A stretch of DNA of 35,205 nucleotides from a virus, in the IMG/VR virus record IMGVR_UViG_3300009152_001153, positions 1 to 35,205 of that record. The stretch is one strand, 5' to 3'. The position numbers and the translations under genes are program-made. Below the pieces are notes generated by a model. That model was not told the origin of the DNA and searched no databases. It was given only the letters and a program-made list of their open reading frames with translations. Each line of letters opens with the position of its first letter. Within the stretch, counting starts at the first letter, position 1. Positions 1 through 35,205 of this stretch are shown here, piece by piece.

Positions 1-60
1 ACCAAAGGTAAAACCAAGGGCACTATGATTAGCATGAAAGGCGGCGGTTACGCCTGTTAA
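1..60 (+). CDS. 3' end of a phage protein (partial)
   Basis: The first 19 codons are open in frame 1 and end at TAA 58-60. The visible tail is rich in Lys, Gly and Thr and ends in GGGYAC. The gene starts before the window. It sits directly upstream of a head-tail block, so it is probably another small late protein or the end of a head protein. The function cannot be told from 19 residues. Confidence 0.55.
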   Translation, partial: TKGKTKGTMISMKGGGYAC

Positions 61-63
61 ATT

Positions 64-312
64 ATGATGCCAAGTCGTGGAATGGGTGACATGCTACCCA
101 GTAAAATGCCTAAAGCTGTACGCAAGTCGCGTAGAGATGACACCGACTTTACGCAATACGCGGAAGGTGGGCCTGTTGGCCTTTATGCCAACATTAACGC
201 TAAACGTAAGCGGATAGCCGCTGGTTCAAAAGAGAAGATGCGTAAGCCCGGATCTAAAGGTGCTCCTACTGCTGACGCTTTTGTTCAATCTGCAAAGACT
301 GCTAAAAAATGA
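64..312 (+). CDS. Small basic phage protein
   Basis: This 82-residue protein is very rich in Lys and Arg. It has a central YAEGGPVGLYANINAKRKR segment and a Lys-rich C-terminus. I recognise this kind of short basic protein from many uncultured podovirus-like genomes, where it sits beside head-tail genes, but I know no function for it. A DNA-contacting or minor head role is only a guess. Two tandem ATG codons (64 and 67) are possible starts and no strong ribosome binding site is visible. Its stop overlaps the next start (ATGA at 309-312), so the two genes are likely translationally coupled. Confidence 0.75.
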   Translation: MMPSRGMGDMLPSKMPKAVRKSRRDDTDFTQYAEGGPVGLYANINAKRKRIAAGSKEKMRKPGSKGAPTADAFVQSAKTAKK

Positions 313-1235
313 CCACTACCGGCTCCACCCTCTTTAACATGGATTTTACGGAGATTGCTGAAGAGGCGTGGGAGCGGGCTGGTCGTGAGATGCGTACTGG
401 TTATGACTTGAGAACTGCCCGTCGTTCAATGAACTTGATGACTATTGAGTGGCAGAACAAGGGCATCAACATGTGGACTATTGAGCAGGGATTCATTAAC
501 TTGACCCCCGGCTTAGCCACTTATGCTCTTCCTACAGATACCATTGATTTGCTTGAACAAGTTATTCGTACAGGTTCAAATACATCTTCAACGCAAGCTG
601 ATTTAAGTATTACTCGTATTAGTGTTTCTACCTATGCGACTATTCCTAATAAACTACAGCAAGCTAGACCTATTCAAGTATGGGTTCAACGTCTTTCCGG
701 TCAGGTTAACCCAACAAATACGGTTCTTAATGGTGCAATTACTTCTACCGATACAACGATTACGCTTGACTCGGTAGTTGGACTAGCTGGATCAGGGTTT
801 ATTCGTTTAGAGTCTGAAGACATTTACTACACATACCTCACAGGTAATGTTTTAGGTGGTGTATTTCGTGGCCAAAATAATACAACTGCCGCATCCCATG
901 TGGACGGAACAGCGGTATATGTTCCTCAACTTCCTGCTGTAACTGTATGGCCAACGCCAGATAACAGCACACCATATCAGTTTGTTTACTACCGTTTCCG
1001 TCGTATTCAAGATGCTGGCGCTGGTGTAGAAACAGCAGACATGAACTTTAGGTTTTTACCTTGTGTTGTGGCTGGATTGGCCTATCACATTGCAGTTAAA
1101 ACACCAGAATTAATGCCTCGCATTCAAATGCTGAAGCAGATTTACGATGAGACCTTTGAGATTGCTGCAGGCGAAGACCGTGAAAAGGCAGCAATTAGGT
1201 TTGTTCCTAGACAGATGTTTATTGGTAGCAGTTAA
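309..1235 (+). CDS. Head-tail adaptor-like protein (P22 gp4-like)
   Basis: This 308-residue protein has an alpha-helical N-terminal part (about residues 10-60) with EEAWERAGREMRTGYDLRTA and a WTI-containing loop. A beta-rich middle follows, and a helical C-terminus contains a CVVAGLAYHIA-type helix. This arrangement resembles the P22 gp4/packaged-DNA stabilisation adaptors that sit under the portal. An inserted beta segment at about residues 130-205 looks like an added surface domain. The position after small head-region proteins and before a second adaptor-like gene fits. The start at 309 overlaps the upstream stop as ATGA. Phage structural role is secure; the exact homology assignment is moderate. 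Confidence 0.6.
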   Translation: MTTTGSTLFNMDFTEIAEEAWERAGREMRTGYDLRTARRSMNLMTIEWQNKGINMWTIEQGFINLTPGLATYALPTDTIDLLEQVIRTGSNTSSTQADLSITRISVSTYATIPNKLQQARPIQVWVQRLSGQVNPTNTVLNGAITSTDTTITLDSVVGLAGSGFIRLESEDIYYTYLTGNVLGGVFRGQNNTTAASHVDGTAVYVPQLPAVTVWPTPDNSTPYQFVYYRFRRIQDAGAGVETADMNFRFLPCVVAGLAYHIAVKTPELMPRIQMLKQIYDETFEIAAGEDREKAAIRFVPRQMFIGSS

Positions 1236-1648
1236 TGGGTAATCGTTTTGCATCCGGCAAAAAAGCGATTGCCATGTGCGACCGCTGTGGACAGCAGTTT
1301 TTATTGAAGACGCTTAAGACTGAGATCATTAAGCAACGTAAATATCAACTATTGGTCTGTGGTGAATGTTGGGATCCGGATCAGCCTCAGTTAATGTTGG
1401 GTACGTTTCCTGTAGATGATCCACAAGCTTTACGTAATCCACGACGGGATACAACTTATGTAACGGCTGGTGTAAATGGTTTACAGCTTTACCCTGTTGA
1501 CAGTCCTTCCGGTGGTGTTCCAACTGGTGGTTCTAGAGATATTCAATGGGGCTGGTATCCGGTTGGCGGAGCCAGTAATTTTGATGCAGGAATGACACCA
1601 AACTACTTGGTGGCAACGACATTTGTTGGTACAGTAACGGTAAGTTAA
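1235..1648 (+). CDS. Zinc-ribbon phage protein
   Basis: This 137-residue protein has two CxxC pairs, C15/C18 (CDRC) and C42/C45 (CGEC), spaced as a zinc ribbon. The stretch after it, WDPDQPQLMLGTFPVDDPQALRNPRRD in pieces, is a segment I recognise from phage head-tail regions. The C-terminal half is Gly-rich and beta-like. It probably belongs to the virion or its assembly, but no specific function is known to me. The start overlaps the upstream stop as TAATG at 1233-1237. The 3' end is followed by a strong AAGGAG site serving the next gene. Confidence 0.65.
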   Translation: MGNRFASGKKAIAMCDRCGQQFLLKTLKTEIIKQRKYQLLVCGECWDPDQPQLMLGTFPVDDPQALRNPRRDTTYVTAGVNGLQLYPVDSPSGGVPTGGSRDIQWGWYPVGGASNFDAGMTPNYLVATTFVGTVTVS

Positions 1649-1658
1649 GGAGATTATT

Positions 1659-1844
1659 ATGGGATACAGAACAGCAGCCGATGGAATTGCCAAAAAAGGT
1701 AAAACTGAAGGTACAAATTTGGGTAACAGTGGCCCCACTCAAAAAGAAATGATGGGTGGTAAAAAGACTTCAGGCGTTACCGGAATGGAAATGCGTAAAG
1801 TTGGTCGTAACATGGCTCGTGCTAACAATCAAAAGCGAGGCTAA
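1659..1844 (+). CDS. Small basic phage protein
   Basis: A 61-residue, Lys/Gly-rich protein ending in EMRKVGRNMARANNQKRG. It has a clear AAGGAG Shine-Dalgarno sequence about 8 bases before ATG 1659. Like the genes at 64 and 1847 it is basic and of low complexity, with KG and TSG-type motifs. I know no function. The conserved position between head-tail genes suggests a minor virion component or DNA-binding factor. Confidence 0.6.
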   Translation: MGYRTAADGIAKKGKTEGTNLGNSGPTQKEMMGGKKTSGVTGMEMRKVGRNMARANNQKRG

Positions 1845-1846
1845 TC

Positions 1847-2113
1847 ATGGCTACATTTAGCAAAAAGATGATGGGCAAAGAAGTTGGCGATGCTAAGGTC
1901 TATGCCAAACCACACACTATGACTGGCAAAGCAGTATCTGTTTCTGCTAATCCCGGTAGTGGCTCTAACCGCAGTAAGCTTGAAAACTTAGACCTTAGCG
2001 TTGGTGCTGAAAGTAAATCTGCTGGTGATGAAAAAGTTAAAACTAGCGGCATTAAAGTTCGTGGTACTGGTGCGGCTACTAAAGGCTTGATGGCTCGCGG
2101 CCCAATGGCTTGA
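1847..2113 (+). CDS. Small basic phage protein
   Basis: An 88-residue, Lys/Gly/Ser-rich protein whose C-terminus, GTGAATKGLMARGPMA, resembles the ends of other short proteins in phage head-tail clusters. It starts 2 bases after the preceding stop, so translation is likely coupled. No catalytic or membrane motif is visible. It makes a third small basic protein within the first 2.1 kb (with 64-312 and 1659-1844). Function unknown. Confidence 0.6.
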   Translation: MATFSKKMMGKEVGDAKVYAKPHTMTGKAVSVSANPGSGSNRSKLENLDLSVGAESKSAGDEKVKTSGIKVRGTGAATKGLMARGPMA

Positions 2114-2123
2114 GGTTTAAATA

Positions 2124-2975
2124 ATGGCAATGACATACGCTCAACTTGTAGCTGCGGTAGTTGATTACACGCAGAACACGTTTGATACGACCACTATCAA
2201 TACGATGATTAAGCAGGCGGAGCAGCGCATCTATAACACGGTGCAAATTGCCAACTTGCGTAAGAACGTAACGGGCGTTTTGTCTACTGGTAATAAGTAC
2301 TTAGCTTGTCCAGAAGATTTTCTCTCGACATACAGTCTTGCTGTATACCCGTATAACACTACAACAGCGACCGGAACTTCTGGTGCCAAGACTATTGTTG
2401 TTGCTAGTAATACGGGGATAGAAAAAGGACAGCAGGTTACGGGTACTGGTATTGGGACTAACGCAACTGTGCGTAGTATTAACGGGACTACGATTACTTT
2501 GACAGTTGCTAACAGTGGTACTGTATCTGGAACAATGATATTCCAAGGTGACTTTAAATATCTTTTAAACAAAGATGTTAATTTTATGCGTGAGGCGTAT
2601 CCTTTAACTGCTCAAACATCTGAGCCAGTTCACTACGCCATCTTTGGCCCACAGTCTACAAACGTTAATGAGTTGTCATTCATTATGGGGCCAACGCCTA
2701 ATGCTAACTATAACGCTGAGTTGCATTACTACTACTATCCAGAATCTATTTGCACTACTAGCACTACATGGTTAGGTGATAACTTTGATTCTGCATTGCT
2801 TTATGGAACACTTTCTGAAGCTGGCGTTTACATGAAGAGTGCTCCTGATGATGGTATGTATAAGATGTACCAAGAACGGTACGTTCAGGCTATTGCACTT
2901 CTTAAGAACTTGGGTGATGGTAAACAACGTATGGATGCTTATCGAGATGGTCAGGTACGAGTGGCGGTCTCATGA
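2124..2975 (+). CDS. Head-tail adaptor protein (SU10 adaptor-like)
   Basis: A 283-residue protein. The N-terminal helix (about residues 5-45, AQLVAAVVDYTQ then IKQAEQRIYNTV) and the following GNKYLACPEDFLS segment are the pattern of the SU10/gp6-type adaptors that bridge portal and tail. Residues about 80-145 are a Thr/Gly/Val-rich beta insertion (repeated T-I-V and TGTG motifs) that looks like an Ig-like or surface domain inserted in the adaptor core. The C-terminus returns to helices with YQERYVQAIALLKNL. A GAGG site precedes the start. The stop overlaps the next gene as ATGA at 2972. Confidence 0.6.
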   Translation: MAMTYAQLVAAVVDYTQNTFDTTTINTMIKQAEQRIYNTVQIANLRKNVTGVLSTGNKYLACPEDFLSTYSLAVYPYNTTTATGTSGAKTIVVASNTGIEKGQQVTGTGIGTNATVRSINGTTITLTVANSGTVSGTMIFQGDFKYLLNKDVNFMREAYPLTAQTSEPVHYAIFGPQSTNVNELSFIMGPTPNANYNAELHYYYYPESICTTSTTWLGDNFDSALLYGTLSEAGVYMKSAPDDGMYKMYQERYVQAIALLKNLGDGKQRMDAYRDGQVRVAVS

Positions 2976-3388
2976 GCAATATTCTCCAAACTCAGACTAC
3001 TAGCTTTAAAAAAGAGCTATATACAGGCGTTCATAACTTATCTACCAATACGTTAAAGATTGCTTTGTATACGGCTAATGCTGATTTAAACGAATCAACC
3101 ACTGTTTACACGACCACCGCAGAGGTGACGGGCACAGGATACGTTGCAGGCGGTGTGGCCTTGACTGGCGTAACCATTAACTCATCTGGGTTTACAGCTT
3201 ACGTAGACTTTTCTGATGTAGTGTTTAACGCATCTGTTACGGCACGTTGTGCTTTGATCTACAACGTTACTCAGGGTAATAAATCTATTGCTGTGTTGGA
3301 CTTTGGGTCTGACAAAACATCTACCAATTTCACCATCACAATGCCTGCTAACACAGCGTCAGCAGCATTGATTCGTTCTTCCAATTAA
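2972..3388 (+). CDS. Phage structural protein, probable decoration/tail
   Basis: A 138-residue beta-rich protein. The N-terminus has FKKELYTGVHNLSTNTLKIA followed by a VYTTTAEVTGTGY strand pair, a pattern I know from small structural proteins of many tailed phages. No enzymatic motif is visible. The start overlaps the adaptor stop as ATGA and the gene is followed by an AAGGAG site for the next one. It likely forms a decoration or tail component; the precise position in the particle cannot be read from sequence. Confidence 0.6.
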   Translation: MSNILQTQTTSFKKELYTGVHNLSTNTLKIALYTANADLNESTTVYTTTAEVTGTGYVAGGVALTGVTINSSGFTAYVDFSDVVFNASVTARCALIYNVTQGNKSIAVLDFGSDKTSTNFTITMPANTASAALIRSSN

Positions 3389-3398
3389 GGAGTTTCCT

Positions 3399-3968
3399 AT
3401 GACCATGGACAAAATTACCGCTACAGATAAAGTGGAAGCGGTTACTAAATACAACACAATGCCTGAAGATACGATGGGTATTGGTGGCCATTACACGGCT
3501 ATTTGCTATAGCGCAGATGGTTTTGTTAAGTGGGTAGATGAAATTGACAACATTGTCACAACTGTTGGCCGCAACTTCACTTTAGATACAGCCTTTGGAA
3601 ATTCCGCTGGCGGCGCAGTTGTGATGGGTTTAAAAGGTACTGGTACAGCAGTAGCTGCTGACACCCAAGCATCTCATGCAAGTTGGTTAGAAGTTGGTTT
3701 AGCTAACGCCCCTACGTATTCAGGAAATCGTCCTACGCCATCGTTTAGTGCGGCTTCAGCGGGTAGCAAGGCAACGTCCTCTGCCGTGTCATTCTCTATG
3801 ACAAGCACAGGTACTGTAGCCGGTTGCTTTATTAACATTGGCGGTAGCGCAACTAAAGACAATACAACAGGAACGTTGTTTTCTGCTGGTGATTTTTCTA
3901 GTTCTAAGTCTGTTGTGTCAGGCGATACCATTGCGGTAACTTACACTGCCACATTAACAGCGACCTAA
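3399..3968 (+). CDS. Phage structural protein
   Basis: A 189-residue Ser/Thr/Gly/Ala-rich, beta-type protein. The N-terminal third contains a charged segment ending in GFVKWVDEIDNIVTTVGRNF; the rest is low-complexity beta sequence typical of tail or fibre proteins. It has a strong AAGGAG site 6-8 bases before ATG 3399. An in-frame ATG at 3405 is an alternative start. Position between other small structural genes supports a virion role; no known function. Confidence 0.6.
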   Translation: MTMDKITATDKVEAVTKYNTMPEDTMGIGGHYTAICYSADGFVKWVDEIDNIVTTVGRNFTLDTAFGNSAGGAVVMGLKGTGTAVAADTQASHASWLEVGLANAPTYSGNRPTPSFSAASAGSKATSSAVSFSMTSTGTVAGCFINIGGSATKDNTTGTLFSAGDFSSSKSVVSGDTIAVTYTATLTAT

Positions 3969-3969
3969 G

Positions 3970-4746
3970 ATGGCAACTGGATGGGGTGATCTTGCATGGG
4001 GTGATGGCTACTGGGGTGGCGCGGATGTCTACGCCGTTGATGTAACCGAATCCATGTCAGTCACCGCATCCGAGGCGGCAACAGCTAACTTTGGCGTTTC
4101 CATTACTGAGTCTGCGGCATATACAGAAGCTCAATCAGTATTGGCGACCTTTGCGGTGGCTAGAACAGAATCTGCGGCATACACAGAAGTTCAAATAGTA
4201 GCTGCAACGTTTGCTCAAAGTGTTACTGAAAGTGCATCCATTTCAGATACCAATGCGGCGGCAACAGCTTACACAGCCAGCGTATCGGATTCTGCGGCCA
4301 TCAGTTCTGCTGAGTCAGCTACGGCAAACTTCCCTGTATCTGTTACAGAAAATGCCAACATTGCAACTGTAGAACAAGCTGTAGCTACGTTTTTAGGTAG
4401 TGTTACTGAATCTATTTCTGTAGCAGAAGTGGCTTTGGCTACGTTGATTATGACCATTAATGAGTCTATGTCAGCGTTGGACAGCACCACGGTTGGTACG
4501 TTTTATACTGAGTTTCTTAATGAGTCTGTATCTATTGTAGATACGCCAACTGCAATCACTGGTTATGGTGTAAACAGAACTGAGACAATGGCAATTACTG
4601 ACACAAACAGTGGACGCAATTTGTGGGAAGTAATAGATGACACAGAGACTGCAAACTGGCAAAATATCAGTAATCCACAAACACCGGGCTGGGCTGATAT
4701 AAGCAATACAGAAACTCCCGGTTGGACACAAATTTCTACACAGTAG
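3970..4746 (+). CDS. Repeat-containing tail/fibre-like protein
   Basis: A 258-residue protein with three parts. Residues 1-18 are Trp/Gly-rich (GWGDLAWGDGYWGG). Residues about 24-205 are roughly 20-22-residue repeats carrying TES or NES followed by a short Ala/Val/Ser helix- or strand-like stretch and ATF or TAY. The last 40 residues are a Trp-containing repeat in which W-x-x-I-S alternates with ETPGW or QTPGW. The repeats suggest an extended fibrous protein. It starts 1 base after the previous stop with no clear ribosome site of its own. Likely a tail appendage; not an enzyme by any visible motif. Confidence 0.6.
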   Translation: MATGWGDLAWGDGYWGGADVYAVDVTESMSVTASEAATANFGVSITESAAYTEAQSVLATFAVARTESAAYTEVQIVAATFAQSVTESASISDTNAAATAYTASVSDSAAISSAESATANFPVSVTENANIATVEQAVATFLGSVTESISVAEVALATLIMTINESMSALDSTTVGTFYTEFLNESVSIVDTPTAITGYGVNRTETMAITDTNSGRNLWEVIDDTETANWQNISNPQTPGWADISNTETPGWTQISTQ

Positions 4747-4755
4747 GAGCAATAA

Positions 4756-5577
4756 ATGGCAAATACATCCCTAATCGGTCTAACCCTTCCAGCCACAGGC
4801 ACACTGTCTGGGCAGTGGGGAGACACAGTTAATAACGCCATCTCGCAGATCATTGACGTTGCGGTAGCTGGTACGCAGACAATCTCCACTGATGCAGACA
4901 TTACGCTGACCCTAACTACGGGTACATACGCAAGTACAGGTTTGACTGGTAATAGCTCACAGTACGCAGTGATCTTATGGACGGCTGGCGGTACAGCTAC
5001 AAGAACTATTACAGTCCCTGCACAGTCTAAGACTTACGTTGTTATCAATAAAACGTCTAGCACTCAGTCAATTACCATTCAAGGTACGACTGGAACAGGC
5101 GTTACTGTGGCGGCTGGTACACGGGCTATTGTGGCTTGGGACGGTGTTAACTTTGTAAACGTAGGCGGCGGATCGGCTGGCGGTTCTACAACTCAAGTCC
5201 AGTACAACAGTAGCGGTTCATTTGCTGGTTCTGCAAATATGACGTTTGACGGCACTAAGTTGACTGTTGGTAACATTCTGGATTCCGGCTTGACAGCAAG
5301 CAAGCCTGTATTCACAGACGCTAGTAAGAACTTGGTATCTACTGGAACTCTTGGTGTGGATCAAGGCGGTACAGGGCTTTCTACAACTACAGCTTATAGT
5401 GTGGTGTTTACTGGTACTACAGCTACAGGTAACTTCCAAGCTACGGCTGGCCCCGGTACATCAGGGTATATTTTGACAAGTAATGGCGCAGGAGCGTTAC
5501 CAACTTTTCAAGCCCCAGCAGCTTCTGGCGCTACCAAGGGTCAGGCAATCGCATTCTCAATGATCTTCGGTCTGTAA
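4756..5577 (+). CDS. Tail fibre-like protein
   Basis: A 273-residue Thr/Gly/Ser-rich beta protein. The N-terminal LTLPATGTLSGQWGDTVNNA segment is typical of phage tail-fibre N-termini. A mid-region GGSTTQVQYNSSGSFAGSAN repeat-like segment and a following TFDGTKLTVGNI strand resemble fibre shaft motifs. The C-terminus is short and hydrophobic. It has a good AGGAG site before ATG 4756. Neighbours on both sides are structural. Probably an adhesion or fibre subunit; receptor unknown. Confidence 0.65.
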   Translation: MANTSLIGLTLPATGTLSGQWGDTVNNAISQIIDVAVAGTQTISTDADITLTLTTGTYASTGLTGNSSQYAVILWTAGGTATRTITVPAQSKTYVVINKTSSTQSITIQGTTGTGVTVAAGTRAIVAWDGVNFVNVGGGSAGGSTTQVQYNSSGSFAGSANMTFDGTKLTVGNILDSGLTASKPVFTDASKNLVSTGTLGVDQGGTGLSTTTAYSVVFTGTTATGNFQATAGPGTSGYILTSNGAGALPTFQAPAASGATKGQAIAFSMIFGL

Positions 5578-5586
5578 GGAACCATC

Positions 5587-5964
5587 ATGGCAAATCCAAA
5601 TATTGTTAACGTTACGACCATCACTGGTAACACAACGTATTTAACACCCGGCAACACAACAGCTAACACCTTGCTGTCTAACGCCGCATCTTCTGGCTTG
5701 GTCTACAAGATTAACCAGATCGTGTGTGCTAATGTGAACGGCTCAAGTGCAGTAAATGCAACGGTGGCAATTAACAGTTTAGCTGCCGGCGCAGGTACAA
5801 ACTACCCAATTATTTCTACGATCTCAGTGCCAGCTAGTGCATCTGTGATTGCTGTAGATAAGACCACGGCGGTTTACCTGATGGAGAACTCATCCATTGT
5901 GGTGACATCGGGCACAGCAAGCGGTATCACTTACACGATCAGCTACGAATCTATCCAAAGCTGA
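5587..5964 (+). CDS. Small phage structural protein
   Basis: A 125-residue beta-rich protein (INQIVCANVNGSSAVNATVAI, then STISVPASASVIAVDKTT). It has alternating hydrophobic strands and no charge-rich or catalytic motif. This pattern recurs in small proteins between fibre genes of uncultured phages. It begins 9 bases after the preceding stop behind an AAGG site. It is followed at once by the first RCC1 propeller gene, so it may be part of the same tail appendage. Confidence 0.55.
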   Translation: MANPNIVNVTTITGNTTYLTPGNTTANTLLSNAASSGLVYKINQIVCANVNGSSAVNATVAINSLAAGAGTNYPIISTISVPASASVIAVDKTTAVYLMENSSIVVTSGTASGITYTISYESIQS

Positions 5965-5976
5965 TAGGGGAACAGT

Positions 5977-7104
5977 ATGTCTATAAGACAAATGTTTCCG
6001 GGGAGTATTGTTAAGCCGGGGTTTAATCCTCTGGGGGCGCAGACTGCTTCAACTTTATTAAGTTTATTCAGTTGGGGATATAACAATCATGGACAACTTG
6101 GTATAAATAGTTTAACAACTTATAGTTCGCCTCAGCAAGTTGGCGCTTTAACTGATTGGCTTACTGTTGCTTGTGGCTATTACCATAATGTTGCTACAAA
6201 AAATGACGGAACATTATGGACTTGGGGTTGGAATAGCACTGGACAACTTGGACTTGGTAATACAACACAGTATTTATCTCCAAAACAAGTGGGCGCACTA
6301 ACTTCTTGGTCTACAGTTTCGGCTGGAGGGGGTACTACTGCCGCAATTAAAACAGATGGAACCCTATGGACTTGGGGATATAACAACTCTGGTCAACTTG
6401 GTTTAGGTAATACTGCAAGCCGTTCGTCTCCAAATCAAGTTGGTGCATTAACAAATTGGTCATCTATTGCTGTTTTAGTCCGTTCAACTTTAGCAGTTAA
6501 AACAGATGGCACTTTATGGTCTTGGGGTCAAGGTTCTTTTGGGAATTTAGGTCTTGGTAACACCACAAATTATTCCAGTCCTAAACAAGTAGGTGCATTG
6601 ACCGCATGGTTAAAAGTTGCTGGTGGTTTTTACTCTTCTATTGCAATTAAAACAGACGGAACTCTTTGGTCTTGGGGATATAACTTTCGAGGTCAATTGG
6701 GTTTAGGGGACACAACTAACCGTTCTAGCCCCGTGCAAGTAGGTATACTTACTAATTGGTTAAGCGCAACTTGTGGTTATGTTAATAGCGTTGCCGTTAA
6801 GACTGACGGTACTTTGTGGACTTGGGGGGGTGGTAATCAAGGCGGGTTGGGTCTTGGTAATACAACTAATTATTCTTCGCCCAAACAAGTAGGTGCACTG
6901 ACCAATTGGTTAAATGTTTCTGCTGGAAACTATTTTTGTGGCGCAGTAAAAACAAATGGAACAGCTTGGACTTGGGGAGCTAACGGATTTGGTGAACTTG
7001 GTTTAGGGGACACAACTGCCCGTTCTAGCCCTACGCAAATTGGATCGTTAACAACTTGGTCTAAACTTACATGCAGTATTGGACACTACAGTTTAGGTCT
7101 ATAA
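5977..7104 (+). CDS. RCC1-type seven-bladed propeller protein A1
   Basis: A 375-residue protein. After a 30-residue N-terminus containing KPGFNPLGAQT (residues 13-23) it is built from seven repeats of about 50 residues. Each has the RCC1 signature: GTLWxWG, four variable residues, GQLGLGNTT, SSPKQVGALT and W. The last repeat ends in a half-blade, which would close the ring with the N-terminal SLFSWG strand. Seven blades is the canonical RCC1 number. In eukaryotes RCC1 is a nucleotide exchange factor; here, between fibre and tail-assembly genes, it more likely acts as a binding or adhesion domain on the virion (inference). A GGGGA ribosome site precedes ATG 5977. Paralog of the gene at 10029. 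Confidence 0.85.
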   Translation: MSIRQMFPGSIVKPGFNPLGAQTASTLLSLFSWGYNNHGQLGINSLTTYSSPQQVGALTDWLTVACGYYHNVATKNDGTLWTWGWNSTGQLGLGNTTQYLSPKQVGALTSWSTVSAGGGTTAAIKTDGTLWTWGYNNSGQLGLGNTASRSSPNQVGALTNWSSIAVLVRSTLAVKTDGTLWSWGQGSFGNLGLGNTTNYSSPKQVGALTAWLKVAGGFYSSIAIKTDGTLWSWGYNFRGQLGLGDTTNRSSPVQVGILTNWLSATCGYVNSVAVKTDGTLWTWGGGNQGGLGLGNTTNYSSPKQVGALTNWLNVSAGNYFCGAVKTNGTAWTWGANGFGELGLGDTTARSSPTQIGSLTTWSKLTCSIGHYSLGL

Positions 7105-7108
7105 AATC

Positions 7109-8266
7109 ATGGCAACACAAACAATAGTTTCAGGCGTTCAATACTCAGGCATCTGGACAATGCAACAGGTGAATGCCGCTATTGCGGCTAATACTTGGCC
7201 TAGCCCGCCGGGGCCAGCTTTGTATACATGGGGCGCTAACTATGGTGCACAACTTGGTTTAGGCAACACAACAGCATATTCTTCACCAAAACAAGTTGGT
7301 TCTTTAATTACATGGGCTAGTGTTTCTGGTGGTGCAACTTTTACTTTTGCAATCAAATTAGACGGTACTTTGTGGTCATGGGGTCGCAATGGTGCTGGGC
7401 AATTAGGTTTAGGTAATGTTACTTACTACTCATCTCCAAAACAAGTTGGTGCTTTAACAAATTGGTTAAAAGTTTCAGCAGGGTCGTATTCTTGTGCCGC
7501 TATTAAAACCGATGGAACTATATGGTCGTGGGGGAATGGTCAAAACGGTAAATTGGGTCTTGGAAACACCACCTATTATTCTTCCCCAAAACAAATTGGA
7601 TCATTAACTAATTGGGCAAATGTTGCCGTTGGTGATGAACATGTTATAGCATTAAAAACTGACGGAACACTTTGGTCTTGGGGTAGCGGATCAAGTGGTC
7701 GTTTAGGGTTAAATGATTTAACAAATCGTTCATCCCCTGTCCAAATTGGCGCTCTTACATCATGGGTAAATTTAGAAGCTGGGTTTGCCAACTCGCAAGC
7801 AATCCAATCTAATGGAACATTGTGGTCATGGGGATTGGGTAGTTTTGGTGGATCTGGTCTAGGTAATACTACTACTTACTCATCTCCTAAACAAATTGGA
7901 GCATTAACAACATGGTTAAAAGTGTCTACTGGTTATCAATTTACTTTAGCTATTAAAACAGATGGCACTTTGTGGTCTTGGGGTAAATGCAACACTGGAC
8001 AATTAGGGCTTGGTAATAGCACATATTATTCATCACCCAAGCAAGTTGGTGCTCTAACTGCGTGGAGTAATTCAAGTTGTGGTTTGTATCACTCAATTTC
8101 CACTAAAACAGATGGAACTCTTTGGTCGTGGGGTAACAATAATTATGGACAACTTGGTTTAGGAGACACTACTAATCGAAATAGTCCTAATCAAGTTGGT
8201 AGTTTGACAACATGGCTTAGCACTTCTGCTGGCTCTTACCATACAGTAACAATTAAAACAACATGA
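7109..8266 (+). CDS. RCC1-type seven-bladed propeller protein B1
   Basis: A 385-residue protein with seven RCC1-like repeats of about 50 residues, from LYTWGANYG to LWSWGNNNYGQLG. The N-terminus differs from the A type: VSGVQYSGIW (residues 7-16) then an Ala-rich linker to the first blade. This N-terminus recurs in the gene at 11148, including a 19-base identical DNA stretch. Blade 4 carries an NRSSPVQ loop, shared with blade 4 of B2. The gene starts 4 bases after A1 stops with no clear ribosome site, so coupling is likely. Its stop overlaps the fusion enzyme start (ATGA at 8263). Likely a surface adhesin of the virion; the function is inferred from context. Confidence 0.85.
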   Translation: MATQTIVSGVQYSGIWTMQQVNAAIAANTWPSPPGPALYTWGANYGAQLGLGNTTAYSSPKQVGSLITWASVSGGATFTFAIKLDGTLWSWGRNGAGQLGLGNVTYYSSPKQVGALTNWLKVSAGSYSCAAIKTDGTIWSWGNGQNGKLGLGNTTYYSSPKQIGSLTNWANVAVGDEHVIALKTDGTLWSWGSGSSGRLGLNDLTNRSSPVQIGALTSWVNLEAGFANSQAIQSNGTLWSWGLGSFGGSGLGNTTTYSSPKQIGALTTWLKVSTGYQFTLAIKTDGTLWSWGKCNTGQLGLGNSTYYSSPKQVGALTAWSNSSCGLYHSISTKTDGTLWSWGNNNYGQLGLGDTTNRNSPNQVGSLTTWLSTSAGSYHTVTIKTT

Positions 8267-10032
8267 ACAAAAAACTGCACTTCCTCTCTGGCATTCCTCG
8301 TTCTGGCTCGACAGTCCTTGCGGCTATCCTGAACCAGAACCCAATGACTCATGTATCCACTACATCTGGGCTTGTCCACGCCCTTGATGGTTTGGCTAAT
8401 ACTTGGCACTCAGCGGGCTTACTAAACGAGAATGACCCTGAGAGAACTAAATTAGCGCAGACCATGCGAGGTGCTATTGATGCGTTCTATGAAGATACAG
8501 ATAAACCTGTCATCATCGACAAGTCCCGTGGCTGGCCTATCGGTCAAATTATGGGCGCTATGTCACAGGTGCTAGGCCGTCAGCCTAAAATCATTGCTAC
8601 TGTTCGTTCTGTTCCTGACTGTGCGGCATCTTTCATCCGTGTAGCCAAACCCACAGACCTAGACGAGTTCATGGCGACTGGTCAACTGATGGATCACCTC
8701 CGCGCCGCATACATCTCCCTCCAAAACGGCTACGAGTACGCACCAGAAAACTTCTTGTTTGTTGAATACGAAGACTTGTTAGCTGACCCCAAAGCTCAGT
8801 TAGCCCGTATCCATGAATTCTTGGGTCTGCCTGAGTTTGCCTACGACTTCAACAACATTGACGGCTCAACAGTAGCCGAAGATGACGAGAACTTGCACGG
8901 TCATGCAGGTATGCACGATGTCAAGCCTGTATTGGCACCGCAGCATAAACAAGACCCCCGCGATCTGCTGAAGCACCACTACTCAGCTTTCTGCCAGCCA
9001 GAGTTTTGGCTTGAGCGTCCACGCACAGTTCCTGAGTTGCATGACCTAGACCTACAGTTAGCCGCATCCACAATGGGTGACTTTGCTGAAGGCTGGAGAC
9101 TAGCCCAGAAGTTAGAAGCAGACGAGCCAAACAATCACCGAGCCGCCTATAACCGTGGCTGGTACTACCTGCGTCAAGGTCAAATCCAAAAGGGCTACGG
9201 CTTGATGGACAGAGGACGGATCGTAGGTGTATTTGGTAACTCACGCCCTGATGTGCCTACACCCCAATGGGACGGCAAGACAAAGGGTACGGTCATGCTG
9301 TATCTGGAAGGTGGTCTGGGCGATCAGATTCACCAGATTCGCTATGCCAAACTGATTGCGGAGCGTGGCTGTAAGGTTGTTGTATCTTGTACAGGGCAAC
9401 TGGCATCCTTGTTCCAAGGTGTAGAAGGCGTATCAGCCGTTGTTCAGCACGAGGCTACCTTTGGTATTTACCACGACTTCTTTGTGTCTGGAATGTCTGC
9501 TGTGGTTCCTCTAGGCTTAGAACTCCGTGACCTGTCTGGTGCGCCATACCTTGAGAAGCCAATGTCGATCAAAGGTCGCAAGAAACGCATTGGTCTGCGT
9601 TGGCAGGGCAACAGTAAATTCGAGCATGAGCACAATAAGAAATTCCCCTACGATCTGATGTTTGAAGCGGTAAAAGATGCTGATGCAGAATTTATTTCAT
9701 TACAGCGGGATGAGGGCGTAGACGCTTGCCCAGCTTGGGTAAAACAAGTACCATTACAGTCATGGGAAGACACTCGCCAAGCGGTGGCTTCATGTGACTT
9801 GGTGATCTCAGCCTGTACCTCTGTCAGTCACTTGGCGGCGGCAATGGGCGTAGAAACTTGGGTGGTAACTCCGATCATGCCTTACTTCTTATATGCGATT
9901 GACGGTGATAAAACGCCGTACTACGACAGCATGAAGCTGGTTCGCCAAGAGGTGTATGGTGATTGGACTGCTCCGTTTGACAAGATCAAAGAGCGTGTTG
10001 GTTCTAAGCCAGCATTGAGGAGTGTAGCGTGA
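8263..10032 (+). CDS. Sulfotransferase-TPR-GT9-like glycosyltransferase fusion
   Basis: A 589-residue cytoplasmic-type enzyme with two catalytic halves. Residues 1-255 are a sulfotransferase: the PAPS 5'-phosphosulfate loop SGIPRSGSTV (9-18), the 3'-phosphate-binding segment TVRSVPDCAASF (about 113-124) and the FVEYEDLLADP element (166-176). Residues about 262-320 are TPR-like. Residues about 345-575 resemble GT9 heptosyltransferases and related TPR-linked glycosyltransferases: GGLGDQIHQIR (350-360), FISLQRDEG, and ISACTSVSHLAAAMG (515-529). It should use PAPS and a nucleotide sugar, perhaps ADP-heptose, whose synthesis genes lie 3-5 kb downstream. It lies between two propeller pairs and overlaps both neighbours by 4 bases. 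Acceptor unknown. The sulfotransferase call is firm; the donor sugar is inferred. Confidence 0.8.
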   Translation: MNKKLHFLSGIPRSGSTVLAAILNQNPMTHVSTTSGLVHALDGLANTWHSAGLLNENDPERTKLAQTMRGAIDAFYEDTDKPVIIDKSRGWPIGQIMGAMSQVLGRQPKIIATVRSVPDCAASFIRVAKPTDLDEFMATGQLMDHLRAAYISLQNGYEYAPENFLFVEYEDLLADPKAQLARIHEFLGLPEFAYDFNNIDGSTVAEDDENLHGHAGMHDVKPVLAPQHKQDPRDLLKHHYSAFCQPEFWLERPRTVPELHDLDLQLAASTMGDFAEGWRLAQKLEADEPNNHRAAYNRGWYYLRQGQIQKGYGLMDRGRIVGVFGNSRPDVPTPQWDGKTKGTVMLYLEGGLGDQIHQIRYAKLIAERGCKVVVSCTGQLASLFQGVEGVSAVVQHEATFGIYHDFFVSGMSAVVPLGLELRDLSGAPYLEKPMSIKGRKKRIGLRWQGNSKFEHEHNKKFPYDLMFEAVKDADAEFISLQRDEGVDACPAWVKQVPLQSWEDTRQAVASCDLVISACTSVSHLAAAMGVETWVVTPIMPYFLYAIDGDKTPYYDSMKLVRQEVYGDWTAPFDKIKERVGSKPALRSVA

Positions 10033-11144
10033 GCTTTAGATACGCCGCTGGGATAAACAAGCCGGGGTTTAACCCGCTTGGTGCTCAGACCACAACTTTC
10101 TTTTACAATTTGTACAGTTGGGGCGATAACCAATTTGGTCAACTTGGTTTGGGCAATATTACTAACTATTCCTCACCCAAGCAGGTTGGGTCATTAACTG
10201 AGTGGTTAACTATAGCTGGTAATCGTTATTATAATGCGGCTGTTAAAACCAATGGTACTTTATGGACTTGGGGCAGGAACAATTTTGGGCAGTTAGGTCA
10301 CGGTAACACCACCAGCTATTCCTCTCCTAAACAGGTAGGCGCTCTTACTTCGTGGGCATCACTTGGTCTTGGTAGTGATTTCATGTTGGCTATTAAGACT
10401 GATGGAACATTGTGGTCGTGGGGAAGAAACCAAGACGGGGCGTTGGGATTAGGCAATTTAACTAATTACAATTCTCCCAAACAAGTTGGTGCATTAACTA
10501 ATTGGTCAAAAGTAACTGCGGCAGATAGCTCCACTTTAGCTATTAAAACAGATGGAACACTTTGGGCTTGGGGCTTCAATTTATCTTATGGTCAATTAGG
10601 ATTAGGTAATACAACTGGTTATTCTTCTCCTAAACAAGTCGGTGCATTAACTAATTGGTCGTTTGTTTCTGCTGGTGCTGTTTTTACTTCTGCAATTAAA
10701 ACAGATGGAACATTGTGGGTTTGGGGTGGAAACTATGATGGTTTTTTAGGTTTAGGAAACACAACTTCGTACTCATCACCCAAGCAAGTTGGAGCATTAA
10801 CCACTTGGCTTAACATAGCTTCTGGATATTGCACATTGGCAACCCAAACCAATGGCACATTATGGTCATGGGGAAGTAATTTGGTGGGAATTCTGGGTTT
10901 GGGAAATACAACCTATTATTCCAGCCCTAAACAAATTGGTGCTTTAACTACTTGGCTCAAAGTTCACACTAGACAAGGAATACTTTCTTCCTTTGCCATT
11001 AAGACAGATGGAACCCTGTGGGGTTGGGGTAGGAACAATCTTGGTCAGTTAGGACTTAATAACACAACAAATTATTCAAGCCCTAAACAAGTAGGTTCTT
11101 CTACTTGGAATGTAGTATCTGGCAGTAGTTTGGCGCTAGGATAA
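10029..11144 (+). CDS. RCC1-type seven-bladed propeller protein A2
   Basis: A 371-residue protein, paralog of the gene at 5977: it shares KPGFNPLGAQT (residues 11-21) and seven RCC1 repeats. The fourth blade has five instead of four residues in the variable loop (FNLSY). It starts with GTG 10029 inside GTGA, overlapping the fusion enzyme stop, with a GAGGAG site upstream. The C-terminal half-blade (VVSGSSLALG) would complete the first blade, as in other RCC1 propellers. The role is inferred as for A1: a tail-associated binding protein. Variable loop residues differ completely from those in A1. Confidence 0.85.
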   Translation: MSFRYAAGINKPGFNPLGAQTTTFFYNLYSWGDNQFGQLGLGNITNYSSPKQVGSLTEWLTIAGNRYYNAAVKTNGTLWTWGRNNFGQLGHGNTTSYSSPKQVGALTSWASLGLGSDFMLAIKTDGTLWSWGRNQDGALGLGNLTNYNSPKQVGALTNWSKVTAADSSTLAIKTDGTLWAWGFNLSYGQLGLGNTTGYSSPKQVGALTNWSFVSAGAVFTSAIKTDGTLWVWGGNYDGFLGLGNTTSYSSPKQVGALTTWLNIASGYCTLATQTNGTLWSWGSNLVGILGLGNTTYYSSPKQIGALTTWLKVHTRQGILSSFAIKTDGTLWGWGRNNLGQLGLNNTTNYSSPKQVGSSTWNVVSGSSLALG

Positions 11145-11147
11145 ATC

Positions 11148-12299
11148 ATGGCAACATCAGTCGTATCAGGCGTTCAATACTCAGGTATCTGGAACATCAG
11201 CAGTCAAGCCAATGCTAAGGCGGCGGGGACTTGGCCTGTGCCGCCGTATGCAAGTTTGTATAGCTGGGGCGGTAACGGTGCAGGCCAGCTTGGTTTAGGT
11301 GATACAACAAATCGTTCATCTCCTAACCAAGTGGGTTCTTTAACAACTTGGTTTGCAATTGGTTGCGGTAGCAATCACACCATAGCAGTTAAAACTGACG
11401 GTACTTTGTGGACTTGGGGTAATAACTATGGCGGTCAACTTGGCGTAGGTAATACAACTTTTTACTCATCTCCAAAACAAGTAGGCGCTTTGACGGCATG
11501 GTTAAATGTTGCGGGTGGTACATACCATACTTTATCAACTAAAACTGATGGAACTTTATGGGCATGGGGCGCTAATTCGTTTGGTCAGTTAGGTCTTGGA
11601 AATGTTACTTACTACTCTTCTCCCAAGCAAGTTGGCGCATTAACAACTTGGTTAAGTGTTGCGTGTGGTCGATACCACAGCATAGTTATTAAAACTGATG
11701 GCACACTGTGGACTTTTGGAAGAAATACACAAGGTCAATTAGGTTTAGGTGATGCCACCAACCGATCTAGTCCAGTGCAAGTAGGTTTACTCACTACTTG
11801 GCTTAAATCTGCGGGTGGGACTTATAACACAATAGCCGTTAAAACAGACGGGGCTTTATGGACTTGGGGCGGCAACAGCGCTGGTCAATTAGGTTTAGGC
11901 AACACAACAAATTACTCAAGTCCAAAACAAGTTGGTTCACTTACCACATGGCTTAAAGTCGCCAGTGGCACTTACCACAGTATGGCTACCAAAACTGATG
12001 GAGCTTTGTGGACTTGGGGAAATAATCAGTTTGGTCAATTAGGTACAGGGAATATTACTTATTATTCTTCTCCCAAACAGGTGGGCGCATTGACTACTTG
12101 GTTAAATATTGCAGGCGTTGGTCGAGCAACTGTAGCAACCAAAACAAATGGCACACTTTGGACATGGGGACATAATAATCAAGGTCAACTTGGTATTGGC
12201 AATACGACTAATTACTCTTCGCCAAAACAAGTTGGTTCACTTACCACATGGTTAAGTGTGGCGGGTGGGTTTTACCAAATGATCTCAAACGAAACTTAA
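11148..12299 (+). CDS. RCC1-type seven-bladed propeller protein B2
   Basis: A 383-residue protein, paralog of the gene at 7109, with VSGVQYSGIW (residues 6-15) and seven RCC1 repeats. Blade 4 has an NRSSPVQ loop, as in blade 4 of B1, which supports descent by whole-gene duplication. One blade has LWTFG instead of LWTWG and two have GALW for GTLW. It starts 3 bases after A2 stops without its own clear ribosome site. It closes the propeller cluster; a 36-base AT-rich gap follows before the next gene, the largest gap on this strand. Likely a virion adhesin (inference). Confidence 0.85.
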   Translation: MATSVVSGVQYSGIWNISSQANAKAAGTWPVPPYASLYSWGGNGAGQLGLGDTTNRSSPNQVGSLTTWFAIGCGSNHTIAVKTDGTLWTWGNNYGGQLGVGNTTFYSSPKQVGALTAWLNVAGGTYHTLSTKTDGTLWAWGANSFGQLGLGNVTYYSSPKQVGALTTWLSVACGRYHSIVIKTDGTLWTFGRNTQGQLGLGDATNRSSPVQVGLLTTWLKSAGGTYNTIAVKTDGALWTWGGNSAGQLGLGNTTNYSSPKQVGSLTTWLKVASGTYHSMATKTDGALWTWGNNQFGQLGTGNITYYSSPKQVGALTTWLNIAGVGRATVATKTNGTLWTWGHNNQGQLGIGNTTNYSSPKQVGSLTTWLSVAGGFYQMISNET

Positions 12300-12335
12300 A
12301 CGCATAAAATAAACTTTTTTAACAAGGAGTCTTAA

Positions 12336-12746
12336 ATGACACATTATGTACAGGTACTAAACGGCGAAATTCGTCAAGTCTGGGACACACCTCCCGCAGA
12401 AGGCGTAGGCAATAACGGCTGGCGCAACGCTGTGGAAGTTCGTCCTGCAATCACAGCACACCGTCAGGGCTACACTGCCCACCGCTTTGATCTGAACACT
12501 GATCCAGTGCAGATCATCTGGGACACATACGAAATCTCCGTGGCTGACCGCAAAAACGGTATGAAGTCCAACGCAGGTTTTGGATTCCAGCAAGTGGTGA
12601 TGGAGCAGTCCCGCCTACAGCTTTCTCCTAACGCTAACGAGCAGTACGATGCCACAGCGGTAGAGACAGCGCGTCAGGCTATGTTGACCAAGCAAGCCGC
12701 TATTGATGCCGCTACGACTCACGACCAGCTTGACGCATTGCTGTGA
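12336..12746 (+). CDS. Tail-fibre assembly-like phage protein
   Basis: A 136-residue soluble protein starting YVQVLNGEIRQVWDTPP, with a C-terminal Ala-rich helical region (ATAVETARQAMLTKQAAIDAA). The short opening motif plus an IWDTYEISVADRKNGM segment recalls small phage tail-assembly or chaperone-like proteins that follow fibre genes. A strong AAGGAG site lies 7 bases before ATG 12336. Position after the four propellers supports a role in their folding or attachment, but this is inferred. Its stop overlaps the next start as GTGA at 12743. Confidence 0.5.
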   Translation: MTHYVQVLNGEIRQVWDTPPAEGVGNNGWRNAVEVRPAITAHRQGYTAHRFDLNTDPVQIIWDTYEISVADRKNGMKSNAGFGFQQVVMEQSRLQLSPNANEQYDATAVETARQAMLTKQAAIDAATTHDQLDALL

Positions 12747-13186
12747 AGATTTTGATTATGGGTCTGCCCGGTGCGGGTAAGACGACACTAGCAGAAGCTC
12801 TTGCAAGGGAGCTTCAGTGCGCTCACTTTAACGCTGATGAGATTAGGCGTGAGATCAACAAAGACTTAGGCTTTAGCGTAGCTGACCGTCTTGAGCAAGC
12901 CCGCCGCATGGGTGTGCTGTGTGACATCGTAAGCCGCCACGGTGCTTATGTCATTGCAGACTTTGTATGCCCTACGCCAGAAGCCCGTGAAGCATTCAAT
13001 GCTGACTTTACGATCTGGGTAGACCGCATCCAAGAGGGTCGCTTTGAGGATACAAACAAGTTATTTGTACCCCCAGAAAAGTACGATGCGCGAATCAACG
13101 GCCCATGGGGAATGCAGTATTACGCTGAAGAACTGGCTCGTAGAATACAGCCGCGCCACAGACCATCCCTGTACAGCGTAGGATGA
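12743..13186 (+). CDS. cysC: Adenylylsulfate (APS) kinase, CysC-like
   Basis: A 147-residue P-loop kinase. It has the Walker A motif GLPGAGKT (residues 7-14), a NADEIRREINKDLGFS segment (about 30-45) followed by ADR, and a VIADFVCPTPEAREAF stretch. This order (D-x-x-R, DLGFS-x-x-DR, then a short strand with a PTPEAR turn) is the APS-kinase pattern. The enzyme phosphorylates adenylylsulfate to PAPS, the donor for the sulfotransferase at 8263. It is shorter than most CysC proteins (about 200 residues), so the C-terminal region is minimal. Starts with GTG in a GTGA overlap with the previous gene; stops in ATGA with the next one. No ATP sulfurylase is visible, so APS would be host-supplied. Other small P-loop kinases are an alternative. 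Confidence 0.75.
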   Translation: MKILIMGLPGAGKTTLAEALARELQCAHFNADEIRREINKDLGFSVADRLEQARRMGVLCDIVSRHGAYVIADFVCPTPEAREAFNADFTIWVDRIQEGRFEDTNKLFVPPEKYDARINGPWGMQYYAEELARRIQPRHRPSLYSVG

Positions 13187-13611
13187 TTGTCTTTACCAAC
13201 GGATGCTTTGATGTGCTCCATCGGGGGCACGTTGAGTATCTGGAGAAATCCAAAGCGTTGGGTGACAAGTTAATCGTAGGTTTAAATTCAGATGCGTCTG
13301 TACGGGAACTAAAGCCCGGCAGACCCATCAATTCCCAAGATGACCGCATGGCTGTATTGCTGGCGCTACGCTGGGTAGATGAGGTCATCATCTTTGATGA
13401 GCCTACACCGTTGCAATTAATCCACAGAATCAAGCCTGACATCATTACAAAAGGTGGTGACTACAGCCCAGACCAAGTTGTAGGAATTGCCAAACAAATA
13501 GTTATCATTCCTTTCCTAGATGGCTATTCATCAACAAGGATAATCAATGCAACTCAAGGGCATAGTAAACAAGGGCTGGGGGTCGGAGCTAATCTGGGCT
13601 ACCAACGATAA
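13183..13611 (+). CDS. hldC: Heptose-1-phosphate adenylyltransferase (HldE C-terminal domain type)
   Basis: A 142-residue nucleotidyltransferase. It has TNGCFDVLHRGH (residues 5-16, the HxGH motif at 13-16), GLNSDASVRELK, a GRPIN turn, DRMAVL, TKGGDY (89-94) and GYSSTRI (114-120). All are hallmarks of the RfaE/HldE second domain, which converts D-glycero-beta-D-manno-heptose 1-phosphate and ATP to ADP-heptose. It is a stand-alone enzyme, as in bacteria with separate HldC. It starts in an ATGA overlap with the APS kinase. Its last 21 codons (from residue 122) overlap the start of the cupin gene. Glycerol-3-phosphate cytidylyltransferase relatives share HxGH but not the full set. Confidence 0.85.
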   Translation: MIVFTNGCFDVLHRGHVEYLEKSKALGDKLIVGLNSDASVRELKPGRPINSQDDRMAVLLALRWVDEVIIFDEPTPLQLIHRIKPDIITKGGDYSPDQVVGIAKQIVIIPFLDGYSSTRIINATQGHSKQGLGVGANLGYQR

Positions 13612-13909
13612 GTACTGCGGAAAGCTGATGACCTTCCGCAAAGGTGCTAAGTTCTCTATGCACTTTCACGCTGAGAAAGATGAGACTTGGCTAGTCCAAG
13701 GTGGTTTATTCAAGGTCATTTGGATTGACACCAAAGATGCCAGCCGCCATGAAAAGATTCTCAACGTAGGAGATACGTGGCATAACCCACCATTACTTCC
13801 TCACCAGCTAGTTTGCCTAGCAGCAGGTGTGATCTTAGAAGTCTCAACTGCTGATTCTGTAGAAGATAACTATCGTGTGGAGCCGGGGGACAGTCAATGC
13901 GTATCCTAG
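13547..13909 (+). CDS. Cupin-fold protein, possible sugar-phosphate isomerase/epimerase type
   Basis: A 120-residue single-domain cupin. The N-terminal KGWGSELIWATNDKY and the metal-site motif HFHAEKDETW (HxH then E), with a Gly-containing turn (VQGG) and a later PLLPHQL His, fit the cupin_2 pattern. KGWGSE is reminiscent of the cupin half of type II phosphomannose isomerases. It lies between the heptose adenylyltransferase and the heptose kinase, so a role on a sugar phosphate is plausible but not shown. Its start lies 65 bases inside the previous gene, an unusually long overlap, yet the conserved KGWGSE lies at the very start and argues for ATG 13547. Its end overlaps the PfkB start by 13 bases. 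Confidence 0.6.
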   Translation: MQLKGIVNKGWGSELIWATNDKYCGKLMTFRKGAKFSMHFHAEKDETWLVQGGLFKVIWIDTKDASRHEKILNVGDTWHNPPLLPHQLVCLAAGVILEVSTADSVEDNYRVEPGDSQCVS

Positions 13910-14607
13910 TCATCGGTGATGTCTGTATAGATGAATATAGATACGGGGAAATACGGAGAGTAAATCCAGAATCCACTGCGCCGTTGCTGAACTTTCAGGA
14001 CAGCGAAGAGAAAATGGGCATGGCGTTTAACGTAGCCCAGAACCTCAAGGCATTTGGGGCAGATGTTACCCTGTGCGTCAGCGAGGAAATCTCCCGCAAG
14101 ATCCGTTACATCGACCGCAGAACAGGAGAACACCTGCTCAGGGTAGACCATGACGTACAAGCAAAACCATATAAAACCGGCAGTAAGTACTTTTTCGATG
14201 CCATAGTTATATCTGACTATGATAAGGGTTTTGTAACCAATGAGGTCATCTGGAAGCTGCGGCAGAAGTTCCAAGGGCCAATCTATATGGATACCAAGAA
14301 GAAGAACTTAGCTGACTTCCCCGGCATCTACATCAAGATTAACCAGCGGGAACTGTATGAGTCCACCTCTATTCCAGATCCAGAACATTTAATCGTTACT
14401 TACGGGGCTAAGGGGTGCGGATATCAAGAAACACTCTATCCGGCTAAGGTGATAGAAGTTGTGGATGTATGCGGGGCAGGTGATGTATTCCTAGCGGCTA
14501 TGGTGTACAAGCACATACAGACTGGCGATATGGGCCAAGCTTTGCCGTTTGCCAATGAGAAAGCGGCAATATCTTGCCAGAGCATAGGTGCTGTATGCGT
14601 ATCCTAA
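13897..14607 (+). CDS. hldA: Heptose-7-phosphate kinase, PfkB family (HldA/HldE N-domain type)
   Basis: A 236-residue PfkB sugar kinase. It has GDVCIDEYRYGEIRRVNPES (residues 8-25, matching the GDVMLDRYWYG-type HldE start), FNVAQNLKAFGA (44-55), ISDYDKG (105-111), and the catalytic GAGD (193-196, Asp196). The family phosphorylates D-glycero-beta-D-manno-heptose 7-phosphate at C1. It is about 80 residues shorter than HldE N-domains, with the usual lid/TK region near residue 60-85 compressed. GG-A-x-NVA is replaced by GMAFNVA. Start ATG 13897 overlaps the cupin stop. It shares a 12-base start ATGCGTATCCTA with the epimerase gene. Other PfkB kinases are possible but the flanking HldC and HldD types favour this call. 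Confidence 0.8.
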   Translation: MRILVIGDVCIDEYRYGEIRRVNPESTAPLLNFQDSEEKMGMAFNVAQNLKAFGADVTLCVSEEISRKIRYIDRRTGEHLLRVDHDVQAKPYKTGSKYFFDAIVISDYDKGFVTNEVIWKLRQKFQGPIYMDTKKKNLADFPGIYIKINQRELYESTSIPDPEHLIVTYGAKGCGYQETLYPAKVIEVVDVCGAGDVFLAAMVYKHIQTGDMGQALPFANEKAAISCQSIGAVCVS

Positions 14608-15350
14608 TTACTGGCTATAAAGGATTTATTGGCCAGAACATGGTTAAGGCTATGTCAGACCACGACCTAGACTTGTGTGAATGGGGGGATGAGTATTCCC
14701 TTTATGGAATAGATAGGGTCATACATCTAGGTGCCATCTCAGATACACGATGTCAGGATTGGGTAGCCCTGCGTAAACAGAACGTAGGGTATACCATTAC
14801 TTTGATGGAGAAGTGTCAAGAGTATGGAATACCTATTCAAATAGCTTCTTCGGCTTCGGTCTATGGGCCTGACAATACAACGTTTAAAGAGACTGACCCA
14901 GTAGCGCCGGCTAATCTATATGCAGAATCCAAAGCTTTGATAGAGCAATACTTCCATGAGATGCGGCCTGTCTCACCTATTCAAATATTCAGGTACTTTA
15001 ATGTCTACGGCCCACATGAAGATCACAAGGGAGATCAGGCTTCTCCGTTTCACAAGTTTCGCGAGCAGGCAAAGACAGGAACGATTAAGATATTTGAAGG
15101 TTCAGAAAACTTTAAACGTGACTTTATCCATGTAGATGAGGTCATCAAAGTTCACAGAAAATTGTTCCATTTTCTAGGTTCTGGAATTTGGAATGTAGGA
15201 ACTGGAAAAACAATGTCTTTTTTGGATGTTGCGCGCTTGGCAGCAGATGAATTTTCAGCGAAAATAGAAACAATTCCAATGCCTATATTGGGTGGTTATC
15301 AAATGTATACGTGTGCTGACATGACCAAATTGAACAGGACGCTGAAATGA
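14595..15350 (+). CDS. hldD: ADP-heptose 6-epimerase-like SDR (HldD type)
   Basis: A 251-residue extended-SDR protein. It has the Rossmann motif TGYKGFIG (residues 6-13), SSASVYG (85-91), catalytic YAESK (Tyr109, Lys113), RYFNVYGPHEDHKG (133-146) and FEGSENFKRDF (167-177). The latter two are diagnostic of HldD, which converts ADP-D-glycero- to ADP-L-glycero-D-manno-heptose. It is shorter than the usual ~310 residues. I chose ATG 14595 over the upstream frame start because MRILITGYKG is the canonical Rossmann start; it overlaps the kinase stop by 13 bases. It ends the heptose island. GmhA and GmhB are not present, so the host must supply heptose phosphates. Confidence 0.85.
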   Translation: MRILITGYKGFIGQNMVKAMSDHDLDLCEWGDEYSLYGIDRVIHLGAISDTRCQDWVALRKQNVGYTITLMEKCQEYGIPIQIASSASVYGPDNTTFKETDPVAPANLYAESKALIEQYFHEMRPVSPIQIFRYFNVYGPHEDHKGDQASPFHKFREQAKTGTIKIFEGSENFKRDFIHVDEVIKVHRKLFHFLGSGIWNVGTGKTMSFLDVARLAADEFSAKIETIPMPILGGYQMYTCADMTKLNRTLK

Positions 15351-15359
15351 AGGGCATCA

Positions 15360-15647
15360 ATGCGCTGGCTCATTCTGTTACTGCTGTTAGGGCTAGTTGG
15401 AGCCGTAGCCAAGAGTGGTTGCCATGTCCGAGAATTTTATGGAATTGGCTATACAGTTCACGATCCGACCGAGCGGCACAAGGAAATGATGGCATGGTTG
15501 GATCGGAACGCAGGCCATTGCAAGTCAACGGAATACATGGTGATCTGGAACAACCTAGCAGAGTGGGCGGGTACGGCAGATTCCACATGGTTGCGTAACA
15601 AAGTTGTTCATGGATACAAAGATGCACTTGAGCGAGAAAAGAAATGA
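15360..15647 (+). CDS. Secreted/membrane-anchored small phage protein
   Basis: A 95-residue protein with an N-terminal signal or membrane segment (MRWLILLLLLGLVGAV, then AKSG), then a soluble part with Cys residues and YGIGYTVHDPTERH. I recognise this type from lysis regions of uncultured phages, but no function is known. It overlaps the next start as ATGA at 15644, consistent with translational coupling and supporting this frame over the overlapping +2 frame. A GAAGG site lies before ATG 15360. It could be a lysis accessory or periplasmic protein. Confidence 0.65.
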   Translation: MRWLILLLLLGLVGAVAKSGCHVREFYGIGYTVHDPTERHKEMMAWLDRNAGHCKSTEYMVIWNNLAEWAGTADSTWLRNKVVHGYKDALEREKK

Positions 15648-15883
15648 AGGTCAGCTACGACAAGTGGTATCCCGTAGTTCAGCCCAGAGGCTTGGTGCAA
15701 CAGGAAGTCTTCATCAAAAAGGTAGAGAAACAGAATGCCGAACGGGATTTGCAGGTAAAAATTGACGATACGGTGAAGAAGTTTCACCAGTATGAGTACG
15801 AGATTTATGAGTTTAGGATGCGTCAGATAACACTGGACATTCAAATTGTTAACCTTAAACGTGAGATTGATTTACTTGTATGA
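15644..15883 (+). CDS. Small coiled-coil protein in lysis region
   Basis: A 79-residue charged protein. After a short N-terminus, residues about 20-79 are heptad-like (KKVEKQNAERDLQVKIDDTV and so on), which fits a coiled coil. No membrane segment or catalytic motif is visible. It lies between the signal-peptide protein and a two-TM protein, overlapping both by 4 bases. It could be a spanin-like or lysis accessory component, but that is a guess. Confidence 0.55.
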   Translation: MKVSYDKWYPVVQPRGLVQQEVFIKKVEKQNAERDLQVKIDDTVKKFHQYEYEIYEFRMRQITLDIQIVNLKREIDLLV

Positions 15884-16161
15884 CCAAGAAGCCAATACCC
15901 AGAGTCAGAAAGCCCTCGCCGGACACAAGGGACAAGCTGACGTTGTACGTCACGCTGATGGTCAGCACAACCCTGTGCATCTCTGTATTGGCTATGGTAA
16001 TCAGCTTTATGTTGGGTTTGTGGGCAAAAGAAGTGGACAACGCAGAGATATTCAAAATGATTTCACCCGCTTTTTCTACTCTTATAGGCGGCATGATTGG
16101 GTTCCTGTCTGGTATCAAACTCATGCAGAATGATGAAAAATCTAAATCTTGTAAGGATTGA
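15880..16161 (+). CDS. Two-TM small membrane protein, lysis region
   Basis: A 93-residue protein with two hydrophobic segments (about residues 22-48 and 61-82, the second rich in Gly, Ile and Leu). The N-terminus is basic (KKPIPRVRKP) and the C-terminus is charged, as in small holins or antiholins. It starts in an ATGA overlap with the coiled-coil gene. Together with the 3TM-holin-like gene after it, it likely forms the membrane part of the lysis system. Which one is the holin is not settled. Confidence 0.55.
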   Translation: MTKKPIPRVRKPSPDTRDKLTLYVTLMVSTTLCISVLAMVISFMLGLWAKEVDNAEIFKMISPAFSTLIGGMIGFLSGIKLMQNDEKSKSCKD

Positions 16162-16163
16162 CT

Positions 16164-16658
16164 ATGTTTGACATATTAAGTGGCGGTATTCTAGGTTCGG
16201 TGTTTGGCGGCCTGTTTCGTATGGCCCCCGAGGTGCTGAAGTTCTTTGACAAGAAGAACGAACGTTTACACGAGCTTGCTATGTTTAAACATCAGTGTGA
16301 CTTGGAGGCCCAGCGAGGTCAGCAAAAGTTGGCCGAGATAGGTGCTCAACGTGAAGCCGCTATGGACGTAGGCGTCATGGATGCGTTTAACAACGCCATT
16401 ACCCAACAGGCCGAAATGGTCAAAGCTGCGGGCGGTTGGGTAGCAAGTCTGTCAGCTTCTGTCCGTCCAGTCGTTACATATTGGGTACTGTTTGTCTGGT
16501 CATTTATCCACGTATGGTTTGCGTGGAACGCATGGCTTGCTGGTGCGCCAGCCGTGGAAGTGTTTAAGACCATGATGACACCTGACTTCTCAGCTTTGTT
16601 GTCTGGGACAATAAATTACTGGTTCCTTGATCGTACTTTAAAGCAAAGGGGTATTTAA
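16164..16658 (+). CDS. Holin (3TM, gene-transfer-release type)
   Basis: A 164-residue protein. It has a hydrophobic N-terminal segment (ILSGGILGSVFGGLF), a charged helical region with KKNERLHELAMFKHQC and AEIGAQREAA, and C-terminal transmembrane segments around VRPVVTYWVLFVWSFIHVWF. A NYWFLDRTLKQRG end follows. This is the pattern of the three-TM holins seen in phages and gene transfer agents (PF11351-like). It would let the lysozyme at 16772 reach the cell wall. I chose ATG 16164 because an AAGGA site lies 6 bases before it; the upstream TTG 16158 has none. Confidence 0.7.
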   Translation: MFDILSGGILGSVFGGLFRMAPEVLKFFDKKNERLHELAMFKHQCDLEAQRGQQKLAEIGAQREAAMDVGVMDAFNNAITQQAEMVKAAGGWVASLSASVRPVVTYWVLFVWSFIHVWFAWNAWLAGAPAVEVFKTMMTPDFSALLSGTINYWFLDRTLKQRGI

Positions 16659-16775
16659 ATGGCACACGCAAACAACTGTTTAGTTCACGAAGATGGCCCA
16701 TGTAACTGTGGATTTGAAGAGATTCTTGAAGACGAAGCGGCAGAAATTGCCGCCGAGCATCTGAACGAAGAATGA
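16659..16775 (+). CDS. 38-residue Cys-containing microprotein
   Basis: A very short open frame starting at the first base after the holin stop (TAA then ATGGCA). It ends in ATGA, overlapping the lysozyme start at 16772. It encodes 38 residues with three Cys (NCLVHEDGPCNCG) followed by an acidic Glu/Ala helix-like tail. The coupled position suggests a real gene, perhaps with a lysis accessory role, but it is too short for family assignment. Confidence 0.55.
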   Translation: MAHANNCLVHEDGPCNCGFEEILEDEAAEIAAEHLNEE

Positions 16776-17215
16776 ACCTAGAACTAGCCGCCGCTCTGTG
16801 CCGTCAGTTTGAGGGCTACCGCGCCAAGCCGTACTTGTGTCCGGCTGGCGTGGCCACGATTGGTTATGGTTCTACTTACTACGCAGACAAGCGCAAGGTA
16901 ACTTTAGAAGACGCGCCGATGGATGAACCCACGGCACGGGCGCTTTTGATGATTGAGTTGGAACATACATACTTGCCCGGTGTTTTGCGTAACTGCCCCG
17001 GCCTGATTACAGATGTTCGTAAGTGCAATGCCATTGTGGATTTTTGTTATAACTTGGGCACGGGACGCTTGCAGACTTCTACGTTAAAGAGGAAAATCAA
17101 TGCCAATGATTGGGAAGGAGCAAAAGAACAACTGATGCTCTGGACTAAAGGTGGCGGTAAGGTACTGCCGGGTCTGTTTAAACGCCGCACGGCTGAGTGC
17201 GCTTTGTTGGATTAA
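16772..17215 (+). CDS. Endolysin, GH24 lysozyme
   Basis: A 147-residue muramidase. It has FEGYRAKPYLCPAGVATIGYGS (in short: Glu14, then Cys23 and Thr29), DEPTARALL, and C-terminal NLGTGRLQTSTLKRK and PGLFKRRTAECAL. Glu14 aligns with T4 lysozyme Glu11 and Thr29 with Thr26. Position 23, aligned with T4 Asp20, is Cys. In T4, Asp20Cys keeps activity, so this need not be a dead enzyme. It cleaves peptidoglycan after holin release and lacks a signal peptide, so it is cytoplasmic until then. The start overlaps the 38-residue gene as ATGA. Confidence 0.85.
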   Translation: MNLELAAALCRQFEGYRAKPYLCPAGVATIGYGSTYYADKRKVTLEDAPMDEPTARALLMIELEHTYLPGVLRNCPGLITDVRKCNAIVDFCYNLGTGRLQTSTLKRKINANDWEGAKEQLMLWTKGGGKVLPGLFKRRTAECALLD

Positions 17216-17218
17216 CCG

Positions 17219-19345
17219 ATGGCACTTAAGAAACTTGCATTGAAACCGGGAGTGAACCGGGAAAACACCCGTTACACAAACGAAGGCGGTTGGTTTGAGT
17301 CCGACAAAGTGCGGTTTCGCCAAGGTACACCTGAAAAACTGGGTGGCTGGGCACGTATTTCAGTGTCCACATTTTTGGGTGTATGCCGTTCACTGTGGAA
17401 CTTCATTACCCTAGCCAACCTGAACCTTCTGGGTATTGGTACAAACTTAAAGTTCTACTTAGAAAACGGTGGCAACTACTACGACATCACGCCTCTTAGG
17501 TCAGCAGCGGTACTGAGCAATCCGTTTAAAACAACCAACCTATCTACCACTGTTACTGTGACGCACACGGCTCACGGTGCTTCAAATGGCGATTTTGTTA
17601 AGTTTAGCAATGCGGCCACGGTGGGTGGATTAGACTTAAATAATGAGTATCAGCTTACTTTGGTTGATTCCAACTCATACACCATTACAGCAGCTACGGC
17701 AGCAACCTCTACGGTAGCGGCTGGTGGTGGTACGACTGTCAGTGCTGTCTATCAAATCAACGTAGGTCTGGCTTATGAAACGCCATTAACTGGTTGGGGT
17801 GCTGGCACTTGGGGCGCTGGAACATGGGGCTACGGTGGTACGTCCACCTCTGCTCTTCGTTTATGGAGCCAGTCTAACTTTGGTGAAGACCTAATTATCG
17901 GATTCCGTGGTGGCCCAATCTATTACTGGGATGCCAACTTTGGGGTGTCCCCAGCTACATTTACGGTGACTATTGCCAGCCCTGCGGTAGTGACTTCTAC
18001 CATTAGCTTGTTAGATAACACTCCTGTAATCATTACCAACTCAGGTTATCCATCTGCTTTGCCTACGGGTTTATCTGTGGGAACTACGTACTATGTTAAA
18101 GGTACTGGCGGCACAACATTTAACTTGGCATTGACCGCTGGCGGGTCGGCTATTAACACTACTGGATCACAGTCTGGTACGCATTACATCATGCCTAACG
18201 CAGTGCCTGTAACGTCTTTGTATGGGGCTTCTGACGTTCCAACCATTCAGAACTTCATTTATGTATCTGATGTCAGCCGGTTTGTGTTTGCATTTGGTTG
18301 TAACGACTACGGCTCTAGCATTCAAGACCCCATGTTAATTCGTTGGGGGGATCAAGAATCTGTAGTTAACTGGACTCCATCGGCTACAAATCAAGCCGGT
18401 AGTGTTAGATTGTCTCACGGCTCAAGCATCATTACAGCTATTCAAACCCGTCAAGAGATTGTGGTGTGGTCTGATGCCGCCGTGTATTCTCTCCAATACA
18501 TTGGGCCGCCCGTAGTGTGGTCTAGCCAGTTGCTGGGTGACAACATTTCTATCTTGAGTCAAAACGCAGTAGCCCAAGCATCCGGTGTGGTTTACTGGAT
18601 GGGCGTTGATAAGTTCTATTCCTATGATGGTCGTATCAATACACTGAACTGCGACCTGCGTAAGTTCATCTACCAAGACATTAACTTGGGTCAAGGCCAG
18701 CAAGTATTTGCCAGTACCAACGAAGGCTTTAACGAAGTCTGGTGGTTCTATTGTTCTGCTAATAGCACAACGATTGACCGCTACGTCATCTATAACTATG
18801 TAGAAGCCAACCCAGCCGGTGGTAAAGGTATCTGGTACTACGGCACTATGGCACGAACAGCATGGCTTGATTCTGGTTTAAGGGATTACCCTATTTCCGC
18901 TAACGTATTGAACGTCAGCACATCTACAAGCAACATTTTGAACCAAGAATATGGTTTAGATAATAATGAAACTGGCACTCCAGTGGGTATTGATTCTTAC
19001 ATCTCTTCATGTGAGTTTGACATTGATGATGGTGACAAGTTTGGCTTTGTCTGGAGGATGTTGCCTGACTTGACGTTTTCTGGCTCGGATGCTTCTCCTA
19101 CGCCCGAAGTTGTTTACACGCTGTATCCAATGCAGAACTCAGGTTCAGGCACTGGCACGGCTGTAACAGGTAATGTGGATAAATTAACGGGCGCGTCTTA
19201 TACGGTTACTGAAGGCTTTACTGGTCAGATTAACACCCGTGTGCGTGGCCGTCAGCTTATCTTAAAGGTTGGCTCTACCAATTTGGGAACAGCATGGCAG
19301 TTGGGTTCTACCCGTATTGACATCAGACCGGACGGCAGACGATGA
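17219..19345 (+). CDS. Tail hub/stabilisation-like protein (P22 gp10-like)
   Basis: A 708-residue beta-rich protein. Its start has KPGVNRENTRYTNEGGWFES, then VRFRQGTPEKLGGW and a CRSLWNF segment. These are features of the packaged-DNA stabilisation/tail hub proteins of P22 gp10 type. A central Thr/Gly/Ala-rich insert (residues about 110-180) looks like a beta domain, and there is a WGAGTWGAGTWGYGG repeat near residue 195. The C-terminal DIRPDGRR is charged. It follows the lysozyme by 3 bases and its stop overlaps the next start (ATGA at 19342). Virion role is likely; the exact name is tentative. Confidence 0.55.
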   Translation: MALKKLALKPGVNRENTRYTNEGGWFESDKVRFRQGTPEKLGGWARISVSTFLGVCRSLWNFITLANLNLLGIGTNLKFYLENGGNYYDITPLRSAAVLSNPFKTTNLSTTVTVTHTAHGASNGDFVKFSNAATVGGLDLNNEYQLTLVDSNSYTITAATAATSTVAAGGGTTVSAVYQINVGLAYETPLTGWGAGTWGAGTWGYGGTSTSALRLWSQSNFGEDLIIGFRGGPIYYWDANFGVSPATFTVTIASPAVVTSTISLLDNTPVIITNSGYPSALPTGLSVGTTYYVKGTGGTTFNLALTAGGSAINTTGSQSGTHYIMPNAVPVTSLYGASDVPTIQNFIYVSDVSRFVFAFGCNDYGSSIQDPMLIRWGDQESVVNWTPSATNQAGSVRLSHGSSIITAIQTRQEIVVWSDAAVYSLQYIGPPVVWSSQLLGDNISILSQNAVAQASGVVYWMGVDKFYSYDGRINTLNCDLRKFIYQDINLGQGQQVFASTNEGFNEVWWFYCSANSTTIDRYVIYNYVEANPAGGKGIWYYGTMARTAWLDSGLRDYPISANVLNVSTSTSNILNQEYGLDNNETGTPVGIDSYISSCEFDIDDGDKFGFVWRMLPDLTFSGSDASPTPEVVYTLYPMQNSGSGTGTAVTGNVDKLTGASYTVTEGFTGQINTRVRGRQLILKVGSTNLGTAWQLGSTRIDIRPDGRR

Positions 19346-19689
19346 GCTACATCATTACGTCTGAGTATGAGTTAAACAAGGTAGCCGCACCTAACTTGCC
19401 GTTGGCTCCACAAGAGTATGACGCTCAATACATTGACCAGTTAAACAATGTTTTACGTCTGTATTTCAACAGGCTAGATGCGTTAACTACGCAGTTGACA
19501 GCCTCTGGCGTAGTGCCTCCTTTGACTAACTACACAGTAGCTACGCTACCCAGTGCAGTCACTTCAGGCAAAGGTGCAAGAGCTTTTGTAACAGATGCTT
19601 TAGGCCCAACATTTGGGGCTACCGTTGTGACTGGTGGAGTGGTGGCTGTGCCTGTTTACTCTGATGGTACGAATTGGAAAGTTGGATAA
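19342..19689 (+). CDS. Small phage virion protein
   Basis: A 115-residue protein. The N-terminal half is helical (DAQYIDQLNNVLRLYFNRLDAL). The C-terminal half has a beta-rich, Gly-containing tail (ARAFVTDALGPTFGATVV, then VYSDGTNWKVG) that I have seen at ends of several phage fibre or internal proteins. It overlaps both neighbours (ATGA 19342; TAATG at 19687). Probably a small tail or ejection component; no known function. Confidence 0.6.
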   Translation: MSYIITSEYELNKVAAPNLPLAPQEYDAQYIDQLNNVLRLYFNRLDALTTQLTASGVVPPLTNYTVATLPSAVTSGKGARAFVTDALGPTFGATVVTGGVVAVPVYSDGTNWKVG

Positions 19690-22600
19690 TGGCAATTTCA
19701 GACCAAGACATATTTAATTGGTTTTTGGCTAATCCCAATGCGGATGACGCTACTGTTGCCGCTACGATGGATCAGTTTAAACTGACTCCAGCAGATATTG
19801 CTCGTGCTACTGGTACTAATTTATCTAATGTTCAGTCTAGATACGAAGCTGTTGCACCTCAAACTGGCATAGTTACTATTCCAAATACTGGAGTAGATAC
19901 TACAAATATTAGTGGAGGTATCAGTACTTTAGTAACTCCAATCCCAGTTACCCCAGCTATCACATCTGTCTCACCAGTTGTAACCCCAGTTGTAACTTCA
20001 GTCCCAACTCCAGTTGCAATCCCAGTTACTCCAGCTATTACATCTGTTACTCCAGTTGTAACTCCAGATGTAACTGTAGTTCCAACTCCAATCGTTACAG
20101 TTGTTACTCCTACGTCTGAGACAATACCTTTTAATTATGAAAGTGTGTATGACGCTTTTGGCGGGAAAGATGCTACCAATGCTTTGATTGCACAGATTAA
20201 AGCTATGGGGTTATCTGATAGTGATATTGCTGGTCTTTTTGCCCCGTATCAAAAAACAACAGCTATTGCTCCAGTAGTTACGCCTGTTGTTTCTCCTGTA
20301 CCTGTTCCAGAGGTAAGTCCGACACCAGTAGTGACTCCTGTAGTTATACCTGCGGTTACTCCTATAGTCACACCAGCAGTCTCAGTTACACCCATAGTTA
20401 CACCAACTCCTGTTGTTGATTCCTTAGTAACAACTGCATCACCAACAGTAGTTCCTATTGACACACTTGCTGTTGCAGGTAGTGGTGGGAATGTACTTAA
20501 CATCCCCGGATATGGTGAACTTAATTCTTCTACCCTTAATTCATGGGAGCCTTGGCGCTTAACCATGCTGGGTATTACTAAGAATGCCGATGGTACTTTT
20601 AGCTATGGCGGAGGCCCAGCTTGGGAAACTACTGTAGGAACAACTAATAGAAATCTGTACGACCAGATCAATAGCATCTCTAATCTTCAAGGGATGAGTG
20701 GTCTGTTTACTGGTGGCGCATTAGGAAAAGATGATGGTGGTTTAGGATCGAAAGAAGCTGTTCTGTGGGACTTTGCTAATAAGTTATCTGGTCAAGGTGT
20801 TACCAGTCTTTCCGACATTGGTAGACGCATGGTTACAAGAACCATTTCGACTGAACAGGGCGATCAAACTGTAGAAGAAGAAGAGATTTACAACAAGTTA
20901 ACTGGTAAACCTCTTAACATTCAAGGTACTACATTAGGTGGTAATCAAACTAACTATGGGTTTACTTTTACCAATACTGGGTTGGCTATTCCAACTACCA
21001 CAGGTACTAAAAGTGATTGGGTAGATTTCACGCAGAACGTTTTACCTATGGTACTGACGGCAGTTTCTGTCATGTACCCAGCGGCGGCTCCTTATATTCA
21101 ATCTTATAACGCTGCCAAAGCTGCGGCAAATGGTCAGTGGGCGGCGGCGGCTTTTAGTGGATTGTCTGCGGCTTCTGGATTTTCTGGACAAATTAAAGAT
21201 CAAATTGATGCACTGGCTAATGCAGGTAAATTTGCCGAGGCAGAACAGTTATTTAACGATAGCTGGTTAGCTCAGAATGCTGGTACTTTGAACACAGCTA
21301 AAGGCGTAGCTTCATTAGTAAATGCTGTTGATACTAAAAACGTAGCAGGTGCTATCAATGCAGGTATGAACCTAGCAGGAGCAACACTACCACCAGAAGT
21401 TCGTACTGCTGTTAACTGGGCTAACTTAGGTAAAGCCATAATTGACAATGATTATGCAGGCATGGCTTCTGCGGCCAGTGCTCTTACTGGTAGTAGTAAT
21501 TTAAAGGTAGCGGCATCGGCGGCTAACTTTGTAAAAGCATTAGACATATTTACAAAGACTGGTAATACAGCAGGATTGATTAGTGCTGGTAATTCCTTTG
21601 GTGACACCATTAAAAGTTTGCCAACATCTACTGGCACCGACGTTGTTACCACTCTTCAAGATTCTGGTTTAACAGAAGGACAAAATTTATCTGTAGCTGA
21701 GCAAAGAGCAAACGCATTAACAACAATTTACGATTACAACAGTGACTCTGAAAACCTTGGTATAAATTTAATTAGTCCTACGCAACTTGCGTCAGGTGAT
21801 GGATATACAGGTGGATTACCTAAACCAGAATTTAAACCAAACCAAGTTAATATTGATACTGCAACTGGTAAAGCATTTTTTACTACTATTGATACTTCAG
21901 GTGTAACAAAAAATATACCAGTAGTTATTGATGGTAAAACAGGACAACTATTAACTTCATCAGAAAATGCTGCATCATTAAATAAAGCATTAGCAGATAT
22001 TCCACGCCTATCATTTAGTTCTGAATTAATGAGGGCTTTGCAGGTATTAAATCCTGCTATTGGTGATAGAACAATTATTCCTACAAGTTCTATTGTTACT
22101 CAGGCAGAGTTAGATGCTTTGCTTGGTAAAGAAGTAATAGATGTTACTGCTAAAGATATAACTAGCACAGATACAACAAAGACAACTAAATCACCATTTG
22201 CTTCTGTCGCTGATGTAATCAGAACATTTGGTAGTCTTGATGTTGCAGAAACTGCAATGGGTATTGATGCTTTAATGAAGATTCCCGGCGTTCAAGATGC
22301 AATGAATGCTGGATATATTAGAGATTTAGAAGAAGCACTTAAACTAGATCCTTCAAGGACTGAATTACTTGAGGAATATAAACGGATAACTGGTAAAGAC
22401 TTTACTCCTAATGTGACTGATATGGGTACAGTTACTATTGTTGGCACAAGAATAACCCCATCTCCAGTAGTATCTACAATAGTATCTCCAATTCCATTAT
22501 TTCAAGATGCAGATGGTAACTATGTTACGGCTGATGATTTAAGTTTACTGACATCAAAGAAAACTTCAGTAAGTCCTTCTCTTAATGTCAGCACATATCC

Positions 22601-23975
22601 TAGTGTTTCTGTATCGCCTTCGGTATCTACTACGCCAAAAGTTACAACGGTACTTTTTTATGATGCTGATGGTAATCCAGTTACACCAGATGATTTAGAA
22701 AAGATTACACAGAAACCTACTCCAAGTCCTTCTGTGTCTGCGTCAGTCTCAGTGACTCCAACGGTAACTCCTTCTGTGTCCGTAACACCCACAGTAACTC
22801 CGTCTGTTTCACCTACTGTTTCTGTATCTCCATCTGTAGAACCTACGGTTACGCCTAGTGTTTCCGTATCTCCAACGGTCAGCCCAAGCGTTTCGGTTAG
22901 CCCATCCGTGTCTCCATCGGTTGAACCGTCGGTAAGTGTTTCTCCATCGGTTAGTACTAGCGTATCGGTTAGTCCATCAGTTGAGCCATCGGTAAGTGTC
23001 TCTCCGTCAGTAAGTGTTAGCGTATCCCCATCGGTAAGTACATCGCCCAGTGTTTCAGTGTCGCCGTCTGTTAGCACATCCCCATCGGTGAGTACATCGC
23101 CGTCAGTAAGCGTTTCACCGTCTGTTAGCACATCACCGTCGGTAAGTGTTTCGCCTTCCGTAAGTACATCCCCATCGGTCAGTGTTTCACCATCTGTTAG
23201 TACATCACCTTCAGTAAGTGTTTCTCCATCGGTAAGTACATCGCCTTCCGTAAGTGTTTCCCCATCTGTCAGTACATCTCCGTCAGTCAGTGTCTCACCA
23301 TCGGTTAGTACATCTCCGTCTGTAAGCACATCTCCATCGGTTAGTGTTTCACCATCAGTTAGTGTTTCTGTTAGCCCATCGGTTAGTCCATCGGTTAGTG
23401 TTACGCCAACGGTAACACCATCGGTTTCTATAACACCTACTGTTACTCCTTCGGTGTCTATTACTCCGACTGTTACACCAAGTGTTTCTGTTACACCAAC
23501 GCCAAGTATTACACCTAGCATTACGCCTAGTATTACGCCTACGGTCACACCGACCCCAAGTATTACCCCAACTCCAAGTATTACGCCAAGCGTTAGTCCA
23601 ACGCCTAGCATTACGCCAACGGTATCAATAAGAATTAGTCTGACACCTACTAAGTCTGTTGAGCCGTTCACAATGCCGCAAGCACAGAACATTGCTGCTG
23701 CTTTTGGCCTGCCTCAACTGGCAAATGTCTTCTACTATGGCAAAGAGTTTGGCTCTAAGAAACAAAAGCTGGACAAAAAAGGTGAGCTAGAAGATGAAGA
23801 CTACCGCGCTCTCAGTGTGACCAAAGCGGGAGCGGAGGGCGAAATGTTAGAAGACATTGCCCAAGAGAAGAAAAACAACGAAAATAACGCCAATGACGCA
23901 TTGGATTTAATCCTTGGGAAATCTAGTGACTCAATGTCGTTAGACGACTTAATTAATATTGTGAAGGGTGGCTGA
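19689..23975 (+). CDS. Large virion protein with Ser/Pro/Val repeat stalk
   Basis: A 1428-residue protein (ATG 19689 in TAATG overlap). It opens with a small helical domain (SDQDIFNWF...NVQSRYE, about residues 5-55), a copy of which occurs in the next gene. A Thr/Pro/Val-rich spacer with TPVV motifs follows (about 70-230), then helical and Ala-rich core sequence to about residue 900. Residues about 950-1315 are low-complexity, dominated by six-residue units SPSVST/SPSVSV and looser TPTVTPSVS units. The last 110 residues are charged and helical. It is likely a tail or injection-associated protein with a rigid rod or surface-glycan-like stalk. The long Ser/Thr tract is a possible glycan or sulfate acceptor (inference). 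Confidence 0.75.
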   Translation: MAISDQDIFNWFLANPNADDATVAATMDQFKLTPADIARATGTNLSNVQSRYEAVAPQTGIVTIPNTGVDTTNISGGISTLVTPIPVTPAITSVSPVVTPVVTSVPTPVAIPVTPAITSVTPVVTPDVTVVPTPIVTVVTPTSETIPFNYESVYDAFGGKDATNALIAQIKAMGLSDSDIAGLFAPYQKTTAIAPVVTPVVSPVPVPEVSPTPVVTPVVIPAVTPIVTPAVSVTPIVTPTPVVDSLVTTASPTVVPIDTLAVAGSGGNVLNIPGYGELNSSTLNSWEPWRLTMLGITKNADGTFSYGGGPAWETTVGTTNRNLYDQINSISNLQGMSGLFTGGALGKDDGGLGSKEAVLWDFANKLSGQGVTSLSDIGRRMVTRTISTEQGDQTVEEEEIYNKLTGKPLNIQGTTLGGNQTNYGFTFTNTGLAIPTTTGTKSDWVDFTQNVLPMVLTAVSVMYPAAAPYIQSYNAAKAAANGQWAAAAFSGLSAASGFSGQIKDQIDALANAGKFAEAEQLFNDSWLAQNAGTLNTAKGVASLVNAVDTKNVAGAINAGMNLAGATLPPEVRTAVNWANLGKAIIDNDYAGMASAASALTGSSNLKVAASAANFVKALDIFTKTGNTAGLISAGNSFGDTIKSLPTSTGTDVVTTLQDSGLTEGQNLSVAEQRANALTTIYDYNSDSENLGINLISPTQLASGDGYTGGLPKPEFKPNQVNIDTATGKAFFTTIDTSGVTKNIPVVIDGKTGQLLTSSENAASLNKALADIPRLSFSSELMRALQVLNPAIGDRTIIPTSSIVTQAELDALLGKEVIDVTAKDITSTDTTKTTKSPFASVADVIRTFGSLDVAETAMGIDALMKIPGVQDAMNAGYIRDLEEALKLDPSRTELLEEYKRITGKDFTPNVTDMGTVTIVGTRITPSPVVSTIVSPIPLFQDADGNYVTADDLSLLTSKKTSVSPSLNVSTYPSVSVSPSVSTTPKVTTVLFYDADGNPVTPDDLEKITQKPTPSPSVSASVSVTPTVTPSVSVTPTVTPSVSPTVSVSPSVEPTVTPSVSVSPTVSPSVSVSPSVSPSVEPSVSVSPSVSTSVSVSPSVEPSVSVSPSVSVSVSPSVSTSPSVSVSPSVSTSPSVSTSPSVSVSPSVSTSPSVSVSPSVSTSPSVSVSPSVSTSPSVSVSPSVSTSPSVSVSPSVSTSPSVSVSPSVSTSPSVSTSPSVSVSPSVSVSVSPSVSPSVSVTPTVTPSVSITPTVTPSVSITPTVTPSVSVTPTPSITPSITPSITPTVTPTPSITPTPSITPSVSPTPSITPTVSIRISLTPTKSVEPFTMPQAQNIAAAFGLPQLANVFYYGKEFGSKKQKLDKKGELEDEDYRALSVTKAGAEGEMLEDIAQEKKNNENNANDALDLILGKSSDSMSLDDLINIVKGG
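22900..23640 (+). repeat. 18-bp/6-residue Ser-Pro-Ser-Val-Ser-(Thr/Val) tandem repeat
   Basis: The most regular part, about 23020-23370, repeats every 18 bases and encodes S-P-S-V-S-T or S-P-S-V-S-V. Serines 1 and 3 of each unit use TCN codons and serine 5 uses AGT/AGC. Third positions vary freely (for example tca ccg tct gtt agc aca). Flanking parts drift into TPTVTPSVS and TPSIT units. The fixed codon class at each Ser with variable wobble bases indicates an old tandem expansion kept by selection on the protein. Confidence 0.9.
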
Positions 23976-23976
23976 G

Positions 23977-25020
23977 ATGGCTGGTTACTACAACGAAATT
24001 ACTGGTGAATATATTGATCTTGGGGGTACAGACCCTACTGGTCTAGATACAGGATCCACTCCCGGGTATAACCAACTAGATAACACATCTGGTACCAACA
24101 TTGATTCAATGGCCGGTTATACATTTAAAGACGGAGTATGGACTTCTCCACAGGGATTAACCTACGACACCAGAACTAATACTGGCTCTTTAGCAGACAT
24201 GTTTACAAAGGGTGGAATTGGGAGTATGTTGGGTGTTGCAGGAGCCGCTGGTCTAGCTCAACAACTACTAGGTGGTGGTAGTAGCAGTGGTTATGCAGGC
24301 TACCAAGGTGGTATTCCTAAGTACACTGGTGAAAGACGGCAGTATGCAGTCCCATTAACTTCGGCTCCTTACACGACTAAGTTAAGCGATCAGGATGTCA
24401 AGAACTATTTAACCCGTCCAAACATGACAGAGGCTATGGTTGCTCGCGGTATGAATGAATATGGCATTAGCCCAGAGCGGGTAGCTGGAATTCTTAATCT
24501 TCCTGCGGCAACCGTTCAGTCTAAATATCAAGAAGCTCTTGGCCCTAACTATATGGCTCGCCGCCCCGGTTCTGGTGGTGTGACTTACTTTAGCCCCATG
24601 CAATACAAACCTGTTACGGCTAATACAGCGACTAACACAGCGGCTAACACAGCAGTAGTTACCCCTCCGGCAAATACTACCGTTGTACCCCCAACAAATG
24701 TTGAAGACACTTCTTACAAAGTATTTGCTAATGGCGGTATAGCTAGTTTGGGAGGGTATTCAGATGGTGGACAACTACTCCGTGGCCCCGGTGATGGTGT
24801 ATCTGATGACATCCCTGCAACCATTGGTGACAAGCAACCCGCCCGTCTTGCTGACGGTGAGTTTGTTGTACCTGCTCGTATCGTTTCTGAACTTGGTAAT
24901 GGCTCGACGGAGGCGGGAGCACGTAAACTCTACGCCATGATGGATCGCATTAAAGCTAGCCGCGCCAAGGCAAAAAACATTGCAGCCAATACCAAGGCTG
25001 ATAAACATCTTCCCGCTTAA
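23977..25020 (+). CDS. Phage internal/tail protein with conserved GPGDG C-terminus
   Basis: A 347-residue protein starting MAGYYNEITGEYIDL. Residues about 75-100 are Gly/Ala-rich and hydrophobic, which could be a membrane-insertion segment. A helical domain SDQDVKNYL...NLPAATVQSKYQE (about 132-182) is similar to the N-terminal domain of the preceding protein. The C-terminus has GGQLLRGPGDGVSDDIP, ARLADGEFVVPA and GARKLYAMMDRI, a signature common in tailed-phage virion proteins near ejection genes. I chose ATG 23977, preceded by GAAGGGTGG, over GTG 23968. Its role may be in DNA ejection or the tail interior. Confidence 0.65.
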   Translation: MAGYYNEITGEYIDLGGTDPTGLDTGSTPGYNQLDNTSGTNIDSMAGYTFKDGVWTSPQGLTYDTRTNTGSLADMFTKGGIGSMLGVAGAAGLAQQLLGGGSSSGYAGYQGGIPKYTGERRQYAVPLTSAPYTTKLSDQDVKNYLTRPNMTEAMVARGMNEYGISPERVAGILNLPAATVQSKYQEALGPNYMARRPGSGGVTYFSPMQYKPVTANTATNTAANTAVVTPPANTTVVPPTNVEDTSYKVFANGGIASLGGYSDGGQLLRGPGDGVSDDIPATIGDKQPARLADGEFVVPARIVSELGNGSTEAGARKLYAMMDRIKASRAKAKNIAANTKADKHLPA

Positions 25021-25028
25021 GGAATAAC

Positions 25029-25931
25029 ATGGCTACCTCATACCCTTCTCCCGGCACCTCTTCCCAATCAACTCTATCTGACTGGGCTGGTGGTTATGTA
25101 ACGGACATGCTTGGAAAAGCTCAGGCTATTTCCGAGCAGCCCTATCAGGTTTACCAAGGCCCAATGACGGCTGGTGAGTCTGGTCTTCAGAATAAAGTAT
25201 TTCAAGGTCTTGGAAGTCTTAACTTTCCTAGTCAGCTTGGTAATACGTTTAGTTCTGCTGGCGCTTATCAACCTCCAATGATGGGTCAGAATGCGTATGC
25301 TCCCGGTGCTATTGGTACTGGTGCCGGTGCTCCTATGGGTGCTCCTATGGGTGGTACTTTGGGTGATGGTGGTAACGCTCCATCTCAGCCTACAGGTATT
25401 GCTTCTCAATACATGAATCCGTATTTGCAGTCTGTATTAACACCACAGTTAGAAGAACTGCGCCGCCAGTCACAGATTAATCTTCAGCCTAGCATGGCTA
25501 AGATGACCCAAGCCGGCGGTTATGGTGGTGGCCGTCAGGCTATTATGGAATCTGAAGCTAACCGTAATTTGTTGCAAGCACAGAACCAAGCTATCGGCAC
25601 TGGGTACTCTAATGCCTACGATAAAGCTATGGGTCAGTTCAATACTGAGCAGGGTCAAGCTAAGACACTGGCTGACATTATGGGTCAAGCTGGCGCACAA
25701 CAGCGCGGTATTGAGCAAGAAGGTATTACTGCTGACTACAACGAGTTCTTGGCTCAGCGTGACTACCCAATGAAGCAGACTCAATATTTACAGTCTATGC
25801 TTCAAGGTCTACCGATCTCTACTGTTTCTACCACTCCCGCTTCACAGACAGGTTTGGGTGCGTTGCAGTCTACAGTGGGTACGTTAGGATCTACATACGA
25901 CTTGCTCAAGAAACTTAAAGTTATCGACTAA
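25029..25931 (+). CDS. Phage virion protein, probable internal/ejection
   Basis: A 300-residue protein rich in Gln, Gly, Ala and Ser. Residues about 85-125 are Gly/Met/Pro-rich. The second half is helical with NPYLQSVLTPQLEELRRQS, then a GGYGGGRQAIMESEANRN segment and many Gln residues. This layout (disordered first half and helix-rich second half) is one I know from proteins encoded beside phage ejection proteins. It starts behind a TAAGGAAT site 8 bases after the previous stop. It lies in a run of virion genes leading to the giant protein at 27701. Confidence 0.6.
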   Translation: MATSYPSPGTSSQSTLSDWAGGYVTDMLGKAQAISEQPYQVYQGPMTAGESGLQNKVFQGLGSLNFPSQLGNTFSSAGAYQPPMMGQNAYAPGAIGTGAGAPMGAPMGGTLGDGGNAPSQPTGIASQYMNPYLQSVLTPQLEELRRQSQINLQPSMAKMTQAGGYGGGRQAIMESEANRNLLQAQNQAIGTGYSNAYDKAMGQFNTEQGQAKTLADIMGQAGAQQRGIEQEGITADYNEFLAQRDYPMKQTQYLQSMLQGLPISTVSTTPASQTGLGALQSTVGTLGSTYDLLKKLKVID

Positions 25932-25940
25932 GGATAAGAC

Positions 25941-27701
25941 ATGAATCTCGTTCAAATACAAGAGCGTCTAAAGGATCTACCTACACAGGCAATCATGTCC
26001 TATGCCAATGGAATGAACCCTGAAGTTCCTCCTTACTTGGCTTTAGGTGAGTTGAACCGCCGCAAACAGATGGAGCAGAAATCTGCTCAAGCTCCCACTG
26101 GTACTGTCAAAGACAACATTGAACAGCAGATGTCTACCATGCAGATGCAAGCGGCTAAGCAAAGACAGATGGCTCAGCAGATGGCACAGCAAGGTGCTCA
26201 AGCTCAGATGCCTGTTCCGCCCGGTGTGCCTGAGCCACAGATGCAAGCTCAACCAGAAGACTCTGGAGTGGCAACGTTGCCAACCGGAGAGATGAACTTT
26301 GGCTCTGGCGGTATTATTTCTTTTGCTACTGGCGACTTAGTTGATGAAGCTAAAGCTGCGGCTAAAGCTGCTAAAGAAAAGCTTTATACCTATGGTTTGC
26401 GTCAACGTCAGCAAGATCCAGAAGGATATGCGGCGGCTCAAGCTGAAGCTGCTATTGCAGAAGATAATATGGTCAAAGCCCAAAGATCTAGTCCTGAGAC
26501 TGGCCCTGCGGGTGCAATGGGTAAGAGCATGATTCAACCTATGGCTCCTCCTGTGGCTGTGCAACCACCACCTCCACCTCCTGCACCACCTCCACCTCCT
26601 GCTCCTAAGCCAGAGGTAAGAAACATTCCACCCGGCGGAATAGCTAATGTTGTTCCTCAAAAAGTGATGCAACAAAATGTACCTATTGCACCGCAACAAC
26701 CGCAAGAACCTTCGGCACCCGCATCTCCTTTGCTTGACATTCTTAAGACAAAGATTGCTGAGCCTACGCCAACGCTTCCAGACTATGAAGCTGAACGTGC
26801 TGCTGCTGCCGTTAAAAATCCTTTGTTAGCTATGCAACAGGGTAAGAAGATTGAAGAAGGCATCGCAGGTCTGCGTCAAGGCTACGACAAACAGCAAGCG
26901 GCATTTGATAGAGCAGAGCAGGAACGTGCTCGTGCTTCTTTGTGGCAAGGTTTAATCGAGGGTGGTGAGTCTACTCGTGGTATCCGTGGTCGTGGATTAG
27001 CTGGTCTAGGTACTGGCGCTGGTAAGTCTTTCCTAACTTCTATGGAAGGTGCCCGTTCCCGCGAGTTGGCTCAGCAAGACTTGGTAACACAGCGTAACTT
27101 TAATCTTACTAAGATGGAAAGTGAACTTGAGAACGCCCGTATTGCTGAGGCAAAGGGTGACTTTAATACTGCATACGGTCACAAGCTGAAAGCTGCTGAG
27201 TTCAAACAGAACGCTGCTAAAGATACCAATCAGTTGCTTGGTCAAGGTGCTCAGATTGAAAGTGCTGATAACCGTGAAGTTATGCGCCTGCGTAATGAAA
27301 GAGAACTGGCCGATCTTCGGTTTAAATACGAGAAAGAACTTAAAGGCATTCCTCAAGCACAACGTGCTACCTTTGAAGAACAGTATGTTGCAGAAGCTGT
27401 TAGACGAGGTATGCCTAGACTGGATGCTATGCGTGAGGCTAAGACACTTGGCGTTGAGGCCAAAGGTCAGCTTACCTATGGCCAAGCTGCGGATGATGTG
27501 GACAATTTCTTGAAAAGCACTCAAGGCATGACTTATATTGCAGGCTTAAACAAAGCTGCAAAAGAAAAGAATCAACCTATGCCTGATGCGTTTAGTATTC
27601 GTAAGAATCTTATTGACCAACAGATGCAACAGTCGGGTAGCAAGAACGCACCTAAGAGTGATTTACTTAAAGCGGCAGATGCAATTGTTGGAGCAAAGTA
27701 A
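25941..27701 (+). CDS. Gln/Pro-rich virion protein
   Basis: A 586-residue protein. Residues about 10-60 are helical and charged; a Gln/Met-rich coil follows (KQRQMAQQMAQQGAQAQM). Residues about 118-135 have GGIISFATGD. A Pro-rich tract (PPPPPPAPPPPPAPKP) lies at about 205-223. The C-terminal part is helical with many Arg/Glu/Gln, including ERARASLWQGLIEGGESTRG. No enzyme motif is visible. A TAAGGAT site precedes ATG 25941. Its stop overlaps the next start as TAATG. Likely an internal or tail protein that interacts with the giant ejection protein. Confidence 0.65.
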   Translation: MNLVQIQERLKDLPTQAIMSYANGMNPEVPPYLALGELNRRKQMEQKSAQAPTGTVKDNIEQQMSTMQMQAAKQRQMAQQMAQQGAQAQMPVPPGVPEPQMQAQPEDSGVATLPTGEMNFGSGGIISFATGDLVDEAKAAAKAAKEKLYTYGLRQRQQDPEGYAAAQAEAAIAEDNMVKAQRSSPETGPAGAMGKSMIQPMAPPVAVQPPPPPPAPPPPPAPKPEVRNIPPGGIANVVPQKVMQQNVPIAPQQPQEPSAPASPLLDILKTKIAEPTPTLPDYEAERAAAAVKNPLLAMQQGKKIEEGIAGLRQGYDKQQAAFDRAEQERARASLWQGLIEGGESTRGIRGRGLAGLGTGAGKSFLTSMEGARSRELAQQDLVTQRNFNLTKMESELENARIAEAKGDFNTAYGHKLKAAEFKQNAAKDTNQLLGQGAQIESADNREVMRLRNERELADLRFKYEKELKGIPQAQRATFEEQYVAEAVRRGMPRLDAMREAKTLGVEAKGQLTYGQAADDVDNFLKSTQGMTYIAGLNKAAKEKNQPMPDAFSIRKNLIDQQMQQSGSKNAPKSDLLKAADAIVGAK

Positions 27702-30700
27702 TGGCAACAGCAGAACAGTATGCAGAATGGTTAGTACAGAACCAAGATAAAAAGGGCACACCTGATTTTGATACGGTTGCCTCCGCATACCGTTCGCTTA
27801 GATCTGCTCCACAACCTACTGCTCCTTCCAGAGAAAGAACATACGGAGAAGCCGCCAAAGACATTGGTGCTGGTGTCATTGGTGGTATTGGATCTTTAGT
27901 TCAACTGCCCGGCCAGCTTTATGGCTTAGCTACTGGTAACTTTAATAAGACTGGTGCTTTGGGTGCTGGCGAGGAGATCTCTAAGTTTGCTGAAGAGATG
28001 AAGTCTGCTGGCCTCAAAGCTCGTGAGGCTGAGCGGGCTAGGAAAGTTGCTGAGTCTGCACAGCAAGGACAGTTTCAAGCGTTTGGTACTGCACTTGGTG
28101 AGACTGTCAAAGATCCCGGATTGTTGTTGTCTTTTATTGCAGAGCAAGCTCCTCAATTGCTAATTCCATTTGGTGCTGCCCGTAGTGTAGGTATGGCGGC
28201 TAAAGGTCTCGGTGCGGCTGAAGCTGCGGCTGGTAAGGCTGCGGTTTCTGGAGCGGTGGGTGCTGGCGCGGTACAGCAAGGTGCTGACGTAGGTGCTGGT
28301 GCATACGAGAACATCTACAAAGAACTTAAGAGTAAAGGTGCTACAGATACCGAGGCTGCTCAGGGTGCTTTGACTTTAGCGCGTCAAGCTGGTGCCGCCG
28401 CAGGTACTATTTCTTTACTGGCTCAACGTCTACCCGGTGCTCGTCAGCTTGAGGAAGCTTTGGCTGGTGTTCCCGGTAAGGGAGCGGCTGGTCTTGGTGG
28501 CAGATTAAAAACTGCTGGCGGTGCTGCTCTTGGTGAAACCATTGGTGAGATACCTGAAGAGGTCGGTGGTAAGTTTGTTCAGAACTTGGCTATGAGACAG
28601 GTTAAACCTGAGCAAAGTTTGACTGAAGGTTTAGGTGAAGCTGCGGCTATGGCCACTATTGGTGGCGTAGGTTTGGGTGGTGCGGCTGGTTTAGCTCGCC
28701 GTCCTGCTGCTCCTGAAGTAAAGCCAGAGACAACTCCGTTTGATGTAACAAAGTTACCACCTGAGATTCTTACTAGGATTGAAGAGATCACTGGTGTTAA
28801 ACAACAACCTCAAGAACAGCAACCTATGCTGTCTGCTGAAGAGGCTGGTCGTCAGCGTATCAATATGCTTCAACAGAAAGTTGATGCTGAGTCTCAAGCT
28901 CTTTCTACTGCATTACCTGAATCACCACAAGAAAAGGCCGCTCGCGCTGCGGCACCTCCCGCGACACAGCCTAGCTTGAATGAGCAGATGCCTCAAGCTA
29001 CACCTCTTGCAGAGTTGGAGGCTAAGCAAGCTGAGATTGATCGCCTGCGTTTAGAGGCAGGACTTCCTACTGGTGCGTCCTCTAAGACTCCGGGCGTACA
29101 GCCTACCACGCCCGTGGTGGAAGAGACACCTACGCCCAAGATTGTGGACAACCGTCCCCTTGAAGAACGTGCTGCAAAGAACCGTTTATTGGTCATGCAG
29201 AACATGCTTCAGAACCAAGGCGGTGATCCTAATAGCTTGGCTATTGTTCCTCACCCTACAGTTGATGGTAAGTTTGCTATCCAGTCTTTGGACGTTCCAG
29301 TCAAGCTGACTAAGAACCTGCCTGAGACTGCAATCAATAAACCTGAGTCTCCAGTTGTTATTGATCCTGTCAACGCATACATGGAGATTGCTCGCCGTAC
29401 TAATACGCCTGCGTCTATGCGTTTGGTTAAAGACTTTGAGGCTGGCATTGTTACCCGTGAAGATGTAGAAGCTGCTATTGCCGCCGAACAAAAAGCCGGA
29501 CAGCCTTTACCTTTGAACTACAAAGGTAACGGTGAGCCTTGGTTCATTGCGCCTGATACATACAAGCCACGAGGTGATCGTGAAGTTCCACCTATTTCTG
29601 ACTATGTAAAACCTCCAGAAGTAGAAGCTCCTCCTCCGCCAGAACCTCCAATAATTACAAAGAATGAGATGCCTAAAACTCTTGAGGAGTTTAGACAGCG
29701 AGTTCCTGTGGCTAAGGACAATCCAGAATATAGAGATGCTAATAATCAAGGTAGCTTTACAAAGTTGGCTGATGCTATGGCCAAGAGTACCAATCCAATT
29801 ATTAAAAGAGTTGGTGAACTTAGTCAGAATGTTGCAGGTCAAGTTAAGCTTCACAAACCCGGCGGTCTTTCTAACAGAAGCTGGGTAGGTCAGTACACTT
29901 ACACAGACCACTCTATTAAGATGCGTCCTTCTCACGCTGGTGATGAGTGGACTAATGCACATGAGGCAACCCATGCTTTAACAGCGTTAGCTCAACGTTT
30001 CCCAACCAATGCACAAAAGCCACACGTTGAACAAATTCAAAAGTTATTTGACCATGTAAAGAAGGAACTAAACCGCAAAGGTTATGGCTGGGGTAGAAAG
30101 TATTCTAAGCAAGTCTATGGTTTGTCTGATGTAGTAGAGTTTACTGCTGAAGCAATGAGTAACCCTGAGTTTCAATACATGCTGATGCAAGTCCCATATC
30201 AGGGTAAGAAGTCTGCATGGACTAAGTTTGTAGAAGAAGTTGCCGCCATTCTTGGCATCAAAGATACTAATGCTTTGACTGAAGTCATGAACTTGGTGGA
30301 CAAGATCTCTCAACAGAAACCTTCTAAGTTTATTAGAAATCCTGTTAAGGGAGAAATAGGTGCCGAGGAACAGCCATCTAAGATAGAACAGGTTAAGCAG
30401 AAGGTCTCTACTGCCCTACAGAAACAAAAGCCCCTTGCGCCTGAAGTGATGGCTGGTGTAAACCAACAGTTTACAGATGCAGCTAACCGTGTCTTCAAGC
30501 CACAGACCAGAACGATTGTCGAGAAGATCTCTGACATGCAGGATCGTTTCTGGCAGCGTCTGGCTCAGGGTATTGCTGACCAGTACCGCACGATCAAAGA
30601 CTACTCTCCCGTAGGCTACATGCAAGCCCGTTTATCTAAGAGTGTTGACGGTGCTTTAGAAGGTATCTTATTTAACGGTCATGTCTTTAATGATGGCGGT

Positions 30701-32995
30701 GCGTTGAACATTAAAGGCAACACCAAAGGTCTCATCGAAACGCTCAAGCCTGTCGGCTCTGAGGTGGATCGTTACCAGATGTGGGTTGCACTGAACCGTG
30801 AATTTAACCTGCCAGAACCAAAACGTTCACGTAGCGATGACATGGACTACATGGTAGCCAATCGTAAGCAGTTGTCTGAAGGAACTATTAACGGCAAACC
30901 TCGTGCTGAAGTCTATGCTGCTGTCCTTAAAGATATGAATAATCTAAACCGTTCCGTCTTGGATGTGGCTTTAGATCAAGGTTTGATTGACAAGTTTAGT
31001 TACGACAACTTTGTCAATGACATTTACTACATTCCTTTCTATCGCCAGATGGAAAACGGTGATCTTCAAGGCGCTCAGACATCAGCAGGTCTGACCCGTC
31101 AGCAGTTTTCCAAAGCTTTAAAAGGCGGAGGAGAGCGTCCTTTCGGTGACTTGATGGAGAATACTCTGCGTAACTGGAGTCACATCCTGTCTGCGTCGAT
31201 GAAGAACCAAGCCGCCGTAACAACTGTCAAAGATGCTGAGAAGCTAGATGCCGTAGAGCGAGCTACAGAAGCCGGCCCAGATACCGTTAAGGTTATGGAA
31301 GACGGCAAGCCTGCTTACTACACCATCAAAGATCCTCTTTTGCTTGAATCCATTACCTCTATTGGTTACTTAGGGCCACAGTCTAAGTTCCTTGATGTGT
31401 CTCGTGATTTCAAGAACATCTTGCAGTACGGCGTTACGATGTCTCCAGCGTTCAAAGTAAACAACTTGTTCCGAGATTCAGTTCAATCTATGGCTGTGTC
31501 TGACTTAAGTAAGAATCCATTTGCTAACGTTGTACAAGGATGGATTGCTACTGACAAGAACAATCCTGCACACATCTCTGCTCTGGCCGGTGGTGCTATC
31601 TTTAACTTTGGTACAGCTTATGAAGGTAATCAGGCCAAGTTAATTAAAAGACTACTGGCTAAAGGCGTTCAAGAGTCTGACATCTTAGATACACCAGACA
31701 AGATTAAAGCTGGTTTGTCTAAGCTCTTTGAGAAGTATGAGGAGTTAGGTAACAAGTCTGAAGCTGCTAACCGAATGGCGCTTTATAACCAGTTGAAAGA
31801 GGCAGGTTATTCTCACTTAGAAGCTTCTTTCCAAGCCCGTGACTTGATGGACTTCTCCATGCAGGGATCGTTCGGAGCATTCCGTTACTTGACTCAGGTC
31901 GTACCTTTTATGAATGCACGTATCCAAGGCTTATACAAGCTGGGTCGTGACGGCATTCTTCCTACTAGCCGTGTGTTCTACAACTCATTGACTGGTAAAG
32001 AGATTGACCTTGACGATAAGAAGAAGGCTCAAGCTTTCTCTATCATCACAGGAGCAGTCTGTCTTGCTTCGCTTGCCCTGTATGGTGCATTCAAAGACGA
32101 CGATGAGTTCCAAAAGCGTAGTGACTGGGACAGAGATAACTTCTGGTGGATCCGTTTACCCGGCATGGAAGCGGCTCTTCGTATTCCTAAGCCGTTTGAG
32201 ATTGGTGCTCTTGGGACTGTTGCCGAGCGTACAGCCGAGCAGATCTTCGATGCCAACGCTGAAGGTAAACAGTTTACAAGTGCCCTTAATCGCATGATGT
32301 TTGACACATTTGCGATGAACCCACTGCCACAGGTTATCAAACCTGTTGTAGATTTGTACGCTAATAAAGATAGCTTTACTGGTGCGCCTATTGAGACTGC
32401 CGGTATGGAGGCTCTGTCTAAGGCTGAGCGTAAAGCTGACACTACAAGTCCTTTGGCTTTAGCTTTGGCTCCTGTACTTAACATAGCTTTGCCAGAAAAA
32501 GCAGAGTTAAGCCCAGTTCAGGTGGACTATGCTATTAAGGGCTACTTCGGCTGGCTTGGCGGAACAGTTGCTACCACTTCTATGTACGCTGTCATGCCGT
32601 TCAAAGAAGGTGCATATCCAGATACTCAATGGATGGACAAGGCTAGCCTTGGTTTTGTAAAGAGCTTACCTTCTAATCAGTCTCAGTACACGACTGCGTT
32701 CTACGAGAACAACAAGCAGATCCAACAAGCCTTTGCTGATATGCGTCACTATGCTGAGATTGGTCAGATGGATAAAGTCCAAGAGATCATGGAAGAGAAG
32801 GGTGATAAAGTTGCTCTTCAGAAGATGTACACCCAGACCTCTAAACAGATGGCTAACATCCGTAAGCAGATCTCTATGGTGACTAACGACACCAGTATGG
32901 ACGGGGCTACAAAGCGGGAGCAGATTGACGAGATGAAAGAGTTGATCTCCATGCTAGCCAAGCAAGCTGAAGATACTAGGAAAGCAATGAAGTAG
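27701..32995 (+). CDS. Giant internal virion/ejection protein with HEXXH metallopeptidase and LPD38-like region
   Basis: A 1764-residue protein. Residues 1-35 are a small helical N-terminus; about 50-340 are Ala/Gly-rich with hydrophobic helices (PFGAARSVGMAAKGLGAAEA type). Residues 754-758 are HEATH, an HEXXH zinc motif, followed near 813-817 by EFTAE, a plausible third-ligand Glu. This is a gluzincin-like site, here perhaps used on peptidoglycan or capsid proteins during entry. From about 1010 to 1600 the sequence (NRSVLDVALDQGLIDKFSYD, NNLFRDSVQSM, PFMNARIQGLYKLGRDG) resembles the LPD38 large polyvalent domain found in phage internal proteins. A hydrophobic segment near residue 1445 may cross the membrane. 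The C-terminal 150 residues are helical. It ends the rightward late genes. Confidence 0.7.
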   Translation: MATAEQYAEWLVQNQDKKGTPDFDTVASAYRSLRSAPQPTAPSRERTYGEAAKDIGAGVIGGIGSLVQLPGQLYGLATGNFNKTGALGAGEEISKFAEEMKSAGLKAREAERARKVAESAQQGQFQAFGTALGETVKDPGLLLSFIAEQAPQLLIPFGAARSVGMAAKGLGAAEAAAGKAAVSGAVGAGAVQQGADVGAGAYENIYKELKSKGATDTEAAQGALTLARQAGAAAGTISLLAQRLPGARQLEEALAGVPGKGAAGLGGRLKTAGGAALGETIGEIPEEVGGKFVQNLAMRQVKPEQSLTEGLGEAAAMATIGGVGLGGAAGLARRPAAPEVKPETTPFDVTKLPPEILTRIEEITGVKQQPQEQQPMLSAEEAGRQRINMLQQKVDAESQALSTALPESPQEKAARAAAPPATQPSLNEQMPQATPLAELEAKQAEIDRLRLEAGLPTGASSKTPGVQPTTPVVEETPTPKIVDNRPLEERAAKNRLLVMQNMLQNQGGDPNSLAIVPHPTVDGKFAIQSLDVPVKLTKNLPETAINKPESPVVIDPVNAYMEIARRTNTPASMRLVKDFEAGIVTREDVEAAIAAEQKAGQPLPLNYKGNGEPWFIAPDTYKPRGDREVPPISDYVKPPEVEAPPPPEPPIITKNEMPKTLEEFRQRVPVAKDNPEYRDANNQGSFTKLADAMAKSTNPIIKRVGELSQNVAGQVKLHKPGGLSNRSWVGQYTYTDHSIKMRPSHAGDEWTNAHEATHALTALAQRFPTNAQKPHVEQIQKLFDHVKKELNRKGYGWGRKYSKQVYGLSDVVEFTAEAMSNPEFQYMLMQVPYQGKKSAWTKFVEEVAAILGIKDTNALTEVMNLVDKISQQKPSKFIRNPVKGEIGAEEQPSKIEQVKQKVSTALQKQKPLAPEVMAGVNQQFTDAANRVFKPQTRTIVEKISDMQDRFWQRLAQGIADQYRTIKDYSPVGYMQARLSKSVDGALEGILFNGHVFNDGGALNIKGNTKGLIETLKPVGSEVDRYQMWVALNREFNLPEPKRSRSDDMDYMVANRKQLSEGTINGKPRAEVYAAVLKDMNNLNRSVLDVALDQGLIDKFSYDNFVNDIYYIPFYRQMENGDLQGAQTSAGLTRQQFSKALKGGGERPFGDLMENTLRNWSHILSASMKNQAAVTTVKDAEKLDAVERATEAGPDTVKVMEDGKPAYYTIKDPLLLESITSIGYLGPQSKFLDVSRDFKNILQYGVTMSPAFKVNNLFRDSVQSMAVSDLSKNPFANVVQGWIATDKNNPAHISALAGGAIFNFGTAYEGNQAKLIKRLLAKGVQESDILDTPDKIKAGLSKLFEKYEELGNKSEAANRMALYNQLKEAGYSHLEASFQARDLMDFSMQGSFGAFRYLTQVVPFMNARIQGLYKLGRDGILPTSRVFYNSLTGKEIDLDDKKKAQAFSIITGAVCLASLALYGAFKDDDEFQKRSDWDRDNFWWIRLPGMEAALRIPKPFEIGALGTVAERTAEQIFDANAEGKQFTSALNRMMFDTFAMNPLPQVIKPVVDLYANKDSFTGAPIETAGMEALSKAERKADTTSPLALALAPVLNIALPEKAELSPVQVDYAIKGYFGWLGGTVATTSMYAVMPFKEGAYPDTQWMDKASLGFVKSLPSNQSQYTTAFYENNKQIQQAFADMRHYAEIGQMDKVQEIMEEKGDKVALQKMYTQTSKQMANIRKQISMVTNDTSMDGATKREQIDEMKELISMLAKQAEDTRKAMK

Positions 32996-33015
32996 AAAAC
33001 AGAACAATTTTCTAC
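32992..33015. terminator. Possible hairpin between convergent genes
   Basis: GTAGAAAA (32992-32999) pairs with TTTTCTAC (33008-33015) around an 8-base loop, a perfect 8-bp stem. The stem covers the TAG stop of the rightward gene and the TAG stop of the leftward gene. It has no GC-rich core and no free U-tract after it, so it is a weak candidate for a bidirectional terminator, though its position is ideal. Confidence 0.35.
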
Positions 33016-33665
33016 GCTTTGTTGGTTCCTTCTATGTCGGCTGTAGATTTGCCCCAGCCTATATGTTTAACGTAGCCATCTTCTTTGTTGGAGATGGCTG
33101 CTCTAAATCCTTTACGCATGTAATGCTTACCTGCTGCGGCCTCGCCATCGACCATTTCGTAGTCCTTTAACCTGCGAAGGCCGGGGTTCCAAGTAAACCC
33201 GTGCCACCATTCTGAATAGCCAAGCGACATCAATGGAAACTCCAGATCCTTTAACTTCTCTATTGGGTGGCCGTTGGTATCGTTATGCGCTCTTAACCAA
33301 ACTGTGATGATCCAAGGATTACTCTGCATTATTAGTGCAGATTCTTCTATGAATCCGGGTGCATAGAACTCCCAGTCATCTTCAATGTGAAAGACGTACT
33401 CTGTTTCTACGTGGAAGTAGGCCCAATCTATTGACTTAGTTTGTCCAATATTATGTTCGTTTGCTATGACTATGAACTGCGGAGGCTCATGAATCTTGAT
33501 CTTGTCTATCATTTCTTTGATAGTTATTGCCGCATTTATATACCCTGAGTCATCAATAATGATGAACTGCTTGATGGGGAATGTGTTGAACTCAAAGAAA
33601 GAACGCAGAGTTCTGTCTAAAAGTTCAAACCTACCGCATGAAGTAAGTACACAAGTTACCTGCAT
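33012..33665 (-). CDS. Family 2 glycosyltransferase
   Basis: A 217-residue GT-A-fold enzyme. It has an N-terminal TCVLTSCGR strand, IIIDDSG (35-41, the nucleotide-binding Asp region), NEHNIGQTKSIDWAY (69-83), and EDDWEF (95-100, the DxD-like metal site). These are typical GT2 features; the sugar donor and acceptor are unknown. The C-terminal half has WWHGFTWNPGLRR. It is the last gene of the leftward block and overlaps the upstream HNH gene by 10 bases. It may add sugar to phage DNA, host surface or virion; a role with the rightward glycan island is speculation. Confidence 0.75.
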   Translation of the reverse strand: MQVTCVLTSCGRFELLDRTLRSFFEFNTFPIKQFIIIDDSGYINAAITIKEMIDKIKIHEPPQFIVIANEHNIGQTKSIDWAYFHVETEYVFHIEDDWEFYAPGFIEESALIMQSNPWIITVWLRAHNDTNGHPIEKLKDLEFPLMSLGYSEWWHGFTWNPGLRRLKDYEMVDGEAAAGKHYMRKGFRAAISNKEDGYVKHIGWGKSTADIEGTNKA

Positions 33666-33919
33666 TCCAATAGTCTTTCGATAGTTACAGCTAGAGCGTC
33701 TAACTCATCCATCTTCTTGATAGCCCACATCCGTTTCTGACCGTGCCAGCCCATGATTGGGCCTTGGTGACAGTCAGTACACAAGGCTACCACTGTGTAT
33801 TGCTGATGTTGTTTAACGTGATGGGCAGCGCTAGGTGGAGGGGCATCACAGACAGAGCAAGGTAGTTCTTTGACCCTACCTATGTGCTCTCGCTGTTTAG
33901 TTGTGAGTTTATTGTTCAC
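33656..33919 (-). CDS. HNH/Ref-like nuclease
   Basis: An 87-residue zinc protein. C21/C24 (CSVC), H33/H34 (AAHHVKQ), C47/C50/H51 (CTDCHQG) and H59 (GWHG) form an HNH-type metal and active site. The spacing resembles the P1 Ref / DUF968-like recombination nucleases. It should cut DNA, perhaps assisting phage recombination or packaging. I chose GTG 33919, preceded by AGGG at 6 bases, rather than TTG 33937. Its 5' end overlaps the upstream stop by 11 bases. Confidence 0.65.
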   Translation of the reverse strand: MNNKLTTKQREHIGRVKELPCSVCDAPPPSAAHHVKQHQQYTVVALCTDCHQGPIMGWHGQKRMWAIKKMDELDALAVTIERLLECR

Positions 33920-34142
33920 CAGATACCCTGTGTTCAATCATGGCATCTGCCATTGCATAAGCATTAAATGCAACGTGGTTAGAAACATCTCCTACAGTTG
34001 ATTGCCATTCATCGGGGTTAATAAAAGCTACCATTGCATGGATAGCTATGTAGTCTCTGAGAGACATGCCCATATCAAAGGGTGCACCGTGGCCAGTGTT
34101 GTGTATGGGGAAGGCCATATTCCCGCCATAAATTACTGTCAT
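33909..34142 (-). CDS. Small phage protein with LRDY motif
   Basis: A 77-residue protein with GMSLRDYIAIHAMV, a motif I know from short phage proteins of unknown function, and a helical C-terminus (AFNAYAMADAMIEHR). Its start overlaps the upstream stop as ATGA. The next gene upstream contains a similar MLDFFAAFVLMG element, so the two may be diverged paralogs. Function unknown. Confidence 0.55.
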   Translation of the reverse strand: MTVIYGGNMAFPIHNTGHGAPFDMGMSLRDYIAIHAMVAFINPDEWQSTVGDVSNHVAFNAYAMADAMIEHRVSGEQ

Positions 34143-34333
34143 CTTTCCATCCTTTCTAACATCATTTCTTCGGCTTGGTCATAAGCCATGCGAGCGTTCT
34201 CTTGCATGTCCTCTCCGCCGGCTAAGCCCATAAGGACAAAGGCTGCGAAGAAGTCAAGCATCGTAATCTTGTCCAAAGAGATAGGTTCTAACTGAACAAG
34301 ACTCTTCACACCTTCAGGCTTTTTTCTTACCAT
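34139..34333 (-). CDS. Small phage protein, diverged paralog of its neighbour
   Basis: A 64-residue protein starting MVRKKPEGVK. The middle ITMLDFFAAFVLMGLAGG resembles the LRDYIAIHAMV segment of the adjacent protein, and both end in a helix with Ala/Met/Glu. I chose ATG 34333, preceded by AAAGG at about 8 bases, over ATG 34363. It overlaps the RHH-like gene upstream by 20 bases. Function unknown. Confidence 0.5.
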   Translation of the reverse strand: MVRKKPEGVKSLVQLEPISLDKITMLDFFAAFVLMGLAGGEDMQENARMAYDQAEEMMLERMER

Positions 34334-34634
34334 TGGATTTACCTTTTGTGTTCTGAGAAACAATCATCTCGATAAGTTTCTCGGCCAACAGATCCGCAAC
34401 AGTCTCGCCGTTGTATGCAATAGCCGTAGCCAGTTCGTCCTCACCGATCACAGAGATTGCATCGCGGATACCTTTGTTGTATCCACCATTGAACTCGTCA
34501 TCGCCTTCGACAATCATCGTAATAGCATCACGTACCAGAGCGGAAGCTTTGCGCTGACCAGCGGCCAGCTTTAGTTTGTCGTACACCTCTCGTTTAAGGT
34601 GTACTGAGTAAGGGACTAAGCGGTTATCTTCCAT
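34314..34634 (-). CDS. Ribbon-helix-helix-like small DNA-binding protein
   Basis: A 106-residue protein from ATG 34634, preceded by AGGAG. The N-terminus VPYSVHLKREVYDKLKLAAG followed by QRKASALVRDAITMIVEG reads as a beta-strand then two helices, the ribbon-helix-helix pattern of phage regulators. The C-terminus is acidic then ends in a Lys-rich tail (GKSNGKKKA). It could act as a repressor or other DNA-binding factor for the leftward genes; this is inferred from pattern only. It overlaps the upstream stop by 19 bases. Confidence 0.55.
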   Translation of the reverse strand: MEDNRLVPYSVHLKREVYDKLKLAAGQRKASALVRDAITMIVEGDDEFNGGYNKGIRDAISVIGEDELATAIAYNGETVADLLAEKLIEMIVSQNTKGKSNGKKKA

Positions 34635-35035
34635 GCTGAAAACTCCTGTGTTATGCCGCGTAGCTTCTCTTGAGCACGGGCACTTTCTTTTATTTCTGTT
34701 CTTGAATTTATATCCAAGTACTCTTTCATCCAATCAGTTGCCTCTTCTTCATTAGCAATGAAGATGTGGCCACCGTCGTAGAGAAACTTGTGGAACTGAG
34801 GATCTCTACAGAGCATCCCAGCAGTACGAACGCCATCGTTAGAGTGCTCTTGCTCTCTGTTCATTGGACGTTCTTCGTTGTTAAGTCGCACCATAACTAC
34901 TTGGTATCTAGCACCTACAAAGTCACGTAAGATTTCTTCAGGCAAGTCGTCTGGGTGTATTGAGAGTGTCAATACAAACCCAGTCTTGTCTTGCTTGAGA
35001 GCTACCTTTACGCTCTCAAACTGGCTTGTTTGCAT
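34616..35035 (-). CDS. Conserved phage protein of unknown function
   Basis: A 139-residue protein. It contains LTLSIHPDDLPEEILRDFVG, ARYQVVMVRL, RTAGMLCRDPQFHKFLYDGG and a charged helical C-terminus. I recognise the order of these segments from the early-gene region of other uncultured phages, where it lies beside single-stranded DNA binding or replication genes, but the function is unknown. It starts at ATG 35035 in TGATG overlap with the upstream gene and has no good ribosome site of its own. Confidence 0.6.
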   Translation of the reverse strand: MQTSQFESVKVALKQDKTGFVLTLSIHPDDLPEEILRDFVGARYQVVMVRLNNEERPMNREQEHSNDGVRTAGMLCRDPQFHKFLYDGGHIFIANEEEATDWMKEYLDINSRTEIKESARAQEKLRGITQEFSAWKITA

Positions 35036-35205
35036 CAGAAGGGAATGTCGCTATCGTCAGCAGGAATGTTGCGCTGTTGTGCGGGCTTCTTATAGTTATT
35101 TACTTTGATGCTAAAGAACTTACCGTACTGTCCTTCTTTGATCCAAGCACCAAGCTTCATGTTGATGGAGTCAGCGCCCTCTTGACGGGCATCTTCCAAC
35201 ATCTC
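35035..35205 (-). CDS. 3' end of a probable ssDNA-binding-related protein (partial)
   Basis: The last 56 codons of a leftward gene, open from the window edge to TGA at 35037-35035. The visible part contains LGAWIKEGQYGKFFSIKVNN and ends in PADDSDIPF. An acidic tail ending in D-x-D-I-P-F is the signature of the single-stranded DNA-binding protein C-terminal tip that recruits partners. The N-terminal part would show whether it has an OB fold. Its stop is shared with the next start (TGATG). This suggests the replication genes begin just beyond 35205. Confidence 0.55.
   Translation of the reverse strand, partial: EMLEDARQEGADSINMKLGAWIKEGQYGKFFSIKVNNYKKPAQQRNIPADDSDIPF

Follow-up and report, generated by a model that had tools for sequence, protein, structure and literature searches.

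The window, a stretch of 35,205 bases from an IMG/VR virus record, encodes on its forward strand a giant LPD38 polyvalent or internal protein of 1764 amino acids (positions 27701-32995). According to sequence comparison and a structure model, residues 691-875 of this protein (29771-30325) have the fold of a zincin-like (gluzincin-type) metallopeptidase domain with a predicted metal site, and this domain seems to be swapped as a unit between related phages. We assign a probability of about 0.5 to the reading that it is an injected, LPD38-carried metallopeptidase, swapped as a cassette and most likely acting on a host protein after ejection. Domains of this kind are already described in phage-delivered proteins: among the domains of phage polyvalent proteins, zincin-like peptidases, in 12 clades, are the most frequent (Iyer et al. 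2017, PMC5512222). The additions made here are the detail of conservation, the probable identity of a differently labelled region of the PhiM1 ejectosome with this domain, and the cassette exchange, of which the available text of that study has no measurement of the present kind.

Layout of the giant protein

All features of the protein lie on the forward strand. An Ala/Gly-rich N-terminal module (residues 51-350; 27851-28750) is followed by a linker-like segment (residues 351-690; 28751-29770), Pro-rich at about residues 601-650, and by the peptidase domain. Behind the latter come a variable junction (residues 876-925; 30326-30475) and a conserved carrier core (residues 926-1764; 30476-32992), which holds a hydrophobic segment (residues 1446-1464; 32036-32092) and the LPD38 domain (PF18857, residues 1467-1628; 32099-32584; Pfam E 1.7e-33). 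The presence of LPD38 in a large multidomain protein agrees with a phage-type LPD38 polyvalent protein, and the original prediction, an LPD38 internal protein with an embedded metallopeptidase-like domain, is supported by this match together with the HEXXH conservation and the zincin-like fold match described below.

LPD38 was the only domain that Pfam reported over the whole 1764-residue protein; no peptidase family was found for residues 691-875, no RNA polymerase domain, and no lysozyme or transglycosylase domain at E<1. Assignment to a known Pfam peptidase family was rejected; one of ten A1 members touched M90 (E 0.0032). Among PHROG families, two of unknown function were matched, 18222 over residues 927-1749 (E 8.8e-187) and 9854 (E 2.6e-44), followed weakly by 24837 (E 0.36); there was no match to PHROG 342, the family of the phiKMV gp37 ejection protein. 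Upstream neighbours match a DNA ejection protein (25029-25931, forward strand; PHROG 4287, E 2.7e-8) and a virion structural protein (17219-19345).

Conservation of the predicted metal site

Both motifs on which the original prediction had been built, HEATH at residues 754-758 (29960-29974) and EFTAE at residues 813-817 (30137-30151), are present in the 1764-residue reading frame. HEATH is its only HEXXH, and any HEXXH arose in 0.75% of 2000 shuffles of the protein; across the whole window, the motif occurs in one other of 146 stop-free stretches of at least 60 residues, a 69-residue frame on the minus strand. The decisive test of such a site is conservation rather than motif count. HEXXH and EF(T/A)AE were kept in all nine relatives found first (53-69% identity), and HEXXH in 23 of 24 viral loci from a profile search, the sole miss being a truncated locus (L023) that starts downstream of the site. 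The patterns of this search were free of HEXXH, but one of them (EFTAEAM) contained E813, so that the unbiased evidence for this residue comes from the nine first relatives and five named phages.

We aligned 29 domains, 24 of the window type plus those of LUZ19 gp37, PhiM1, PSTRCR_114, Parlo and N4; L023 was left out. In this alignment, whose rows were each extracted around a HEXXH, H754, E755, H758 and E813 are conserved in 29/29, and E817 in 24/29, with W (twice), Y, A or Q in the remaining five rows. The His and Glu residues, whose variation among homologs had been named beforehand as the finding that would count against the site, are thus invariant. The general-base glutamate expected within HEXXH of a zincin-like metallopeptidase is conserved as E755, with H754 and H758 as predicted ligands. 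The third ligand, for which the original prediction had pointed to EFTAE as a whole, is likely E813 (30137-30139), because this residue occurs in all aligned domains while E817 varies; its context also fits the pattern (E,H)xx(A,F,T,S,G) given in PMC7213743. E817 (30149-30151), kept in the close family alone, was rejected as a ligand and probably is none.

Fold and homologous domains in other virion proteins

An AlphaFold2 model of residues 690-885, made from 10 sequences, reached pLDDT 82.8 and pTM 0.79 and contains both the HEXXH helix and the glutamate helix (model secondary structure: H10-19, a short EE 26-27, E41-44, E49-52, H60-77, H122-131), with E813 predicted to lie on the second, C-terminal helix (122-131). 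This structure prediction, proposed at the outset as a check, yielded a predicted fold that matches zincins. Foldseek against the PDB gave no match for the model at E 0.001 or better, and the PDB matches come from a second-look aligner (VIA-align), for which Z below 8 can reflect a common arrangement: the PhiM1 ejectosome protein 8vb2_A (Z 9.0, rmsd 4.7, 136 aligned), residues 2141-2366 of the N4 virion RNA polymerase (Z 7.4, rmsd 4.3-4.5, 161-162 aligned) and anthrax lethal factor entries (Z 5.6 and below, rmsd 6.0, 130 aligned). In BFVD, 17 matches reached E 0.001, including internal proteins of Bordetella and Ralstonia, and a phiKMV-group core protein matched at E 1.6e-6.

Profile comparison pointed to the same proteins. 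With a 19-sequence family profile of the window's peptidase domain as query, hhalign returned Parlo (1.8e-13), PSTRCR_114 (2.3e-10), LUZ19 gp37 (3.6e-6; phiKMV group, PDB 9sfn_G), PhiM1 (2.3e-5), MinM2 with its site at 1748 (1.1e-4), X14 (0.0025) and a second domain of locus L004 (0.0035); the MinM2 site at 590 (0.092) and a second Parlo domain (0.13) followed, and ten reversed controls gave E 0.13-0.46. N4 on its own was not a significant sequence match (E 0.012, 3.7% probability). LUZ19 gp37 bridges to N4, as its residues 415-562 match the virion RNA polymerase PHROG (E 6.8e-17); a search with the LUZ19 gp37 domain reached 120 phage records, N4-like virion RNA polymerases among them.

In the tetrameric ejection protein of PhiM1, residues 268-528 have been called an "endolysin/exotransglycosidase-like domain" (PMC11440229). 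We identified this protein as gp43 of JX290549 (L030:12198-15989), which matches 8vb2_A over 1-1263; it has HEAAH at 385 plus the conserved glutamate, and this region matches the window's peptidase model. Judged from sequence and model, the labelled region therefore appears to be the same zincin domain, and the label probably came with the name of PHROG 342. Pfam at E<1 found no family in PhiM1 gp43 or LUZ19 gp37; its matches in PSTRCR_114 were weak and unrelated. The terms "metallo-", "peptidase" and "HEXXH" are absent from the searched main text of PMC11440229, a term search of the accessible text of PMC8954989 gave no match, and the open-access literature searched gave no report of a metallopeptidase in either phiKMV gp37 or the ejection protein of PhiM1. 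We suggest that the published domain label of the PhiM1 ejectosome be corrected.

These systems share the domain with the window's protein. The C-terminal cores of LUZ19 gp37 and PhiM1 are unrelated in sequence to the window's core (E 0.44 and 0.14, comparable to reversed controls). In N4 gp50, the HExxH domain (C1) is followed by a large C-terminal region, as in the window's protein, but gp50 is an RNA polymerase, and its C2 domain shows no sequence relationship to the LPD38 core (E 0.17). Sequence kinship of this core with the C-terminal cores of N4, PhiM1, LUZ19, PSTRCR_114 and Parlo was accordingly rejected (hhalign E 0.14-0.62). A longer model of 1075 residues was poor (pLDDT 61.0, pTM 0.41): Foldseek found nothing for it at E 0.001 or better, and in its alignment to PhiM1 the row covers 1-542 at rmsd 20. 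In architecture, the window's domain resembles the metallopeptidases of polyvalent proteins, which likewise combine an HEXXH helix with a glutamate helix and are embedded in large multidomain LPD38 phage proteins (PMC5512222). ArdC of plasmid R388 also brings a gluzincin-type peptidase in a DNA-entry protein (Z 2.7, rmsd 3.9, 93 aligned); it has a ssDNA-binding domain and acts in conjugation rather than in phage ejection.

The carrier core and its relatives

A search of viral contigs with the 823-residue core gave 130 relatives, of which 80 were kept; 61 of these have a complete N-terminus, and the other 19, with the N-terminus off the contig, were dropped. Upstream of the core, HEXXH is present in 60/61, the remaining one (L080) having HEXXXH, and the window's own peptidase family was matched in 20/61, counts that include the near-identical pairs L055/L056, L062/L063 and L092/L093. 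The 77 HEXXH segments from core relatives fell into groups of 55, 11, 10 and 1. The core also occurs in 51 named-phage records. Thirteen of these were examined, one (ARM81mr) being cut at its 5' end; four have HEXXH, five HEXXXH and four neither, where the HEXXXH cases, like that of L080, are sightings at the level of the motif only. HEXXXH variants were described by Iyer et al. (PMC5512222). The N-termini of the named-phage relatives (11/13 scanned) carry InPase with LPD3, ddrB-ParB, helicase and methyltransferase domains. A cellular or plasmid origin was rejected, since no relative was confirmed in genome contigs and none was found in plasmids.

Additional modules sit between peptidase and core in some relatives. 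ART-PolyVal ADP-ribosyltransferase modules directly follow the peptidase in L048 (two) and L050 (one), and L004 has a second HEXXH domain at this place.

Apparent exchange of the peptidase domain between similar carriers

In eight close relatives, identity is 75-93% over residues 51-350 and 82-96% over residues 1201-1764, compared with 42-73% over the peptidase domain. Peptidase pS (synonymous divergence) in the 36 pairs from nine sequences, pairs that are not independent of each other, was 0.22-0.48 in seven and 0.61-0.84 in 29, with none between. As pairs were assigned to within-type and between-type groups on this very pS, the difference in it is given by construction; what is informative is the gap itself, together with flanks that stay unchanged and a pN that is low. 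Mean pS of the other segments in the 29 between-type pairs was 0.39 for the N-terminal module, 0.53 for the linker, 0.66 for the junction and 0.50 and 0.49 for the core. In the seven within-type pairs, peptidase pN was 0.011, the lowest of six segments. The simplest reading of these sequence comparisons is that divergent peptidase alleles recombine between similar carriers and that each allele is under strong purifying selection. The exchange is evidence of modularity and constraint, not of a host target.

The first 275 residues of the core (926-1200; 30476-31300) form two classes among the close relatives as well (pN about 0.03-0.06 vs 0.11-0.14), a second exchangeable stretch.

Proposed delivery and possible function

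Delivery of the window's protein with the DNA is inferred by analogy. JC1 gp69, an LPD38 protein, was detected in purified virions by mass spectrometry with 51 unique peptides (PMC9144972), and the proteins bearing the HEXXH domain in PhiM1 (PMC11440229) and N4 are ejected. By the same reasoning, the capsid would contain the protein and release it together with the DNA, the N-terminal and LPD38 modules serving as carrier. H754, H758 and E813 would be the ligands of a divalent metal, with E755 as the activator of water; after ejection, the peptidase would act most likely on a host-cell protein, and its specificity could be changed by domain swaps between otherwise similar carriers. As a tentative extension, which we hold to be less than probable, near-identical LPD38 carriers may swap alleles whose targets are different host proteins, perhaps ones that act in defence. 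If so, the phiKMV-like and PhiM1 "endolysin/exotransglycosidase-like" domains would be injected metallopeptidases, too. The existence of matched carriers whose main difference is the peptidase allele, along with the homologous domains of LUZ19, PhiM1 and N4, makes active-site mutants directly comparable.

Of the other explanations, a possible one, though again short of probable, is self-processing, in which the modules of the giant protein are cut free by its own peptidase, either after ejection or in the course of assembly. Iyer et al. proposed this for polyvalent proteins, with the processing of P1 DdrB as a clue, and favoured it as a common theme (PMC5512222); cutting directly behind the peptidase would free the ART-PolyVal modules of L050 and L048. 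However, the PhiM1 protein of the mature virion was modelled as one chain (1103/1263 residues), with the window's model aligning across 297-517, which argues against a cut before infection in PhiM1. Moreover, conservation of the junction is low even among proteins of one peptidase type (pN 0.196 vs 0.011 for the peptidase), no type-specific site was seen in it by eye, and the swapping of alleles is easier to reconcile with an external target that changes than with a fixed site inside the protein, although these arguments are indirect. The domain might instead be a metal-bound structural brick, retained for folding or packing in the ejectosome and in no need of catalysis; both the PhiM1 ejectosome and the C-terminal region of the N4 virion RNA polymerase show it in ordered form, and such a site can be dispensable, as removal of the metal-ligand glutamate of the ArdC peptidase left conjugation unaffected (PMC7213743). 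We consider this unlikely, because E755, superfluous for a structural metal, is nevertheless present in 29/29, and the constraint on this general base speaks for catalysis.

Cleavage of peptidoglycan cross-links, one of the targets originally envisaged, is not supported. An endopeptidase that opens the wall to let the ejection channel through would agree with the annotation of relatives as internal proteins that contain endolysin or exotransglycosylase domains, but this annotation looks inherited from the PHROG name, LUZ19 gp37, PhiM1 gp43 and PSTRCR_114 give it no backing in Pfam, the region itself has HEXXH and matches peptidases, and the named matches of the window's domain are peptidases or virion proteins; we regard it as very improbable. 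A chance motif devoid of a metal site, to which the lack of a Pfam peptidase family might point, is more improbable still and was rejected in view of the four invariant residues and the fold match. An injected metallopeptidase with a host protein as its most likely substrate stays our preferred reading.

Further observations

In L002, the giant gene is split into frames of 1064 and 1025 amino acids (starts 7907 and 11073), by a frameshift, a split gene or an assembly error. Ahead of the ejection genes, the window has a 1433-residue reading frame (19674-23975) with patchy similarity in 8/12 related records and to no named family. Further upstream (5977-12299), four consecutive genes encode RCC1-repeat proteins, interrupted by a 589-residue fusion of sulfotransferase and TPR (8263-10032), an arrangement that is unusual for a phage.
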